Shown here in pieces: positions 1 to 64,000 of a DNA stretch of 64,000 nt. The notes below the pieces were generated by a model that saw nothing but the letters and a program-made list of their open reading frames with translations, made no database searches and had not been told where the DNA came from. Position 1 is the first letter of the stretch; each line of letters begins with the position of its first letter. This stretch comes from Oscillospiraceae bacterium (lineage in GTDB: Bacteria; Bacillota; Clostridia; Oscillospirales; Oscillospiraceae): contig JAFRIV010000045.1 in NCBI GenBank assembly GCA_017432615.1, positions 22,939 through 86,938 of the forward strand. Direction: 5' to 3'. Position numbers and translations under genes: made by a program.

Positions 1-717
1 GCAGGCATCATCTCCCGCTTCCCGACGAGCATTGCCAGCACGATCAGCAATGTTGTGACCGGAAACCTGAAATGGTGGGTCGCCGTGCTGATGTACCTCG
101 GTGCCCTGGCAATCATCGTGCTGATCGTTTTTGTGAACGATGCGGAACGCCGTGTTCCGGTCCAGTATGCCAAGCGCGTTGTCGGACGCAAGATGTACGG
201 CGGGCAGAGCACGCATCTGCCGATGAAAGTGAACATGTCCGGCGTTATGCCGATCATCTTCGCTCAGTCCATCGCCTCTCTGCCGGCTACCGTTGCGGCC
301 CTTACCGGCCACAGCAACAGCGCATGGGCAAAGACGAATACCATCTGGTATGCAGTTCTTTACTTCGCACTGATCATCTTCTTTGCATACTTCTATTCCA
401 CGATTCAGTTCAACCCTGTTGAAGTTGCCAACAACCTGAAGAAGAACGGCGGCTACATCCCCGGCTTCCGCCCGGGCAAACCGACCAGTGAGTTCCTTCA
501 GAGGGTGCTGAACAAGATCACGCTGTTCGGTGCGATCTATCTCGGTATCCTGGCAACCGTGCCTATCCTGATCTCTGTGTTCTCCTCAACAGCAAACCTG
601 ACGGGACTTTCTCTCGGCGGCACGTCCATCATCATCGTGGTCGGTGTTGCCCTTGAGACGATCCGCGCCATTGAAGCACAGCTGCTGATGCGCAACTACA
701 AAGGATTCCTTGACTGA
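1..717 (+). CDS. secY: Preprotein translocase subunit SecY (C-terminal part)
   Basis: SecY forms the channel of the SecYEG protein translocase in the cytoplasmic membrane. The frame is open from the first base (AGIISRFPTSIAS...), so the 5' end lies outside the window and about 238 C-terminal residues are seen. Visible family features are the cytosolic loop RRVPVQYAKR, which contacts the ribosome and SecA, the segment SGVMPIIFAQS, the motif NPVEVANNLKKNGGYIPGFRPG, and the C-terminal helix ending RAIEAQLLMRNYKGFLD. The stop is 18 nt before adk, the usual Gram-positive order. Identification is secure; only the truncation by the window edge is notable. Confidence 0.97.
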   Translation, partial: AGIISRFPTSIASTISNVVTGNLKWWVAVLMYLGALAIIVLIVFVNDAERRVPVQYAKRVVGRKMYGGQSTHLPMKVNMSGVMPIIFAQSIASLPATVAALTGHSNSAWAKTNTIWYAVLYFALIIFFAYFYSTIQFNPVEVANNLKKNGGYIPGFRPGKPTSEFLQRVLNKITLFGAIYLGILATVPILISVFSSTANLTGLSLGGTSIIIVVGVALETIRAIEAQLLMRNYKGFLD

Positions 718-735
718 GTGAAGGGTGAAAGCGCT

Positions 736-1368
736 ATGAGATTGATTCTTTTAGGCGCACCTGGCGCAGGGAAAGGTACCCAGGCTGAGATCCTGAGCGC
801 GCTGCTCGGTATCCCGACCATTTCCACAGGCAATATTCTCCGCGCAGCCATGAGCGAGGGAACTCCCGTCGGGCTGAAGGCGAAGGAATATGTGGAAGCG
901 GGACGGCTGGTTCCGGATGATGTCATTATCGGCATCATCCGGGAGCGCCTGGCCAAAGAGGATTGCGCAAACGGATATATTCTTGACGGCGTGCCGCGGA
1001 CGATCCCGCAGGCGGAGGCGATGGAGGCGATGGGAATCGCCATCGACAAGGCTCTGTCCATCGAGGTCGACGACGAGACGATCGTGGAAAGAATGTCAGG
1101 ACGCAGGACCTGCACCAACTGCAGCAGGACCTATCACATCATCAACAACCCGCCGAAAGAGGAAGGCAAATGTGACTTCTGCGGTGCCGATCTCGGCATC
1201 CGGAAGGATGATATGCCGGAGACTGTAAAGGCGAGGCTGGAGACCTACCACAGAGACACAGAACCTCTGAAAGCATTTTATGCGGAGAGAGGCAAACTGC
1301 TGAAAGTGGAAAATCAGCCGAGCATCGAAGCGACGACGGCTGAAATCAGAAAATCTCTGGGGATCTGA
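736..1368 (+). CDS. adk: Adenylate kinase, zinc-lid type
   Basis: Cytosolic ATP + AMP = 2 ADP phosphotransferase, 210 aa, the normal length for the long-lid form. The P-loop GAPGAGKGTQAE is at residues 7-18, followed by the AMP-site segment STGNILR and DGVPRT. The lid carries two CxxC pairs (CTNC and CDFC, about 130-153), which predicts a structural zinc as in Gram-positive Adk. The ATG at 736 is preferred over the upstream in-frame GTG at 718 because an AAGGGTGA ribosome binding site precedes it and the protein then begins directly with MRLILLGAPG. It lies 18 nt after secY and 3 nt before map, so translation is probably coupled. Confidence 0.97.
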   Translation: MRLILLGAPGAGKGTQAEILSALLGIPTISTGNILRAAMSEGTPVGLKAKEYVEAGRLVPDDVIIGIIRERLAKEDCANGYILDGVPRTIPQAEAMEAMGIAIDKALSIEVDDETIVERMSGRRTCTNCSRTYHIINNPPKEEGKCDFCGADLGIRKDDMPETVKARLETYHRDTEPLKAFYAERGKLLKVENQPSIEATTAEIRKSLGI

Positions 1369-1371
1369 TAC

Positions 1372-2154
1372 ATGTCTGATACGATCTATATCAAGTCCCC
1401 AAGGGAAATCGAACTGATGCGCCAGGCCGGCAAGATCACTGCGGGAGCGCGAACCATTGCGCGCCAGGCGATCCGTGACGGCGTGACAACCAAACAAATT
1501 GATAAATGTGTACATGATTATATCGTAAAATGCGGTGCAAAGCCCACGTTTCTCGGTTACGGCGGATTTCCGGGCAGTGCCTGCATTTCGGTGAATGAAG
1601 AGCTGATCCACGGGATCCCCGGGAAAAAGACGGTCCACAACGGAGACATCGTGTCGGTCGACGTCGGTGCGTTTATCCACGGCTTCACCGGTGACTGTGC
1701 AGGGACGTATCCCTGCGGAGAAGTCGGCGAAGAGGCAAAACGCCTGATGGAAGTGACCAGACAGAGCTTCTTTGAGGGCATCCGATATGCCAAAGCCGGA
1801 TATCGGGTTTCGGATATCGGTGCGGCAATCCAGGAATATGTGGAAGGACAGGGATATTCCGTTGTGCGTGATTATGTGGGACACGGCGTCGGCCGGGAAC
1901 TGCATGAGGCACCGGAAGTACCGAACTACAGGATCGACCGGGTATCCGGACACCGCGGCAATCCGAGACTTGTCAAGGGAATGACGATCGCGGTCGAGCC
2001 GATGGTTATCGCCGGAAGCAGCTATGAGATCAAAGTGCTGGACAACGAATGGACGGTTGTTTCAGCGGACGGAAACCTCACATGCCATTACGAGAATACG
2101 GTCCTCATTACGGACGGGGAGCCGGAGATCCTCACGATGGCAGACGACATATAA
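1372..2154 (+). CDS. map: Methionine aminopeptidase type I
   Basis: Removes the initiator methionine from nascent proteins; cytosolic dinuclear metalloenzyme of 260 aa. The pita-bread fold signatures are present: KPTFLGYGGFPGSACIS, the metal-ligand stretch VDVGAFIHGFTGDCA with both Asp ligands, the His motif YVGHGVGRELHEAPEVPNY, the Glu ligand in AVEPM, and the last Glu in HYENTVLIT. It lacks the N-terminal SH3-binding zinc extension of some homologues. It starts 3 nt after adk inside the ribosomal-protein operon. Many Clostridia carry a KOW-domain gene between map and infA; none is present here. Confidence 0.97.
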   Translation: MSDTIYIKSPREIELMRQAGKITAGARTIARQAIRDGVTTKQIDKCVHDYIVKCGAKPTFLGYGGFPGSACISVNEELIHGIPGKKTVHNGDIVSVDVGAFIHGFTGDCAGTYPCGEVGEEAKRLMEVTRQSFFEGIRYAKAGYRVSDIGAAIQEYVEGQGYSVVRDYVGHGVGRELHEAPEVPNYRIDRVSGHRGNPRLVKGMTIAVEPMVIAGSSYEIKVLDNEWTVVSADGNLTCHYENTVLITDGEPEILTMADDI

Positions 2155-2187
2155 GCCTTTTGAACATTATATGGAGGAAAAAAAGCT

Positions 2188-2406
2188 TTGGCAAAAGACG
2201 ATGTAATCGAGCTTGAGGGAACGGTTGTAGAATCGCTGCCCAACACGATGTTCCAGGTGGACATCGGCAACGGACACATTATTATGGCGCATATCTCCGG
2301 AAAGCTCCGGATGAACTTTATTCGAATTCTGCCCGGCGACAAGGTTACGGTTCAGATGTCACCCTATGACATCAACAGAGGCCGGATCGTCTGGAGAAGC
2401 AAGTAA
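2188..2406 (+). CDS. infA: Translation initiation factor IF-1
   Basis: A 72-aa single OB-fold S1-type protein that occupies the A site of the 30S subunit during initiation. The IF-1 pattern is complete: [39 protein letters not shown] and [18 protein letters not shown]. It begins with TTG at 2188; the start is fixed by a GGAGG at 2173-2177, 10 nt upstream, and by the conserved AKDDVIE beginning. The gene sits between map and rpmJ as in most Bacillota. Confidence 0.97.
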
Positions 2407-2425
2407 CGATTGGGAGGCACCTATC

Positions 2426-2539
2426 ATGAAAGTAAGACCTTCGGTTAAACCCATGTGTGAAAAATGCAAGATCATCAAGCGCAAGGGCAAAGTCATGGTG
2501 ATCTGCGAAAATCCGAAACACAAACAGCGTCAGGGCTGA
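2426..2539 (+). CDS. rpmJ: 50S ribosomal protein L36 (bL36, zinc type)
   Basis: A 37-aa basic protein of the large subunit. The sequence starts [21 protein letters not shown] and ends NPKHKQRQG. The zinc ligands are Cys-x-x-Cys (CEKC), a third Cys (ICEN) and His (PKH), so this is the C+ paralogue that needs zinc. The ATG follows a GGGAGG site by about 9 nt. It lies 19 nt after infA. Confidence 0.97.
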
Positions 2540-2572
2540 TAAAAAAGCCCGCTCAAGTCCCATCATTTTAAG

Positions 2573-2630
2573 CCGCATGGATCCGTCGGGCTCCCTCCGG
2601 CGGGATCAAGCCCCGGAGACCTGAATGCGG
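2573..2630 (+). promoter_or_regulatory. Two-tier hairpin in the rpmJ-rpsM spacer
   Basis: The 120-nt spacer between rpmJ and rpsM is unusually long for this operon. It folds on paper into an outer stem CCGCAT (2573-2578) with ATGCGG (2625-2630) and an inner stem GGATCC/GGATC (2579-2584 with 2603-2607). No T-run follows, so this is not a clear terminator. It could be a processing site, an attenuator or a ribosomal-protein binding site. The function is inferred only from position and fold. Confidence 0.35.
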
Positions 2631-2659
2631 AACAATTATCGAAAGGAAGATAAAACAGT

Positions 2660-3028
2660 ATGGCACGTATAGCCGGCGTTGACCTGCCCAAGGACAAGAG
2701 AATTGAGATCGGTCTCACCTACGTCTATGGTATCGGCAGAACCAGCGCAATGAAAATTCTCGAAATGACCGGTATTAACCCCGATACCAGAGTAAAAGAC
2801 CTCACCGATGAAGAGGAAAGCAAGCTCCGTGAGTGCATCGACCACAACTATATCGTGGAAGGCGATCTTCGCCGTCAGACCGCACTTGACATCAAGCGCC
2901 TGACCGAGATCGGCTGCTACCGCGGGCTCAGACATCGTCGCGGCCTGCCCGTGCGCGGACAGAGAAGCAAGACCAATGCCCGTACGCGCAAGGGCCCGAA
3001 ACGCACGATCGCAAATAAGAAGAAGTAA
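2660..3028 (+). CDS. rpsM: 30S ribosomal protein S13 (uS13)
   Basis: A 122-aa 30S head protein that contacts the P-site tRNA and the 50S subunit. The family signature is complete: [29 protein letters not shown], the helix-two-turn-helix region and the basic C-terminal tail [35 protein letters not shown] ribosome binding site precedes the ATG. It is the first of the rpsM-rpsK-rpsD-rpoA-rplQ set and has normal length. Confidence 0.98.
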
Positions 3029-3044
3029 AGGAGGGATATGAATT

Positions 3045-3446
3045 ATGGCAGCAAATAATGCGAAGAAAAAAGTAAGAACGCGCAGAAGAGAGCGCAAGAA
3101 CATTGAAAAGGGCCAGGTTCATATCAGCTCTTCCTTCAATAACACCATGGTCACAGTGACCGACACACAGGGGAATGCCATCTCCTGGGCATCCGCAGGC
3201 GGCCTCGGCTTCCGCGGAAGCAAGAAGTCTACCCCCTTTGCCGCTTCCGAAGCTGCTGAGACGGCAGCAAAGGCAGCAATGGAACACGGCCTGAAGACGG
3301 TTGAAGTCTTCGTCAAGGGCCCCGGTTCCGGACGTGAGGCTGCGATCCGCGCACTGCAGACGGCAGGCCTTGAAGTGACGATGATCAAGGATTGCACACC
3401 CATTGCACACAATGGTTGCCGTCCTCCGAAAAGACGTCGCGTCTGA
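3045..3446 (+). CDS. rpsK: 30S ribosomal protein S11 (uS11)
   Basis: A 133-aa platform protein of the 30S subunit near the E site. It shows the conserved stretches [39 protein letters not shown] and the C-terminal [15 protein letters not shown]. It starts 16 nt after rpsM with a GGAGGGATAT ribosome binding site. Length and order are as expected. Confidence 0.98.
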
Positions 3447-3469
3447 TTTTGGAAGGAGGAGTTTGAACA

Positions 3470-4069
3470 ATGGCGAAAAATACACAGCCGATTGCCAAGA
3501 AGTGCAAGGCACTGGGCATTTCCCCGGCTACAATGGGTTATTTCACGAAGGAAACGACCCGCAACCCCGGCGGGCAGACCAGAAAGAAAAAGTCTGAGTA
3601 TGCAACACAGCTCAATGAGAAGCAGAAAGTCAAGTTCGTTTACGGGATCTTGGAGAAGCAGTTCCGCGGTTATTACGAGAAGGCTTCCAAGATGGCCGGC
3701 AAGACGGGCGAGAACCTGCTGATCCTCTGCGAGAGCCGCCTGGACAACGTGGTTTACCGCCTCGGTTATGCGAGCACCCGCCGCGAGGCCCGTCAGCTCG
3801 TCAACCACGGCCACATCACCATTAACGGCCGCAAGGTAAACATCCCCAGCTATCAGGTAAAACCCGGCATGGTCATTGCTCTCAAGGAGAGCAGCCGCAG
3901 CATCGAGAAGATCAAAGCAAATATCGAGGCCAACTCCTTCCGTCCGGCTCCCAACTGGCTCGAGTATGACAAGACCAACAACATTGCAAAGGTCCTTGCC
4001 GTACCGACAAGAGAAGATATTGACCTTCCCATCGAGGAACACCTCATCGTCGAATTGTACTCCAAATAA
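3470..4069 (+). CDS. rpsD: 30S ribosomal protein S4 (uS4)
   Basis: A 199-aa primary 16S rRNA-binding protein that nucleates 30S assembly and in many bacteria also acts as a translational repressor of its operon. The N-terminal part carries [23 protein letters not shown]; the S4 RNA-binding domain follows with [29 protein letters not shown] and [16 protein letters not shown]. There is no N-terminal zinc-binding Cys cluster, so this is the C- form. An AAGGAGGAG ribosome binding site precedes the ATG. Confidence 0.98.
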
Positions 4070-4147
4070 ACACCCTCATTTTGCACATCGTTTTTCACAG
4101 CACGCGCGAAAATTGCGCGAAATATTAAAGGAGGGTAAATTATATAA

Positions 4148-5116
4148 ATGGTCGAAACAAACAAAATCAGTTTCGATATGCCGCATGTCGAATGTTTTGA
4201 TCCGCTTGCAGACAATTCGTACGGCAAGTTTGTGGTCGAACCGCTGGAACGCGGGTACGGCACGACCCTGGGGAATTCTCTGCGCAGAGTGCTTCTCTCC
4301 TCGCTGCCCGGTTATGCTGTAACAAGCATCAAAATCGCTGGGATCATGCATGAGTTTTCAACAATTCCAGGCGTTAAGGAAGATGTTACAGAGATCGTCC
4401 TCAACGTGAAGAGCATTATTGCAAAGCTGCATTGCGAAGGTCCGAAAACCGTCTATCTGGAAGCTTCCGGAGAGGGTCCGGTTACGGCAGGCGATATCAA
4501 GCCGGATGCCGAAGTGGAAATCATCAATCCGGAACAGCCGATCGCGACGCTCGGCCCCGACGGGGCACTGAGCATGGAGCTTGTGATCGATCAGGGCAGA
4601 GGTTATGTCTCGGCAGATAAAAACAAGTCTGCTTCCACACCCATCGGAACGATTCCGGTAGATTCCATCTACACGCCGGTTCTGAAGGTGAACTACACCG
4701 TGGAAAACACCCGTGTAGGGAACCAGACTGACTATGACAAGCTGACCATCGAAGTATGGACAGACAAGACAATCTCTGCGAAGGAAGCGCTTTCTTACGG
4801 CGCACGGATCCTTCGTGACCATTTCAAGATCTTTACGGATCTTTCCGAGACAGCTGAAACAGAGGTTTCCGTTGTGGTGAGAAAGCAGGAAGAAGAGCCT
4901 GACACCGCACTGAATATGACCATTGAGGAACTTGACCTCTCGGTACGCAGCTTCAACTGCCTCAAACGTGCAAACATCAACACTGTAGCCGACCTGATCT
5001 CCAAGACAGAAGACGAGATGATCAAGGTCCGCAACCTCGGCCGCAAGTCTCTCGAAGAAGTGAAACTGAAACTTCAGGCGATGAACTTGTCTCTGGCAAA
5101 CGAGGAAAATTCGTAA
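4148..5116 (+). CDS. rpoA: DNA-directed RNA polymerase alpha subunit
   Basis: A 322-aa alpha subunit that dimerises to start RNA polymerase assembly and contacts UP elements and activators. The N-terminal domain has [19 protein letters not shown] and [14 protein letters not shown]. The C-terminal domain, after a linker near residue 235, has the helix-hairpin-helix [16 protein letters not shown] and [15 protein letters not shown] with DNA-contacting residues. The start at 4148 follows AAAGGAGGG. The 78-nt gap after rpsD contains the small inverted repeat GCGCgaaaattGCGC near 4104-4119. Confidence 0.98.
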
Positions 5117-5143
5117 AAGCTTCCAGAAGGAGGAAATGCAATT

Positions 5144-5485
5144 ATGCCCGGAACAAGAAAACTCGGCAAGACCACCGCTCAGCGCAAGGCAATGCTTCGC
5201 CAGCAGGTCACAGATTTTCTGGATAAAGGCCGCATGGAAACCACTGTCACCCGCGCAAAGGAGATCGCTCCTCTGGCCGAGAAGATGATCACCCTTGGCA
5301 AGGACAAGGGACTTCCTGCTTACCGCCAGGCACTGGAGTTCGTCACCAGAGAAGACGTCGCAAAGAAGGTCTTCGATGAACTCGCACCGAAGTATGCAGA
5401 ACGCAACGGCGGCTATACCCGCATCACCCGCATCGGCGCACGCCGCGGCGACGCTGCGGAAACGGCAGTCATCGAGCTGGTATAA
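5144..5485 (+). CDS. rplQ: 50S ribosomal protein L17 (bL17)
   Basis: A 113-aa large-subunit protein near the exit tunnel. Characteristic segments are [20 protein letters not shown] and [20 protein letters not shown], with the C-terminal [36 protein letters not shown] site precedes the ATG. It is the last gene of the operon, followed by a strong terminator and an abrupt drop in GC content. Confidence 0.98.
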
Positions 5486-5506
5486 TCCGAATATAGAGAC
5501 GAACAG

Positions 5507-5548
5507 GACCCCGACGGAGCATCTGCCCCGCCGGGGTCTGTGTGTTTT
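5507..5548 (+). terminator. Rho-independent terminator of the ribosomal operon
   Basis: An 11-bp stem (5507-5517 pairing with 5528-5538, one mismatch) with a 10-nt loop is followed by TGTGTGTTTT. It lies 21 nt after rplQ and closes the alpha operon. Confidence 0.85.
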
Positions 5549-5692
5549 ATCCTGCGACCAGCACTTGAAAAGAGAATCTGTCTTGAGGTGTTTCAATTGC
5601 CGTTATTATCATTTTATCAACAAGGCTGAAAACCGTATTAATAAGCATTGGCAGTCAGCCGTCAAATTGCACAAATGGGAATGCTTTCAATT

Positions 5693-5726
5693 ATACATAA
5701 TGTACAAAGATTTGTACATTATGTAT
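5693..5726. promoter_or_regulatory. 34-bp perfect palindrome with two TACATWATGTA operators
   Basis: A perfect 16-bp inverted repeat with a 2-bp spacer. Each arm contains its own palindrome, TACATAATGTA at 5694-5704 and TACATTATGTA at 5715-5725, with centres 21 bp (two helical turns) apart. It ends 7 bp before a consensus -35 box. The same 11-mer recurs at 6544-6554 ahead of the transport operon. This is the pattern of a dimeric GntR-type regulator binding its own promoter and its target; assignment to the adjacent GntR protein is inference. Confidence 0.75.
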
Positions 5727-5733
5727 TTATCCC

Positions 5734-5762
5734 TTGACTTATTATTATCAAATCCATATAAT
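5734..5762 (+). promoter_or_regulatory. Consensus sigma-A promoter for the GntR regulator
   Basis: TTGACT at 5734-5739, a 17-bp spacer and TATAAT at 5757-5762. The expected start of transcription, near 5769, leaves only a few leader bases before the ATG at 5774, so either translation is nearly leaderless or it begins at the ATG at 5786. Confidence 0.8.
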
Positions 5763-5773
5763 AAAGAATATCA

Positions 5774-6463
5774 ATGATGGAGATAATGAATTTGAATTAT
5801 AACAGTCAATTAGATCAGACAAAAGCGGAACGAGTTACGTCGATGCTTCGAGCTGATATTATAAATAAAGAATTTGCACCAGGGAGCCATATTACAATCA
5901 AGGAGATTTCTGACCGCTATCACGCAAGCAATATCCCTGTCAGGGAGGCTTTGCGTACATTAGAAAGTGAACATATTTTAGAGATAAATCCTTATAAAGG
6001 TGCAACAGTATTAGAAGTTGACGAGAAATACGCAGCGCTGATTTATGATGTTCTAAGAGGGCTTGAGTTAATTACCTATGAGTCGATTTTTACAATATTG
6101 ACAGATGAATTTATCACAGAATTGAGAGCTGTAAATCAGGAGATAGGAAAACTGCAGGATACAGAAGACGATCGAAAAAGATATTTAAGGCTTAATGATA
6201 AGTTGCATACAAAGCTGATTGAAGCAAGCCCCAATACGATTGCAAAAGATTTATACTATAAATACATCATAATATTACAGTCTTTTAGAGAAATATATCT
6301 ACCGGAATACGACAGAGTGCGTCAGGCCTACAAGGAGCACGAAAATATCATTCATGCTATAGAACAAAAAGATTCAATGGAATTAAAGCGGTGTGTGGAT
6401 ATTCATAGCAATGCAGCCGGCAAGAATCTGCATGATTTATATCTTAACAGAAGCCAAATTTAG
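5774..6463 (+). CDS. GntR family regulator, FCD (FadR-C) subfamily
   Basis: A 229-aa transcription factor. The N-terminal winged helix (about 15-80) carries the GntR signature ITIKEISDRYHASNIPVREALRTLESEHIL; the C-terminal all-helical FCD ligand domain (about 95-220) has the usual acidic and His residues (for example LHTKL and the region ending DIHSNAAGK). It is the first gene of the AT-rich block and is followed by a transporter and sugar-acid dehydratases, so the effector is probably a sugar acid or its keto-deoxy product. TACATWATGTA palindromes lie ahead of both this gene and the transporter. No good ribosome binding site precedes 5774; ATGs at 5777 and 5786 are alternatives. Confidence 0.88.
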   Translation: MMEIMNLNYNSQLDQTKAERVTSMLRADIINKEFAPGSHITIKEISDRYHASNIPVREALRTLESEHILEINPYKGATVLEVDEKYAALIYDVLRGLELITYESIFTILTDEFITELRAVNQEIGKLQDTEDDRKRYLRLNDKLHTKLIEASPNTIAKDLYYKYIIILQSFREIYLPEYDRVRQAYKEHENIIHAIEQKDSMELKRCVDIHSNAAGKNLHDLYLNRSQI

Positions 6464-6543
6464 AGTATTTCAATGGAATGTACACAATGATATAGATGAC
6501 AGACATGACCGTGAATTAACGGTTTGTGTCGCTTTAAAAATAA

Positions 6544-6566
6544 TACATTATGTACAATACATAATT
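6544..6566. promoter_or_regulatory. Operator copy ahead of the TTT transport operon
   Basis: TACATTATGTA at 6544-6554, identical to the 11-mer at 5715-5725, is followed by CAATACATAAT. Together they also make a second inverted repeat, ATTATGTA-caa-TACATAAT (6548-6566). It is 33 bp upstream of the first transport gene and overlaps the likely -10 region (weak candidate TTGTGT at 6524 or TACAAT at 6553), which would suit repression. Confidence 0.65.
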
Positions 6567-6598
6567 TGATTTTGAAAATCATTTTCCCGGAGGATAAA

Positions 6599-7096
6599 AT
6601 GAAGAAGAACTTATTTAAAGGAAATTCAGATTTTTTCTTTGGCCTCGTTGTTATCATTTTTGGAATCATAGGATGCTATATTACAAAAAACACAATCAGA
6701 ATGAGTTCATCCAGACAAATGCCCATGCTGCTTTTCGGGTTTATAGCACTCATGGGATTGGGGATGAGCATATCCAGTGTAGTAAACAGGGCGAAGGAAA
6801 AAGAAGACCAGACAAAAGTTGACGGGAAGGATCTTGTAATCGGGATACTGATTCCAGGGGCAATATTAATCCTCACATGGGTTTTGATCAGATGGCTGGG
6901 TTATTATGTTTCTACATTCCTGTTGATCATAGTCCTGATGATTTTACAGGCAAAGACAGCAGATGGAAAAATTGAATTCACGTTGAAAAAAGTGTTGGTT
7001 ACTGTAGGGTTTGCCATTGCAGTGACAATCGTGATGTATCTGATTTTCCATTATGTCTTTTCCCTGCCGACACCGAAGGGAATATTCGGGTTTTAA
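6599..7096 (+). CDS. Tripartite tricarboxylate transporter small membrane subunit, TctB-like
   Basis: A 165-aa integral membrane protein (DUF1468/TctB type), with four predicted transmembrane helices at about 12-30, 42-60, 82-102 and 130-155. It is the small subunit that partners TctA in cation-driven uptake of carboxylates delivered by a binding protein. The ATG at 6599 follows CCCGGAGGAT; an upstream in-frame extension has no ribosome binding site. The order here is B-C-A rather than the usual C-B-A. The substrate is inferred to be a sugar acid from the downstream genes. Confidence 0.82.
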   Translation: MKKNLFKGNSDFFFGLVVIIFGIIGCYITKNTIRMSSSRQMPMLLFGFIALMGLGMSISSVVNRAKEKEDQTKVDGKDLVIGILIPGAILILTWVLIRWLGYYVSTFLLIIVLMILQAKTADGKIEFTLKKVLVTVGFAIAVTIVMYLIFHYVFSLPTPKGIFGF

Positions 7097-7152
7097 GCTG
7101 GATATAGCGCATTTTTGCGTTATACAAATATAAAAAAGAAAGGAAAAAGAAC

Positions 7153-8106
7153 ATGAAAAAACTACTCGCAACCATTCTCGCACTGTGCATGATCTTTGCA
7201 CTGACAGCTGTTGCTGCATCCGCAGACTGGACTCCAAACGGACCGGTAACACTTATCATTCCATATGCTACCGGTGGAAGTGCAGACACAGTTGGACGGC
7301 TCGTAGCTCAATATCTTGGAGATCAGATCGGGGTACAGATAAACTGTATCAATAAAGAAGGGGCTTCTGGTGCAGTTGGTTCAACTGAACTGGCACATTC
7401 TAAACCGGATGGGATGACAATTGGAATGAGCTCTATTTCTGACCTTTATGTTGCAGACTATCGCGGAACTTTTGATATTGATTCATTAAACTATCTTGTT
7501 TGGTTTAACTCTGTACCTTTTGCGCTGTTTGCATCTCCAGAGAGCCCATGGAACGATATTGGCGAACTGGTCGCAGATATTAAAGCCGGCAATAACAAAA
7601 TAGCAATGGCAGAATCCGGTACAGCTCACCTTATAGGACTTGCACAGATGTGCAAAGCAGCCGGTATTGATATGATCGATACGGTTTCATTCTCTTCCGG
7701 TGGAGAATCTCAGACAGCACTTCTTGGTAACCATGTGGATCTTGCCTCTCTGACACCGTCTTACATCAAAAATGTGACAGCCGGCGGCGGAAAACTGATG
7801 GCAATTTATGGCTCAAGCAAAATAGAGCAATTTGCAGATTATCCGTATGCAATTGATTTTGGTATGGATATTCCTGCTATTGTAGGAACAAACCAGATGA
7901 TTTCCCTGCCTCAGGGCTGCAGTGATGAGATTGTGGAATTCTGGTCCAATGCTCTTCAGGAATTGGTGAATAGTGAAACATTCCAGGAAGCAATGCTGAC
8001 AGGTGGTTATTGCCTTTGCAATATTCATGGAGAAGAATTGACTCAGGCAGTAAAAGACAATAACGCAGCGGTTGCGGAAATAATGCAGGAACTTGGTCTC
8101 GAGTAA
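7153..8106 (+). CDS. Tripartite tricarboxylate transporter substrate-binding protein (TctC/Bug family)
   Basis: A 317-aa exported solute-binding protein. The signal peptide MKKLLATILALCMIFALTAV ends at a predicted cleavage after ASA (residues 22-24); there is no lipobox Cys, unusual for a Gram-positive binding protein, so it may be released or held by the transporter. The Bug fold begins GPVTLIIPYATGGSADTVGR, the conserved carboxylate-binding loop of the family, and continues with GASGAVGSTELAHSKPDG. It is flanked by TctB and TctA. A stable hairpin right after the stop probably raises its level over the downstream genes. Confidence 0.88.
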   Translation: MKKLLATILALCMIFALTAVAASADWTPNGPVTLIIPYATGGSADTVGRLVAQYLGDQIGVQINCINKEGASGAVGSTELAHSKPDGMTIGMSSISDLYVADYRGTFDIDSLNYLVWFNSVPFALFASPESPWNDIGELVADIKAGNNKIAMAESGTAHLIGLAQMCKAAGIDMIDTVSFSSGGESQTALLGNHVDLASLTPSYIKNVTAGGGKLMAIYGSSKIEQFADYPYAIDFGMDIPAIVGTNQMISLPQGCSDEIVEFWSNALQELVNSETFQEAMLTGGYCLCNIHGEELTQAVKDNNAAVAEIMQELGLE

Positions 8107-8119
8107 TCATTAAAAATGC

Positions 8120-8153
8120 AATAATGTCCCTGCAATTCTGCAGGGACATTATT
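8120..8153 (+). terminator. Intercistronic hairpin after tctC
   Basis: A perfect 15-bp stem (8120-8134 with 8139-8153) with an ATTC loop and only a short T-rich tail. It lies between the binding protein and TctA, a position typical of hairpins that stabilise upstream mRNA or partly terminate so that binding protein exceeds permease. Confidence 0.75.
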
Positions 8154-8193
8154 ATTCCTTAGTGTATTCTGCTTGCATTTAGGGAGGTATATC

Positions 8194-9717
8194 ATGGTAC
8201 TTAGTGTTTTTGAACAGATCTTCCATCCACAGATGCTGCTGCTGGTTCTTGGCGGAGTTTTAATGGGTGTTGTTTTAGGGGCTATTCCCGGCCTGTCAGG
8301 AACAATAGGTATTGCACTGCTTCTGCCGATAACTTTCAATATGCAGCCGGCACAGGCAATCCTGACCCTGGGAGGCATCTTTATGGGAGGAATGTATGGG
8401 GGATCTATTACAGCCATCCTAATCAATGTTCCCGGAGATTTGTGTGCAACATGCACTGCGATGGAAGGATATCCTTTGGCTAAAAAAGGAAGAGCGTTGG
8501 AAGCCTTATATTACAGCATTTTTTCAAGTATGATGGGCGGATTCTTTGGGGTGCTCTGTATGTGCCTTTTCACGCCACAGCTTGCAAAAATTGCGCTGAA
8601 GTTCGGGCCACCGGAAATGTTCTTTTGCGCAATGTGTGGGCTGGCAGTTGTTGCTGCACTTTCTGGAAAAAACAGATGGAAGGCTTTTTTTGCAGCTGCA
8701 TTTGGTATGGTCATCAGTGTGATTGGGATGGACCCGATTGATGGTGTCCAGAGATTCACCTTTGGCAATATCAACGCAATGTCAGGTATTTCTACCATTC
8801 CGGTGTGTATTGGAATGTTCTGTTTTGCAGAAATGTTCAATAATATCGGAAACAGAGTAGCCAATAAGATATATTACGCGAAGAATACAGTAACAAGAGG
8901 ATCTGTTCTTAAAGATGTAATACGTCATTGGAAACTATTGATCAAATCGAGTGCTATCGGCACATTCGTCGGAATCCTTCCAGGGATTGGGGCATCGATG
9001 GCTATTTTTCTGTCTTATGGAGAGGCAAAACGTACAAGTAAAACCCAGGAAGAGATTCCTTTCGGGACAGGAAACAAAGAAGGAATTATTGCAGCAGAAA
9101 GTGCGAATAATGCTCTGGTTGGAGGAACCATGGTCCCGATGCTTGCCCTTGGAATACCAGGGTCTCCGACTGCGGCAATGATAGGCAGCGCATTAACGAT
9201 ACATGGATTAATGTGCGGGCCGGATCTATTTAATTCATCGCCGGACATAGCATATGTTTTTATGTACGGGATGCTGATTGCTGTTGCTGTTATGGCCTTT
9301 ATTGGAACATTCGGAGTAAAATATTTCTCCTATATCCTAAAAATCAAAATGAAATATATTGTTCCGGTAGTGTTTGTATTTGCTCTTTTTGGAACATATG
9401 CTTTGAATAACAGCATGTTTGAAGTGATTGCTGCTATTGTGCTTGGAATTATCGGTGCAATTTTTAAAAGGTTTGATGTGCCATGTGCACCGGTAGTCAT
9501 TGGAGCGGTTCTGTGTGACATGGTCGAACTGAATATGAGGCGCAGTATAAAACTGGCAAAGATCTATGATAAAACCCTCTTAACTTATGTATTTACAAGA
9601 CCCTTAGCAATTATATTGGCGATCATTTTTGTCTTCCTTTTCATAGTCTTTTTCTCAATGGGGAATGATAAGAAGAAAAAAGTGAAGGAACAAGTGGAAC
9701 AGTCAATGGATGAATAA
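8194..9717 (+). CDS. Tripartite tricarboxylate transporter large permease, TctA-like
   Basis: A 507-aa polytopic permease with about 10-12 membrane helices. Family hallmarks are the first re-entrant segment LGAIPGLSGTIGIALLLPIT, the stretch GGMYGGSITAILINVPGD, and the repeat-half equivalents VGILPGIGASMAIFLSYGEA and GTMVPMLALGIPGSPTAAM. The ATG at 8194 follows AGGGAGG by 6 nt; an upstream TTG lacks a site. The C-terminus is a short basic/acidic tail. With TctB and TctC it forms a complete secondary transporter, probably for a hexonate or similar acid. Confidence 0.92.
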   Translation: MVLSVFEQIFHPQMLLLVLGGVLMGVVLGAIPGLSGTIGIALLLPITFNMQPAQAILTLGGIFMGGMYGGSITAILINVPGDLCATCTAMEGYPLAKKGRALEALYYSIFSSMMGGFFGVLCMCLFTPQLAKIALKFGPPEMFFCAMCGLAVVAALSGKNRWKAFFAAAFGMVISVIGMDPIDGVQRFTFGNINAMSGISTIPVCIGMFCFAEMFNNIGNRVANKIYYAKNTVTRGSVLKDVIRHWKLLIKSSAIGTFVGILPGIGASMAIFLSYGEAKRTSKTQEEIPFGTGNKEGIIAAESANNALVGGTMVPMLALGIPGSPTAAMIGSALTIHGLMCGPDLFNSSPDIAYVFMYGMLIAVAVMAFIGTFGVKYFSYILKIKMKYIVPVVFVFALFGTYALNNSMFEVIAAIVLGIIGAIFKRFDVPCAPVVIGAVLCDMVELNMRRSIKLAKIYDKTLLTYVFTRPLAIILAIIFVFLFIVFFSMGNDKKKKVKEQVEQSMDE

Positions 9718-9732
9718 AAATGAGACAATAAT

Positions 9733-10920
9733 ATGAAAATTACAGATATAAAATCATATGCTGTTTATGCATGCCGGACGAACTTCGTTTTTGTAAAGAT
9801 TGAAACGGACGAAGGTATTTCCGGAATAGGTGAAGGTACGCTGGAATATAAGGAGAATGCCCTCCTTGGAGCAATTCAGGATATTAAAAGAGTACTGATA
9901 GGGCAGGACCCGAGACAGGTCGAACGGATCTGCGGTGAGTTATATAGGGATTCCTACTGGCGTATTGGGCCGGTTCTACAGAGTGCAATTTCTGCAGTTG
10001 AAATAGCAATGTGGGATATAAAAGGCAAAAAGGCCGGCGTTCCGGTATACGAAATGTTGGGCGGAAAATGCCGGGATAGTGTACGAATGTATGCGAATGT
10101 CTGGTTTGCCGGGGCAAAAACTCCAGAAGAGTTTGCCAATGCAGCAAAAAAAGCAAAAAAAATGGGTGTTACTGCTCTGAAATGGGATCCGTTTGGGAAG
10201 TCATATCTTTATATGGAGAATGACGAATTCAGGAGATCTATCGAAATTGTGGAAGCAGTAAGAGGAGCGGTTGGAGGAGATGTAGATCTCTTAATTGAGG
10301 GACATGGAAGATTTGATATTGCAACAGGAATTAAAGTTGCAAACGCATTAAAACCATTTGAACCTTATTTTTTTGAAGAACCGACACCGCCAGATTCTTA
10401 TGATGCCATTGCGGAAGTCAGAAGAAAATCCCCCGTCCCGATAGCCGGAGGGGAACGAATCTATGGTATTATGCAGATGCGGGAGTATCTTGAAAAGGGA
10501 TGCGTTGATTTTGTACAGCCTGATCTGAGCCATTGCGGAGGAATCTCAGCAGTCAAGAAAATGGCAGCAATGGCAGAATCCCATTATGTTGCGATTGCTC
10601 CGCATAATCCGAGCGGGCCTGTGGCAAATGCTGCTACACTTAGTGTTGCAGCCTCTACGCCCACTTTCAGAATACTTGAAATCTGCCTGACAGATGTCAA
10701 CTGGAGATCTGATTTTACAACAGAACAGGTCGTTTTTGATCACGGAAGAATACTGATTCCAGACGGAACAGGTCTCGGCCTGGAATTAAAAGAAGAGAAT
10801 ATGGGAAAATATCCTATGCAGCCGATTGATCTTCGACACTACAAGGGGACACTCACAGATGTCAGGCCAGCAGGAAAAACGTGTTATTATTTCACGGGGC
10901 TGGAGGAATACAACGAATGA
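9733..10920 (+). CDS. Enolase superfamily (mandelate racemase group) sugar-acid dehydratase, specificity unknown
   Basis: A 395-aa MR/MLE-type enzyme with an N-terminal capping domain (1-125) and a beta/alpha barrel. Enzymes of this group abstract the alpha proton of a carboxylate bound to Mg2+. Barrel motifs are LLIEGHGRFD, FFEEPTPP, GGERIYG, PDLSHCGG and the general-acid region APHNPSGP. The first metal ligand position reads EGH where D-galactonate dehydratases have DFH, so the usual Asp is replaced by Glu. It is a divergent paralogue of the next gene, which overlaps it by 4 bp (ATGA). It probably acts on a related acid, as dehydratase, epimerase or cycloisomerase. Confidence 0.85.
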   Translation: MKITDIKSYAVYACRTNFVFVKIETDEGISGIGEGTLEYKENALLGAIQDIKRVLIGQDPRQVERICGELYRDSYWRIGPVLQSAISAVEIAMWDIKGKKAGVPVYEMLGGKCRDSVRMYANVWFAGAKTPEEFANAAKKAKKMGVTALKWDPFGKSYLYMENDEFRRSIEIVEAVRGAVGGDVDLLIEGHGRFDIATGIKVANALKPFEPYFFEEPTPPDSYDAIAEVRRKSPVPIAGGERIYGIMQMREYLEKGCVDFVQPDLSHCGGISAVKKMAAMAESHYVAIAPHNPSGPVANAATLSVAASTPTFRILEICLTDVNWRSDFTTEQVVFDHGRILIPDGTGLGLELKEENMGKYPMQPIDLRHYKGTLTDVRPAGKTCYYFTGLEEYNE

Positions 10921-12068
10921 AGATCATTGATCTAAAAATGATCCATATCAGACCACGATGGATGTTTTTGAAAATTGAAACGGATGAAGGAATTGTAGGC
11001 TGGGGAGAACCTGTCGTTGAAGGTAGATCAAGAACAGTCGAAACAGCAGTTAATGAATTCCGATCGATCTTGATAGGGCAGGATCCTTTAAAAATTCAGC
11101 ATTTGTGGCAACTGATGTACAGAGGCACCTTTTATCGGGGCGGACCGGTATTATGCAGCGCCATTTCCGGAATAGAGATGGCATTATGGGATATAAAAGG
11201 TAAATATTTTAATATCCCTGTTTACCAAATGCTTGGAGGAAAGTGCAGAGATTCCATCAGAATGTATGGGCATCTAAAGCCGGCCGGACATGCTAGTGAC
11301 TTTCCCATCGAAGATATGCTTTCTCTCGCAGACGTCCGGCTATCTGAGGGTTTTGATGTAGTAAAGTATTCTGTGATTCCACCAGTCCTTCCGATAGACA
11401 ATATGCTGATGTGTGAAGGCATCATTGAAAGATTCCTCAAGATCAGAGATCATGTCGGAAAGGCTGTAGATATTGCAGTTGATTTCCATGGGAGACTCAG
11501 CCCGGCAATGTCGATAAGGGTTCTCAGGGAGTTGGAACCGTATTACCCGCTGTTTGTTGAAGAACCGGTGCTTCCGGAAAATGTTGACGAAATGGTACGA
11601 GTTTCGCGGAGCACTTCGATTCCGATTGCTGCAGGTGAAAGATTATTTACTAAATTTGGGTTCCGAGAGCTGATTGAGAAATCTGCGGTTTCTGTTGTAC
11701 AACCAGATTTATGCCATTGCGGAGGAATCTTTGAAGCAAGGACAATAGCGGCAATGGCAGAAACTTACTATATGCAGGTAGCACCACACAACCCGCTTGG
11801 ACCGATTTCACTTGCTGCGTGTATTCAGCTTGATGCAACGATTCCTAACCTTCTTGCACAGGAACATCCCGGAATGTTGAACCATCAGGATCTGGGAGTG
11901 GGAATACTTAAGACCCCGTTTGAAATTAAGGAAGGCCGCATAAGAATTCCTGATGGTCCTGGTTTAGGAATTGAAGTCGACGAAGAAGGTCTAACAGAAC
12001 TGGAATACGACGGAAAGTGGGATACACCTCATCTATTCTATCAAGACGGCAGTGTGGCAGACTGGTAA
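10917..12068 (+). CDS. D-galactonate dehydratase-like enolase superfamily protein
   Basis: A 383-aa protein, nearly the length of E. coli DgoD. It carries the DgoD pattern: FLKIETDEGIVGWGEPVVEG, YRGTFYRGGPVLCSAISG, metal site AVDFHGRLSP (Asp and catalytic His), FVEEPVLPENV, AAGERLFTKFGF, PDLCHCGGI and the second catalytic His in VAPHNPLGPI, ending GPGLGIEVDEEGL. It would convert D-galactonate, or a close epimer, to 2-keto-3-deoxygalactonate, which the following kinase and aldolase can split. The start at 10917 overlaps the previous stop; the first M in an upstream extension has no ribosome binding site. Exact sugar specificity cannot be read from the sequence. Confidence 0.85.
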   Translation: MKIIDLKMIHIRPRWMFLKIETDEGIVGWGEPVVEGRSRTVETAVNEFRSILIGQDPLKIQHLWQLMYRGTFYRGGPVLCSAISGIEMALWDIKGKYFNIPVYQMLGGKCRDSIRMYGHLKPAGHASDFPIEDMLSLADVRLSEGFDVVKYSVIPPVLPIDNMLMCEGIIERFLKIRDHVGKAVDIAVDFHGRLSPAMSIRVLRELEPYYPLFVEEPVLPENVDEMVRVSRSTSIPIAAGERLFTKFGFRELIEKSAVSVVQPDLCHCGGIFEARTIAAMAETYYMQVAPHNPLGPISLAACIQLDATIPNLLAQEHPGMLNHQDLGVGILKTPFEIKEGRIRIPDGPGLGIEVDEEGLTELEYDGKWDTPHLFYQDGSVADW

Positions 12069-12083
12069 TAAGGGGAAAAAAGA

Positions 12084-12731
12084 ATGAATGACAGCATTCT
12101 CTCAGCCATAGAGCAGTACAAGATCATCGCTATTGTACGCGGGGTGTCCGCCGATGCCTGCATGCCGGTTGCGGAAGCTCTCTATGCAGGCGGGATCCGG
12201 CTGATGGAAATCACCTACAATCAGAGCGCTCCGGAAACCTGGGAGCAGACGGCAGATGCTATTGGTGAAATATCCGATGCATTTCAGGGCCGGATGGCTG
12301 CCGGCGCCGGGACGGTGACGAATACCCGCCTGGTTGAAATGACAGCATCCGCCGGCGGAAAATATATCATCTCACCGAATACCAATGTGGAAGTGATCCG
12401 CCGCACGAAAGACCTGGGGCTGGTGTCGATCCCCGGAGCGATGACACCTTCGGAGATCCTGACAGCACATGATGCGGGAGCGGACTATGTCAAGCTCTTC
12501 CCGGCTTCGGAACTGGGGATCGGATATCTCAAAGCTATCCGCGCACCTATCAGCCACGTGAAGCTGGTGGCGACCGGTGGGATCAATGAAACCAATGCCA
12601 GGGCCTTTCTGGAAGCAGGGTCTGTCGGGTTGGGCGTCGGAGGCGGGCTTGCCAACAAAAGGGCGATTGCCGAAGGAAATTATGCGAAACTGACAGAAGC
12701 CGCCAGGACCCTGCTTGCGGCAATTTCATAA
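12084..12731 (+). CDS. eda: 2-keto-3-deoxy-6-phosphogluconate-type aldolase
   Basis: A 215-aa class I aldolase of the Eda/DgoA family. It shows the N-terminal IIAIVRGVSADACMPVAEAL, the catalytic Glu region GGIRLMEITYNQ, the phosphate loop GAGTVTN, and the Schiff-base lysine in ADYVKLFPASELG, then ATGGINETNA. It splits a 2-keto-3-deoxy-6-phosphosugar acid to pyruvate and glyceraldehyde-3-phosphate. It lies 15 nt after the dehydratase and 11 nt before the KDG kinase. GC content rises at this gene, so it may be native while the upstream genes were acquired. Eda and DgoA cannot be separated by eye. Confidence 0.9.
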   Translation: MNDSILSAIEQYKIIAIVRGVSADACMPVAEALYAGGIRLMEITYNQSAPETWEQTADAIGEISDAFQGRMAAGAGTVTNTRLVEMTASAGGKYIISPNTNVEVIRRTKDLGLVSIPGAMTPSEILTAHDAGADYVKLFPASELGIGYLKAIRAPISHVKLVATGGINETNARAFLEAGSVGLGVGGGLANKRAIAEGNYAKLTEAARTLLAAIS

Positions 12732-12742
12732 GGGGGAAAAAC

Positions 12743-13774
12743 ATGGCAAAGAAAATTGTGACCTTTGGAGAGATCATGATGCGGCTGAATCCGGAAGGAT
12801 ACCTCCGATTCGTACAGGCGACAAGGTGGGAGGCCACCTATGCGGGAGCAGAAGCCAATGTGGCGGTTTCTCTCGCCAACTACGGAATGGATGCAGCATT
12901 TGTGACGAAGCTCCCGGCGCATGAGATCGGCCAGTGCGCCGTCAATGAGCTGCGCCGTTATGGTGTGGATACATCGGAAATTGTACGCGGGGGAGAACGC
13001 ATCGGCGTGTACTACTGTGAGAAGGGCGCTTCCCAGCGCGCTTCAAAAGTGATATATGACAGGGCGCACTCTGCCATTGCGGAAGCATCTCCCGATGATT
13101 TTGACTGGGAGAAGATCTTCCGGGGAGCAGGATGGTTCCACTGGACGGGCATCACGCCGGCTCTAGGAGGGCATCTGCCGGAGATCACGCTGGCAGCCTG
13201 CCGGGCAGCAAAGGAAAACGGGCTTCACGTTTCCTGCGATCTGAACTACCGTAAAAAGCTCTGGAGCAGAGAACAGGCCGGGGAAACGATGGGAAAGCTG
13301 CTTCCGTATGTAGATGTGTGCATCGCCAACGAGGAAGATGCAAAAGACGTTTTCGGAATTGAGGCGGCAAACACGGATATTGAAGGCGGCAAGCTTGATC
13401 AGGAAGGCTATCTCAGCGTAGCACGCCAGCTTTCCGGGCGCTTCGGATGCAAAAAAGTAGCATTTACGCTGCGCACTTCCATCTCCGCGTCTGACAACGA
13501 CTGGGCAGGGATGCTTTATGATACCGCGGGGGATACAGCCTTCTTCTCACCAGGCTACCACATGCACATCGTGGATCGCGTAGGCGGGGGAGACAGCTTT
13601 GGCGGAGGGCTGATCTATGCGCTGATGAGCGGTTACGATGACCAGGCAGCCATCAACTTTGCCGCAGCGGCTTCGTGCCTCAAGCACAGCATCGAGCATG
13701 ATTTCAACCTGGTGAGTGCGGCGGAAGTCACTTCGCTTGCCGGTGGAAATGCTTCCGGTAGAGTACAAAGATAA
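12743..13774 (+). CDS. kdgK: 2-keto-3-deoxygluconate/galactonate kinase, PfkB family
   Basis: A 343-aa ribokinase-fold sugar kinase. The N-terminal GEIMMRLNPEGYLRF and GAEANVAVSLANYG fit KdgK, and the C-terminal PfkB signature VDRVGGGDSFGGGLIYAL contains the catalytic Asp in the GGGDS anion hole. It phosphorylates the keto-deoxy acid at C6 before cleavage by the aldolase upstream. It is the last gene of the catabolic operon, followed by a terminator. Good GGGGGAAA ribosome binding site. Confidence 0.9.
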   Translation: MAKKIVTFGEIMMRLNPEGYLRFVQATRWEATYAGAEANVAVSLANYGMDAAFVTKLPAHEIGQCAVNELRRYGVDTSEIVRGGERIGVYYCEKGASQRASKVIYDRAHSAIAEASPDDFDWEKIFRGAGWFHWTGITPALGGHLPEITLAACRAAKENGLHVSCDLNYRKKLWSREQAGETMGKLLPYVDVCIANEEDAKDVFGIEAANTDIEGGKLDQEGYLSVARQLSGRFGCKKVAFTLRTSISASDNDWAGMLYDTAGDTAFFSPGYHMHIVDRVGGGDSFGGGLIYALMSGYDDQAAINFAAAASCLKHSIEHDFNLVSAAEVTSLAGGNASGRVQR

Positions 13775-13837
13775 CAAGAAGAGATTATTAATCGGAATCT
13801 GTAAAAGAATTCTAATTAAATAGCAGCAGAAAATCCG

Positions 13838-13885
13838 AACCCCCGTCTGTGCCGGGAAGCACGGATGGGGGTTTGGCGGTTTTGA
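13838..13885 (+). terminator. Terminator of the sugar-acid operon
   Basis: A 15-bp stem (13838-13852 with 13859-13873, two G-T wobbles), a 6-nt loop, and a T-rich tail ending in GGTTTTG. It lies 64 nt after the kinase gene. Confidence 0.75.
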
Positions 13886-13945
13886 TACAACGGCTGTTTA
13901 TTGAGAAGTTGAATAATCAATAAACCAAGTTTTCAACATAAAATA

Positions 13946-13974
13946 CTGACAGAAGGGAAAGATATGAGTATAAT
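13946..13974 (+). promoter_or_regulatory. Promoter-like sequence with 18-bp repeat
   Basis: CTGACA at 13946-13951, a 17-bp spacer and TATAAT at 13969-13974. The 18-mer GAAAGATATGAGTATAAT (13957-13974) recurs exactly at 14692-14709, just outside the IS66 end. Downstream, an ATG at 14041 opens a frame (MYRYTEEDRAIIA) that stops after 13 codons exactly where the IS66 terminal repeat begins, as if an interrupted gene. The 374-nt gap 13775-14148 holds nothing else but the terminator and the IS end. Confidence 0.45.
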
Positions 13975-14110
13975 ACTAATCACCAATAAAAAGCTTTATT
14001 TCACGCAAGAAGTATGGTATAATGTTACAGGGTGATAAAGATGTACAGGTATACCGAAGAAGATAGAGCGATCATAGCGTAACTGCTCAACAATCGCCCG
14101 TCCTATGAAA

Positions 14111-14137
14111 AGGCCGGCGCATGATCAGCGCCGGCCT
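14111..14137. terminator. Hairpin inside the IS66 right end
   Basis: A perfect 10-bp stem AGGCCGGCGC / GCGCCGGCCT with a 7-nt loop, followed by CTTT on the plus strand. It follows the tnpC stop on the minus strand and may act as a transposase terminator or block read-through. Confidence 0.6.
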
Positions 14138-14147
14138 CTTTGAGTAT

Positions 14148-14438
14148 TCAGTTTTCCAGCCTTTTTCTCAGCGCCGGGTTCCAGGGAAGTAGTGCATCCA
14201 GCTCAGCAGCAGCCGGTGTTTTTCCCAGCCACCGGATTTCATCCAGGACAAAGCTGAGGTATGCAAAGGGCTCTACATTGTTCGCCTTGGCCGTTTCCAC
14301 CAGCGAGTACACAATTGCGCTGGCCTCGGCACCCTTTGGCGTGTCGCAGAACAGCCAGTTCTTTCGACCGACCACAAACGGTCGGATCGCGTTTTCTGTA
14401 TGATTGTTGCCGCCGCTGTGCGCGCCTTTCGAAGCCAA
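14148..14438 (-). pseudogene. tnpC: IS66 transposase TnpC, C-terminal fragment
   Basis: About 96 codons matching the C-terminal end of IS66 transposases: the catalytic-Glu region GNNHTENAIRPFVVGRKNWL, then TPKGAEASAIVYSLVETAKAN and the C-terminal tail AAAELDALLPWNPALRKRL. The whole N-terminal and DD-containing part is missing. The frame opens at the deletion junction near 14430, where it overlaps the tnpA fragment in another frame. Not functional alone. Confidence 0.85.
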
Positions 14439-14575
14439 TAGTAGTATGTCTTTTCTGAGATCCCCCGTTGGAAACAGAACTCCCTGTTGCTCAGACCGCT
14501 CTCCTCACATTCTCGGATGATTTCCATCCAATTCTGAAGCCTGTATTCGTTCCGCATTGCCAACACGTCTGCCAT
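14420..14575 (-). pseudogene. tnpA: IS66 accessory protein TnpA, N-terminal fragment
   Basis: The first ~52 codons fit IS66 TnpA: MRNEYRLQNWMEIIRECEES and the helix-turn-helix FCFQRGISEKTYYYWLRKAR. Beyond the junction near 14420 the frame runs out of phase into the tnpC end and produces unrelated residues. A likely single deletion removed the rest of tnpA, all of tnpB and most of tnpC. Confidence 0.8.
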
Positions 14576-14795
14576 GTTTATCCCACCTTCTCCTGTTTTC
14601 TCGAAAAACTCACCTGCAGTTTTTCGAGTTCTCTGGACATTGTCTCATAAATGTGGGTCACTTGGTAGGCGGGTGCTTATTGTGCGCTTACGAAAGATAT
14701 GAGTATAATTTTCCTTGAGAAGTAGTATAATAAACAGCGAAGGGTGAAATGATATTTCAGCCAGATCCCTTTATGAATACACTGGAGGAAAAAGT

Positions 14796-15566
14796 ATGCC
14801 GATTTTAAAAGACTTCACCTGCGGGAAGCTCAGGACCAGAGTTTTCAGCACCCGGGAGGAGATGGGTGCCTGTGCGGGGACGGAAGCCGCTTTGAAGATA
14901 AAAGAGCTGCTCTGCGAAAAGGAGGAGATCAATGTGATGTTTGCAGCAGCGCCGTCCCAGAATGAAACGCTGCAAACGTTGATGGCGGACCCGGACATCG
15001 ACTGGAACAGGGTGAACGGGTTCCATATGGATGAGTATGTGGGACTGGAGGAAACGCACCCGGCGGGTTTTCGGAACTTCCTTCGGAAGGCGGTATTCAA
15101 TCGGAAACCGTTTCGGAGCGTCCACCTGCTGAACGGAAATGCGCAGGACCCGGAAAAGGAAGCGGAGCGCTATGAAACGCTCCTGAGAGAGCATCCGCTG
15201 GATGTCTGCATTCTGGGTGTCGGAGAAAACGGGCATATTGCCTTCAACGATCCGCCAGTTGCCGATTTTCAGGATCCGAAACTGGTGAAGATCGTAAAGC
15301 TTGACGAGGTCTGCCGGGAACAGCAGGTACATGACGGATGTTTTGCATCGATTGAAGAAGTGCCCACCCATGCCCTCTCGGTGACCATCCCCGGGCTTTG
15401 CGGGGCAAAGTGGATGTACTGCTCCGTCCCGGCGGCAACCAAAGCCTATGCAGTGGAACATCTGGTAAGGGATCCGGTCTCACCTGCCTGCCCTGCCACG
15501 ATTTTGAAAGAGCAGGAACACGCTTTTCTCTATACGGATGCGGATGCCGGAAGGGGGATCCTCTGA
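14796..15566 (+). CDS. nagB: Glucosamine-6-phosphate deaminase/isomerase family protein
   Basis: A 256-aa NagB/6-phosphogluconolactonase-fold enzyme. Known NagB residues are visible: the phosphate loop MFAAAPSQNET, FHMDEYVGL with the catalytic Asp, and ILGVGENGHIAFNDP with the ring-opening His/Asp pair; a late lysine-rich region follows. It would convert glucosamine-6-phosphate to fructose-6-phosphate and ammonia. A GGAGG site precedes the ATG. It is monocistronic, with a TATAAT at 14726. The AAAPSQ loop rather than the common LATGSTP places it in a divergent subgroup, so substrate is less certain than fold. Confidence 0.8.
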   Translation: MPILKDFTCGKLRTRVFSTREEMGACAGTEAALKIKELLCEKEEINVMFAAAPSQNETLQTLMADPDIDWNRVNGFHMDEYVGLEETHPAGFRNFLRKAVFNRKPFRSVHLLNGNAQDPEKEAERYETLLREHPLDVCILGVGENGHIAFNDPPVADFQDPKLVKIVKLDEVCREQQVHDGCFASIEEVPTHALSVTIPGLCGAKWMYCSVPAATKAYAVEHLVRDPVSPACPATILKEQEHAFLYTDADAGRGIL

Positions 15567-15733
15567 GCGGGTGCCGCTTCGCAGCGGAAAAATGATTCAT
15601 TTTTCTCTTCAGTCGATCTGCAGTTGACCCGGAATGGGAAAAACGATGGTATAATCAGAATGCATTCCGGGAAAGGATGAAAGACAGCGGATCACAGAAG
15701 AAAGACGAGAGAGAAAAGAGGAGGGAAACGAAC

Positions 15734-16534
15734 ATGATCGGTGCGATTATCGGGGACGTAGTCGGGTCCAGGTTTGAATTTCACAATTATCTGGACAAGG
15801 ATTTTGAGTTATTTCACCACCGGTGTGAATTTACGGACGATACGGTGATGACCTGTGCGGTGGCGCAGGCACTGATGGACAGCCGCGAGGATTTTTCGGA
15901 CCTTTCGGAGAAGGCTGTTACCGCGCTGCAGCGGATCGGAAGGAAATACCCGAACTGCGGATACGGGGCAAGGTTCATAAACTGGATGTTTGCGGAGGAT
16001 CCGCAGCCGTACAACAGTTACGGGAACGGTTCGGCCATGCGGATCAGCCCGGTGGGCTTTGCCGCCCGGGATGTGGAAGAAGCGAAACGGCTCTCCGCCG
16101 CGGTAACGCGTATCTCTCATAACCATCCGGAGGGCATGAAAGGCGCGGAAGCGACGGCGGTCGCCATTGTGATGGCGCGGCAGGGAAAGAGCAAGGAAGA
16201 GATCCGCAAAGCAATGGAAGGCTACTATGATCTGCGCCTGACGGTGGATGAGCACCGGAGAAAATGGCACGGACACGGGAGCGAGATCTGCCAGGTGTCT
16301 CTCCCGCAGGCACTGGAATGCTTTCTGGAGGGAACAAGCTTTGAGGATGTGATCCGGAACTGCATTTCCATCGGGGGAGACAGCGATACCATTGCCGCCA
16401 TTGCCGGAGGCATCGCGGAAGCGTATTACGGCATCCCGGAGGAGATCGGCAGAGAGGTGCGTAATATCCTGAGCCCGACGCTGCTGGGGATCTGCGACGA
16501 CTTCCGGCTATGGCTGGAAAAGAGAGAGCAGTAA
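15734..16534 (+). CDS. ADP-ribosylglycohydrolase family protein
   Basis: A 266-aa all-helical ADP-ribosyl hydrolase (DraG/ARH type). It starts MIGAIIGDVVGSRFEFHN, followed by the metal site EFTDDTVMTCAVAQAL and the C-terminal metal site SIGGDSDTIAAIAGGIAEAYYG, which together bind two Mg2+ ions. It would remove ADP-ribose from protein or other targets. The ATG at 15734 is chosen because AGGAGGG lies just upstream and the family starts there; an upstream in-frame ATG gives a charged, non-conserved extension. It converges on a macrodomain gene, giving an ADP-ribose-handling pair. Confidence 0.9.
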   Translation: MIGAIIGDVVGSRFEFHNYLDKDFELFHHRCEFTDDTVMTCAVAQALMDSREDFSDLSEKAVTALQRIGRKYPNCGYGARFINWMFAEDPQPYNSYGNGSAMRISPVGFAARDVEEAKRLSAAVTRISHNHPEGMKGAEATAVAIVMARQGKSKEEIRKAMEGYYDLRLTVDEHRRKWHGHGSEICQVSLPQALECFLEGTSFEDVIRNCISIGGDSDTIAAIAGGIAEAYYGIPEEIGREVRNILSPTLLGICDDFRLWLEKREQ

Positions 16535-16573
16535 CCGGGCTCTTCCGGGAAAACACTCCATAAAAAACAGAAA

Positions 16574-16612
16574 CGCCGGAGACCTGCAAGCCGCTTGCAA
16601 AGGCCTCCGGCG
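16574..16612. terminator. Bidirectional terminator between convergent genes
   Basis: CGCCGGAG (16574-16581) pairs with CTCCGGCG (16605-16612), with an inner GCAAG/CTTGC stem. It lies between the glycohydrolase and macrodomain stops and can serve both. Confidence 0.65.
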
Positions 16613-16648
16613 TCGATATCCTGCCTGTAGAATCGCCGTCTCTGCGGG

Positions 16649-17737
16649 TCAGTTCGTGTTCTGGCCCAGAAGGGGAAGCGTTTCATCATACAGCATCCCG
16701 TTGATCTCAAAGATATCATAATTCTTTTCACGGATGAAGTATTCGACGATCAGATCCGTCTTGTAGTATTTGCTGAGCGTCAGCCCGGCACGACGGAGAA
16801 GATCCTGCGCCTGGTCGTAGTTCAGCTTCAGGCCGATAACACAGGCGAGCGCACTGGTTTTTTTAGGAATCTGATCGGGATGGTGCTTTATCCCCCAGAA
16901 CATGGATTTGTTGATGTTGGAACGGACATAGAATTCTTTCTTGGAAATGCCCTTTTCCCTGCACCACCATTCACACATGTCGGCAAAGGAACGGTCTTCT
17001 TTTTCATAGCCTTCCCCCGGAAGACGGGCAGACGAAGCAGGAGGGACCGGTGCAACGGGCATAACGCCGCAGGCCGGGGATGCGGCAGCATGATCTTCTT
17101 CCCGGGCAGCGGAAGAGAAAGACGGCATCGATCCGGACAGGGCAGGCGGCAGGGTTTCCTCATAAAAGGAATACAGCTGCTCTTTTTTGCTTTTCCGATA
17201 TTTTTCCGAAATAAACTGCTGCACCCCGGCATCGATCTTTTCACTGACGGCAACCGACTCGCTGTCGTAGAGAACGAGGAAGATCATCATGTCTTCCTCC
17301 TCCGGGAGAGACAGGAGAAATTCCCGGATGCAGGAGGTGGCAATGCTGTATGCTTCCGCCTTCGGATATCGGTAGGCGCCGGTGGAGATGGACGGGATCG
17401 CGAGAGAACGGCAGCCCTTTTCTTTTGCAAGGGCCAGGATGCTTCGATAACAGCTTGCCAGCAGTTCTCTCTCCCCGTGCCGCCCGTCGATGTAGAAGGG
17501 ACCCACCGTGTGGATGATATATTTGCAGGAGGAGATGCCGAAAGACGCGGTAATTACCGCGGAGCCTGCCGGACAGGTGCCGATTTCAGCCAGCGCTTCT
17601 TTCAGCTTCGGCCCGGCGGCATAATGGATCCCGGCATCTACCCCGAGACCGCCGACTTCAAATGATTCATTCGTAGAGTTTACGATCGCGTCCACCTGCA
17701 TCTTTGTTATGTCATTGCGGACAATGGTCAGAGCCAT
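16649..17737 (-). CDS. Macrodomain protein with C-terminal helical (XRE-like) domain
   Basis: A 362-aa protein. Residues 1-170 form a macrodomain that binds or hydrolyses ADP-ribose derivatives: MQVDAIVNSTNESFEVGGLG, GIHYAAGPKL, GSAVITASFGISSCKYIIHTVGP and SIPSISTGAYRYPK. A low-complexity Ala/Pro/Ser linker (about 205-250) leads to a helical domain (about 255-360, MCEWWCREKGISKKEFYVRS) that resembles a helix-turn-helix of the lambda repressor type. The start at 17737 follows CGGGAGG. It faces an ADP-ribosylglycohydrolase, so both may act on the same modification. The role of the C-terminal domain is unknown. Confidence 0.82.
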   Translation of the reverse strand: MALTIVRNDITKMQVDAIVNSTNESFEVGGLGVDAGIHYAAGPKLKEALAEIGTCPAGSAVITASFGISSCKYIIHTVGPFYIDGRHGERELLASCYRSILALAKEKGCRSLAIPSISTGAYRYPKAEAYSIATSCIREFLLSLPEEEDMMIFLVLYDSESVAVSEKIDAGVQQFISEKYRKSKKEQLYSFYEETLPPALSGSMPSFSSAAREEDHAAASPACGVMPVAPVPPASSARLPGEGYEKEDRSFADMCEWWCREKGISKKEFYVRSNINKSMFWGIKHHPDQIPKKTSALACVIGLKLNYDQAQDLLRRAGLTLSKYYKTDLIVEYFIREKNYDIFEINGMLYDETLPLLGQNTN

Positions 17738-18036
17738 AAGAAAACCTCCCGTCAATTGAAATTCCTGTTATTTGCTATTATACCTTATTCTTTGCGTTTT
17801 TGAAAGAACCCTTCCGTATTTCTGTACTTTTTGGTACAATTATTCAGAATCGGAAAAGGACAGGCAGCAGCGAGCTGAAGTTGTAAAAACGGATCGGATG
17901 TGGTATGCTGTCGAAAAGCATATAACCGATGCCGGAAAAGAAGAAATGCACCGGCAGGCGGCGGGCTAAGAAGAAGTTTGCCGGGAGAAAGCGTCCGGAG
18001 GGGATGCGGTGAACGGCGGGAAGGCGGTGAGCATAG

Positions 18037-19545
18037 ATGCCGGATAAAACCTATATCGCAATCGATTTGAAAAGCTTCTATGCCTCCGTGGAGTGCCGGG
18101 AGCTGGGAAAAGATCCGCTCACGACCAATCTTGTGGTTGCGGATCAAAGCCGTACGGAAAAGACGATCTGCCTGGCGGTTTCCCCCTCCCTGAAAGCCCA
18201 CGGGATCCCCGGGCGGGCTCGCCTCTTTGAGGTCGTACAGCAGGTAAAACGGGTAAATGCCCGGCGGCGGGCAAAGGCACCGGAGCATCAGTTCAAGGGC
18301 AAGTCCTTTGATGCAATCGAACTGGAGAACGATCCGTCTCTTGAACTGGATTATATCGCGGCAACGCCGCGGATGTCATTCTATATAGACTACAGCACGC
18401 GGATCTATACCATTTACCTGAAATACGCGGCCCCGGAGGATATCCACGTTTATTCCATCGATGAGGTGTTCATCGACGCAACGGATTACCTGAAAACGAA
18501 CGGCATGACGGCCCGTGATTTCGCCAAGCTGATCATCCGGGACGTGCTGAAAACAACAGGCATCACGGCAACGGCGGGCATCGGCCCCAATCTCTACCTC
18601 TGCAAAGTCGCTATGGATATCTGGTCAAAACATACCCCGGCGGATCAGGACGGCGTGCGTATTGCCGAACTGGACGAGATGACGTACCGACAGTATCTGT
18701 GGGCACACAAGCCTATCACGGATTTCTGGCGCGTCGGGAAAGGAACCGCAAAGAAGCTGGCGGACAACGGCATGTACACGATGGGAGACGTTGCCCGATG
18801 CTCGGTCGGCGGGGCGAACGACTTAAAAAATGAGGCGCTCCTGTACAGACTGTTCGGCGTGAACGCGGAACTGCTGATCGACCATGCCTGGGGTTGGGAA
18901 CCGTGTGAGATCAGGCATATCAAAGCCTTCAAGCCGGAGAGCAACAGCCTCAGCATCGGCCAGGTGCTGCAGGAACCGTATCCCTTCGACAAAGCCCGCA
19001 TGATCGTGCGGGAGATGACAGACGGGCTGGTAATGGACCTGGTGGATAAGGGACTGATGACGGACCAGATCGTACTTACCATCGGTTATGATATTGAGAA
19101 CCTTACCCCGGAATACAAAGGGTCAGTGGAAACCGACCGGTACGGGAGGAAAGTGCCGAAAATGGCCCACGGTTCCGAAAATATCGGGGAAATGACCTCC
19201 TCCACAAAGAAGATCATGGATGCCGTCATACGCCTGTATGACCGCATTGCGGATAAGAAGCTGCTGATTAGGCGGATGTATGTGGCGGCAAATCATATCA
19301 CGGATGCCGCAGCCTTAAAGGCAAAACCGGCGTTTGAACAAATGGATCTGTTCGCAGAACTTGACGGGGAAAAAGAAAAAAGGGAAAAAGAAGAAGCCGA
19401 CCGTGTCAGGGAGGAGAGGCTGCAGCAGGCAATGCTGTCCATCAGGAAACGGTATGGGAAAAACGCCATCCTGCACGGCACCAGCTATGAGGAGGGCGCG
19501 ACCGGACGCGACCGGAACAGGCAGATCGGAGGGCACAAGGCATAA
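18037..19545 (+). CDS. Y-family DNA polymerase (UmuC/DinB-like)
   Basis: A 502-aa translesion polymerase. The palm begins YIAIDLKSFYASVECRELG with the first catalytic Asp, and DIHVYSIDEVFIDAT supplies the second acidic pair; the thumb follows near ITATAGIGPNLYLCKVAMDI, and the little finger ends around residue 420. The charged C-terminal tail ends in QMDLFAEL, a plausible beta-clamp-binding QxxLF motif, before a Glu/Lys-rich coil. The next ATG overlaps its stop (TAATG) and encodes a YolD-like protein, a pairing common on mobile elements of Bacillota. No convincing LexA box was found upstream (17738-18036). Confidence 0.9.
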   Translation: MPDKTYIAIDLKSFYASVECRELGKDPLTTNLVVADQSRTEKTICLAVSPSLKAHGIPGRARLFEVVQQVKRVNARRRAKAPEHQFKGKSFDAIELENDPSLELDYIAATPRMSFYIDYSTRIYTIYLKYAAPEDIHVYSIDEVFIDATDYLKTNGMTARDFAKLIIRDVLKTTGITATAGIGPNLYLCKVAMDIWSKHTPADQDGVRIAELDEMTYRQYLWAHKPITDFWRVGKGTAKKLADNGMYTMGDVARCSVGGANDLKNEALLYRLFGVNAELLIDHAWGWEPCEIRHIKAFKPESNSLSIGQVLQEPYPFDKARMIVREMTDGLVMDLVDKGLMTDQIVLTIGYDIENLTPEYKGSVETDRYGRKVPKMAHGSENIGEMTSSTKKIMDAVIRLYDRIADKKLLIRRMYVAANHITDAAALKAKPAFEQMDLFAELDGEKEKREKEEADRVREERLQQAMLSIRKRYGKNAILHGTSYEEGATGRDRNRQIGGHKA

Positions 19546-19949
19546 TGGAGATCTCCCACGAATACGATGATATTATCGGTCTGCCCCATCCTGTATCTGC
19601 AGACCGGCCGCATATGCCGATGATCGACAGGGCCGCCCAGTTCTCACCCTTTGCCGCCCTTACCGGTTATGACGCAGCCATTGCGGAGACCGCCCGCCTG
19701 ACGGAACAAAAAAGGGAACTGTCAGATGAGCAAAAAGGAATCATCAGCAAGCAGCTCTTCCGGCTGCAATCCCGCCTGAAAACAGACCCGGAAGTTGCCG
19801 TGACTTACTTTGTACCCGACAGCCGGAAGAGAGGCGGGACCTATCAGACTGTGACCGGGAAGGCAAAGAAAGTGGATGAATATCTCGGCGTCCTGGAAAT
19901 GAGCAATGGGGTTTCCATCCCGTTTGATGATATCATCATTTTGGAGTAA
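19545..19949 (+). CDS. YolD-like protein paired with the Y-family polymerase
   Basis: A 134-aa protein starting MEISHEYDDIIGLPHPVSAD, with MIDRAAQFSPFAALTGYDAA and a C-terminal beta-rich part ending DEYLGVLEMSNGVSIPFDDII, the arrangement of the YolD-like family. Such proteins are typically encoded next to UmuC-like polymerases and are thought to act as their accessory subunit in place of UmuD; the biochemistry is not settled. Translation is coupled to the polymerase by a 1-nt overlap. Confidence 0.75.
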   Translation: MEISHEYDDIIGLPHPVSADRPHMPMIDRAAQFSPFAALTGYDAAIAETARLTEQKRELSDEQKGIISKQLFRLQSRLKTDPEVAVTYFVPDSRKRGGTYQTVTGKAKKVDEYLGVLEMSNGVSIPFDDIIILE

Positions 19950-19998
19950 TCCTGATTCGGATGAAAGGTTTTATGGCCCGGCCGGACAGGATAAAGAA

Positions 19999-20943
19999 TT
20001 AACGCTTCTGTACGGTGAAATGATAGCCGCGGCAGTCATTTTTACCGGAATTGAGGCGGCGGATCAGCGTTGTTTTGGGGAGATCCAGCTGACGGGCGGC
20101 TTCCCGCATCGAAGGATAGCGAATGTGCGTCTCTTCACAATAAACGGGAGTAGAGACGGGGGCTTTGCAGCGTTTATAGATCTCCCGCTGCTGAGGGGTG
20201 CGGACGATGCCTTTGTTGGCGGCAAATGTTCGTGCTTTGGAAGAGGAAGACATCTTCCAGCCGTGTTCTACCGTGCCGCCGAGGGACTTGTTGTAACCGC
20301 GGGATGGGTCGGTGGTGCGATTGACTTCAATGAGCCAGGCTTCAAAGGCGCGGGCAGATTCTTCCAGGATATTTTCCACACAGCGTATTTTTGTGATATT
20401 TTCCCAACCGACGGAACCGATCGCCTGATAGAGCTCCGGATTGTCCCGATACCCGTAGCCGTTCTGCCAGCGTTCTTCAAGAGGGCGGCCGGTACTGCCG
20501 ACGTACATTTTACCGTCAGGAAAGATGAGCTGATAGACGGAATAATGGGAGCGGGAGGGGTAAGCTGCCGGCCGGATACGGTTATATCCGAATTCCGGCT
20601 TCCAGGATTCCAGAGAGAGGATCAGAGAACGCTCCAGATCGCGGGCATCTTCCAGGGAAAGGCCGGACTGGTGAATGGTACGGTCAAAACTGTACCAGCC
20701 GAAGCGACGGATGTCAGCATACAGGGAGCGATTATGCTGATACCGCTCTCCTGCACCCCAGCGCCTGGTGGGATTCCCTTTGCAGTAACCGACGTACCGC
20801 TTGCCGAGGGGAGAGGTAAGAATATAAACACTGTAGCAGAAATAAGCTCCGTATTCCTGCACGAACTTTTCGTACGCACCTTCGTAGAGAATGAAGGTGC
20901 TTTTCTGTGTGTCGGCCGGAACAGCGGGAAGGGGTTCAGCCAT
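19999..20943 (-). CDS. Tandem GIY-YIG nuclease-like protein with NUMOD1-type end
   Basis: A 314-aa protein with two consecutive GIY-YIG-like domains: YSVYILTSPLGKRYVGYCKG (about 39-58) and YSVYQLIFPDGKMYVGST (about 130-147), each followed by Arg- and Glu-containing helices (for example LERSLI). The C-terminal part, YPSMREAARQLDLPKTTLIR, resembles NUMOD1, a DNA-binding module of homing endonucleases. The preferred start at 20943 overlaps the ATPase stop upstream by 8 bp, so the two genes are co-translated. A free-standing homing endonuclease or an element-encoded nuclease is most likely. Whether both active sites work is not decidable by eye. Confidence 0.75.
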   Translation of the reverse strand: MAEPLPAVPADTQKSTFILYEGAYEKFVQEYGAYFCYSVYILTSPLGKRYVGYCKGNPTRRWGAGERYQHNRSLYADIRRFGWYSFDRTIHQSGLSLEDARDLERSLILSLESWKPEFGYNRIRPAAYPSRSHYSVYQLIFPDGKMYVGSTGRPLEERWQNGYGYRDNPELYQAIGSVGWENITKIRCVENILEESARAFEAWLIEVNRTTDPSRGYNKSLGGTVEHGWKMSSSSKARTFAANKGIVRTPQQREIYKRCKAPVSTPVYCEETHIRYPSMREAARQLDLPKTTLIRRLNSGKNDCRGYHFTVQKR

Positions 20944-22132
20944 TTTCCGGGACCTCTTGGGAGAAGCTGCCGGAGGATTCCGAGAGACCCGATGGCTGCA
21001 TCCTTTCAGCATCCGAGGAAGCGGGGACGTCCGGCAGATGAATAAACCACTGGACGGACGTGCCGGTGCCGTCGGGCTTCGGGACAGAACGGCGCTCCCG
21101 CAGGGCCTGCCCCCTGGCTACCAGTTCCGCTTTGGCAGTGTTGATGACCTTAGGAGAGAAATCTTCGGCGGAAAGAAGATCGGTGAGTTCCTGCACAGGA
21201 ATTTCTTTACGTTCCTGCAGAAGGGAGAGAATGGCATCGACACAGAGATCCTTCATGCTGCGCTGCCTGGCGGCAGAAGAAGCGAAGGGAGGATCGCAGG
21301 CAAAATCGGCAAAGCGGCGGTCAGACATGCCGGCAAAGCGAATGACGCCGCCGGCTTCCATTGTATAGAGCACGGTGGACTGGAGGGGAGCATAGGAGTT
21401 CTTTTCGTTGCTGAGGTAACGGATCCTGTGATCCGACATGATTTCGGTGTAGGAAGTGAAGATCACACTGCGGGCAATGTCGGCCAGATCTGCTGAGCCG
21501 GTGAGGCGCTGCCGCCAGTCATCCGTCCGTTTTTTGTTGGTGTGGCAGACAAGCAGGAAAGCGAGATTATACTGCATGCTGAGTTCCACAAGGTGATTCA
21601 GCGCCCGGCGGGTATGCTGGCGGGAGGTCATGGAGGCACCGGGAGGGAAAAACGCCTGGATGGGATCGAAAACGCAGACGGCAGGGCGGCGGGATTCAAT
21701 CATTTTTTCCAGATCGGGAGAGCAGAAATGGAGACCGGCGATATGTTCAATGTCGACCGTGCAGATCTCCGGCATATAGGCATCATAGCGATCCAATGTT
21801 TTTTTCAGGCGCTTGGCAGTGGAGTCCTCCTTGGAAAAGTAGAGGCAGGTGCGATTCGGCCCTTTCTCGTAGAGGAGGTTGTTTTTGAGATCCAGCGTGG
21901 CAACGACGCCCGGGCATTCGGAGCGGATATAAGCGTCATCGTCCAGCATGGTGGAGTAATTTGCACTGATGCGGGCGAGAAGATAGCACCAGATGCTGGT
22001 TTTGCCGACACCGCCGTCTCCGACGAGAAGGGTGATGCCGCCTTTGGGGATCCAGTGGGGGACGAGCCATTCCACTTCTTTTTCCTCCACCTGATCCACG
22101 GACTGCAGGAAGCGATTCAGATCAGTTTTCAT
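20936..22132 (-). CDS. RepA/DnaB-like AAA ATPase
   Basis: A 398-aa RecA-fold ATPase of the RepA (AAA_25) type. The Walker A motif GGITLLVGDGGVGKTSIWCY lies near residues 30-49, Walker B in RRPAVCVFDPIQAFFP and a sensor-like LAFLLVCHTNK. A C-terminal winged-helix-like domain (about 290-360) and a low-complexity Ser-rich tail follow. Related proteins are hexameric helicases of plasmids and phages. It sits directly downstream of the G-rich repeat at 22251 and overlaps a GIY-YIG gene, suggesting a mobile-element replication or regulation module. The start at 22132 follows AAGGAGCTG. Confidence 0.75.
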   Translation of the reverse strand: MKTDLNRFLQSVDQVEEKEVEWLVPHWIPKGGITLLVGDGGVGKTSIWCYLLARISANYSTMLDDDAYIRSECPGVVATLDLKNNLLYEKGPNRTCLYFSKEDSTAKRLKKTLDRYDAYMPEICTVDIEHIAGLHFCSPDLEKMIESRRPAVCVFDPIQAFFPPGASMTSRQHTRRALNHLVELSMQYNLAFLLVCHTNKKRTDDWRQRLTGSADLADIARSVIFTSYTEIMSDHRIRYLSNEKNSYAPLQSTVLYTMEAGGVIRFAGMSDRRFADFACDPPFASSAARQRSMKDLCVDAILSLLQERKEIPVQELTDLLSAEDFSPKVINTAKAELVARGQALRERRSVPKPDGTGTSVQWFIHLPDVPASSDAERMQPSGLSESSGSFSQEVPENG

Positions 22133-22179
22133 GAAAACAGCTCCTTTTCTTTTTTTTAGGCGAGCCAATTATACAAAAA

Positions 22180-22205
22180 GACAAGTCCTTAAAATGGGAC
22201 TTGTC
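22180..22205 (-). terminator. Terminator of the tungstate ABC operon
   Basis: GACAAGTCC (22180-22188) pairs with GGACTTGTC; on the minus strand it is followed by TTTTTG. It lies downstream of tupC. A related hairpin precedes the second copy of the flanking repeat at 36179-36203. Confidence 0.7.
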
Positions 22206-22250
22206 ATATTTTTGACCAAGTTCATATATAATTTACAAATGATTAGCTTT

Positions 22251-22314
22251 GCCAACTATCCCAACTATCCCAGGTTTCCCAACTATCCCTCTGTTTTCAG
22301 GATTTCGGTTACAA
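22251..22314. repeat. Flanking repeat, copy A (tandem CCAACTATCCC units)
   Basis: About 64 bp beginning GCCAACTATCCCAACTATCC, with a third unit after (A)GGTTTC and a tail CTGTTTTCAGGATTTC. It matches 36246-36309 with about 5 mismatches in the same orientation. On the minus strand it reads as four GGG tracts separated by 6-nt loops. It lies between tupC and the RepA-like ATPase. Confidence 0.85.
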
Positions 22315-22364
22315 AACGGGAACAAGACGTTTTGGCGATTTCCGCCATACTCTCTCCCTTTCCG

Positions 22365-23018
22365 TCAAATACCGTAGAACTCCAGAAAACGCTTTGTCTG
22401 TGCCTGCTGTGGAGAAGAGAGAACGAGGTCTGCATCGCCCTGTTCGACCAGCTTCCCGTTATGAAGAACGATGATCCGGCCGGCAATGCGCCGGGCCTGC
22501 TGAATGCTGTGGGTGATGAACAGAACGCTGCAGCCGGACTCTGTGCAGGTCTTTCGGATCAGTTCCTCGGCGGCAAGGGTGGATTCCATATCCATGGCCG
22601 CTGTAGGTTCGTCCAGGATCAGCAGTTCGTAGCGTTTCATCAATATGCGGCAGAGCGCCATGCGGGCTGTTTCACCGCCGGAGAGTTTTTTTGCATTCTG
22701 TCCGGCCAGCGTTTCAATACCGAGAGCTTTCATCAATTCCGAAGCACGCAAAGGATCCCTCCCGTTCTGAAGAATATTTTTTTCTGTGCTCATGCGAAAC
22801 GGAAAACTCTTCTGCGGATGATACCCTACAGAGATGTGATCGAGAATTGGCTTGTTCTCATCCGAAGTTTCAATCCCGGCGAGGATCCTGGCAAAGGTGG
22901 ATTTGCCGCTGCCATTCGGGCCGATGACTGCTGTGATCTCCCCTGCCGGAAGATCCAGCTCCGGCAGGGACAGCACAACGCGCTTCCGATAAGTTTTGGT
23001 AAGAGCTGTCGTTTTCAT
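22365..23018 (-). CDS. tupC: Tungstate/molybdate ABC transporter ATPase, TupC-like
   Basis: A 217-aa ABC ATPase. Walker A GPNGSGKSTFARIL (about 32-45), Q-loop near GYHPQKSFPF, signature KLSGGETARMALCRIL, Walker B LLILDEPTAAMD and switch His in FITHSIQQARRIAG. It powers oxyanion import through TupB. Its ATG overlaps the tupB stop by 4 bp (ATGA). The gene ends at FLEFYGI without the C-terminal regulatory TOBE domain seen in ModC; the separate Mop gene at 25272 could serve in molybdate/tungstate homeostasis instead. Tungstate over molybdate is inferred from TupA family and neighbours. Confidence 0.88.
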   Translation of the reverse strand: MKTTALTKTYRKRVVLSLPELDLPAGEITAVIGPNGSGKSTFARILAGIETSDENKPILDHISVGYHPQKSFPFRMSTEKNILQNGRDPLRASELMKALGIETLAGQNAKKLSGGETARMALCRILMKRYELLILDEPTAAMDMESTLAAEELIRKTCTESGCSVLFITHSIQQARRIAGRIIVLHNGKLVEQGDADLVLSSPQQAQTKRFLEFYGI

Positions 23019-23701
23019 CGGCTCAGCCTCCCCTGCATCACGCTGAGGATGATGTTCACAAGCATCGAGAGACTCAGCAGAATCAGCCCCAGAGCGATAC
23101 CCAGCGTAAAGCTGCCCCGATTGGTATACATCATGATGGCTGTGGTCATAACGTTTGTTTTCCAGGCAATGGCCCCGCCGACCATGGCTACGGCGCCGAC
23201 CTCGGCAATCGCACGGGCGAAGGAGAGAAGATAAGCGGAAAAGATCGAGTACAGACATTCGTTTATGAGCAGCCGGTATTCTTTAAGCCGACTGAAACCC
23301 AGGCCCCTGGCGGTTTCACGCAATGCGGGCGCGGTATCCGCCACAAAGGTTTCCATGACACCGATGATGATCGGTGTAATCAACACCACCTGAGCCAGGA
23401 TCATCAGCTTTACCGTAAAGAGCCAGTGGAGATGCCGAAAAGGGCCGACTCCGGAAAAGAGCATATAAAACAAAAGACCGCAAACCACCGGCGGCATGCC
23501 GATCAGTGTACGGTTGAGGACCAAAAGAATTCTCCTCCCCGGAAAGCGTTCCGCTCCGTACAGGATCCCGACAGGGACGCCGAGAAGAAGCGCGAAAATC
23601 GAGCTGGTCAGGCAGACCCTGGCTGTGGTGGAGAGAATATTCAGAAGTTCCGGATCGGCTGAGAGAATCAGCTCAATCGCTTTTTTGACAGATGAGCCCA
23701 T
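23015..23701 (-). CDS. tupB: Tungstate ABC transporter permease, TupB-like
   Basis: A 228-aa permease with about five or six transmembrane helices. It carries the TupB/WtpB-like sequences ARVCLTSSIFALLLGVPVGI, NRTLIGMPPVVCGLLFYMLF and the EAA-type cytoplasmic loop ALRETARGLGFSRLKEYRLL that docks the ATPase. Conserved FARAIAEVGAVAMVGG follows. It lies between tupC and tupA, separated from tupA by a palindromic hairpin. Confidence 0.9.
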   Translation of the reverse strand: MGSSVKKAIELILSADPELLNILSTTARVCLTSSIFALLLGVPVGILYGAERFPGRRILLVLNRTLIGMPPVVCGLLFYMLFSGVGPFRHLHWLFTVKLMILAQVVLITPIIIGVMETFVADTAPALRETARGLGFSRLKEYRLLINECLYSIFSAYLLSFARAIAEVGAVAMVGGAIAWKTNVMTTAIMMYTNRGSFTLGIALGLILLSLSMLVNIILSVMQGRLSR

Positions 23702-23723
23702 ATAAAACAGTCCTTTTAAAAAT

Positions 23724-23747
23724 AGCCGCGGAGCATGCTCCGCGGCT
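23724..23747 (-). terminator. Intercistronic hairpin between tupA and tupB
   Basis: A perfect 24-bp palindrome (AGCCGCGGAGCA and its complement) followed on the minus strand by ATTTTTAAAAGG. It probably terminates part of the transcripts, so binding protein exceeds permease. Confidence 0.75.
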
Positions 23748-23775
23748 CATATTTTACTTCATAAATCGCCCGGAA

Positions 23776-24738
23776 TCAACCCATAACGCCGTCGTTTGCT
23801 ACGAAAGTCAGGAAGGTTGCTTTGTCGGTGAGAATGTAAGCACCCATCTCCTCGGCCATGACGAGGCATGCACCCATACCTGTATTGGCGGAGATATACC
23901 AGTCAGTGTAGTCCTTGAAGCTCTCGGCTTCTGCCGTGATGCCCATTTCTTCCGGCCAGAGGCTAAGTTCCTTGGTGTGGGTACCGGAGCCGTCGCCGCG
24001 GGAGATAAAAGTGAATTTGCCGTCAGCAATGGCCTTGAAAGCGGCTTTGACGTCAGCAGCGTCTTTGACGCCCGCAGGGTCGGCAGAAGGACCGCAGAGT
24101 ACAAAATAGTTGTACATCCAGTTCAGACGCTCAGCGTCCATACCCTCGAGCACATAGGAGAAGCCGTCAGCGATGAAAGCTTCCTCCTGTTTTTTGGAGT
24201 GGACCAGGATCAGATCGGCATTGCCCATTTTGGCGTTGGCGATGGACTTGCCGGTACCGGCGGAATAAACCTCAACTTCATAGCCGTACTTTTCCTCAAA
24301 GACGGGAAGAAGGAATCCCAGAAGGCCGGAGTCGTTGACAGAGGTAGTGGTGGACAGACGGATCTGCTTTGTCTCTTCCGTAGCCATGGGGATCTCGGCA
24401 GTGGAGACAGGGCGGCCGGCCTTGAGATAGAACAGGTACTCGCCGTACTCTTCAAAGCCGTAGTTGGCAGCCAGTTCCTGACCCTCTTCAGAGAGCAGCC
24501 AGTTGATCAGTGCTGCGGCACCGACTGTATTGAGTTCCACGTCCGTGACCGCATTACCGTCAGCGTTGACAAATGGAGCTTCAGGATTCACGGCCAGCAG
24601 GCTGTAGTTATTGATCATGGCATCATCTGCTTCCTTGAGGATACAGGTATCGACGACCAGACCGTCCGCCGAGGCGGAAACAGCTGTCAGGGAAAGAACC
24701 ATGATCAGGACGATCAGCAGGGATACAAACTTTTTCAT
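23776..24738 (-). CDS. tupA: Tungstate-binding protein TupA-like, apparently circularly permuted
   Basis: A 320-aa exported binding protein with signal peptide MKKFVSLLIVLIMVLSLTAV ending at SASA. From residue 126 the family N-terminus appears (IRLSTTTSVNDSGLLGFLLP), followed by GTGKSIANAKMGNADLILVH, FVLCGPSADPAGV, FISRGDGSGTH and GMGACLVMAEEMGAYILTDK, and the protein stops at 320. The piece that normally follows that point is instead at residues 26-108: CILKEADDAMINNYSLLAVN ... LINWLLSEEGQELAANYGFEEYG. The order of the two blocks is therefore swapped relative to the usual family. All oxyanion-binding loops appear present. The ATG at 24738 follows GGAGGA. Confidence 0.85.
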   Translation of the reverse strand: MKKFVSLLIVLIMVLSLTAVSASADGLVVDTCILKEADDAMINNYSLLAVNPEAPFVNADGNAVTDVELNTVGAAALINWLLSEEGQELAANYGFEEYGEYLFYLKAGRPVSTAEIPMATEETKQIRLSTTTSVNDSGLLGFLLPVFEEKYGYEVEVYSAGTGKSIANAKMGNADLILVHSKKQEEAFIADGFSYVLEGMDAERLNWMYNYFVLCGPSADPAGVKDAADVKAAFKAIADGKFTFISRGDGSGTHTKELSLWPEEMGITAEAESFKDYTDWYISANTGMGACLVMAEEMGAYILTDKATFLTFVANDGVMG

Positions 24739-24857
24739 ATACATGTCCTCCATAAAAAAATTCCCCCTTCCCGGGCAGAGCGCACGAAAAACGTGCCGCT
24801 TCCGCACCGAAAAAGAGGCTCGTCCACCGCTTTCCGAAAGCGTATTCGACTATGATT

Positions 24858-24886
24858 ATTTTAGCATTGTTCTTTTGCTTATTCAA
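24858..24886 (-). promoter_or_regulatory. tupA promoter
   Basis: On the minus strand TTGAAT (24886-24881), 17-bp spacer, TAAAAT (24863-24858). It lies 120 bp upstream of tupA and about 18 bp from a block of phased GCAYGAAA repeats (24905-24944). Confidence 0.7.
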
Positions 24887-24904
24887 TCGTATGTGCAAGC
24901 GGAT

Positions 24905-24944
24905 TGTGCCAAACAGCACGAAAATGAATGAAACAGCATGAAAA
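24905..24944. promoter_or_regulatory. 10-bp-phased GCAYGAAA repeats at the tup promoter
   Basis: Four consecutive 10-mers, GTGCCAAACA, GCACGAAAAT, GAATGAAACA and GCATGAAAAA, share a GCAYGAAA-like core every helical turn. A related array is at 32001-32040. The palindrome GGGCAAcTTGCCC follows at 24952-24964. Probably the operator of the island regulator; this is inference. Confidence 0.55.
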
Positions 24945-25007
24945 ACTTGCTGGGCAACTTGCCCTAAACGGTATAGGATAAAGAGAACAACACGAGGGGT
25001 GAAGACT

Positions 25008-25262
25008 ATGAGAATCTGCGAGATTTGGGGTATCGCTCCGGAGAGGATCCGGGAATATCTGCGTGAAGAAGAAGCGCTGGCCATGACAGAGCCTGACTGC
25101 TATTCTGACGGGCATATCACAATCAGCCTAAACGTTCTGCCTCCGCGCATTCTGGGGTCATTTTCCTTCCCACAGACGAAGGTCGAGTTTGAAGGCAGTG
25201 ACAAAGAGACGGAAAGACTTCACCGGCGCTTCGTTCTGCGCTTTATCTCTGCAGGGGGATAG
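25008..25262 (+). CDS. Small hypothetical protein in the tungsten island
   Basis: An 84-aa frame on the strand opposite its neighbours, starting MRICEIWGIAPERIREYLRE and ending RLHRRFVLRFISAGG. An AGGGG site lies 8 nt before the ATG. No membrane segment, signal or known motif was recognised. It lies between tupA and mop, and the spacer to the mop stop is 9 bp. It could be a small regulator or chaperone of the island, but nothing in the sequence says so. Confidence 0.5.
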   Translation: MRICEIWGIAPERIREYLREEEALAMTEPDCYSDGHITISLNVLPPRILGSFSFPQTKVEFEGSDKETERLHRRFVLRFISAGG

Positions 25263-25271
25263 GTTTTTTGA

Positions 25272-25484
25272 TCACTCGTCCACGCCGACCATGACATTGC
25301 TGGCTTTGATGACGGCATAAGCTGTACCACCGACCTGAAGGCCGAGCTCCCGGATCGAGGACATGGTGATGACGGAACTGATGATGTTCCCCCCGCCGAT
25401 ATCCAGCTTTACGATACCGTTGACCGCACCTTCCTGAATCTCTGTGATGATGCCTTTGAACTGGTTCCTTGCGCTAAGTTTCAT
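25272..25484 (-). CDS. mop: Mop/TOBE molybdate- or tungstate-binding protein (molbindin)
   Basis: A 70-aa single Mop domain: MKLSARNQFKGIITEIQEGAVNGIVKLDIGG, then ISSVITMSSIRELGLQVGGTAYAVIKASNVMVGV. Such proteins assemble as hexamers that store or sense molybdate or tungstate. The SARN start and the ITMSSIRELGL loop are typical oxyanion-binding parts. An AAGGAGATAT site precedes the ATG. It lies between the binding-protein gene and the flavoprotein operon. Confidence 0.9.
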   Translation of the reverse strand: MKLSARNQFKGIITEIQEGAVNGIVKLDIGGGNIISSVITMSSIRELGLQVGGTAYAVIKASNVMVGVDE

Positions 25485-25528
25485 AATGATATCTCCTTTT
25501 TATTCATTATACGGATAAATCCGTATGT

Positions 25529-26422
25529 TTACAAAAGTGAAGCACCGACTTCACGCCCGATATGCTGCGCCTGGGAAACGGCGGAATCCACCATGTCGTA
25601 CACCCGGGAGCAGTTACCCGCAAGGCTGAGCCAGGGGGAAGACTCCAGACCCTGTACAAGCGTTCTCTCCGAGATCAGACCGAGTGCGGTGACAAGCGTG
25701 TCGCAGGCAATAAATTCCTGTTCACCGCTGTCAAGATGAACGGCAGTCACACCGGAAATGCGGCCCTGCCCGTGAATCTTCCCGACGGTCATGCGGCAGC
25801 GCAGCGGGATCTGGTATGCCTCTATACAGCGGCGGTAGTTTCGCGCCATGCCGCCGAAGGTATCGGCCTGCTCCAAAACGGCGATCACATGCTTTCCTTC
25901 CAGCACAAAGCGGCGGGCTATGATCATACCGAGATCACCGCTGCCGAGGATCAGCACCTCGCCGCCCAAATCCTGATGCCGTAGATTGATCATTTCCTGT
26001 GCCTGGCCGGCCGTGAAGATCCCGGCAGGGCGCGTCCCGGCGACGGGCAGCGCACCGATGCCTTTTTCCCGGCAGCCGGAGGCAAGGATCAGATGCTCAA
26101 AATGCAACAGGCTTACACAGCCGCGGCATGACAACAGAGCGGTTTTGCCGCGAGAAACGGAGAGGACCTCTGTACCGAGCGACAGACGCACACCGGTAGA
26201 TACAAGCCCTGCAAGGAGCCTTTCGGCATATTCCGGGCCGCAGAGCTCCTCGCCGAAAGCCGTAAGGCCAAAGCCCGCGTGGATGCACCGGGGCAGTACA
26301 CCGCCGGGAATTGACGACCGGTCTGCAATGAGAATATCCCGGCATCCGGCGTCCCAGGCAGACATCGCCGCGGAAAGCCCTGCGGCGCCCGCGCCTACGA
26401 TCAGCAGCTTAACTTGCTCCAT
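25529..26422 (-). CDS. FAD/NAD-dependent oxidoreductase (pyridine-nucleotide disulfide oxidoreductase type)
   Basis: A 297-aa flavoprotein with FAD dinucleotide fold LLIVGAGAAGLSAAMSAWDA at the N-terminus, a central second GxGxxG (LILGSGDLGMIIARRF) for NAD(P), and TLVTALGLISERTL near the end. It lacks a redox-active CxxC. It resembles the small flavoprotein that accompanies GlpA-like dehydrogenases in Clostridia. It begins at 26422, overlapping the previous gene by 14 bp, so the two are likely subunits of one complex. Given the operon it could pass electrons between NAD(P)H and the tungsten enzyme; that is inference. Confidence 0.78.
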   Translation of the reverse strand: MEQVKLLIVGAGAAGLSAAMSAWDAGCRDILIADRSSIPGGVLPRCIHAGFGLTAFGEELCGPEYAERLLAGLVSTGVRLSLGTEVLSVSRGKTALLSCRGCVSLLHFEHLILASGCREKGIGALPVAGTRPAGIFTAGQAQEMINLRHQDLGGEVLILGSGDLGMIIARRFVLEGKHVIAVLEQADTFGGMARNYRRCIEAYQIPLRCRMTVGKIHGQGRISGVTAVHLDSGEQEFIACDTLVTALGLISERTLVQGLESSPWLSLAGNCSRVYDMVDSAVSQAQHIGREVGASLL

Positions 26423-27851
26423 GATATAAGATCTCCGTACCCTTGCCGTCCTTTGTGACGGCACTTTCCGGAATACCCAGCTCCTGACTGAGGATCGCTA
26501 TGATCTTCTGCTGACAGCGTGCTCCCTGGCATCGCCCCATACCTGTTCCGACGCGGCGTTTTACGGCATCCACTGTGCAGGCACCGCGCCGGATCGCCTC
26601 CAGCACTTCTGCCTTTGTCACCTCTTCACAGGGACAAAGAATCTCACCGTAATCCGCATTCTTCTGTACCAGTTCCTTGCGCTGCGCAAATTCCAGACCG
26701 CGTACGCCGGGGATGCCGTTCCGCCGGGGGGCAAATGCCGTGTTTTCATCTGCATCCAGTTCCGCGGCGATTTTTTCCGCCAGATAAAGACCAAGTTCGT
26801 CCGCGCAGGTCAGTCCCGGCGTTTTGATACCGATCAGGCTCCAGAAGGCATGAGCGGGGTGCTCAATCACAAAACTGCCGATGCTGCTGCCGTCCGGACG
26901 CTGCGGATTGGGCCGCGCCGCAGCAAAGGAGCGGATCACACTGTCCACGCGAAGATCCGGCAGAAGCTCGCGGAGCTGACGCCGGACAAAAGACAGACCC
27001 TCTGTATCGGTGGCATAATCGGGCCTGCCGTCCCGTTCCGAAGGGCCGACCAGCAGGCTGCCCTCTACCGTAGGGACAACGGAAATCCCTTTGTCGTCCT
27101 CCTCCGGTTCATATTGCAGGATATAACGCGGCATGGGCCTGCTGGTTTTGTCCAGGATCAGATAGTCTCCGGCGTTGATCGAGAGGGATACCGGTGAAGG
27201 AAACAGCAGTTTTTGAACCCGGTCAGATGCCAGACCCGCACAGTTGACTACAGCCCGGCACAGGAAATTACCCCGGTCGGTTTTTACACAGTAATCACCG
27301 CAGACGGCAGAGATGTCAAGGACTGTTGTTTTTAAAAAAGCATCGGCGCTGTTCTGACAGGCGTTTTCAAAAGCCGCAATGCCCAGCGCCCATGGGTTCA
27401 ACGTACCCGCTGTGGGAGCGTAGAGGGCCGAGCGTACGCCGTGCGCAAGCGCCGGTTCCATCTGCTCTGCCTCCGGCCCGCTCAAAAGGCGCAACCCGGG
27501 GACACCGTTTTGAATCCCGCTGTGCAATTTCTGCTTGAGTATTGCATCAGCTTTTTCACCGTAGCTGACCATCAGCGAGCCGCAGCGGGAAAAAGGTACG
27601 TCCAGCTCGCGGCAGAGCTGATCCATACGCGCATTGGCCTGTACGGTCATTTTCGCCTTCAGCGTGCCCGGCTTATGATCATAGCCAGAATAGATGATGG
27701 CGGTATTGGCACGGGAAATGCCGGTACAGACATCCTCTCTTTCCTCGATGAGCGCAACCGAGACTTTCCAGCGCCTGAGATTGCGTGCAGCAAAGCAACC
27801 CAGCAGACCGGCACCGATTACGACGATATCGTATCGCCGCTCAGAAAACAT
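26409..27851 (-). CDS. GlpA-like FAD-dependent dehydrogenase with BFD [2Fe-2S] domain
   Basis: A 480-aa protein. The N-terminal FAD fold YDIVVIGAGLLGCFAARNLR is followed by a DAO-type barrel with SGYDHKPGTLKAKM and NCAGLASDRV. The C-terminal ~60 residues form a bacterioferritin-associated-ferredoxin-like domain with Cys in CPCEEVTKAE and MGRCQGARCQQKI, predicting an iron-sulfur cluster. This is the architecture of anaerobic glycerol-3-phosphate dehydrogenase GlpA and amine/hydroxyacid dehydrogenases. Here it is cotranscribed with molybdopterin genes (11-bp overlap with MoeA-PBP) rather than glycerol genes, and the DUF1667 partner often seen is absent. Substrate unknown. Confidence 0.78.
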   Translation of the reverse strand: MFSERRYDIVVIGAGLLGCFAARNLRRWKVSVALIEEREDVCTGISRANTAIIYSGYDHKPGTLKAKMTVQANARMDQLCRELDVPFSRCGSLMVSYGEKADAILKQKLHSGIQNGVPGLRLLSGPEAEQMEPALAHGVRSALYAPTAGTLNPWALGIAAFENACQNSADAFLKTTVLDISAVCGDYCVKTDRGNFLCRAVVNCAGLASDRVQKLLFPSPVSLSINAGDYLILDKTSRPMPRYILQYEPEEDDKGISVVPTVEGSLLVGPSERDGRPDYATDTEGLSFVRRQLRELLPDLRVDSVIRSFAAARPNPQRPDGSSIGSFVIEHPAHAFWSLIGIKTPGLTCADELGLYLAEKIAAELDADENTAFAPRRNGIPGVRGLEFAQRKELVQKNADYGEILCPCEEVTKAEVLEAIRRGACTVDAVKRRVGTGMGRCQGARCQQKIIAILSQELGIPESAVTKDGKGTEILYHGAS

Positions 27852-29751
27852 CGATGATCTCACCCGGACGATCCAGCGTGTAGCCGCCCATAGCTGTGAT
27901 CCGGGCGCGGAAGGCGTCCCCTTTGAGTGTGGCGATCAGCTGCTGCATCATCGGTGTACTCCAGGTATTTCCGGGTATCAGCAGATCATATTCCTCCACA
28001 CAGATAGGGATAAAGTCCAGACCGTACAGCTTGGCGGTGGAATAGATGCCCATACCGGCATCCGCCGAGTCACCCGCAATCTGGACTGCTACGGAATTAT
28101 GGGTCATTTCCTCCCGTTCATAGCCGTATATATCGGCAGGATCGATGCCATTTTTTCCGCACAGATAGTCCATCAGGATCCGCGTACCGGACCCTTTTTG
28201 CCGATTCACATAGCGTACGCCGTTTCCGGCAATATCCGCAAAATTCCGGATCCCCAGCGGATTGCCTTTCTGCAGCATCAGACCCTGCTGACGTCCCACA
28301 CAGCGTACCAGATACATGCCGCCCCGAGGGAAATACTTTTTGATATAGCTGCGGTTATACTCCCCGGTTTCGGTATCCAGCAGATGGATCCCCGCTGCGT
28401 GAGCCTCACCCCGGCGGATAGCCATGATACCGCCCATAGAGCCCACGTGGGTCGAAGAAAGATACATGCCGTGGTTTTCACTGTGGATCAGGTCAGCCAG
28501 TTCGTCCATCAGCGGATCGTGGCTGCCGATAACCACCAGGGTATTTTTCAGCTTTTTCTTCGGATTCAGGATGCGAACGCGTACCTCTTCTCCTGCCTGA
28601 AAACCTTCCATTCCCTGGGGGACTTCGATCATGCCGTCAGCCTTCATGAAGGAGGACACAACGCCGCTGCCTCTCGGCAGAGGCGAGGCGATGAGCCGAT
28701 CTCCGACATAGCCCATGCGTACCCGCACGAATTCCTGATATTTGAGCCCTGAAACCACAGGGCGGGTAAGCGTGGCCTTCGTTCGGCTGCCCTTGTCACT
28801 ATCTCTCTCAAACCAGCTGTCGATCAGCGGGCGCAGCAGTTCCTCAATCACGATGATGCCTGACACCGGATAGCCCGGAACGCCAAGAATCGGCGTTGAG
28901 CCGGAGAGCCCCAGAATGGCAGGCTTGCCAGGTTTAATGGCAATGCCGTGATAGAGCACTTCGCCCAACTTCTCGATTGCGGATTTAGAGTAGTCGTCCC
29001 GCCCGGCGGACGAGCCGGCGTTGAGGAGAACAAGGTCGCACTCGGCCAGGGCCTTCTCCAGCATAGCAGAGATTGCATCGAACCTGTCCGGCACGATGGG
29101 GTAGGTCCTGGCTTCTGCGCCCCAATCGGCCAGCATGGCGGAGAAGATGGAGGAATTGAATTCCAAAATATCCCCGGGCTTAGGATCTGCACAGGGCGGG
29201 ATGATCTCATCTCCTGTGGGGATGATGCCCACCACAGGACGCCGGATGACCTCCAGTTCCAGCACGCCGCCGGCTATCATGGCACCGATGGCAGAAGGGC
29301 TGACCTCCATAAAGCCGGGCAGGATCATCTCCCCGGCGCAGATATCCTCGCCGATTTGGCGGATATGCTGCCAGGGGGCGGCTGCGGCGTGAATGGTGAT
29401 GCTGCCGTCGTTATTTTTTACGATATCTTCTACCATGATGACCGCGTCGCAGCCCTCCGGGATTGCATCACCGGTATCCACGACCACAAACTGCTCGGAC
29501 CGGAGCGTTACGGGCGTGGTTTCGGTGGCACCGAAGCTGTCGGCTGCACGGATCGCCACGCCGTCCATGGCACTGGCGGCATAATGGGGTGCATTGATGT
29601 TGGCGTAGACCGCTTTCGCAGTCATGCGGCCATAGGCGCGCTGTACCGGAATGATCTCCGTTTTTCCGGCAAATCCGTTATAACGCAGCTTGGCCAGATA
29701 GTCTTTCTTTGCCTGTTCCAGAGGAACATTCGTTAAATATTCAAAACTCAT
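27841..29751 (-). CDS. MoeA fused to a periplasmic-binding-like domain
   Basis: A 636-aa protein. Residues 1-400 are MoeA, which inserts molybdate or tungstate into adenylylated molybdopterin: HYAASAMDGVAIRA, VDTGDAIPEGCDAVIMVE, GIIPTGDEIIPP, LNAGSSAGRDDY and GKPAILGLSGSTPILGVPGYP. Residues about 430-636 are a type-2 periplasmic-binding fold without a signal peptide, with GIRNFADIAGNGVRYVNRQKGSGTR and YEREEMTHNSVAVQIAGD, homologous to the ligand domain of the regulator at 30979. It may hold the oxyanion for delivery to the MoeA part. The start at 29751 follows TTGAGGT. Confidence 0.9.
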   Translation of the reverse strand: MSFEYLTNVPLEQAKKDYLAKLRYNGFAGKTEIIPVQRAYGRMTAKAVYANINAPHYAASAMDGVAIRAADSFGATETTPVTLRSEQFVVVDTGDAIPEGCDAVIMVEDIVKNNDGSITIHAAAAPWQHIRQIGEDICAGEMILPGFMEVSPSAIGAMIAGGVLELEVIRRPVVGIIPTGDEIIPPCADPKPGDILEFNSSIFSAMLADWGAEARTYPIVPDRFDAISAMLEKALAECDLVLLNAGSSAGRDDYSKSAIEKLGEVLYHGIAIKPGKPAILGLSGSTPILGVPGYPVSGIIVIEELLRPLIDSWFERDSDKGSRTKATLTRPVVSGLKYQEFVRVRMGYVGDRLIASPLPRGSGVVSSFMKADGMIEVPQGMEGFQAGEEVRVRILNPKKKLKNTLVVIGSHDPLMDELADLIHSENHGMYLSSTHVGSMGGIMAIRRGEAHAAGIHLLDTETGEYNRSYIKKYFPRGGMYLVRCVGRQQGLMLQKGNPLGIRNFADIAGNGVRYVNRQKGSGTRILMDYLCGKNGIDPADIYGYEREEMTHNSVAVQIAGDSADAGMGIYSTAKLYGLDFIPICVEEYDLLIPGNTWSTPMMQQLIATLKGDAFRARITAMGGYTLDRPGEIIDVF

Positions 29752-29761
29752 AATCAATACC

Positions 29762-30976
29762 TCAATCTCTGAAAACCTGTACTTTTGCACCTTTGGGAAG
29801 ACCCTCGCTGTCCCGCGGGATGATGAAATATCCGTCAGCACCTGCAAGCTGGGTAATCAGCCCTGACTTGGAGCGGATCGGAACAACGACAAGTTCACCG
29901 TCCTGTTTTTCCAACCGGCAGGCATTGACCTGTGCCCGACCGTGGTTGGCGCTGATGCTCTCACTCAACACGGCGGTGAGACTTGGCTTTTCGGCTTCCT
30001 GCCCGCAGAGCCTGTCCAACAGCGGCAGGACAAACAGCTTTGCGATAAAATAGGCTGCCGCCGGATGGCCCGGGAGACCGATGAGGGGTTTATTCCCAAC
30101 CCTGCCCAGAATCGTCGGTTTGCCCGGCTTGATGGCGATGCCGTGGAGCAGCAGTTCGCCCATTTCCTCAATAATCCGGCAGGCGGCATCCTTTACGCCA
30201 ACGCTGCTGCCGCCGGAGATGAGCACTGCATCGCACTCCGCAGCAGCGCGCTGCACGGTCTGCCTGAGCCTGGATTCGTCGTCAACGATAATACCGTAAC
30301 AGATCGCCTCCGCGCCCCATTCCTGAAGCAGCGCTGTAAGCATTGGCATATTCACATCCCGTACCTGTCCCGGTGCCGGCTTTTGATCCGGAGGGACCAG
30401 CTCGTCTCCCGTGGAGATGACACCCACCCGGAGAGTACGAAGGACAGGAACCGCAATCTCACCTGCGGCGGAGAGTGCGCCGATATCTGACGCAGTCAGC
30501 TTTCTTCCGGCTTTGAGGATGACTTTCCCGGGATAGACATCATCCCCGCGGAAAATCAGATTCATGCCCGGTGCACCGGGCTTCAAAATGCCCACAGTTC
30601 CGTCGCCATAATTCTCCGTGTATTCGATCATCACCGCACAGTCTGCGCCTTTCGGAATTGCTCCGCCTGTGGGCACATAGGCACAGCTTTCTTTTCCCAG
30701 TTCGAAGCCTGCGCTCTGCCCCATCAGCACCTCTCCGGAAATCTTGAGAATCGCAGGAATTGCGTCGGAACAACCGAAAGTATCGACCGCCCGGCAGGCA
30801 TACCCATCCACTGTGGAGCGGTCAAAGTCCGGCACAAATTCTGTTGCCGTGATATCCCGGACAAGGATACGGCCAAGCGCTTTGCTGACGGGGACCGTCT
30901 CCTCACAACCGCTGAGCGGCGCAAAAGCCTGCCGGATCAGTGTCAGGACCTCCTCAGGGGTCTTTACTTCAAGCAT
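29762..30976 (-). CDS. moeA: Molybdopterin molybdotransferase MoeA
   Basis: A 404-aa stand-alone MoeA: DFDRSTVDGYACRAVDTFG, YVPTGGAIPKGADCAVMIE, RVGVISTGDELVPP, ISGGSSVGVKDAACR, GIAIKPGKPTILGR, GLPGHPAAAY and the C-terminal beta barrel. It catalyses metal insertion into adenylyl-molybdopterin. The ATG lies 2 nt after the regulator stop with GGAGGTG overlapping it, so expression is coupled. Having two MoeA copies is usual in organisms that use both molybdenum and tungsten, one perhaps specialised for each. Confidence 0.93.
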   Translation of the reverse strand: MLEVKTPEEVLTLIRQAFAPLSGCEETVPVSKALGRILVRDITATEFVPDFDRSTVDGYACRAVDTFGCSDAIPAILKISGEVLMGQSAGFELGKESCAYVPTGGAIPKGADCAVMIEYTENYGDGTVGILKPGAPGMNLIFRGDDVYPGKVILKAGRKLTASDIGALSAAGEIAVPVLRTLRVGVISTGDELVPPDQKPAPGQVRDVNMPMLTALLQEWGAEAICYGIIVDDESRLRQTVQRAAAECDAVLISGGSSVGVKDAACRIIEEMGELLLHGIAIKPGKPTILGRVGNKPLIGLPGHPAAAYFIAKLFVLPLLDRLCGQEAEKPSLTAVLSESISANHGRAQVNACRLEKQDGELVVVPIRSKSGLITQLAGADGYFIIPRDSEGLPKGAKVQVFRD

Positions 30977-30978
30977 TT

Positions 30979-31920
30979 CTACACCTCCGCAATGATCTTT
31001 CCCATATCCCGGTAGTCATTTCCTGTGAAGTGGCGGATCTCTTTTTTGAAAGCTGCTGAGCGCAGGATCTCCAGAATCGTCTCGGCTGCCGGGTTTTCCA
31101 TGGAATCTCTGCGCATCACCAGATCATAGCGCTCTTCCAGCAAAGGTATAAAGTCCAGACCGTCAATCTGCCTGGAGATGCGTTCCGTACCGATAGCAAG
31201 ATCCGCTTCGCCGTCGGCTATGGCGGCAGCCATCGTCAGATGAGATTTCATCTCCTTCTCATAGCCCTTGATCTGCCGCGGATCCAGATTCATGCGCATA
31301 AGCTGCCCATCCAGCAGGATACGCGCACTGGAACCGGCGCGGCGGTTGAGAATGGAGATATCCCGACGGGCCAGATCGCGCCAGCCGAGAATCTCCTTCG
31401 GGTTGCCGGCTGCCACGTAAAAGCCCTGCTTCCGATAGGAAACGTTGATCAAAACCGCCTTCACCCCGGGTATAAGCCGCCGCACATACGGGACATTGAA
31501 GCTTTTTTCATCCACCGCGTACAGGTGGCAGGCTGCTGCGTCTACCTTCCTTTCATACAGGGCAAGCAGCCCTTCAAAGCTGCTTAGATAGCAACGGTCA
31601 GTAGTCAAGCCGTTCTGGTACAGGAAATTACTCAAAATATCCAGCACTACATCCTGACCGGATATCACAAAGGGGCGCTCTCCCTTGCCGGCGGGATGGA
31701 GCAGATCACTGCTGACCTCCAGACGACGGACCGGTTGGACACTCTGCTCATGCCTCGAGCGTGCAATGTAGGCGTCCACATCATCCTGGGTAAAACGGAC
31801 CTTGCGGCCGACCTTGTAGGAATTGATCTCACCCCGGCGTATCAGCTCGTAAATCGTGGATTTACTCACATGGAGGATATCCGCTACCTCCTGCGTTGAA
31901 AGTGATTTGTTTTGCGCCAT
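30979..31920 (-). CDS. Excisionase-fold transcription regulator with periplasmic-binding-like sensor domain
   Basis: A 313-aa one-component regulator. Residues 1-55 form a MerR/excisionase winged helix (LSTQEVADILHVSKSTIYEL, then VGRKVRFTQDDVDAYI). Residues about 85-300 form a type-2 periplasmic-binding domain with DISILNRRAGSSARILLD and YEKEMKSHLTMAAAIADGEA, closely similar to the C-terminal domain of the MoeA fusion. It probably senses tungstate, molybdate or the loaded cofactor and controls the divergent operons. Its promoter (31957-31985) and phased CACGAAA repeats (32001-32040) lie immediately upstream. It is the first gene of a five-gene minus-strand operon. Confidence 0.88.
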   Translation of the reverse strand: MAQNKSLSTQEVADILHVSKSTIYELIRRGEINSYKVGRKVRFTQDDVDAYIARSRHEQSVQPVRRLEVSSDLLHPAGKGERPFVISGQDVVLDILSNFLYQNGLTTDRCYLSSFEGLLALYERKVDAAACHLYAVDEKSFNVPYVRRLIPGVKAVLINVSYRKQGFYVAAGNPKEILGWRDLARRDISILNRRAGSSARILLDGQLMRMNLDPRQIKGYEKEMKSHLTMAAAIADGEADLAIGTERISRQIDGLDFIPLLEERYDLVMRRDSMENPAAETILEILRSAAFKKEIRHFTGNDYRDMGKIIAEV

Positions 31921-31956
31921 ACGGCAGCCCTCCGAAGACCTTTAGTAATGTTATTT

Positions 31957-31985
31957 ATTATACCTTTTTTACAGAAGCTGTACAA
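31957..31985 (-). promoter_or_regulatory. Promoter of the regulator-moeA operon
   Basis: On the minus strand TTGTAC (31985-31980), 17-bp spacer and TATAAT (31962-31957), 37 bp before the regulator ATG. The phased repeats start about 16 bp upstream of its -35. Confidence 0.75.
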
Positions 31986-32000
31986 GTACACTACCAGCAG

Positions 32001-32040
32001 TTCCTTTGTGCAGTTTCGTGCAGTTTCGTGCCGGTTCACA
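32001..32040. promoter_or_regulatory. 10-bp-phased CACGAAACTG repeats between divergent operons
   Basis: On the minus strand TGTGAACCGG, CACGAAACTG, CACGAAACTG and CACAAAGGAA follow each other at exactly one helical turn. The core resembles the array at the tup promoter (24905-24944). Likely a multi-subunit operator in the divergent regulator/AOR region. Confidence 0.6.
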
Positions 32041-32112
32041 CAACTTATTGCTGTATATAAGAGACATCAAAACCTCTTTCGTATCAGTTCGCACGGAAAT
32101 TGCGCCAAAAGC

Positions 32113-32141
32113 TTGGCACAGATGTACACAGACTATATAAT
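32113..32141 (+). promoter_or_regulatory. Promoter of the aldehyde ferredoxin oxidoreductase operon
   Basis: TTGGCA (32113-32118), 17-bp spacer, TATAAT (32136-32141). The -35 overlaps TTGGCACA, whose complement TGTGCCAA also occurs at 24904-24911 in the tup control region. A 64-nt leader follows to the ATG at 32212. Confidence 0.8.
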
Positions 32142-32211
32142 AGATAATGTAGTTGGAAAAGTAATTGCTTGAACTGATACATATTAACAACTCTTTACAG
32201 GAGGAAGACAC

Positions 32212-34029
32212 ATGAGCAACGCATACTATGAAAAAATAGCCCGCATCAACCTGACTACCGGCGAGATCAAGGCGGAGCCCCTGGACCTGGAAGTGGCAAA
32301 AAAATTCATCGGCGGCCGTGGTCTCGGTACCAAGATCCTCTATGATGAGGGTGTGGCGGCGGTTGACCCCCTGTCCCCGGACAACAAGCTCGTCTACATC
32401 ACCGGCCCCATGACAGGCTCCAATTCTCCATCTTCCGGCCGTTACATGGTCGTAACAAAGTCCCCGTTGACCGGCATGATCGCCTGCGCCAACTCCGGAG
32501 GCATTTGGGGTGCCAAACTCAAATTCGCCGGCTGGGACGCACTGATTGTCGAAGGACAGGCCCCCGACTGGTGCTACCTGAATATCGAAGACGATAAGAT
32601 CGAGATCCTGGACGCCAGAGAGTATCTCGGGGTTTTGAGCGAAGAGCTGGACGACAAGCTGAAGGAAAAACACGGCGCTGAATGTTCTGTGCTGAACATC
32701 GGCCCCGCCGGTGAGAAGCAGGTATTACTGGCTGCCGTTATGAATGACAAGGACCGCGCAGCCGGCCGTTCCGGTACCGGCGCCGTCATGGGCAGCAAGA
32801 AACTCAAGGCTATTGTTGTAAAGGCCACCCGCAAGCAGCTGGACGTTATTGCCGATGTGGATGCTCTGAAGGAAGCCAACAAGGCCTGCCTTAAGATTAT
32901 GACAGACAATCCCCTCACCGGCGCAGGCCTGCGTGCCCTCGGCACTGCTTCTCTGGTCAACGTCATCAACGGCATCGGCGCCCTGCCCACCAAGAACTGG
33001 CAGGAAAGCTACTGTCCCACCGCCGATCAGTTCTCCGGCGAGACTCTGGCAGAGAAGTATCTGGTCAAGCCCGGTGCCTGCTTCCACTGCCCCATCGCCT
33101 GCGGCCGCATCATCAAGCATGACGACAAGGTCGTCGGCGGCCCCGAGTACGAACCGCTGTGGGCCTATGGCAGCGACTGCGGCAACGATGACCTGTACAC
33201 CATCGACGAAGCCAACCGCCTTTGCAACGAGTACGGCCTGGACGCCATCGGCGTGCCCTGCACCATCGCCGCTGCGATGGAGCTGTACCAGCGCGGCTTC
33301 ATCAAGGAAGAGGACTGCGCCGGCGTACCGCTGGAGTGGGGCAGCAAAGAGGCCCTGATCGAGTGGACCAAGCGCATGGGCGATCCCAAGACTGAGCTTG
33401 ACTGGCTGATGTCCTCCGGTTCTGCCCGCCTCTGTGAGCACTACGGCCACCCCGAGTTCTCCATGAGTGTCAAGAAGCAGGAAATCCCCGCCTACGACGC
33501 CCGCGCCATCCAGGGCATCGGCATCAACTACGCTACCGCCAACTGCGGCGCCGCCCACGTGCGCGGCTACATGATTGCGCCTGAGGTCCTCGGTATTCCC
33601 GCACAGCTGGATCGTACCGTCACCGACGAGAAGGCCGGCTGGGCCAAGACCTTCCAGGATCTGACCGCCGCCATCGACTCCATGGGCACCTGCCTGTTCA
33701 CCTCTTTCGCTCTGGGCGCTCCCGAGTACGCGAGTCTGCTCAACGCCGCCACCGGAACGAACTACACGCCTGAGGAACTGCTGGAGGTCGGTGACCGGAT
33801 CTTCAACATCGAGCGTATGTTCAACAAGGCTGCCGGCATGAAGCCCGAGGATGACCGCCTGCCTAAGCGTCTGCTTACCGAGCCCATCTCCAACGGCCCA
33901 TCCAAGGGAATGGTCAGCAAGCTCGATATCACGCTTCCGCAGTATTATGCAGCCCGCGGCTGGGTTGATGCCTTCCCGACCGATGAGACTCTGAAAAAGC
34001 TGGGTCTTGACGAGTGCATCGGAAAGTAA
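32212..34029 (+). CDS. Tungsten-dependent aldehyde ferredoxin oxidoreductase family protein
   Basis: A 605-aa AOR-family enzyme, cytosolic, with a tungsto-bispterin and one [4Fe-4S] cluster; the family oxidises aldehydes to acids (or reduces acids) using ferredoxin. The N-terminal domain has FIGGRGLGTKILYDE, GPMTGSNSPSSGRYMVVTKSP and GGIWGAKLKFAGWDAL. Cluster ligands CFHCPIACGR (CxxCxxxC, about residues 288-297) pair with a late Cys in DSMGTCLFTSF. Pterin-binding segments such as GPEYEPLWAYGSDCGNDD are present. Length is typical. It is the first gene of the plus-strand operon with its own W-maturation genes. The aldehyde substrate is unknown. Confidence 0.92.
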   Translation: MSNAYYEKIARINLTTGEIKAEPLDLEVAKKFIGGRGLGTKILYDEGVAAVDPLSPDNKLVYITGPMTGSNSPSSGRYMVVTKSPLTGMIACANSGGIWGAKLKFAGWDALIVEGQAPDWCYLNIEDDKIEILDAREYLGVLSEELDDKLKEKHGAECSVLNIGPAGEKQVLLAAVMNDKDRAAGRSGTGAVMGSKKLKAIVVKATRKQLDVIADVDALKEANKACLKIMTDNPLTGAGLRALGTASLVNVINGIGALPTKNWQESYCPTADQFSGETLAEKYLVKPGACFHCPIACGRIIKHDDKVVGGPEYEPLWAYGSDCGNDDLYTIDEANRLCNEYGLDAIGVPCTIAAAMELYQRGFIKEEDCAGVPLEWGSKEALIEWTKRMGDPKTELDWLMSSGSARLCEHYGHPEFSMSVKKQEIPAYDARAIQGIGINYATANCGAAHVRGYMIAPEVLGIPAQLDRTVTDEKAGWAKTFQDLTAAIDSMGTCLFTSFALGAPEYASLLNAATGTNYTPEELLEVGDRIFNIERMFNKAAGMKPEDDRLPKRLLTEPISNGPSKGMVSKLDITLPQYYAARGWVDAFPTDETLKKLGLDECIGK

Positions 34030-34042
34030 GATAATATACAGG

Positions 34043-34069
34043 AAGGGAGAGGCTGCCCGCCTCTCCCTT
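34043..34069 (+). terminator. Attenuating hairpin between AOR and moaD
   Basis: An 11-bp perfect stem AAGGGAGAGGC / GCCTCTCCCTT with 5-nt loop followed by TTTG. It probably limits read-through so that the abundant enzyme is expressed above its maturation factors. Confidence 0.75.
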
Positions 34070-34094
34070 TTTGATTTGCAAAGGATGTGATCCT

Positions 34095-34316
34095 ATGATC
34101 GAAGTACGTTTTTTTGCCACGTTGCGCACTGACCGGGGAAAGATCACCCAGGTTCCGGCAGAGGAGGTATCCACCGCGGGGGACCTTCTCCGCCGCTTTG
34201 AGATCCCTGCAGAGGAAGTTGCTATCCTGCTCATCAACGGCTTTCACTCGAAGCCGGAAGATGCCGTGAAGGACGGCGACGTTATTTCTCTTTTCCCGCC
34301 GGTCGGAGGCGGCTGA
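34095..34316 (+). CDS. MoaD/ThiS-family sulfur carrier protein
   Basis: A 73-aa ubiquitin-fold protein, MIEVRFFATLRTDRGK ... DGDVISLFPPVGGG, ending in the double-Gly tail that is adenylated and thiocarboxylated to donate sulfur for the pterin dithiolene. It immediately precedes its likely E1 partner (3-nt gap). It may be a dedicated carrier for the tungsten cofactor of the adjacent AOR. The ATG at 34095 follows AAGGATG. Confidence 0.88.
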   Translation: MIEVRFFATLRTDRGKITQVPAEEVSTAGDLLRRFEIPAEEVAILLINGFHSKPEDAVKDGDVISLFPPVGGG

Positions 34317-34319
34317 GCG

Positions 34320-34985
34320 ATGGACGAACGATATATCCGCAACCTCGGAGCTCTTACGGAGCGGGAATGCATCGTTTTGCGTACAAAGACCGTATTTGTT
34401 GCAGGGTGCGGCGGCCTTGGGGGGTATCTCATCGAAATGCTGCTGCGTCTCGGTGTAGGGACGATCTGCGCTGCAGACGGAGACGTATTTGAGACATCGA
34501 ACCTGAACCGGCAGCTGCTTTCTTCCCCTTTGACACTGGGCAGATCCAAGGCGGAAGCGGCAGCCATACGTGCTGCGACAGTGAACCCGGATGTTCACTT
34601 TGTTCCGATTCCTCAATTTGTGACGGAAGAGAACGCTGCAGAACTGATCCGGGGGTGCGACGCCGTGCTGGACGCACTGGATAATATCCAGGCGCGCCGC
34701 ATTCTCGCCCGCGCCTGTACGCAGGCCGACATTCCGATGATCCATGGCGCGATCTGTGCCTGGAACGCACAGGCAGCTGTTATTATGCCGGGCGATGATC
34801 TCATCGACAGGATCTACCCGGAGGGTGTCAGCCTGAACAGCAAGGCGTCTCTTTCCTTTACCCCGCCATTCTGCGCTGCCATGCAGGTAGCCCTCTGCAC
34901 AAGACTCCTGACCGGGCGTCCGCTGGAGACCGGGCGTCTCTATGTTGCGGATCTTCTGGATATGGAGCTGACGAGCCTGTTCTGA
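34320..34985 (+). CDS. HesA/MoeB/ThiF-family E1-like adenylyltransferase
   Basis: A 221-aa E1 enzyme that adenylates the C-terminal Gly of the preceding MoaD-like protein. The nucleotide-binding loop VFVAGCGGLGGYLIEMLLRL, the NLNRQLL motif with the catalytic Arg and the ALDNIQARRIL segment are clear. The zinc-binding CxxC pairs of MoeB are missing, as in short HesA-like forms. The gene lies between moaD and the radical SAM maturase. Confidence 0.87.
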   Translation: MDERYIRNLGALTERECIVLRTKTVFVAGCGGLGGYLIEMLLRLGVGTICAADGDVFETSNLNRQLLSSPLTLGRSKAEAAAIRAATVNPDVHFVPIPQFVTEENAAELIRGCDAVLDALDNIQARRILARACTQADIPMIHGAICAWNAQAAVIMPGDDLIDRIYPEGVSLNSKASLSFTPPFCAAMQVALCTRLLTGRPLETGRLYVADLLDMELTSLF

Positions 34986-34996
34986 CCGAGGTGAAC

Positions 34997-36133
34997 ATGG
35001 AAGAGCAGATTCGAAGACTGTATGTGGAGGCCTCCTCCCGCTGTAATCTCCGGTGCAAAATATGTTTTCGGCACAGTTGGATCGACGAGCGCTATGGTGA
35101 TCTCGACCCGGCGGTTTTTGCGCGCGTGATGGAGGATCCTGCTGCGGCTGCTGTGGAGACTGTCTTCTTCGGCGGCATGGGGGAGCCATTGGTGCACCCC
35201 CTGCTTACGGAGATGGTGACGCTTGCATCAGCACACGGGAAAAAAGTGGAGCTTGTCACAAACGGGACGCTTCTGAAACGGGAAAAAGCGCAGGAACTGC
35301 TGCAAGCCGGAGTTTCCCGGATCTGGGTCTCTATTGACGAGCTGTATGAGAACTATGGGAAGATCCAGGTCGGCAGCGATTTCGAACTGGTTCTCGGGAA
35401 TCTGGAGACCTTCAACGAACTTCGGAAGGGGACGGAGGTCCGGCTCGGCATGACGGCTGTCGTGATGCGGGACAATATTGCCAGTCTCCGCCGCATCCGG
35501 GAATTTGCCGAATGCTTCGGAGCCGATGACCTGAATCTCAGCCATATCATCCCCAATCGCGGGGAGGATATCGAGCAGGCACTTTGGCCCATGTGCGATG
35601 TGGCTGCCATCAAGGCCGTTACCGACAAGATCGGTTATACGTGGAGGTTTGAAGGGTTCGATATGGGGACGGAGATCCCCATGTTCAAATTCTCGAAACG
35701 CTACAAGGATCTGCTCTTCCCTGACGAGGAGAGTTTGCAGGAGGCGGAACTGTTTTCCTGGAAAGGGAAACCCGTCACCCGACGTCCCAACTGGTGCCGC
35801 TTCATTGAAGAGGGGCACTGCTTCATCCGCTGGGATGGGGACGTCTCTCCCTGTATGGGCCTGCTCCACACGGCAGATACCTACCTGGGCGATCACAAAC
35901 GAAGGATTCGCCACCACGCCTTCGGAAACGTCTCCGAGCAAAGCCTCAACGAAATATGGGTTGGCGAAGAATACCGAAGTTTCCGTCAGCGTGTACACGA
36001 ATTCAAGTATGCCCCCTGCCTGTTCTGCGGCGGCTGTGAAATGTTGGAAGAGAACGACACTGACTGTATCGGTTCACTCGCGCCCGTCTGCGGAGGGTGC
36101 CTCTGGGGTCAGGGCTTTGCCGTGTGCCCGTAA
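34997..36133 (+). CDS. Radical SAM maturase of the tungsten oxidoreductase
   Basis: A 378-aa radical SAM/SPASM protein. The SAM cluster motif is CNLRCKICF (CxxxCxxC form, near residue 17), then FFGGMGEPLVHP. The C-terminal SPASM region has Cys at RPNWCRFIEEGHC, GDVSPCMGLLH, CLFCGGCEML, DCIGS and CGGCLW, enough for two auxiliary clusters. Proteins of this kind are consistently found next to aldehyde ferredoxin oxidoreductases and are thought to act in tungstopterin cofactor maturation; the reaction is not established. The ATG at 34997 follows GAGGTG. A terminator follows at 36179. Confidence 0.88.
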   Translation: MEEQIRRLYVEASSRCNLRCKICFRHSWIDERYGDLDPAVFARVMEDPAAAAVETVFFGGMGEPLVHPLLTEMVTLASAHGKKVELVTNGTLLKREKAQELLQAGVSRIWVSIDELYENYGKIQVGSDFELVLGNLETFNELRKGTEVRLGMTAVVMRDNIASLRRIREFAECFGADDLNLSHIIPNRGEDIEQALWPMCDVAAIKAVTDKIGYTWRFEGFDMGTEIPMFKFSKRYKDLLFPDEESLQEAELFSWKGKPVTRRPNWCRFIEEGHCFIRWDGDVSPCMGLLHTADTYLGDHKRRIRHHAFGNVSEQSLNEIWVGEEYRSFRQRVHEFKYAPCLFCGGCEMLEENDTDCIGSLAPVCGGCLWGQGFAVCP

Positions 36134-36178
36134 CACTGTCATCCGATGCCCGTTTATCCTATGATTCCATTACACAAA

Positions 36179-36203
36179 AACAAGCCCCGAAAAGGGGCTT
36201 GTT
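36179..36203 (+). terminator. Terminator of the AOR operon
   Basis: AACAAGCCCC (36179-36188), GAAAA loop, GGGGCTTGTT (36194-36203), then a T-poor tail. It resembles the hairpin at 22180-22205 next to repeat copy A. Confidence 0.75.
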
Positions 36204-36245
36204 CCATATATTCCGTTCACAGAAAATAAACGGATAGTTAATACA

Positions 36246-36309
36246 GCCAACTATCCCAACTATCCCGGGTTTCCCAACTATCCCACTGATTTCAGGATTT
36301 CAGTAACAA
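36246..36309. repeat. Flanking repeat, copy B
   Basis: Same orientation and about 92% identical to 22251-22314 over 64 bp, including the three ACTATCCC units and the TTTCAGGATTTC tail. It lies 13.99 kb from copy A, at the other edge of the tungsten island, 43 bp after the hairpin. The 340-nt gap 36134-36473 contains this repeat, the terminator and a promoter. Confidence 0.85.
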
Positions 36310-36406
36310 TCTGGAAACGGCTGTAAGAACAAGATCGGAACGGCAGAGTAAGAATATCAAAAATTACACACCGACGGGATATGTATATCCTGCCGGTCAA
36401 ATCTTA

Positions 36407-36435
36407 TTGAATCCTCTGTTCTGCTGTGTTAGAAT
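36407..36435 (+). promoter_or_regulatory. Promoter of the YczE-like gene
   Basis: TTGAAT (36407-36412), 17-bp spacer, TAGAAT (36430-36435), 38 bp before the ATG at 36474. Confidence 0.65.
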
Positions 36436-36473
36436 GCAATATCATCGGTGAACAGCAACAGGGGAGGATGCAG

Positions 36474-37136
36474 ATGAATACGAAATACCGGGAGAGAATA
36501 TTGCGGCTGATCCTGCTTTTTGCCGGGCTGATTATTGCCCATTTCGGGGTCACCCTCTTTTTACTGGCTGATCTGGGGGCAGATCCGTTTAATGTAATGA
36601 TCCAGGGACTGCGCCTGCTTGTTATCCGAACAGGTATCGCAGAGCCGACGCACGGAACCGTACATATGTGCATCTGTTTTCTGATCGTTCTGATCCTTCT
36701 GATCGTCGACAAAAAATATGTGAAGATCGGGACACTTGTGTGTATGTTCTGCGGGGGACCGATTATCGATTTCTTCACACAGCTGCTGCAGCGTTTCGGG
36801 ATCAGCGGGATGGAACTGCCTTTCAAGATCGCTGTGCTGATTGCGGGATGCGGAATCCTCGCTTTCGGAATGTCTGTTGTCATCCGCTCAGAAGCCGGAA
36901 CGGGGCCGAATGATCTGGTGGCTGTGGTAATCAGCGAGAAAAGCGGGATCCGTTTTGGATGGATCCGCATTGCTACGGATGTGCTTTTTGTGGTTTCCGG
37001 TGCACTGCTGGGCGGGCGATTCGGGATCGGAACGATCATCTGCGCTTTTCTTGTGGGACCGGTTGCAGAATTCTGCATGCCGTTTTCCTCAGCCATCGTC
37101 AAAACCTGCCTGAAGATCCGGAAAGAGGAATCTTAA
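36474..37136 (+). CDS. YczE/YitT-like integral membrane protein
   Basis: A 220-aa protein with about five membrane helices and short loops: LILLFAGLIIAHFGVTLFLL, a conserved GADPFNVMIQG loop, GPIIDFFTQLL, EAGTGPNDLVAVVIS and GTIICAFLVGPVAEFC. The repeated Gly/Asp/Pro loops are the mark of the YczE family, whose transported solute or role is not known. The ATG at 36474 is 6 nt after GGGGAGG; the ATG at 36468 is too close to the site. Monocistronic between its own promoter and a bidirectional terminator. Confidence 0.78.
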   Translation: MNTKYRERILRLILLFAGLIIAHFGVTLFLLADLGADPFNVMIQGLRLLVIRTGIAEPTHGTVHMCICFLIVLILLIVDKKYVKIGTLVCMFCGGPIIDFFTQLLQRFGISGMELPFKIAVLIAGCGILAFGMSVVIRSEAGTGPNDLVAVVISEKSGIRFGWIRIATDVLFVVSGALLGGRFGIGTIICAFLVGPVAEFCMPFSSAIVKTCLKIRKEES

Positions 37137-37169
37137 AATATATGCCTATATGGACGGCAGATAAAGGAA

Positions 37170-37225
37170 AAACAGAGAACAATGCCCCTGAACCGGTCAT
37201 AGACCGGGGGCATTGTTCTCTGTTT
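37170..37225. terminator. Strong bidirectional terminator
   Basis: A perfect 19-bp stem (37170-37188 with 37207-37225) whose loop can extend the stem through CCGGTC/GACCGG. It lies between the convergent YczE-like and serine dehydratase genes and has A and T tracts on both sides. Confidence 0.85.
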
Positions 37226-37246
37226 ATCAGAAGGAAAGAGGACCGG

Positions 37247-38443
37247 TTATTGGGCAAAGTAGATCTGAGCCAGGCCTCCATGAGATGTTTCTCTGTAGCG
37301 TTCGTTCATGTCCCGTCCGGTACGATACATGGTCTCCACAACCTCATCGAAGGAAATCTTTCTCGTGCGATAGAGAAAACGGGAAAGATTGACAGCACTG
37401 ATGGCACGCATGGCAGCGACGGCGTTACGCTCAATACAGGGGATCTGCACCAGGCCTTTCACCGGGTCACAGGTGAGCCCGAGATTATGCTCCATAGCAA
37501 TCTCGGCAGCATATTCAATCTGATCGATGTTCAGCCCGCTCAAGGCAGCCAGTGCAGCTGCCGTCATGGAACATGCGCTTCCGATTTCAGCCTGGCATCC
37601 GCATTCCGCACCGGAAATGCTAGCATTGGTCCGAATAACATTGCCGACAAGTCCTGCAACTGCCAGCGCATCCAGAATTTCCTCTTCCGGAAAACCGCGC
37701 TCCCGATGCATATAATATAATACCGAGGGCAATACGCCGCAGCTCCCGCAGGTGGGTGCCGTTACGACGATGTTTTCATCCGCATTTTCTTCACTGGCAG
37801 CGTAGGCATAAGCAGCGATGATGCGATTCATTGTAACATCAGCGCTCTCGTTGTAGCATCGCGTCTCATAAAGCGTTTTTGCCTTCCGGGTTACCCCCAG
37901 GCCTCCGGGAAGGACGCCTTCCGCCTGCAGCCCGCGCAGGATCGCCTGCTTCATCGCTTTCCATACCTCCTTAAGGTATGAACGCAGAGAAGGATCCTCC
38001 ATGCGATAAACCAATTGTGCAAGATTCAGATTGTGATCCCGGCAGGTTTTCAGAATTTCAGAAAAGCTTTTCTGAGGATAAATATCCGCTTCCTCGTCAG
38101 ATTCTTCATTCTCGAACCGAATAGAACCGCCGCCGATGCTGAAAATACGGTTTTTTCCGATACACTTGCCGTTTTGGAAGGCTTCAAAAAGCATGGTATT
38201 CGGGTGAGGCAGGTCTTTCTGCTCCCGGTCAGAGATGATTTCCGCCTCCGGCAGCACAGACCTGATCGCTTTGCCTGTTCCGTGACCCTCTCCCGTAAAT
38301 GCCAGAGAACCGAACAGGGTAACGCGGATGAAGTCCGCTTCGGGATAGCGTGCATGAAAAAGCCGGGCTGCGTGAAAAGGGCCGACAGTGTGGGAACTTG
38401 AAGGACCGTTGCCGATTTTATATACACTCTTGATCGTATTCAT
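37247..38443 (-). CDS. sdaA: L-serine dehydratase, iron-sulfur, single-chain type
   Basis: A 398-aa L-serine ammonia-lyase producing pyruvate and ammonia. The N-terminal beta domain (KIGNGPSSSHTVGPFHAARL) and the C-terminal alpha domain are fused as in E. coli SdaA rather than split as in Bacillus. Cluster Cys are seen in VVTAPTCGSCGVLPS, GAECGCQAEIGSACSM and QIPCIERNA; the oxygen-labile [4Fe-4S] fits an anaerobe. It is somewhat shorter than SdaA of enterics. GGAGG precedes two adjacent ATGs; 38443 has the better spacing, 38446 is possible. Confidence 0.92.
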   Translation of the reverse strand: MNTIKSVYKIGNGPSSSHTVGPFHAARLFHARYPEADFIRVTLFGSLAFTGEGHGTGKAIRSVLPEAEIISDREQKDLPHPNTMLFEAFQNGKCIGKNRIFSIGGGSIRFENEESDEEADIYPQKSFSEILKTCRDHNLNLAQLVYRMEDPSLRSYLKEVWKAMKQAILRGLQAEGVLPGGLGVTRKAKTLYETRCYNESADVTMNRIIAAYAYAASEENADENIVVTAPTCGSCGVLPSVLYYMHRERGFPEEEILDALAVAGLVGNVIRTNASISGAECGCQAEIGSACSMTAAALAALSGLNIDQIEYAAEIAMEHNLGLTCDPVKGLVQIPCIERNAVAAMRAISAVNLSRFLYRTRKISFDEVVETMYRTGRDMNERYRETSHGGLAQIYFAQ

Positions 38444-38557
38444 CATGTTCCTCCGTGTTTTTTAAGATGAAGAATCTATCGGAATTATACTATAAGAGAT
38501 GAGAAATTACACTACTGTTTTTAAGAATCTGCCAGGTAAAACCCGCAAGGTTTCCGG

Positions 38558-40942
38558 TTAAGCTTCTATGCAGGGCAGCTCGACGGCGGAAGTGCGCTCG
38601 CCGTCGGTGACGGTGACGCGCAGGATACCGGCTTTGCCGGACTGAATGACGGTCTGCGCTTCCCCAAAGTAAGAAGGCACTTCACACTGGGCATAATTGC
38701 CTCTGAAATACGTGCTGCCATTCGCTGTCCCCATGACAGTGCCGTTCTCCGCACAAACGCGGATGCGATGCTTTTCCATGGGCTTGACTTCGCCTTTGTC
38801 ATCCGTATAGCGCATGCGAAAATAAACCATCTCATCGGGCCGGCAGGAAACGGTTTCCGGCTCCAGACGCAATTCTGTTACCGGACCGGCTGAGTGTAAC
38901 CTGTCCCGCCCAAGTTCCTTCCCCGAAGCATCATAAGACACGGCGGTAATTTCACCGTCATGATAGGGAACGCGGAAAACGGCGCGTCCTTTTTTCACTC
39001 GCTTTTTTCCGACACTCTGCCCATTGACAAAGAGCTCTGCCGTGACGGCACGGGCATAGACTTCCACCTCCGTCTCCTGCCCGTCACAGCCGGGATATGA
39101 CCAGGAACGCTGTGCCCGCGTCAGCTGCCAGCCGGTGATGTTGGGTTTTTCCTTTTCGCAGACCGGATATACAGCCAGTTTCGGCCCCTGCTCCAATTCA
39201 AAAGCGATGCGGGTATAGTCCACTTCAGGCGTCTTTTTGCCGGTGAAATCGATGCGGCAGGTACCGCCGCGGATCCGGTCCTCCGGGGCATCGGTCCTGT
39301 AATCGGCAAATTCCGGGCCGCCGTCGCCACATTCACCGATATAGTCCCAACCGGCCCAGACAAAATCCCCGACCAGTTGGGGAATTTCTTTGGCAGTCTC
39401 CCAAAAATCATAGGCATCCCCGATCAGCGTTTCACTGCCCAGAATCAGACGGTTCGGATATTTTTTTGCATCTTTGCGATAACGCCAGTTGCCGTAATTG
39501 TAACCGGCAATATCCATGGCAGAAAACGCTTCGCGGGTCTTCCAGTCACAGGGGGGCAGCCACGCGCCGAACTTCATAAAATCGCAGCCGAGCTTTGCGG
39601 CAAGAACGTTGTAAAATTCGGATCCGACATGCTTTTTCTTCTGCTTTTGAGCTGCTGAATTTTCGGCAGCTTTTTTTGCAGCCTCTGCCTGCTGCTGCGC
39701 CTTTTCGTCACTGTAAACCCCCATACCCATGGAAGAGAGAAAATTGAAGAAAATGTTGATGCCGCAGGTCACCGGGCGGGAGGCGTCGAGACTGTGGAGA
39801 TATGCCGTAAATTGCTGCTGTAAAGCAATCCCTTTCTCCTGGGCGGTTTCCGCAACTTCGTTGCCGGTCGAGTACATAATGACACAGGGGTGATTATAGT
39901 CTTTTTCTACCATATCTTTCATGTCCTGCTTCCACCATTCAGACACATAGGAGGCGTAATCATTCTGCGTTTTATGCATATACCAGCAGTCGACATACTC
40001 ATCCATCATCAGCATTCCAAGGCGGTCACAGACGTCCAGCAAATATTTGGAACAGGGATTATGCGCGGAACGGACAGCGTTATAACCCGCTTCTTTCAGA
40101 ATGCGGATGCGGCGGGATTCTGCTTCAGGATAAGTACAGGCACCGAGCAGGCCGTTGTCGTGGTGGATGCAGGCACCGCGAAGTACACAGCGTTCCTCAT
40201 TGATCGCGATCCCCTTTTCCGGCGTCCAGCTCAGGATGCGGATGCCGAAGGATTCATAAACCACGTCATCTCCAAAGGATATGCGGGCGGTATAAAGATG
40301 GGGCGTATCCACAGACCAGAGCTTTGCATCAGGGATTTCCAATTCAAAAAGCTTTTCGCCTGTCGCTTCCAACAACAGGTTTTGATCGTCTAAAATGGCG
40401 AGCTGAACCTGACCGGGAACAGAGGTCTCGACCCGGACACGGATTTTTGCCGGACGGATCGAAAGAGTTTCAATGTGTACACCATTGACGGGAATGTGCT
40501 TTTCACCACCTGTCCACAGCCATACCGGACGGAAGATACCGGTACCCGAATACCAGCGGGAGTTGGGCTGGTCGGCATTGCGGGCAATAACGACCAGCTC
40601 ATTTTCTCCGTTCCGGAGACGCCCGGTCAGTTCCACATAGAAATTGGTATAACCATAAGGCCGGAAGGCTATTTTATTACCGTTCAGATAAACTTCAGCA
40701 TTATGATAGACGCTTTCAAACTCCAGAAAGAGGTACTTTTCTGCAAGAGAAGCGTCCGAAGTAAAAAGCTTACGGTATTCATAATCGCCGCCTTCGAACC
40801 AGCCGATGTTTCCTTCTCCCAAACTGGTGCTGACTCGGGATTCCGTTCGCATGGCATCATGGGGCAGGGACACAGGAATCGCTTCGGCACCGGGTTTCAG
40901 TGCGCGGCAAGTCCAACCGGTATTAAAATCTGTTTTTTTCAT
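38558..40942 (-). CDS. Glycoside hydrolase family 2 protein (beta-galactosidase/glucuronidase-like)
   Basis: A 794-aa protein with jelly-roll, Ig-like and TIM-barrel domains, then two C-terminal beta domains. Motifs: SLPHDAMRTES, YRKLFTSDASL, NSRWYSGTGIFRPVWLW, RGACIHHDNGLLG, NAVRSAHNPCSKYLLDVCD, MDEYVDCWY; the acid/base Glu in MYSTGNEVAETAQ; the nucleophile Glu in LILGSETLIGDA. There is no signal peptide, so substrates are intracellular. A Gln/Ala/Lys-rich insertion (about 440-470) interrupts the barrel. The start at 40942 follows AAGGAGG. It could be a galactosidase, glucuronidase or mannosidase; the exact specificity is not readable. Confidence 0.88.
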   Translation of the reverse strand: MKKTDFNTGWTCRALKPGAEAIPVSLPHDAMRTESRVSTSLGEGNIGWFEGGDYEYRKLFTSDASLAEKYLFLEFESVYHNAEVYLNGNKIAFRPYGYTNFYVELTGRLRNGENELVVIARNADQPNSRWYSGTGIFRPVWLWTGGEKHIPVNGVHIETLSIRPAKIRVRVETSVPGQVQLAILDDQNLLLEATGEKLFELEIPDAKLWSVDTPHLYTARISFGDDVVYESFGIRILSWTPEKGIAINEERCVLRGACIHHDNGLLGACTYPEAESRRIRILKEAGYNAVRSAHNPCSKYLLDVCDRLGMLMMDEYVDCWYMHKTQNDYASYVSEWWKQDMKDMVEKDYNHPCVIMYSTGNEVAETAQEKGIALQQQFTAYLHSLDASRPVTCGINIFFNFLSSMGMGVYSDEKAQQQAEAAKKAAENSAAQKQKKKHVGSEFYNVLAAKLGCDFMKFGAWLPPCDWKTREAFSAMDIAGYNYGNWRYRKDAKKYPNRLILGSETLIGDAYDFWETAKEIPQLVGDFVWAGWDYIGECGDGGPEFADYRTDAPEDRIRGGTCRIDFTGKKTPEVDYTRIAFELEQGPKLAVYPVCEKEKPNITGWQLTRAQRSWSYPGCDGQETEVEVYARAVTAELFVNGQSVGKKRVKKGRAVFRVPYHDGEITAVSYDASGKELGRDRLHSAGPVTELRLEPETVSCRPDEMVYFRMRYTDDKGEVKPMEKHRIRVCAENGTVMGTANGSTYFRGNYAQCEVPSYFGEAQTVIQSGKAGILRVTVTDGERTSAVELPCIEA

Positions 40943-41079
40943 ACTTCCTCCTTGCGGCGCTGTGCTGCCTGCCGGCAACGCCATCGTTTTCCTCTTCGGG
41001 GACTTATTCGCTCTATATATACATTATACAGGAAACAGAAAAAACGCACAAGAAGACATTTTTTGCTGCGGAAAAAAGA

Positions 41080-41129
41080 AACAGCCCTCCGGCTTTCTAT
41101 CCTTTATTGAAGGATACCGGAGGGCTGTT
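41080..41129. terminator. Bidirectional terminator upstream of the GH2 gene
   Basis: A 13-bp perfect stem AACAGCCCTCCGG / CCGGAGGGCTGTT with an inner TATCCTT/AAGGATA stem. It ends the adhE-phosphotransferase operon on the minus strand (63 nt after the stop). Confidence 0.8.
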
Positions 41130-41191
41130 TCAAGAGAAGATCATACGCTGTTCATACCCCGGAAATACAGGATCGCCAGAGGGAATGAAGA

Positions 41192-41941
41192 TTATTCGTA
41201 ATCTACCACGTTGGCCCAGCGCAGCAGGAAATCTCTTTCTTCCAGGTTGCCTTTGACAGACTGCGATGCTGCAACGATGGGCATCCATTTCTGTACATAA
41301 CGTTTTTCCGTATCGCTTTTTTCACAGAAGAGGTCCAGATAACGGTCGGCATTTTCTGCTTCGCCGCGAAGATGGAAAGTAAGGAATGTACGGGCAGCAT
41401 CTGCCGATGCATTCCCCTGGGTGGCATGGGCCCAGTCGATGATGTAGAGATCTCCGCCCGGAGTGAGGATCACGTTGGAAGGACAAAGGTCACCATGGCA
41501 CAGCTTGTCATGGGTCGGCAGACCTTCCAGACGGATAAGAAGTTCGTAGCGCGTTACCGGTTCAAGATCGGCAGAGAGGATCTTCCGATTCATCTTATCC
41601 TTCAGACGGCTGAGGAGCGGACTGCGTTTGGAATGGATCAGAAGCTGTGTATCTACCAGCATGTTGAGATACTTTTCTGTATTCTCAGGATCATCCCGCA
41701 TCAGATGAGAGAGAGTCGTACCCTCAATATATTCTGAAACAATAGCCCACTTCCCGTCTACAGTCGTCACTTCAAGGATCCTCGGAACGTTCAGCCCCAC
41801 ATCTTCCACACGGGCCTGATTGAGTGCTTCGTTGAGAATATCCGCTTTGGAAAAGCTTTGGTTGAAGACTTTGATGCACTTGTCACCGTCGCGATAGATG
41901 AGTTTGTTTTTTCTTTCGGCAATAATCGTATCAAGATTCAT
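41192..41941 (-). CDS. Aminoglycoside phosphotransferase-fold kinase
   Basis: A 249-aa small-molecule kinase of the APH/choline-kinase fold. The N-lobe has CIKVFNQSFSKADILNEA and WAIVSEYIEGTTL; the catalytic loop is LCHGDLCPSNVIL (HGDxxxxN), followed by the metal motif LYIIDWAHATQGN. The start is 3 nt after the adhE stop and its ribosome binding site lies inside adhE, so it is coupled to adhE. Proteins of this kind are often found as accessory genes with unknown substrate; drug resistance should not be assumed. Confidence 0.75.
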   Translation of the reverse strand: MNLDTIIAERKNKLIYRDGDKCIKVFNQSFSKADILNEALNQARVEDVGLNVPRILEVTTVDGKWAIVSEYIEGTTLSHLMRDDPENTEKYLNMLVDTQLLIHSKRSPLLSRLKDKMNRKILSADLEPVTRYELLIRLEGLPTHDKLCHGDLCPSNVILTPGGDLYIIDWAHATQGNASADAARTFLTFHLRGEAENADRYLDLFCEKSDTEKRYVQKWMPIVAASQSVKGNLEERDFLLRWANVVDYE

Positions 41942-41944
41942 GGA

Positions 41945-44593
41945 TCAATTTCTCCCTTCCAGCTGAGCTGCATCCGGCTTGGCCGTCTCAATAAATTTTT
42001 TCCCGTAATAAGCATCAAGATACATCTGGCGGATCTCGCTGACCAGAGGATAGCGCGGATTCGCACCTGTGCACTGGTCATCAAAGGCCTGTTCCGACAT
42101 CTCGTCAAGAGAGGCGAGGAAGGCATCTTCATCCGGAACATAGTCACGGATCGTCGGCTTGATGCCGATCTTTTCTTTCAGTTCATCGACCTTTTTGATC
42201 AGATTGTCGACCTTCTGCTTGTCTGACCGGCCGCCGCAGCCAAGGGCATCGGCGATTTCCGCATAACGTGCCATGGCATGCGGGTGATCATACTGCGGGA
42301 AGGAGCCCATCTTTGTCGGCGCTTCGGAGGAATTGAAGCGGATCACTTCGTCCATCATCAGAGCGTTGGCGAGGCCGTGCGCCACATGATGAAATGCACC
42401 GAGTTTGTGCGCCATCGAGTGCATGACTCCGAGGAAAGCATTGGCAAAGGCCATGCCGGCCATTGTTGCTGCATTGGCGACTTTCTCACGAGCTGCGGCA
42501 TCCTGCCCGTTTTCATAGGCCTGCGGGAGATAAGTGAACAGAACCTGCAGCGCACGAATGGCAAGAGAGTCAGTGTAATCGGTTGCCATGACGGAAACAT
42601 AAGCCTCCAGTGCATGAGAAACAGCGTCGATGCCGGAGGAAGCGGTCAGGCCTTTGGGAGCCGTCATGTGGTAGTCAGCGTCTACGATGGCCATGTTCGG
42701 CATCAGTTCGTAATCGGCCAGAGGATATTTGATGTTGGTCGATTCATCGGTAATTACGGCAAACGGGGTGACTTCACTGCCCGTACCTGCTGAAGTGGGA
42801 ACAGCAATGAAGTAGGCTTTTTCTCCCATCTTCGGGAATTTATAGATGCGTTTGCGAATATCGGAGAAGCGCATTGCCATATCGGAAAAGTCTGCTTCGG
42901 GATGTTCATACAGCACCCACATGATCTTTGCCGCATCCATCGGAGAGCCCCCGCCGATGGCAATGATGGTATCGGGCTTGAACTCTGACATCAGAGCGGC
43001 ACCGCGTCTTGCGCAGGCAAGGGTAGGATCATTGGGAACATCAAAAAAGCAGGTATACTGAATGCCCATTTCCGAGAGCTTCTCAAAAACAGGAGTAGCA
43101 GCACCGGATTTATAGAGATGCGGCCCGGTTACAATGAAAGCACGCTTTTTGCCCATATCCTCCAGTTCGCGAAGGGCAACAGGCAGGCAGCCTTTTTTGT
43201 GATAAATCTTTTCCGGAGCACGGAACCACAGCATGTTTTCCCTTCTTTCCACGACTGTTTTGATGTTAAGCAGGTGTTTTACACCGACATTTTCTGAAAC
43301 GGAGTTGCCGCCCCAGGAACCGCATCCCAAAGTGAGGGACGGGGTGAGAGCAAAATTGTACAGATCCCCGAGACCGCCGTGGGAAGAGGGCGTATTGACG
43401 ACGATACGGCAAGTCTTCATCCGGGCCTGAAATTCGTCGAGCTTTGCCGCTTCTGTCGCGGTGTTCAGATAGATGGAAGAAGTATGACCGCGGCCGCCGT
43501 CTGCAATGAGCTGTTCCGCTTTGGCAAAGGCATCCTGAATATCGGATGCGCGATACATTGCCAGCACAGGAGAAAGCTTTTCATGAGCAAATTCTTCCGA
43601 CAGATCGACGGACTGGACTTCGCCGATCAGAATCTTTGTGCCCTCCGGAACGGAAACCCCGGCGAGGCTGGCAATTTTAGATGCTTTCTGACCGACAATC
43701 CCTGCATTCAAAGCCCCGTTGATGAGCATCGTTTTGCGAACCTTTTCCTTCTCCTCTTCATTGAGGAAGTAGCAGCCCCTTGCAGCAAATTCCCGGCATA
43801 CTGCGTCATACACTTTGTCAAGCACAATGACAGACTGTTCGGAAGCGCAGATCATTCCGTTGTCAAAGGTCTTGGAATGGATGATGGAATTGACAGCCAG
43901 CAGGATATCGGCAGAATCATCGATAATGGCCGGCGTATTCCCAGCACCGACACCCAGAGCCGGGGTACCGGAGGAATAGGCGGCATTGACCATGCTCGGG
44001 CCTCCGGTGGCAAGAATGATGTCAGATTCCTTCATCAGAAGACGAGTCATCTCCCGGGAAGGAGCATCGATCCATCCGATGATATCTTCCGGAGCACCGG
44101 CGGCAACGGCGGCATCCAGAACAATCTTGGCAGCTTCCACCGTGCATCCTTTTGCTCTGTGGTGCGGGGAAATGATGATCCCGTTGCGTGTTTTCAATGC
44201 GAGAAGTGTTTTGAAGATAGCCGTTGAAGTAGGATTCGTCGTCGGAATAATGGCACAGACAAGACCCAGGGGTTCGGCAATCTTCCGTATACCGTAAGCT
44301 TTGTCTTCTTCAATGACGCCGCAGGTTTTTGTGTCGCGATAGGCATTGTAAATGTATTCGGCAGCAAAATGATTTTTAATCACTTTGTCTTCCATAATAC
44401 CCATGCCGGTTTCCGCTACGGCTGCCTTTGCCAGGGGGATACGGGCTTTGTTTGCCGCTGTTGCCGCCGCAAGGAAGATCCTGTCAACCTCCTCCTGCGT
44501 GTAGGAGGCATACTTTTGCTGTGCGGCTTTGACTCTTTCAATTTCCGCTTCCAGCGCTTCAATGGTATCGATTACAGGGTAGTTGCTGCTCAT
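41945..44593 (-). CDS. adhE: Bifunctional acetaldehyde-CoA/alcohol dehydrogenase AdhE
   Basis: An 882-aa two-domain enzyme reducing acetyl-CoA to ethanol with two NADH; it forms spirosomes. The aldehyde dehydrogenase half (1-440) has IIPTTNPTSTAIFKTLLAL, GGPSMVNAAYSSGTPALGVG and the catalytic Cys in NGMICASEQSVIV. The iron-dependent alcohol dehydrogenase half (about 450-880) has IAIGGGSPMDAAKIMW and the metal His residues in GVMHSMAHKLGAFHHVAHG. The upstream region has a -17-spaced promoter overlapped by a Rex-like site. GGAGG precedes two in-frame ATGs; 44593 has the better spacing (44599 possible). Length is normal. Confidence 0.96.
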   Translation of the reverse strand: MSSNYPVIDTIEALEAEIERVKAAQQKYASYTQEEVDRIFLAAATAANKARIPLAKAAVAETGMGIMEDKVIKNHFAAEYIYNAYRDTKTCGVIEEDKAYGIRKIAEPLGLVCAIIPTTNPTSTAIFKTLLALKTRNGIIISPHHRAKGCTVEAAKIVLDAAVAAGAPEDIIGWIDAPSREMTRLLMKESDIILATGGPSMVNAAYSSGTPALGVGAGNTPAIIDDSADILLAVNSIIHSKTFDNGMICASEQSVIVLDKVYDAVCREFAARGCYFLNEEEKEKVRKTMLINGALNAGIVGQKASKIASLAGVSVPEGTKILIGEVQSVDLSEEFAHEKLSPVLAMYRASDIQDAFAKAEQLIADGGRGHTSSIYLNTATEAAKLDEFQARMKTCRIVVNTPSSHGGLGDLYNFALTPSLTLGCGSWGGNSVSENVGVKHLLNIKTVVERRENMLWFRAPEKIYHKKGCLPVALRELEDMGKKRAFIVTGPHLYKSGAATPVFEKLSEMGIQYTCFFDVPNDPTLACARRGAALMSEFKPDTIIAIGGGSPMDAAKIMWVLYEHPEADFSDMAMRFSDIRKRIYKFPKMGEKAYFIAVPTSAGTGSEVTPFAVITDESTNIKYPLADYELMPNMAIVDADYHMTAPKGLTASSGIDAVSHALEAYVSVMATDYTDSLAIRALQVLFTYLPQAYENGQDAAAREKVANAATMAGMAFANAFLGVMHSMAHKLGAFHHVAHGLANALMMDEVIRFNSSEAPTKMGSFPQYDHPHAMARYAEIADALGCGGRSDKQKVDNLIKKVDELKEKIGIKPTIRDYVPDEDAFLASLDEMSEQAFDDQCTGANPRYPLVSEIRQMYLDAYYGKKFIETAKPDAAQLEGRN

Positions 44594-44630
44594 GAGCATA
44601 ATCCTCCAGCCTTATTTCAATTACAGATGT

Positions 44631-44666
44631 ATTTTACCATTTTTCTCTTTGATAATCAACTGACAA
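44631..44666 (-). promoter_or_regulatory. adhE promoter with Rex-like operator
   Basis: On the minus strand TTGATT (44659-44654), 17-bp spacer, TAAAAT (44636-44631). An 18-bp site TTGTCAgttgaTTATCAA (44666-44649) overlaps the -35 and matches 11 of 14 defined positions of the Rex consensus TTGTTAAN4TTAACAA. Rex is the NADH-sensing repressor of fermentation genes. No rex gene is in the window. Confidence 0.6.
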
Positions 44667-44785
44667 TACTTCTGATAATATTAAAATCTGTAGAACAGGA
44701 GATAAAAAAACTTGTGAAAAAGTAACGAAAATCAGCAATAATGTTTGAGATATTTCGGAGAGATTGCCAAACAATACTCCTCCGA

Positions 44786-45829
44786 TTACCCTCCCTGCGT
44801 ATTCCGGACGAAATCCTCCGAGCGAGTCAAAGTCTGCCGGCCAAAAACCGCGAGCCCCAAAAACAGGAAGGAATAGTAACAGAAAAGCCGCCATAACAGC
44901 ATGGCCCAGAAAACACCTGAAATACCGTTTTCCGTAAAGATCATATAAAAAGCGCCTTCCGACACACCGGAATTTCCCGGGGTGGGGATCAGCGTTACGG
45001 CGGAATAAAGATAGATCGTGACAGCCAGCGTGGAGAGGAACGGGACCTGACTGCCAAGAGCACGCAACACACAGAAAGGGAGGGAGCAGAGTGCGATGCG
45101 GCAGCCCAGGGATAAAAGAAGCAGCAGAGACAGAAGCTTCTTTTCCCGTGCGATCAGAGAGATCCCGCTGTGAAACTGAGACAGCGAACGAAACACTTTC
45201 TGCAATGCCTTGTCATAATCCCGGATCAGATGCAGACGGACTCCTGCTTTTATCAGCCAGGCGGCAGCTGTTTTGGTCACTTTCGGCTGAAAAGAAAACA
45301 GCAGCTCGGCAGTGGGGGGAACGGCACAGAAGAAAAGCCCCAGGTAGGCGGCGATACGGACGGCTTCGTTACGGGGATCGCGAAACAGAAGAAAAGTAAG
45401 AAGCGTGAGAAGAATGGATGCTGCCTGACGCGTAATAAAATAGGCGGCCGGCATGGCGGCGCATGCCCCGACGGAAAAGCCTTTTCTGTTCAGCCAATAG
45501 ATCTGAAACGGCTGCCCTCCGCCGCCGGTCGGCATCAGGGCATCATAATATCTCCCGAGCACTACCACTTCAAAAGCACCGCGCAGGGAAATCGGTTCTC
45601 CGAGAAATCGCAGGATCAGAGAGCATTTGGCGGTTTCCGTAGCCAAAATGATTCCGACGCACAGCAATGCCAGGAGAAGATACCAGATACCGGCTTCTCC
45701 CAGGGAAAAAGCGTCTGCCGGATGCTCCGTATGAAACTCCCGAAAGGCAATCCAGACAACAACAGCAATATTCAGTAACAGGAAAAGAAACCACCACAGG
45801 GTGTAAGATGTTTTTTTCTCTGATTTCAT
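44786..45829 (-). CDS. UPF0104/lysylphosphatidylglycerol synthase transmembrane-type protein
   Basis: A 347-aa membrane protein with about eight helices, matching the flippase/AglD2-like membrane part of MprF: LGRYYDALMPTGGGGQPFQI, GACAAMPAAYFITRQAASI and YSAVTLIPTPGNSGVSEGAFY. There is no aminoacyl-transferase domain, so it is not itself an MprF synthase; it may flip a lipid. The start is uncertain: no good ribosome binding site precedes the ATG at 45829 or the GTG at 45838. It is followed by a 190-nt gap to the adhE control region. Confidence 0.8.
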   Translation of the reverse strand: MKSEKKTSYTLWWFLFLLLNIAVVVWIAFREFHTEHPADAFSLGEAGIWYLLLALLCVGIILATETAKCSLILRFLGEPISLRGAFEVVVLGRYYDALMPTGGGGQPFQIYWLNRKGFSVGACAAMPAAYFITRQAASILLTLLTFLLFRDPRNEAVRIAAYLGLFFCAVPPTAELLFSFQPKVTKTAAAWLIKAGVRLHLIRDYDKALQKVFRSLSQFHSGISLIAREKKLLSLLLLLSLGCRIALCSLPFCVLRALGSQVPFLSTLAVTIYLYSAVTLIPTPGNSGVSEGAFYMIFTENGISGVFWAMLLWRLFCYYSFLFLGLAVFGRQTLTRSEDFVRNTQGG

Positions 45830-45870
45830 AATATACACATATTAATTAAACCATAAAAGGAAAGAGGAAA

Positions 45871-45921
45871 ATGAATATCATGACCGGCCTGTTAAAACTA
45901 TTATCGCACAGGAAAAACTGA
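45871..45921 (+). CDS. Possible 16-residue peptide
   Basis: ATG preceded by an unusually strong purine-rich site (AGGAAAGAGGAAA) encodes MNIMTGLLKLLSHRKN, a short amphipathic basic peptide, then TGA. It could be a leader or membrane-active peptide, or chance. No promoter was seen directly upstream. Confidence 0.2.
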   Translation: MNIMTGLLKLLSHRKN

Positions 45922-45957
45922 ACGTCAACGAATACAGACAAAAAAACAGTTCCCGTC

Positions 45958-45986
45958 TTGACAGCATATCCGTCCTGCCGTACAAT
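45958..45986 (+). promoter_or_regulatory. Promoter of the polyphosphate:AMP phosphotransferase gene
   Basis: TTGACA (45958-45963), 17-bp spacer, TACAAT (45981-45986), 48 bp before the ATG at 46034. Confidence 0.85.
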
Positions 45987-46033
45987 CAGTTTACTCGAAA
46001 ATCAGAAAACAAGATAAAAAGGAGTGCAAAGAA

Positions 46034-47506
46034 ATGCTGAAAGAGTTGAAAGATACAAAACGGGAAGACAAAAAGGAACTCAAGACGGAGATTCGGGAAC
46101 TGAGAGAAAAGCTGCTGGCACAGCAGCAGCTGATCCGCAGCAGCGCCCTGCCGGTGATTGTGCTGGTAGAAGGCTGGGCTGCAGCCGGAAAGGGCAGCAT
46201 GATCAATGAACTGATCAGTGAGATCGATCCGCGGTTTTACAATGTGACCTCTCCTGCGGCAGCACAGGCAGAGGATCGGTATCCTTTTTTATATCCTTAT
46301 GCCAAAGCAATCCCGGAAAACGGCAAGATCATGTTTTATGATTCCGGGTGGATGGAAGGAGCCGTGCGGAAATATCTTCGTCGGGAAATCACAAAAAAGG
46401 AATATAAGGAGATCCTTCGCTCTGTCAATGAATTTGAACGGCAGCTGCGAGACGGCGGGTATTTACTGATCAAGCTGTTTTTGCACATCGGGCAGGAAGA
46501 GCAGAGACAGCGGCTTGCGACACTGCGCGAAAACTATGAAACACAGTGGCGCGTAACAACGGAAGACATCTGGCAGCACAACGAGTATAAGCTGTTCTGC
46601 GAGACATATGACTCCTTTATGGAGGAGACGAACGAACTGATAGCGTGGCATGTACTGAACGGAGAAGACAAGCGCGGTGCCGTGCGGGATGCGCTGAAAA
46701 TCCTGGTGAAGACCATCGACAAGGGGCTGGAGGAAGGAAAGTATATCGGGAAGCCGTTTAAAGAAGAATTCCCGCTGCTGAAAATGCCGAAGCTTGCCGA
46801 AATCGATCTCTCTCCCGTAATAGAGGAGGAAGAATACAAAACCGAACTTAAAAAACTGCAGACACGCCTGGGGCAGCTGCACAACACCATCTACCGGAAG
46901 AAGATCCCCGTGGTGCTGTGTTATGAAGGGTGGGATGCGGCAGGAAAAGGCGGCAATATCCGCAGGGTAGCCCGCCCGCTTGACCCGAGAGGATTTGATG
47001 TGGTGCCGATCTCGTCTCCGGAGCCTCATGAACTCAATCGGCAATATCTGTGGCGGTTCTGGACGAGACTGCCGAGAAGCGGTCACGTCTGCATCTTCGA
47101 CAGAACCTGGTACGGGCGCGTCATGGTGGAACGCCTGGAAGGCTTCTGTAAAGAAGACGATTGGAAGCGCGCCTATAATGAGATCAACGAATTTGAACGA
47201 CAGCTGACAGACTGGGGTGCAGTCGTGCTGAAATTCTGGATTCAGATCGATCAGGATACGCAGCTGGCACGTTTTACCGACCGGCAGAACACCCCGGAAA
47301 AGCAGTGGAAACTGACCGAAGAGGACTGGAGGAACAGAGAGAAGTGGCCTCAGTATGAAGAGGCAGTGGATGAGATGCTACAGAAAACCAGCACAGAAAA
47401 TGCTCCCTGGTTCATTATTGAATCCAATGACAAGAAATATGCCCGCATTAAAACGCTGAAGATCATCATCAAAGCGCTGGAAGAAGCTTGTGAGAGCAGA
47501 CTGTAA
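46034..47506 (+). CDS. pap: Polyphosphate:AMP phosphotransferase (double PPK2 domain)
   Basis: A 490-aa class II PPK2 enzyme that uses polyphosphate to phosphorylate AMP to ADP. Two P-loop PPK2 domains are in tandem: the first with LVEGWAAAGKGSMI and the degenerate DSGWMEGAVRKYL, the second with CYEGWDAAGKGGNIRR and the intact lid/Walker B DRTWYGRVMVERLEG. In characterised two-domain enzymes the C-terminal domain carries activity, which agrees with the better motifs there. A charged coiled-coil start (KELKTEIRELREKLLAQQQ) precedes the first domain. AAAGGAG ribosome binding site; monocistronic with its own terminator. Confidence 0.92.
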   Translation: MLKELKDTKREDKKELKTEIRELREKLLAQQQLIRSSALPVIVLVEGWAAAGKGSMINELISEIDPRFYNVTSPAAAQAEDRYPFLYPYAKAIPENGKIMFYDSGWMEGAVRKYLRREITKKEYKEILRSVNEFERQLRDGGYLLIKLFLHIGQEEQRQRLATLRENYETQWRVTTEDIWQHNEYKLFCETYDSFMEETNELIAWHVLNGEDKRGAVRDALKILVKTIDKGLEEGKYIGKPFKEEFPLLKMPKLAEIDLSPVIEEEEYKTELKKLQTRLGQLHNTIYRKKIPVVLCYEGWDAAGKGGNIRRVARPLDPRGFDVVPISSPEPHELNRQYLWRFWTRLPRSGHVCIFDRTWYGRVMVERLEGFCKEDDWKRAYNEINEFERQLTDWGAVVLKFWIQIDQDTQLARFTDRQNTPEKQWKLTEEDWRNREKWPQYEEAVDEMLQKTSTENAPWFIIESNDKKYARIKTLKIIIKALEEACESRL

Positions 47507-47572
47507 AGGTTTTCGCGCCGGCAGAACACAGAAAAACAGCATGCATCAAAGCGTGCAGAAAATAAAAGAGAA

Positions 47573-47607
47573 AGCAGCGGCTTGCAGAATAACTGCAGGC
47601 CGCTGCT
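47573..47607. terminator. Terminator between convergent pap and SGNH genes
   Basis: A 15-bp stem (47573-47587 with 47593-47607, one G-T wobble) with an AATAA loop, placed between the two convergent stops. Confidence 0.7.
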
Positions 47608-47622
47608 GCATCCTGCCGGTGA

Positions 47623-48273
47623 TTATCCGGCCTGTTCCAGCAAAGCCGGCACAAGATCAGCCAGACGGGCAGCCAGCTGTGCGTGCCCCTTACGCGTCAG
47701 GTGGGTAAAGTCGATCTTATTAAATTCACAGTCTTTGGCATCAAGATAATGAACGTTATTTCTTTTGGCAATCTCTTCCATATAAGCGGGCAGGGCGAGG
47801 GATTTTTCTACGCAGCCGTTTCCCATGACCTCATCGTGAAACCCTGCACCGAGGGGAGGCGGACAGACGACGAGAATGTTGGGGGCATGGCTTCCCCAGC
47901 ATTCTACGCTTTTGCATTTTTTGATCAGCCGTTCCATACCGACGGCTATAGCCGGGGCATTTGCGGCAAAACGTTCCTTTGTGTCATTGGTGCCGAGCAT
48001 GATGATCAGCAGATCAACCGCTTCATGGGACATCAGGACAGGATAAGCTACCGATATGGCATCCATGGATTCATGAAGAGGATCGGTAAAGACGGTGGTG
48101 CGGCCGCTCAAGCCCTCTTCCAGGATAAGGAAATCATCCCCGAGGGCTTTCTGCAGAAGACAGGTCCAACGCTCCTGCTCGTTGAAACGGTCTCCCCCGT
48201 CGGCACAGTCGGAAGGATCGGCACAATAGCCGTGTGTGTTGGAGTCACCGAGACAGACAATGTGTTTTTTCAT
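47623..48273 (-). CDS. SGNH-fold hydrolase (arylesterase/acyl esterase-like)
   Basis: A 216-aa GDSL-type hydrolase. Block I is CLGDSNTHGYCADP with the nucleophile Ser, the Gly block is EEGLSGRTT, block III is MLGTNDTKE, and the catalytic Asp/His pair is in IDFTHLTRKGHAQL. No signal peptide, so it is cytosolic. It lies 18 nt downstream of the nicotinamidase-like gene in a two-gene operon. The substrate is unknown; esterases of acylated sugars are plausible. Confidence 0.85.
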   Translation of the reverse strand: MKKHIVCLGDSNTHGYCADPSDCADGGDRFNEQERWTCLLQKALGDDFLILEEGLSGRTTVFTDPLHESMDAISVAYPVLMSHEAVDLLIIMLGTNDTKERFAANAPAIAVGMERLIKKCKSVECWGSHAPNILVVCPPPLGAGFHDEVMGNGCVEKSLALPAYMEEIAKRNNVHYLDAKDCEFNKIDFTHLTRKGHAQLAARLADLVPALLEQAG

Positions 48274-48291
48274 AAGAGAGTTCCTTCCTTT

Positions 48292-48816
48292 TTATATTAT
48301 ATCGATCTGGCAGCTTTCCATTACGGCAAGAGCCGCTTTGTGCTTTTCCGGGGTAACACCTGCGCAGCAGGCAGCCGGAACGGATACAGGCACCTCCGGG
48401 AAACAGGCTTTCAGAAGCAGCGCGTTGCTGACAACGCAGATATCTGTACAAAGGCCGAGCACTTCCAGCGTGAAGTTTTCGCCTCCCGCGCTTTCCCGGA
48501 TCAGATCCGGAAGCGCGGTTGAACCAAAGGTGGGCTTTTCCACGAGCGTATACGGTTTGCCGGAAAGTGCTTCTTCTACCCCGGCATTGAGCTGCCAGCC
48601 GGGTGTGCCGCGTACACAGTGCACGACAGGGAGCTTCCGGCCTTCCGCGGTGCCGAGATAATCCGGGGAATGGGTATCAAGCGTGACAAAGATCTCCCCT
48701 TCAAAGCGGCGGATCGTATCCGCAACCTGCGGGACGATGGCGGCAGCCTCCGGAGTGCCGAGAGAGCCGTCAACAAAATCTTTCTGCATATCTACAACGA
48801 CCAGAAAATGCTTCAT
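48292..48816 (-). CDS. Isochorismatase-fold cysteine hydrolase, nicotinamidase-like
   Basis: A 174-aa cysteine hydrolase. The catalytic Asp is in LVVVDMQKDFVDGSLG, the metal/active-site His in TLDTHSPDYLGTAEG and VVHCVRGTPGW, the Lys in LVEKPTFGST and the nucleophile Cys in VLGLCTDICVVSNAL. The short metal-site pattern DTHS with following His fits nicotinamidase PncA, which feeds NAD salvage. It is slightly short for PncA; ureidoacrylate- or isochorismatase-type activity is not excluded. First gene of the operon with the SGNH hydrolase. Confidence 0.82.
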   Translation of the reverse strand: MKHFLVVVDMQKDFVDGSLGTPEAAAIVPQVADTIRRFEGEIFVTLDTHSPDYLGTAEGRKLPVVHCVRGTPGWQLNAGVEEALSGKPYTLVEKPTFGSTALPDLIRESAGGENFTLEVLGLCTDICVVSNALLLKACFPEVPVSVPAACCAGVTPEKHKAALAVMESCQIDII

Positions 48817-48987
48817 AGGTGAATGATCCCCTCACTTCTTAACGGTATCGTGAATTTATTATAGGCAGAAGAACAGAAAATGTCAAAGAATTTGTGCCGT
48901 TGAAAAGAGCAAAGCCACGATCACGATTTTTGTGAAAAGTTGACATAAAAAATACTTGAAAACTGCTGTTTTTTTCCGTTTTAGGTA

Positions 48988-49016
48988 TTGCAATTTGGTT
49001 TCAATTGGTGTATAGT
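48988..49016 (+). promoter_or_regulatory. Promoter of the secreted 171-residue protein
   Basis: TTGCAA (48988-48993), 17-bp spacer, TATAGT (49011-49016). The ~93-nt leader can pair AACAGGATT (49031-49039) with AATCCTGTT (49081-49089). The 299-nt gap 48817-49115 holds nothing else recognised. Confidence 0.7.
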
Positions 49017-49115
49017 ACGCATACGAGCATAAACAGGATTGCAGATTTCCTGTCTCGTATTTTCCTTATGAAGCAGGGAAAATCCTGTTTCACAATATTT
49101 TAGGAGGTATTTACC

Positions 49116-49631
49116 ATGAAGAAAGCACTTGCACTTATCCTGGCACTTGCTGTTGTTCTGAGCCTTGGTGTAGCAGCATTTGCTGAAAACTCAGCGAGTG
49201 GTGCTCCGGCAGAAGCTCCCAAAGTGTACTATTACGGTCCCCCGCTTGACACCCTGAAAAAGGATGCAGGCCTGCTGGAAGCATATGATGCCAATGACAA
49301 AAAGATCGGCGATATTCCTGCTGAGGATGTAACACAGGTTGTTGTCGGCGACGCCGACAAGCTGGAAGCTGCCGACAAAGAGGCTTTCCTGGCTGCCTAT
49401 GAAGAGGCAAAGGCAATGGAAGGCAAAGCTGTGAAGTTCTTCTATTGGCTTCAGATCAAGAACCTTCCGGAAGGCTGTGCTTACGTGAAGTATCCGTTTA
49501 CCTGCAGCGGAGAAAATATTCAGGTAACCGTCAATGGCAACGAGATGGAAGTTGTAAGCCTTGGCGGGGATGAGTATTATGCTAAGCTCACAGAGTTTGG
49601 CTGTGTTGCGATCCTCTGCGACGCTGAGTAA
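49116..49631 (+). CDS. Secreted protein of unknown function
   Basis: A 171-aa protein with a clear signal peptide MKKALALILALAVVLSLGVA, cleavage after AFA (about residue 23). The mature part starts with an Ala/Ser/Pro-rich stretch and YYYGPPLDTLKKD, then a helical Ala/Glu/Lys region (DADKLEAADKEAFLAAYEEA) and a small beta-rich domain with two Cys (PFTCSGEN, FGCVAILCDAE). No lipobox or sorting signal. Strong promoter and GGAGG site suggest high expression. It is isolated by a terminator from the LCP gene. Function unknown. Confidence 0.75.
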   Translation: MKKALALILALAVVLSLGVAAFAENSASGAPAEAPKVYYYGPPLDTLKKDAGLLEAYDANDKKIGDIPAEDVTQVVVGDADKLEAADKEAFLAAYEEAKAMEGKAVKFFYWLQIKNLPEGCAYVKYPFTCSGENIQVTVNGNEMEVVSLGGDEYYAKLTEFGCVAILCDAE

Positions 49632-49662
49632 AACTGAAAAGCCCGATTTTATTAGGGTGATG

Positions 49663-49693
49663 ACAAAAGGGCGGCTTGGTTCCGCCCTTTTGT
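49663..49693 (+). terminator. Terminator after the secreted protein gene
   Basis: A 12-bp stem ACAAAAGGGCGG / CCGCCCTTTTGT with a 7-nt loop. It ends 21 nt before the LCP start, so the LCP operon must use read-through or an unrecognised promoter. Confidence 0.75.
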
Positions 49694-49714
49694 TGTGTTA
49701 AAAGTATTGTGCTG

Positions 49715-50707
49715 ATGAAGAGAAAAACAAAATACCTGCTGCTGGTTGTAGATCTTCTGCTGATACTTGCTCTTGTGGGAGGGATCTTTCTCTTCCAGAA
49801 AAAAGCCAGCGAGAAAGAGGCAATGGCAATCAGCCAGGAGGATCTTGCAAAGCGTTACGTAAAGACGATTGCCTATCAAGGGCAGGAGTATCCGCTGAAA
49901 CGCAACATCACTTCTGTATTGCTGATCGGGACAGATAATTATATCGATGACAGCAAACAGATTAAAATTGAGGCACATTATAACCAAAATCATGCCGATT
50001 TTCTGGTTATTCTGGTATTTGACCACAGTAAAAAAACAATCACGCCTTTCCAGATATGCCGTGACACGATGTGCGAGGTCCCATGGCTGTCTGTAAACGG
50101 GAAAATTGCCGGCAGGGAAGTGATGCAGATTACTTATGCACACACCTTCGGGACCGGAAAAGAAGACAGCTGCATTAATACACGCAATGCGGTAGAAGGG
50201 CTGATCTACGGGGTACCGATTAACAATTTCCTGGCTTTTACCATGGAAACAGTTCCGCTGGTGAATGATCTGGTAGGCGGCGTAACCGTTACTTTGGAGG
50301 ATGACTTTCCCGGCCTTGGGGAAGAATATGTCAAAGGAGCAACCATTACTTTAAAGGGGAGTGCGGCGCTTCGCTTTGTACGATATCGTGATAGATCTAT
50401 TTTCGGGGATAATTATCGTCGTATGGCGAACCACAGGCTTTATTTAGAGGCTTTTACTGATGCGGCACGCGCGGCAGCTGCAAAAAATCAGGATCTGTTT
50501 ACGGAAGCATTCAAAAAAGTAGAAAAATATCTCTGTACAGACCTGTCCTTAGAACAGTTTTCAGATATGGTTGACAATCTGAATCATTATACGCTGCTTC
50601 CGACTGTATGCCCGACGGGAGAATACAAAATGGGCGAACAGTATGCGGAGTTTTATATGGATGACACGTCACTCTGGTCCGGAGTAAAAGCAACATTTTG
50701 CAGTTGA
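49715..50707 (+). CDS. LytR-CpsA-Psr (LCP) family protein
   Basis: A 330-aa membrane-anchored protein: basic start MKRKTKYLLLVVDLLLILAL with one transmembrane helix, then an extracellular LCP domain. LCP proteins transfer lipid-linked glycopolymers to peptidoglycan. Seen motifs are SVLLIGTDNYIDDS, ADFLVILVFDHSKKTITPFQICRDT, VGGVTVTLEDDFPGLGEEYV and GSAALRFVRYRDR, with the conserved Arg/Asp that bind the pyrophosphate. The ATG at 49715 has only a weak ribosome binding site. It begins a cluster with a membrane SGNH protein and CpsC/D/B, supporting a role in surface polysaccharide attachment. Confidence 0.85.
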   Translation: MKRKTKYLLLVVDLLLILALVGGIFLFQKKASEKEAMAISQEDLAKRYVKTIAYQGQEYPLKRNITSVLLIGTDNYIDDSKQIKIEAHYNQNHADFLVILVFDHSKKTITPFQICRDTMCEVPWLSVNGKIAGREVMQITYAHTFGTGKEDSCINTRNAVEGLIYGVPINNFLAFTMETVPLVNDLVGGVTVTLEDDFPGLGEEYVKGATITLKGSAALRFVRYRDRSIFGDNYRRMANHRLYLEAFTDAARAAAAKNQDLFTEAFKKVEKYLCTDLSLEQFSDMVDNLNHYTLLPTVCPTGEYKMGEQYAEFYMDDTSLWSGVKATFCS

Positions 50708-50774
50708 TTCGATATTCGTTGTATTCGATAAATTGAATGTTATAGACAGAAATATATCTTACGGAGCAAAACAT

Positions 50775-52064
50775 ATGTGGGAAAACAACCATAAAAAAAA
50801 CATTGTTCTGAATATTCTGCTTGTCCTGCTGATCCTTGCCATCGTCGGCGCGCTGGGTTATGCGATGATCCTGGTGCGCGCTCAGACGCGTGAGCATGAT
50901 GAGCAGCTGTCACAGATCTATGTTCAGCAACAGCAGCAGCAGGTTGAGGCCAGACAGGAGTCGCTGACGGCCATTCAGGCGGAATACGAAAAAGATATGC
51001 AGACGGTAGCGGATTATCTTCCGGGTATTGTCTGCTGGGGTGACAGCCTGACGCTGGGCTCATCCGGCAATGTTTCGTACCCGTCGGTGCTCAAAACGTA
51101 TCTGGATACCTACTTCTGTGATATCTATGATTTTCGCAGCACCATTGAAAATGCGGAAGATTATGCCCGCCTGAAGTGGGATGAGTATAAAGTGGATGTG
51201 CCGGTCGTCAATATGGGTGCAGGGCCAGAGAGCAGCCAGACGATCCTCGGCCGAAGCGGGGCGATGCCGTATGTGTTAAAGTCGGATCTTACCATTCCGG
51301 CTGAAGCGGAACCGGTGGAGATCTTCCTTCAGGCGGTGGACGAGAATCCGGTTACCCCCTTGACCGGAGGAAATGCCGGGGTAAACAATGTGACGATCGA
51401 CGGCATTGAAGGCGTTCTGGCCATAGATTCCAGTACCAGCAGTTACAGCAGCACGTACCGATATAATTTCACACGCAGTGTCCCCGGCGAAGAGACGGTT
51501 GTTCCGAAAGGAACCCAGGTCCTTACTGCGGCAACGGATCTCTATCGGAATTATATCCATGTGGTCTGCATCGGTACCTATGGGAAGTTTTCTTCTGCTG
51601 ATGACCTGGTCAATCAGGTCAAACTGCTGCTCTCCAGGCAGACGCAAAACAGCGACCGGTTTATTGTACTCGGCCTTTGTTCCGTGAACGGATATACTTC
51701 CTCTTCGTTCTATATGGATCAGATCGACACTGCGATGATGCAGGCTTTCGGCAACCGGTACATCAATGTGCGTAAATATCTGATGGAAGACGGGCTGGCC
51801 GATGCCGGAATCACACAGACCAGTCAGGATAAGCAGTACATCTCCGCTGGCCGTGTTCCGCTGAGCTTTCTCTCAACTTCCAGCAGCGTCGAGCTGAACG
51901 GAAAAGCCTATACGCTGCTTGGAAAACTGGTATACAGCCGTATGGAGAGCCTTGGGTACTTTGATGAAGTTTATGATGAATTGAGTATCAAAGAGACAAC
52001 CAAGCGGATTCTGAAGGACGACCCGGGCTATTTTGACCGGATCATTAAGAATACGCTGAATTGA
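50775..52064 (+). CDS. Membrane-anchored SGNH-like protein
   Basis: A 429-aa protein with an N-terminal transmembrane helix (NIVLNILLVLLILAIVGALG), a Gln-rich coiled coil (VQQQQQQVEARQESLTAIQA, about 50-75) and an extracellular domain with an SGNH block I, IVCWGDSLTLGSSGNVSYPS. A possible GxN is NMGAGPESSQT. The C-terminal half ends with helical GYFDEVYDELSIKETTKRIL. Such proteins next to LCP and capsule regulators may modify acyl groups on surface glycans. The ATG at 50775 follows GGAG; an upstream in-frame ATG has none. Catalytic Asp/His not confidently assigned. Confidence 0.7.
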   Translation: MWENNHKKNIVLNILLVLLILAIVGALGYAMILVRAQTREHDEQLSQIYVQQQQQQVEARQESLTAIQAEYEKDMQTVADYLPGIVCWGDSLTLGSSGNVSYPSVLKTYLDTYFCDIYDFRSTIENAEDYARLKWDEYKVDVPVVNMGAGPESSQTILGRSGAMPYVLKSDLTIPAEAEPVEIFLQAVDENPVTPLTGGNAGVNNVTIDGIEGVLAIDSSTSSYSSTYRYNFTRSVPGEETVVPKGTQVLTAATDLYRNYIHVVCIGTYGKFSSADDLVNQVKLLLSRQTQNSDRFIVLGLCSVNGYTSSSFYMDQIDTAMMQAFGNRYINVRKYLMEDGLADAGITQTSQDKQYISAGRVPLSFLSTSSSVELNGKAYTLLGKLVYSRMESLGYFDEVYDELSIKETTKRILKDDPGYFDRIIKNTLN

Positions 52065-52112
52065 AGATAACGGATTCATTCAGAACTGAAAAAGCGAGAG
52101 GAATTATCATTT

Positions 52113-52886
52113 ATGGATAAAAACAACCAGGAACTGGAAATAGATCTTCTGAAACTGATAAAAGCCCTGTGGCGCAAGGCGCTGGTCATCCTTCTGGTGG
52201 CAGTGATAGCCGCTTCTGCGGTATTTGCCTATACCCTGTTTTTCATAGATCCCGCCTATGATGCCACAGCGTCCATCTATGTCAACAACAGCTCTTTCTC
52301 CTTCGGGGCCACCAGCTTCTCCATTTCATCGTCAGAACTCTCGGCTTCCAATTCCCTTGTCAGTACTTACATTTACATTTTAAAATCGAGAACGACGCTG
52401 GAAGATGTTATTGCGAAAGCATCTCTTCCCTATAATTATGAGCAGCTGTCCAGGATGGTTACCACAAAGGCAGTGACGGGTACTGCAGCATTTGATGTGA
52501 CGGTGCGCAGCTCCAGCCCGACGGAATCGGAGCTGATTGCCAACACCATCGCAGAGATCCTGCCGGAGCGTATTGCGGAAATTGTCGACGGCAGTTCTGT
52601 GCGGATTGTGGACTATGCCATTATCCCTGCACATCGTTCTGCACCCAGTTACACGAAAAATACCGTCATCGGATTTCTGATCGGAGCCGTACTGGCGGCA
52701 GGTATTTATACGATCCTCTTCCTGATCGAGGAGAGCAACGACGTGGTGATCCATTCTTCCGACGAATTGCGGGAGCTTTATCCGGATATCAAGGTGCTGG
52801 CCATGATCCCGGATATGCGGCTGTCGGAAAAGAAGGGATACTATTATTCCTCCTATTATGGAGACAAAAAGGAAAGGGGGAAGTAA
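52113..52886 (+). CDS. CpsC/YwqC-type chain-length regulator and kinase activator
   Basis: A 257-aa Wzz-domain membrane protein with two transmembrane helices (about 25-50 and 180-200), the outer loop between them rich in Ser/Thr, and a proline-containing second helix. The start EIDLLKLIKALWRKALVILL is typical. In Gram-positives it is the transmembrane adaptor that activates the tyrosine kinase encoded next (3-nt gap). The C-terminal cytosolic tail has a Tyr-rich end (KKGYYYSSYYGDKKERGK) that could contact or be modified by the kinase. Confidence 0.87.
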   Translation: MDKNNQELEIDLLKLIKALWRKALVILLVAVIAASAVFAYTLFFIDPAYDATASIYVNNSSFSFGATSFSISSSELSASNSLVSTYIYILKSRTTLEDVIAKASLPYNYEQLSRMVTTKAVTGTAAFDVTVRSSSPTESELIANTIAEILPERIAEIVDGSSVRIVDYAIIPAHRSAPSYTKNTVIGFLIGAVLAAGIYTILFLIEESNDVVIHSSDELRELYPDIKVLAMIPDMRLSEKKGYYYSSYYGDKKERGK

Positions 52887-52889
52887 GCA

Positions 52890-53603
52890 ATGGCAGATAA
52901 ATCTCGCAGAAGCCGTTCTGAAGCACCGGTGTGTGAACATTTGAGCTTTGCCGCAAAAGAAGCGTTCAAGCGCCTTCGCACAAACCTTGTCATGTCTTTC
53001 CCGGAGGAAGATTCTTCCTGCCATGTCATCGGGGTCACCAGTGCACAGCCGAGTGACGGGAAAAGCACGGTTGCCATTAATCTTGCCTATTCTCTGGCGG
53101 AACTCGGGAAAAAAGTGCTTTTGATTGATGCCGATATGCGCCGACCGACTATCCACACGAAGGCCGGAGTGGAAAAAACTCCCGGGCTGAGTGACCTGAT
53201 GGAAGGAAACAATGCGGTTTCCTCTGCACTGAAAGAGTATCAGAGCAGCAAAGATGATACAGTTTTTGATGTTCTCCCCGGGGGAAAAACACCCGGAAAT
53301 CCTTCGGAACTGCTGAATTCCAACCGAATGTCTTCCCTTTTAAGCGCCCTCTCCTCGGCTTATCAGTATATCGTGATCGACCTGCCGCCCATCGGGGCAG
53401 TGGTGGATGCCATTTCGGTTTCACGGTATATCGACGGGATGCTGGTGGTCATACGTGAAAACAACTGTCCGCGCGGTGCACTGGCGGAGTGCATGCGCCA
53501 GCTGGAATATGCCAGCGTGAATGTCCTCGGCTTTGTTGTGAACGGTGCGCTGGAAGGTTCCGGGAAGAAGTACCAGTACGGTTCTTACAACTATTATTAT
53601 TGA
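52890..53603 (+). CDS. Bacterial tyrosine kinase, CpsD/YwqD type
   Basis: A 237-aa BY-kinase. Walker A TSAQPSDGKSTVAINLAYSL (about 48-67), Walker A' LLIDADMRRPTIHTKAG and Walker B YIVIDLPPIGAVVDAI are complete. The C-terminal autophosphorylation cluster is YQYGSYNYYY with six Tyr. It needs CpsC for activity and controls chain length of surface polysaccharide. It lies between the adaptor and its phosphatase, with 3-nt gaps. Start MADKSRRSRSEAPV follows AAAGGGGGAAG. Confidence 0.92.
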   Translation: MADKSRRSRSEAPVCEHLSFAAKEAFKRLRTNLVMSFPEEDSSCHVIGVTSAQPSDGKSTVAINLAYSLAELGKKVLLIDADMRRPTIHTKAGVEKTPGLSDLMEGNNAVSSALKEYQSSKDDTVFDVLPGGKTPGNPSELLNSNRMSSLLSALSSAYQYIVIDLPPIGAVVDAISVSRYIDGMLVVIRENNCPRGALAECMRQLEYASVNVLGFVVNGALEGSGKKYQYGSYNYYY

Positions 53604-53606
53604 TTT

Positions 53607-54344
53607 ATGATCGATTTCCATTCCCATTTTCTCCCCAATATGGATGATGGGTCAGATGGAATTGAAACCAGTCTCGCAATGCTGCGGGAAAGCCGCCGGC
53701 AGGGGGTAGATCTGATCTGTTCCACCTCCCACTTCTATGCGGATGAAGAAGACCCTGCTTCTTTCCTGGCAAGGAGAGCGGAAGCCTATGAGCGGCTGCA
53801 ATCTGCCATGGAGAAAACCAATGAGGCTTTCCCGGACATTCTCCTGGGGGCGGAGGTCCTGTATTTCCCCGGAATCAGTGTTGCGGAAGAGGTCCGTGAT
53901 CTGTGCCTGGAAGGGACGCCCTTCCTGTTGGTAGAACCCCCGATGATGCCCTGGTCAAATTCCATGATCGATGAGGTGGAGCAGTGCGGAGAGACACTTT
54001 CCTGCATCCCGGTGATCGCGCATATTGACCGTTACATGCGTATGCTGCGGGATGACACGCTGTTCGACCGCGTACAGGGGCGGAGAATGCTGATCCAGGT
54101 CAATGCAAATTACTTCCTCCACCCTCGCTCCCGGGAAGCGGCGGTGGAAGCACTGACAGAGCACCGGTTTCATTTTATCGGCTCGGATTGCCACAATATG
54201 GAATCCCGCCGTCCCAACATGGGCGATGCCGCCCGTGTTGTCTGGGAAGCCGGAGCGTCAGCTGCTTTTCAGACTTTTAATGATCGTCTTAACAAAATGT
54301 TCAGCAGGAACACAAATAAAGAGAATCAGACCCGCAGGGAATAA
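53607..54344 (+). CDS. Tyrosine-protein phosphatase, CpsB/YwqE type (PHP fold)
   Basis: A 245-aa metal-dependent phosphatase that dephosphorylates CpsD. PHP motifs are MIDFHSHFLPNMDDGSDGIE (two His and Asp ligands), CSTSHFYADEED, ILLGAEVLYF, PVIAHIDRYMRM and FIGSDCHNMESRRPNM. It starts 3 nt after cpsD. The trio lacks any glycosyltransferase, flippase or polymerase in the window, so it may act on a distant locus or on the adjacent surface protein system. A terminator overlaps its stop. Confidence 0.92.
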   Translation: MIDFHSHFLPNMDDGSDGIETSLAMLRESRRQGVDLICSTSHFYADEEDPASFLARRAEAYERLQSAMEKTNEAFPDILLGAEVLYFPGISVAEEVRDLCLEGTPFLLVEPPMMPWSNSMIDEVEQCGETLSCIPVIAHIDRYMRMLRDDTLFDRVQGRRMLIQVNANYFLHPRSREAAVEALTEHRFHFIGSDCHNMESRRPNMGDAARVVWEAGASAAFQTFNDRLNKMFSRNTNKENQTRRE

Positions 54345-54364
54345 CATCCCGGCGGGTCTTGTTA
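54328..54364 (+). terminator. Terminator of the CpsCDB operon
   Basis: A 13-bp stem (54328-54340 with 54347-54359, one mismatch) followed by TGTT. Its left arm is inside the last codons of the phosphatase gene. Confidence 0.75.
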
Positions 54365-54489
54365 TGTCTGCCTGGCGGTCAATTTACGGAATTACCGTTT
54401 ATATCGGATGTAAATGTGAAAGATTTGCAAATTATTTGCCGATACGAGCAAAACAGGATGAAAAAAATTGAAATCATAAGGGATTTTTA

Positions 54490-54518
54490 TTGACAGGAAG
54501 ATGTTTATTAAGTATAAT
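54490..54518 (+). promoter_or_regulatory. Full-consensus promoter of the giant adhesin region
   Basis: TTGACA (54490-54495), 17-bp spacer and TATAAT (54513-54518): both boxes match the sigma-A consensus exactly. The expected transcript has a ~318-nt leader before the adhesin ATG, containing a possible small gene and a hairpin. The 498-nt gap 54345-54842 also holds the upstream terminator. Confidence 0.85.
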
Positions 54519-54567
54519 TACTCTGAGGCAGTGTAAAAATGCAAATGGCCTATGAAAGGGATAGTCA

Positions 54568-54720
54568 ATGAAAAACAGAAACATATTGGCAGCGGTGCCG
54601 GATAAAGTTCCCGTTGCTGTCAGTACAAAACGATCTGTTTTAACACAGCGGAACATCTCAGTTTTATTCCTCTGTGATTCTATTGCCCCAAAAAAGTTAC
54701 ATCAGAATATTACCGCGTAA
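54568..54720 (+). CDS. Possible 50-residue leader protein
   Basis: MKNRNILAAVPDKVPVAVST ... PKKLHQNITA, preceded by AAAGGGA 7 nt upstream. It lies 50 nt after the consensus promoter and ahead of a hairpin. No domain was recognised; composition is basic. It may be a leader peptide coupled to attenuation of the adhesin gene, or an accidental frame. Confidence 0.3.
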   Translation: MKNRNILAAVPDKVPVAVSTKRSVLTQRNISVLFLCDSIAPKKLHQNITA

Positions 54721-54732
54721 CCGCGAAATATC

Positions 54733-54763
54733 AAACCTGCCGTGATCTGTTTATGGCGGGTTT
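54733..54763 (+). promoter_or_regulatory. Hairpin in the adhesin leader
   Basis: AAACCTGCC (54733-54741) pairs with GGCGGGTTT (54755-54763), then GTTG. The 13-nt loop is GTGATCTGTTTAT. It could be a weak attenuator between the small frame and the adhesin. Confidence 0.4.
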
Positions 54764-54842
54764 GTTGAATAATCGACAGGTAAAATCTGATTTTTAGCAG
54801 AAATCACTTAGACAAACTTCAAGCAGAGAGGTGCCATATAAA

Positions 54843-57800
54843 ATGAGTAACAACATGTTTAACCGTATCCTTTCCCTTATCCTGGCCTTTGTAATGGTGG
54901 CAGGGGTGTTTCCTGTGTCTGCCCTTGCTGAGGAAGGAGGAAACGACGCGGATCTGAAACAGGACAATTCTCTTGTCATTGTCAGTAATGAGATCGACCT
55001 CAATACCCTGATCCATGGGAGTGATCAGGTCCCCGCAGAAAGCCGGACAAAAGATGTGGTAAAGCTTTCTGACGAGAATGTTGTGATTGATAGCATTACG
55101 GGAGACGAGCTTGCCAATCTCGTTGCGCTTCTCGATCTGGACAGTCAGACTGTCCAGATCGAAAAACGGATGGTGAAGGCTGCCCCTGCGGCAATATCAA
55201 GCAAGGGCACAAACACCGGGTATGCGGCATTCGATATCACCCCGGCAGAAAGTGTTTTATCGGAAGGGCAGACCTATGAAGTCACCGTCCCGGTCGGTGA
55301 TATTGACCTGACTGCGCTTGTCCCTGACGGCGCCTTGTTTGACGGGGTTACCTATACGCTTCTGCATGTTGAGGGCAATACGGCGACAGCGCTTGACAAA
55401 GATGCTTTTACGGTATCGGATGACGGAAATATCATCACATCCTTTACTTTTGCAACAGACTCTTTCTCACCCTTCGTTCTGAAGTATACGGTTGACTTCC
55501 ATTATAACGGCAAAGACTACAGCATCGAGGGGAACAGCCAGATCCTCCTCTCTGCGCTGATCAAAGAACTGAATATCATGAATGGCGACGTGCTGCTGAA
55601 CGTCGCTGATGTTGCGTCTGTACAATTCTCCGATGAACATCTTGTTGCTGTCGAACAGGTCTCCGGATGGATCACCTATAACGATAATACAGATGTTTTT
55701 GTCGGCGAAAAAGACTTCCTCCTTTCCAGCGAGGCGCCATTCACGAGCGAAGAGGCCCTGACCCTGACCCTGACCGACGGAACTGTGATCGAGATCAATG
55801 TGACAGATGATCAGGAAGTTGACCAGGGCGTGACGGCGGGAGTCTATTTTCTGAACGCGGACGGAACACGAACCAGCGCCGCAGAAACAGAATCCGGCAA
55901 TACTCTCAATGCCAGGATCAATCTGAGCAATTCCAGTGTAAACAGCAGCGATGATGCATATGTAAAGATCAGCCTTGCCGGACTGGATGAGTTTGTTACC
56001 CTGAATGAGAAATTCAAGGAAAACGAGTGGGATTCCATCACCTTCCGTGATATGACGACGGGAGACCAGTATTCTATCGGCGTATATTATGACCCTTCAG
56101 ACAAATCCATCACCTACAGCGTGCCGCCCGGAGCTACCGGCATAGCTGCGTTGAGCTTTACTACGCCCAATGGTATTACAGAAAACAACAAGACGCTGAC
56201 GCTGACGCCGACGCTTGTGGATTCGAATTTCCAGCCAATCGAGCCGCAAGAGAATGATGAAATCGGCGAACCGGCTTCCGGCAGATGGACGTCCACTTTC
56301 GGATGGGATCCGGTTGAGAAATATGTCAACAATGCAAAAGAAAATCAGGTCGTTGTAAGGAATAACAATGGAACCCCTGTAATTGATACATGGCTCCGTT
56401 ACGACTATCATGCAAATTCGCTGAACCGGGCGGAAACGGGCGTTCGATGGACGGATCAGGCAATCATAGAAGATACCCTTACGCTGCCTAAGCATATGTC
56501 CTTTACAGGGGATTATACTTGCAATGCAGAAGAAGGAAGGATTTACATCGACGGTGCACCGGAGGATGATAACATCCTGTTTGGCCTGACGCTGAAGGAA
56601 AACATGGAGTGCACCGAACTGTCGATCGACAAAGCAACAAATACAATTCATTACAAAATTGTAGTTACAAACCCCAATAAAAACCGGACTGACGGCCTTG
56701 TAGATGAACTGTCCGGAGAAATGGACAACATTCAGTTTATCACAGAACTGAACGCTGCCGGGATCACGCTTGATCCTGCGTACATTACAGAAGACATGTA
56801 CGGCGAGGAGATCATCAATGCGGTCAGCATTACTGAAACACCAAACAAAGGCACCGAAACGGTAACTTCTGATGATCAGGTAAAGACCAAGACCAAGCAG
56901 GATGATGGCTTCAAACTGGAAAAAGAGAGTGAACAGGACGGCCAGTATGTTGAAGCCGGCAACACCATTGACTATACAATCAGGGTGACCAATACAGGGA
57001 CTGCGACCATTGCTGCGGAGGACAGCATAGTACACGATACGCTGCCCAGCGCAGTGTACCTCCCTGCTGATGAAATTTCAAGGCTGCAGGAAGTGTATGG
57101 CGACAAAATCACCATCGACGGCAATAACATCACCTTCCGGACAGGCGAACTGGCAGCCGGCGGTTCGAGTGAACTGGTTATCCATGCCACAGTCACAGAC
57201 AGCAAAGCACTGGAAAACCAAGGCTATACCAATGAATCCACAATCACCAACACTGCAACCTACAGGGGCCTGAGTGATTATGTTGCCAGCAAGCTGCATA
57301 CAGGGCGTATCACGGCGGAAAAGACCAGTGATATGCCGAACACTATACTTCAAAACGGGGAAACCGTCAATTTTACGCTGACTGCGAAAAATGAGACCGA
57401 CTATAACTACACCGGCGAAGTTACCTTCTCGGATGACTTCCCGGCATACCTGAGAGTAACCATTTACGATGAAACCGGAGCTGACATCACAGCAGCGACT
57501 TATGCGACGACAAATCAAACGATTGAAAGTGGCTGCTATGTCAGGGATTCATTAAATCATCTTGTTCCCGCCACCGTTGTAATCAACGGTGATGGGAGTT
57601 CCAGAATTGTTGTAAAGAAGACAGAGGACGGGATTGCAGCAAACAGCAACTACTCCATTATACTCTCGGCAACGTATGATGAATCCAAGGTCAGAGGGAA
57701 TTTGGACGCGAACGGAAATGTCAAATACACCAATACCGTTGAAATCAACAAGTCACAGGATCATACGGACATCACCGTTGCAGTAGGCAAAATTGACGTG

Positions 57801-60800
57801 GACAAGTATGTTTCCGGTGCTGTAAACAGCGACGGAACCGCAGCAACATCGCCCTTTAGTGATGAAACTGTTGTGACATACACGATCCATGTCACGAATG
57901 ATGCTACGAACCCTTATAAGCACGATATTGTTGTGACAGACACCATGCCCAGGGGACTGGTGCCTGTTGGCTTGACAGTAAACGGTACAACATACACATC
58001 CTGGCAGGATTTTGTGAATGCATTCGGCTGGGAGGAGCAGACCGCTACCATCAGTGACGGGAGCGGCAGTCCGCTGACGACCAGAATCAAGCAGGAAAAC
58101 AACGGCCTGAAGATGACATGGACGATCCCAAATAGCGAGGAAAATCCGATTACATCTGCGACTATCACCTATCAGGCTGTTGTGAAGACCGATGAACTGG
58201 TCAACCCGATGTCAGGCGTGCAAGTAATTGAGAATACTGTAAAAATACCGGGCCGAGAAGATAAAGAAATCATACTTGTCGATGTCAAAGGCGTTGAGAT
58301 CTCCAAAAAAATAGTTGGAGCGAACGGTGAGCTGCTCGACACCATAGAAATCAGTCCGGGTTCCAGAGTTACCTACGAATTGACCATCGAGAATCCGGAA
58401 CATCTCAACACCACCGTGACAGGCATCACCGATTATCTGCCTCAAGGCGGGCCGGATAGTGTCTTTCCGCCTAGCTACTGGCAGCTGGGTATTAATGTAT
58501 TTGTAGATGAAACGACTGATGGGAAAAATCAGTTTGTTCTCAATGCGGCTCCAAATTATAATACCGATGCTGCCGATCCCGGCTTTGGAAAAAGTTACTG
58601 GTTTGACAGCAATCATTATCTTCGGTTTGGAGATATTGACATTACATCTGCTCAGGATAGATTTGTCCAGCGGATCACCCTGGTATATCCGGATGATGCC
58701 ACGGTGCTCCACTCCATGTTTGCAGATACTACCTCGTGGGGACGCCAACAGAAAAATATTTATTCCGTCGACGGTCTGGACCCTGTTGATGTTGACCATA
58801 CAGAACTTTCCAACAAAAAGTATTACGTACAGAAGAGCGTCATTGCGCTGTCGAAAGATCTAACGTATAACTACATAAGTCGCAACAGCAAGGATCTGTT
58901 CAGTATTGGGGATGTTTCCGACGTGTTTTATACCGTGGTGGTAGCGAATACCGGCACGGGTACCCTTCATATTAACTCGTTAACAGATCTTCTGCCGGCA
59001 GAGCTGGAATTTGCCGGGATTGCAGCGAATGATTACAATGCAGGCACGCATAGCTATAATGATCGTAGTATTACAACAATTGATCATTATTCTAACGCAA
59101 ACTATGTGCTTCCTACAGGGTATACCGGGCTGGGCGGCGTGAGCGTCACGGCTATCCCGTCTACAGGAAACACGGTTCTCTTTACCCTGAACGACGACGC
59201 CGGTGTCGACCTGCCGGAGAAGACAATTCTGGCATTTGATATCCAGTGCCATATCAAAGATGACGCTGATCTTGTCAACGGCCAGCCGATCACGAATACC
59301 ATCCAGGCAAATCTGGACAGCGATGCAGCGATGTCGAGGATCCCCATTACGACACAGCGGACACCGGACAACAGCGTTCAGAACAACGGCGGATGTGAAG
59401 TCGTTTCCAATGACGGCAGCAGCCAGACGGCGGAATCTTCCGTTTCGATTCACCCCAGCAATATTGCTGTACCCGGTATTCTGAAGAAGGCTATCGCTTA
59501 CAAGTCTCAGAATGATACTGAGTGGACGAACCTGAACGATAACACGACCAATATCAACAGCCAGAGCGAGGTCAAGTGGAAGATCACGCTCTACAATGAC
59601 GGCACTGTGCCCCTTGATCAGGGCTACACGCTTTCGGATTCGATCTATGAACATCATTACCTAAGCGGAATTGAGTCATTCACAATCAATGGCAGCCCCA
59701 GGGATGTAAATGCCGACCCGTTTACGACGTATACGACGACAAAAGAGGGGCACTACAACAAGTATGTGTTCACATTCCTGGCGGGAGAGCCATACGTCAT
59801 TCCTGCAGGAGGAAAAGCGGAACTGGTCATCGTAACCTCCTTTACAACCGGCCAGTACCAGGGCCAGCTGGATAACGAGGCAGTTTTCTCGCCAGTCCAG
59901 AGCTGGGATTCCAACCGCGTGATTCACGGCCAGCTGGAGAAGAATGAGGCTGGTACGGAGTATGTAGGGGTATCCTCGCTGGATTATGTAAACATGCTTG
60001 GGGATGGCGCAACCATGTCTTACAAGGTCGTAGCCGAGAAGAACGACCCGACAAACAAGGCGTTCAGCTATGACATCGCAACGGGCATGAATTTCATTAC
60101 CATTGATGGTACAGAACAGACAGTAACGTATACCAACCATGTTCAGAACCTCTCAAATGCCACGTTCAAAAAGTTTGTCATGATCGACCGTATGCCTGAG
60201 ATCAACGACACGGGCGTGGTAAATGCCAGCGAACACCGCGGTTCAGAGTATTCGATGGAGTTTGCTGTACCCCTGAATCTCTCACTGACATTCCGGAACA
60301 GCGATGGAACAGAGTCCCTCCCGCTGAAAAGTGAAGATTACACGATAGAGTATTCAAATAAAACAGCCTACACGACAGAGGACTGGGAAGGCACCAGCAG
60401 CTGGAGCGGAAGCGCTGCGGGCGCAAAATCCTTCCGCTTAAAGCTGAATGCCGATTCTCTGACAGCAAAGATCAATGCGCTGGAGAGCAGCACACTGCCT
60501 GAAGCCGTATTCCCGTCCCAGTGGGTGCTGGAAGTCAGCTATGACGGCAGACCGAGTTCTGACGGGACTGCCGGCCAGTATGCATGGAATTCCTTCGGCT
60601 ATCACTACACGACTGCGGCAGATGTACCCCTTTCTGCTGAACCGCCGAAGGTGGGCGTGAGGATAAAGCCCCTGCCGGTGCTCAAAAAACAGGTTGTGGA
60701 CAGCCAGGGTGTCGATCAGGGCATCGACACCAGCGTGCAGTTTACGTATAAGTTCTATGAAGGTGCACATACCCTCGAAGATCTGGAATCGCTGACGCCC

Positions 60801-63800
60801 ATTTGGGAGACGACGCTCTACCAGGGCCAGGCTGTGAAGCTTCTGGCCAAGAAGACAGTTAACGGCGTACCGACTGGATATTTTACGGAAGGCCAGACAT
60901 ATACAGTTGTTGAGGAGCCGGCAGAGGGATACACCCTGGTGGGCTATGAGAAGGACGGCCTGAAGCAGACGACGGAAGGCTATTGCGTGTTCCAGTACAG
61001 CAATGAACTGAACACGACAATTGTCTGCCAGAACCGGATCAGCGGCTTTGCACCGGAAGCAGACAAGATCCTGCGCGCCAGAGCACCCAGGACACTGCAG
61101 AATGAAGAATTTACCTTTGAACTGAGGGAACTGAGCAATGTCAGCCTGACCGATCTCTCACAGACTGAAACAGTCGGAAATCTGATCGAAAGCGTCCGAA
61201 ATGACGCAACCGGCCATGTGCAGTTCAATACCATTGAATATACCGAGGCGGGCACATACTACTACCTGATGCAGGAAGCCGCCGGAAGCGATACCACCGT
61301 TAACTATGATGACGGGAAGTATCTGGTAGTTGTGGAAGTTACTGCAGCGGGAGCGCGGTATCTGGCCACCGGCGAGTATTACAAAATAACTGATTCCGAT
61401 GAAGCGGACCCTGTTAAAGCCATTCAGAAACTGGCTGCAGAAGCAGTTCCGGAATTCGTCAATACAGAATCTACCAAGATCCAGGTCGAAAAGGTCTGGG
61501 CCGGTGATGTGACCACCGGTTCCGCGACTATGGTTCTGTACAGAACGACAGGGGAAAACGCGGAGACACCTACAAACCAGTTTGCAGTGACCATCAACGC
61601 GACGCTGGATAACATTCCTGCAGGATCCGGCTATATCGACGTAAGCTATACGGGCGACAAAGGCGACAGCGGTAGCATCAGGCTGAACAATGCAAACGGC
61701 TGGTCCGGCAGGACGGTTACATTAAATCGTGGAGAGGTCTATAGCTTCTCGTATACAGCTGATGGCACAAAAGTAACGGCGGTTTACCCGGAATCTACCG
61801 CCGGTGTGTCCGACACGCAGACGATTGATCTGAGTGTTACTGCCAATGCGGCTGCACAGTATACATATACGTTTAACGTGCCATCCGGACGGCCTGACAA
61901 CAGCAAGGGTTCTGTGGTGGTTACCATGAACGGCCAGAGTGTAACTTTGAGCAGCGCCAATAACTGGACGGCAGCATTTACACTTACGGAAGAGACTGCC
62001 TACAGTTACACGACAAAACCAGGGGACGGATTTGTCACCGCAGTGTCACCTGCTTCCGGAAGAGGAACGGTAACAGGGAATGAAGTAATCTCTCTGACAA
62101 CAACAAATGCGGCTCAAACGATGGATGTGCCTGTGAGTGTCAACTGGAGTTCTGATCCGGATGCAGGGACTGCTGTAACGGTGACATTTACAAACGGGTC
62201 AACCACGGAGACAGCAACGCTGAGTGGTTCTGACTGGTATATGACAAAAAAGCTTGCACGTCTCGATGAAAGCGGTAATCTGATTACGTGGAATGTAAGC
62301 GCTGCTGTTACCGGTGCAGACAATGCAAGTGTTTCCGGCGCTCCCGCGACTATAAGAGACAGCGGAGAAGTCGCTCTTACCGGTGAAGTATCCAGGGGGA
62401 TGGATCTGACCGTATATACGGTTGGAGGCGTTAACATCGGCGGGTTCTATAAAGGTACCGTACAAAACGGAGTAGTGTCCTATTCTGCTTCAAATATTGC
62501 TGGCTCAATGAGCGGATACGGAAATACAAATTACTATTCTTCACTGGATGTAAAGTTTGATAACGGAAATGATATTTACTATATAATTCTTCTTTACACA
62601 ACAAAAGCGTCAATCAGTACAGACCTTAATGAAATTGGTTATACAGATAATGCAAAAGAAGATACTTATACAACCAGAAGCGTGGTTTATTTCAAGGCAG
62701 AACCGGGAGTTCACACTTTGACATTGACCAGTGCTCCTAATTGGAGCATACAAGGATCTCTTGCAGCAAGTACATCACCACAAGCACGGGCTTTTTCTGC
62801 TCCTCGCTTGAGCTTCAGTAATGGGGGGGCTACACGTACGCTGAGCGCTCCAAGTTCTGGCTCTGTCACATTCGCCGACATATCTGTTGGCGGCAGCGGA
62901 ACGGCGTTCACCGCAATTCAGGGCAAGGACCTGCCCGACAGTGCGGAGATTGTTCCCGATACCGATCTTGCCAACAGCGATACGAAGACAGCGGAGGCAA
63001 CGATTGACGGAGAGGGTACCCTGACATGGTCCAATCTCCCCGCAGTGGATGAGAATGGCAATCCTATTTACTATTATGTCGTAGAGAAGGATGCCACTGC
63101 AGATGCGGACGAGATGTCTGTAAGATATGCCTACACATACAACACAGCGGATGACCCGACCAGCGGTATCAGCAAAGTAACGATCACCAATACAACCGTA
63201 AAGAGAACCGGCAACCTGTCTGTCACAAAAACAGTTGCCAGCGGTTCCACCTCACAGGCGTTTTCTTTCACGGTGACACTGGGTACATCCATTGACGGCA
63301 CCTATGGTGACATGTCTTTCACAAACGGAGTTGCGAACTTCGCTTTGAGCGACGGGCAGACAATGACCGCGACCGGTCTGCCTGCAGGGATCAGTTATAC
63401 TGTGGTAGAGACTACCCCAAGCGGCTATAGTGCTACTTACACAGGGGCAACAGGGACCATTATTGCTAATCAGACCGTGAACGCAACCGTGACGAACACC
63501 TACAGCAAGTCCGGCGAGGGCGAGGTGAAGGTGCAGAAGACGCTGAGCGGCCGTGCATGGACGACGGAGGACAGCTTCGAGTTCACGATCACGCCGGTAG
63601 GGAATGCGCCTGCGTTTACGCCGAACAAGGTAACGGTAACCTCTGAGACTGCGAACTACACAGCAAGCTTCGGCACGGTGGAGTTCACCGAGGCCGGGAC
63701 GTACGAATGGACCGTATCCGAGACGCACAAGGGCGAGACGATCAACGGCGTAGCGTACGACAGTGCTGATAAGACCGTGACCATTGTGGTAAAGGATGAC

Positions 63801-64000
63801 GGGCAGGGACACCTGGTAGCGGATACCGGCAGCGCCCTGGTGCAGACGGCAGAATTTGAGAACACGTACAGCACGACCGACACGAGTGCGAAGGTCAGTG
63901 CGACGAAGGTGTTCACAGGCCGTGACTGGACAGACAGTGACAGCTTTGAGTTCACGCTGGCTGCGGATGCAAGCAACCCGGCAGGCGCAACGCTGCCGAC
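54843..64000 (+). CDS. Giant secreted multi-domain surface adhesin (3' end outside the window)
   Basis: One frame of 3,052 codons runs without a stop to the window edge. A signal peptide (MFNRILSLILAFVMVAGVFP, cleavage near SALA, residue 27) is followed by an N-terminal region (about 30-680), then at least six DUF11-like modules starting near residues 689, 823, 984, 1150, 1326 and 1543, with patterns such as GNTIDYTIRVTNTG and DETVVTYTIHVTNDA. From about 1940 come pilin-type modules (Cna-B-like and FctA-like), three related beta sandwiches at about 2259-2520 (SANNWTAAFTL), and FctA repeats near 2890 and 3013 (KVQKTLSGRAWTTEDSFEFT, TYEWTVSE) with the Lys and Glu expected for isopeptide bonds. 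The sorting signal must lie downstream. An AGAGGTG site precedes the ATG. Confidence 0.9.
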   Translation, partial: MSNNMFNRILSLILAFVMVAGVFPVSALAEEGGNDADLKQDNSLVIVSNEIDLNTLIHGSDQVPAESRTKDVVKLSDENVVIDSITGDELANLVALLDLDSQTVQIEKRMVKAAPAAISSKGTNTGYAAFDITPAESVLSEGQTYEVTVPVGDIDLTALVPDGALFDGVTYTLLHVEGNTATALDKDAFTVSDDGNIITSFTFATDSFSPFVLKYTVDFHYNGKDYSIEGNSQILLSALIKELNIMNGDVLLNVADVASVQFSDEHLVAVEQVSGWITYNDNTDVFVGEKDFLLSSEAPFTSEEALTLTLTDGTVIEINVTDDQEVDQGVTAGVYFLNADGTRTSAAETESGNTLNARINLSNSSVNSSDDAYVKISLAGLDEFVTLNEKFKENEWDSITFRDMTTGDQYSIGVYYDPSDKSITYSVPPGATGIAALSFTTPNGITENNKTLTLTPTLVDSNFQPIEPQENDEIGEPASGRWTSTFGWDPVEKYVNNAKENQVVVRNNNGTPVIDTWLRYDYHANSLNRAETGVRWTDQAIIEDTLTLPKHMSFTGDYTCNAEEGRIYIDGAPEDDNILFGLTLKENMECTELSIDKATNTIHYKIVVTNPNKNRTDGLVDELSGEMDNIQFITELNAAGITLDPAYITEDMYGEEIINAVSITETPNKGTETVTSDDQVKTKTKQDDGFKLEKESEQDGQYVEAGNTIDYTIRVTNTGTATIAAEDSIVHDTLPSAVYLPADEISRLQEVYGDKITIDGNNITFRTGELAAGGSSELVIHATVTDSKALENQGYTNESTITNTATYRGLSDYVASKLHTGRITAEKTSDMPNTILQNGETVNFTLTAKNETDYNYTGEVTFSDDFPAYLRVTIYDETGADITAATYATTNQTIESGCYVRDSLNHLVPATVVINGDGSSRIVVKKTEDGIAANSNYSIILSATYDESKVRGNLDANGNVKYTNTVEINKSQDHTDITVAVGKIDVDKYVSGAVNSDGTAATSPFSDETVVTYTIHVTNDATNPYKHDIVVTDTMPRGLVPVGLTVNGTTYTSWQDFVNAFGWEEQTATISDGSGSPLTTRIKQENNGLKMTWTIPNSEENPITSATITYQAVVKTDELVNPMSGVQVIENTVKIPGREDKEIILVDVKGVEISKKIVGANGELLDTIEISPGSRVTYELTIENPEHLNTTVTGITDYLPQGGPDSVFPPSYWQLGINVFVDETTDGKNQFVLNAAPNYNTDAADPGFGKSYWFDSNHYLRFGDIDITSAQDRFVQRITLVYPDDATVLHSMFADTTSWGRQQKNIYSVDGLDPVDVDHTELSNKKYYVQKSVIALSKDLTYNYISRNSKDLFSIGDVSDVFYTVVVANTGTGTLHINSLTDLLPAELEFAGIAANDYNAGTHSYNDRSITTIDHYSNANYVLPTGYTGLGGVSVTAIPSTGNTVLFTLNDDAGVDLPEKTILAFDIQCHIKDDADLVNGQPITNTIQANLDSDAAMSRIPITTQRTPDNSVQNNGGCEVVSNDGSSQTAESSVSIHPSNIAVPGILKKAIAYKSQNDTEWTNLNDNTTNINSQSEVKWKITLYNDGTVPLDQGYTLSDSIYEHHYLSGIESFTINGSPRDVNADPFTTYTTTKEGHYNKYVFTFLAGEPYVIPAGGKAELVIVTSFTTGQYQGQLDNEAVFSPVQSWDSNRVIHGQLEKNEAGTEYVGVSSLDYVNMLGDGATMSYKVVAEKNDPTNKAFSYDIATGMNFITIDGTEQTVTYTNHVQNLSNATFKKFVMIDRMPEINDTGVVNASEHRGSEYSMEFAVPLNLSLTFRNSDGTESLPLKSEDYTIEYSNKTAYTTEDWEGTSSWSGSAAGAKSFRLKLNADSLTAKINALESSTLPEAVFPSQWVLEVSYDGRPSSDGTAGQYAWNSFGYHYTTAADVPLSAEPPKVGVRIKPLPVLKKQVVDSQGVDQGIDTSVQFTYKFYEGAHTLEDLESLTPIWETTLYQGQAVKLLAKKTVNGVPTGYFTEGQTYTVVEEPAEGYTLVGYEKDGLKQTTEGYCVFQYSNELNTTIVCQNRISGFAPEADKILRARAPRTLQNEEFTFELRELSNVSLTDLSQTETVGNLIESVRNDATGHVQFNTIEYTEAGTYYYLMQEAAGSDTTVNYDDGKYLVVVEVTAAGARYLATGEYYKITDSDEADPVKAIQKLAAEAVPEFVNTESTKIQVEKVWAGDVTTGSATMVLYRTTGENAETPTNQFAVTINATLDNIPAGSGYIDVSYTGDKGDSGSIRLNNANGWSGRTVTLNRGEVYSFSYTADGTKVTAVYPESTAGVSDTQTIDLSVTANAAAQYTYTFNVPSGRPDNSKGSVVVTMNGQSVTLSSANNWTAAFTLTEETAYSYTTKPGDGFVTAVSPASGRGTVTGNEVISLTTTNAAQTMDVPVSVNWSSDPDAGTAVTVTFTNGSTTETATLSGSDWYMTKKLARLDESGNLITWNVSAAVTGADNASVSGAPATIRDSGEVALTGEVSRGMDLTVYTVGGVNIGGFYKGTVQNGVVSYSASNIAGSMSGYGNTNYYSSLDVKFDNGNDIYYIILLYTTKASISTDLNEIGYTDNAKEDTYTTRSVVYFKAEPGVHTLTLTSAPNWSIQGSLAASTSPQARAFSAPRLSFSNGGATRTLSAPSSGSVTFADISVGGSGTAFTAIQGKDLPDSAEIVPDTDLANSDTKTAEATIDGEGTLTWSNLPAVDENGNPIYYYVVEKDATADADEMSVRYAYTYNTADDPTSGISKVTITNTTVKRTGNLSVTKTVASGSTSQAFSFTVTLGTSIDGTYGDMSFTNGVANFALSDGQTMTATGLPAGISYTVVETTPSGYSATYTGATGTIIANQTVNATVTNTYSKSGEGEVKVQKTLSGRAWTTEDSFEFTITPVGNAPAFTPNKVTVTSETANYTASFGTVEFTEAGTYEWTVSETHKGETINGVAYDSADKTVTIVVKDDGQGHLVADTGSALVQTAEFENTYSTTDTSAKVSATKVFTGRDWTDSDSFEFTLAADASNPAGATLP

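Follow-up and report, generated by a model that had tools for sequence, protein, structure and literature searches.

An open reading frame at positions 23776-24738 of the window, the 64,000-nucleotide contig stretch analysed here, encodes, by its sequence, a circularly permuted protein of the TupA type. The product is very probably the binding protein of a TupABC tungstate importer, and its gene appears to have been circularly permuted, probably once, in the ancestor of a Clostridia lineage. As in other circularly permuted substrate-binding proteins, the old termini are joined and new ones have been opened elsewhere. Both halves are homologous to TupA, and their direct matches to PDB chains are weak but consistent. 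The gene, its parts and the two adjoining transporter genes are as follows.

23776..24738, minus strand: permuted tupA, 320 amino acids plus stop (reading of the frame, TupA profile and structure matches, rotation test)
24667..24738, minus strand: signal peptide, residues 1-24 (..SLTAVSASA, then DG), no lipobox cysteine (sequence reading and lipobox pattern; cleavage site predicted)
24430..24663, minus strand: residues 26-103, the block that closes ordinary TupA (alignment, half-profiles)
24364..24429, minus strand: residues 104-125, linker of 22 residues between the old C- and N-terminus (linker-length comparison)
23779..24363, minus strand: residues 126-320, ordinary N-terminal and middle part of TupA (TupA profile and structure matches, transferred numbering)
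23015..23701, minus strand: tupB, permease (Pfam domain PF00528; conserved neighbour)
22365..23018, minus strand: tupC, ABC ATPase (Pfam domain PF00005; conserved neighbour)

Two TupA blocks in reversed order

The frame runs from an ATG at 24738 to a stop codon at 23776-23778 and encodes 320 residues. The match to Pfam PBP_like_2 was confined to residues 122-312, and the best stretch of the NCBIfam TupA model NF041772 covered residues 122-315 (profile 13-192) with 140 bits, below the curated cut-off of 400 bits, which none of 60 relatives exceeded either. The same model matched all 42 members of an alignment of permuted proteins. This main part (residues 121/124-315) could be aligned to the beginning and middle of four PDB TupA chains (3lr1 5-178, 3muq 5-178, 5my5 23-203 and 3kn3 5-182), in agreement with the proposal of the first-pass annotation that the ordinary N-terminal block opens only at residue 126. 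Stretches within residues 26-93 aligned just after the main part in the same four chains, though weakly, with 3.3-8.6 bits for the single sequence and 14.3, 5.4 and 7.8 bits for a profile of the 42 rows (among the three alignments listed). On 3muq, this 42-row profile placed its positions 142-333 on chain positions 4-180 and its positions 45-112 on 179-235, so that the two blocks meet and the core is complete. Because the N-terminal block by itself matches the structures so weakly, it is half-profiles and relatives that carry the argument for a permutation.

For the half-profiles, the N-terminal block (referred to as the tail) and the main part of the 42 permuted proteins were profiled separately. 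At E<0.01, with the search size fixed at 62, the tail profile recovered 56 of the 57 C-termini of ordinary proteins; among the controls it hit 2 of the 1009 shuffled sequences that were reported (from 1140 generated) and 0 of the 55 reversed ones that were reported (from 57). In the loci that were fetched, 172 open reading frames contained a main part; the tail came first in 111 and last in 49, and in 12 the tail profile had no match at a threshold of E 0.01 (overlapping loci were counted more than once); four of these 12 are fragments of split permuted genes and eight are of the ordinary type. The gap from main part to tail was 1-7 residues in 45 of the 49 ordinary-order frames and 11-30 residues in the remaining four, whose tail matches start late.

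The lobe A - lobe B - lobe A order of TupA blocks is reversed in the window protein. Along its chain, a profile of 49 ordinary TupAs matched it first with profile positions 180-240 and only afterwards with 2-173, which is the reversed two-hit pattern that had been suggested as a check, and restoring the order of the halves led to a single match over profile 2-240. Swapping the halves raised the score in 78/78 permuted proteins (median +10.6 bits, range 1.0-16.2), a gain that is modest because HMMER already sums both pieces. When all rotations of the window protein were scored, the best starts were residues 105-125, within the linker (264.2 bits versus 259.2 unrotated), while a control rotation (15%) scored about the same as the natural order (259.1 versus 258.4 median).

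Residues 26-108 might be read instead as an unrelated N-terminal domain in front of a C-terminally truncated TupA, as the restricted PBP_like_2 match and the low direct scores of this block would allow. We consider this very improbable and set it aside, since the tail profile recognizes ordinary C-termini with shuffled and reversed controls near zero, its matches fall where the main part stops, and the swapped halves give one full-length match. The block is indeed conserved among relatives, yet homologous to the C-terminal block of ordinary TupA, as had been suggested from the window sequence.

Cut site, lobes and ligand residues

The linker was 22 residues long in all 105 permuted frames (of 111) in which it could be measured. 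In a near ordinary relative (L118) the corresponding junction reads TDKATYL-SMKDKL-DLEIIV, the window protein ends with ..DKATFLTFVANDGVMG, and an example of a permuted N-terminal start is LSLEILKEEDEAMIN (L101), which places the cut in that loop. The gene would thus have been opened within the loop that connects ..TDKATFL to the strand xLxILxExD, with the old termini joined via the 22 residues.

For TupA of D. alaskensis, the consulted part of the structural report assigns residues 2-76 and 201-251 to lobe A and 91-200 to lobe B, and it names the TTTS motif, His59, Arg118, Thr124 and Asp170 as the metal site (PMC5517513). With lobe limits and ligand numbering carried over from this source via the PDB alignment, we infer a cut between D. 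alaskensis residues of about 180 and 187. This position lies inside lobe B, so that the chain order would be B-A-B in place of A-B-A; by alignment, residues 26-44 correspond to the end of lobe B and residues 45-103 to the second part of lobe A. Of the metal-site residues, T130-T132, S133, H180, R247 and T253 are kept in 42/42 permuted proteins and D305 in 41/42, with a gap in one truncated row. The lobes presumably fold as in ordinary TupA and would close on WO4(2-) (and MoO4(2-)) through TTTS, His180, Arg247, Thr253 and Asp305. The window protein is best interpreted as a functional tungstate-binding protein, predicted to bind tungstate more tightly than molybdate.

Distribution of the permuted gene

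A scan of a species-genome collection, whose matching records are titled as metagenome-assembled or uncultured genomes, led to 77 loci, 76 of them with the permuted order and the remaining one (L103) beginning at a contig end. Some of the 76 are cut by contig ends, and two (L098, L082) are split by frameshifts. Hosts named in record titles are sheep, goat, yak, deer and water buffalo, and identity to the window protein was 58-89% in the 42-row alignment. In the genus, 47 of 102 genomes matched; all those listed had the permuted order, one of them frameshift-split (G017), and an ordinary-order tupA was found in none of the 47. Such relatives with the same order are what the first-pass annotation had advised to look for.

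These numbers also bear on the possibility that a normal tupA was cut and rejoined by the assembler or misplaced by binning. The window genome is a draft of 50 contigs with 87% completeness and the scan records are metagenome-assembled or uncultured, which leaves room for such an error; but the same order recurs in many separate assemblies from several hosts and at 58-89% identity, with a linker of identical length. An artefact thus has a negligible probability and was set aside, as the order is common to 76/77 scan loci and 47/102 genus genomes.

Sampling was extended to class and phylum. In the class sample, for which few candidates were scored per genome, 47 of 391 genomes matched, and the four permuted cases came from four different families, none with a second match. 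In the 43 matching genomes without permutation, the tail followed directly downstream of the main part in 18 and lay upstream in 0, and the main part was found alone in 25. In the phylum sample, 187 of 398 genomes matched, and among the matches listed, where permuted copies would rank at the top, only the window genome was permuted. No ordinary match was found beside a permuted copy in the 60 relatives, the class sample or the genus at the thresholds used. NF041772 at E 1e-10 and the permuted query picked the same 18 of 60 relatives. In a plasmid collection, 116 records matched, none with a single place covering 80% of the query. The named records of the lineage belong to Clostridia (Oscillospiraceae, Lachnospiraceae and unclassified). 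The carriers are gut bacteria, many from ruminants, with the rearranged gene lying beside the genes of an uptake pump throughout the lineage. As the best Pfam and NCBIfam stretches cover only about two thirds of the protein and the family remains below the TupA cut-off, tungsten uptake may be under-called in the annotation of such bacteria.

At L023/L026/L098 and at L082, the permuted tupA is distributed over two reading frames, reflecting either a decayed gene or a sequencing error. A further permuted tupA (L094) is located on a short contig of a metagenome-assembled genome (MAG) labelled Coriobacteriaceae, which may be due to transfer or to a binning error.

Phylogeny and route of origin

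A midpoint-rooted tree was calculated from 49 ordinary proteins and 48 permuted ones, the latter remaining from 79 distinct sequences after thinning at 92% identity. The 12 frames without tail match (including L023, L026, L098 and L082), X rows and sequences with fewer than 150 columns of the main part were left out. The permuted proteins formed one side of a branch with support of 100/100. Its stem is long (0.6), and the tree places it amid ordinary TupAs that belong to the same class and phylum; the seven closest of these grouped weakly (91/41). Trees of the main part alone and of the tail alone gave the same split (SH-aLRT 99 and 100, respectively). A single permuted clade amid ordinary TupAs suggests one origin, and a single origin of the permutation would be the simplest reading.

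The likeliest route comprises a tandem duplication and fusion of tupA, an internal deletion sparing the signal peptide and a truncation of the second tupA copy. A tandem duplication with loss of the outer ends had already been proposed from the window sequence; it fits the anatomy of the protein, but a convincing intermediate was absent from the fetched frames, among which only L158, with two weak tail fragments, came up in a search for two tails or two main parts. DNA repeats between 22500 and 27000 of the window were limited to short matches, and a trace of a tandem duplication was absent there. Across 57 ordinary TupAs, the similarity of tail and of main part to the permuted clade was uncorrelated in rank (rho -0.02), so that a common origin of the two halves in a single gene copy gains no independent support. 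Together with the missing intermediate, these disagreeing ranks would suit an assembly from parts of two different tupA genes. We regard this as the less probable origin, though one to be taken into account, since with about 80 amino acids the tail is short and its similarity ranks are noisy, and since both halves yield the same single permuted clade.

Comparison with known permuted binding proteins

Permuted binding proteins as such are already known; ProX and OpuAC, for example, are permuted relative to each other, a pair on which the consulted part of PMC9732360 contains nothing. A report of a circularly permuted TupA was not found in the open PMC literature, among the matches listed. The nearest precedent is TpMglB-2 (Tp0684), described in the parts of its report used here as a circularly permuted glucose-binding lipoprotein, for which the class 'Type Ic' was proposed (PMC4990184). 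Like the permuted TupA it is an ABC substrate-binding protein that became circularly permuted in nature, and relatives occur in gut Gram-positives; it differs in being a Type I sugar binder in which the permutation adds a fourth lobe crossing, and the same parts of the report claim no relation to TupA (PMC4990184). Circular permutation among two-lobed binding proteins, molybdate-binding ones included, was also recorded with CPSARST between glycine-betaine-binding and molybdate-binding proteins, which the consulted excerpt treats as distantly related families (<24% identity) whose relationship was detected by comparing structures (PMC2395249). In contrast, the permutation of TupA lies within a single orthologous family and its operon, for which unpermuted relatives are available. 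Ordinary TupA (D. alaskensis 5my5; 3lr1, 3muq, 3kn3) shares both blocks, the ligand residues, the operon partners and the genomic setting, and the permuted form differs by its swapped blocks, new termini that by alignment lie in lobe B, and the 22-residue linker. A natural permutation is thereby available with its operon, its unpermuted relatives and a well-supported tree branch, and pairs of A-B-A and B-A-B homologues could be used to measure how ligand affinity, lobe closure and delivery to the permease depend on the order of the chain and on where it is anchored.

Signal peptide and anchoring

Of the 79 permuted proteins whose upstream end is closed, 64 have a lipobox according to a custom pattern, a count that missed the borderline L050 and L100 and the masked row L067, and many of the lipobox proteins carry a long Ala/Pro/Glu-rich tether. 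The window protein and its two closest scan relatives (L027, L028) have a signal peptide and no lipobox cysteine, whereas close neighbours in the tree, for example L030, have this cysteine. From the lipobox cysteine to the first domain, the median tether length was 33.5 in permuted (n=64) and 19 in ordinary proteins (n=35); as the sequences are not independent and the lipobox pattern is a custom one, a longer tether in permuted proteins is only a hint.

In ordinary TupA (D. alaskensis numbering) only about eight residues of the mature chain precede the TTTS loop, which belongs to lobe A. The permuted chain would instead begin in lobe B, and B would replace A as the discontinuous lobe. The N-terminal tether, with a lipid in most relatives and apparently none in the window protein, would then be attached to lobe B. 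One might speculate that the permutation was kept because the N-terminal anchor moves away from the ligand loop, an idea we consider rather doubtful. Anchoring was also raised as a possible reason for permutation by the authors of TpMglB-2, in the part of their report used here (PMC4990184). If true for TupA, it would be a second anchor-driven rewiring after TpMglB-2, in a different binding-protein class, and might define a 'Type IIc' lineage in which the lobes close, or the ligand is handed over, in an altered way.

Five other exported-looking proteins of the window genome (L002-L006) also have signal peptides with ASASA- or AGA-like ends and without a classic lipobox; they were chosen by resemblance to the signal peptide of the permuted TupA and are a biased sample. 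At L122 (ORF 1177-2316, plus strand), a TupA of ordinary order carries a bacterial SH3 domain (PF08239) at its N-terminus, which suggests attachment to the cell wall, and L123, L125 and L126 resemble it by eye.

Operon and neighbourhood

The window has the tupB and tupC partners expected for a TupA operon. Among permuted loci with enough DNA (overlapping loci included), tupB was next in 99/101 and tupC was found in 64/66. With the window TupB as query, tupB was found in 31 of 46 ordinary loci with enough DNA, indicating that the sensitivity of this query drops with distance. Divergent second copies of permuted TupA were observed at L095 and L100 (about 4.0-5.0 kb) with no tupB or tupC in ~4 kb downstream; the MAGs of both carry another permuted copy with tupB and tupC (L079, L085), and the divergent copies would be orphan binding proteins.

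A domain scan of the neighbourhood led to the following genes.

25272..25484, minus strand: protein with a single TOBE domain
27841..29847, minus strand: MoeA with a C-terminal PBP_like domain
29762..30976, minus strand: second MoeA
30979..31920, minus strand: helix-turn-helix and PBP_like protein, possible Mo/W regulator (predicted role)
32212..34029, plus strand: aldehyde ferredoxin oxidoreductase (AOR) family protein

The TOBE protein, both MoeA genes and the AOR-family gene belong to a W/Mo-cofactor cluster of the window. TOBE domains bind molybdate or tungstate, and aldehyde ferredoxin oxidoreductases are a family of tungstoenzymes. The AOR-family protein is likely to consume the metal, which would be handed by the binding protein to TupB/TupC and supply the tungsten cofactor of this nearby enzyme.

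Even with the permuted architecture being right, the ligand could be molybdate or another oxyanion rather than tungstate, as TupA itself binds molybdate, more weakly according to the portion of the report cited (PMC5517513), and as the family scores under the TupA cut-off. We judge this unlikely, since the eight positions named there for the metal site of D. alaskensis TupA are all kept, the best PDB matches are solved TupA or TupA-like chains, the best NCBIfam match is NF041772 (in 42/42 members), and an AOR-family gene lies within the same cluster.

An Rfam scan of 19000-36000 with E up to 0.5 gave no match. The MoeA-PBP_like protein (27841-29847) and the nearby helix-turn-helix-PBP_like protein (30979-31920) may be Mo/W sensors. 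Just downstream of the tup operon, an AAA_25 ATPase (20936-22168, minus strand) adjoins a protein with a GIY-YIG domain (19999-21012, minus strand), in which a second GIY-YIG-like stretch can be seen by eye.
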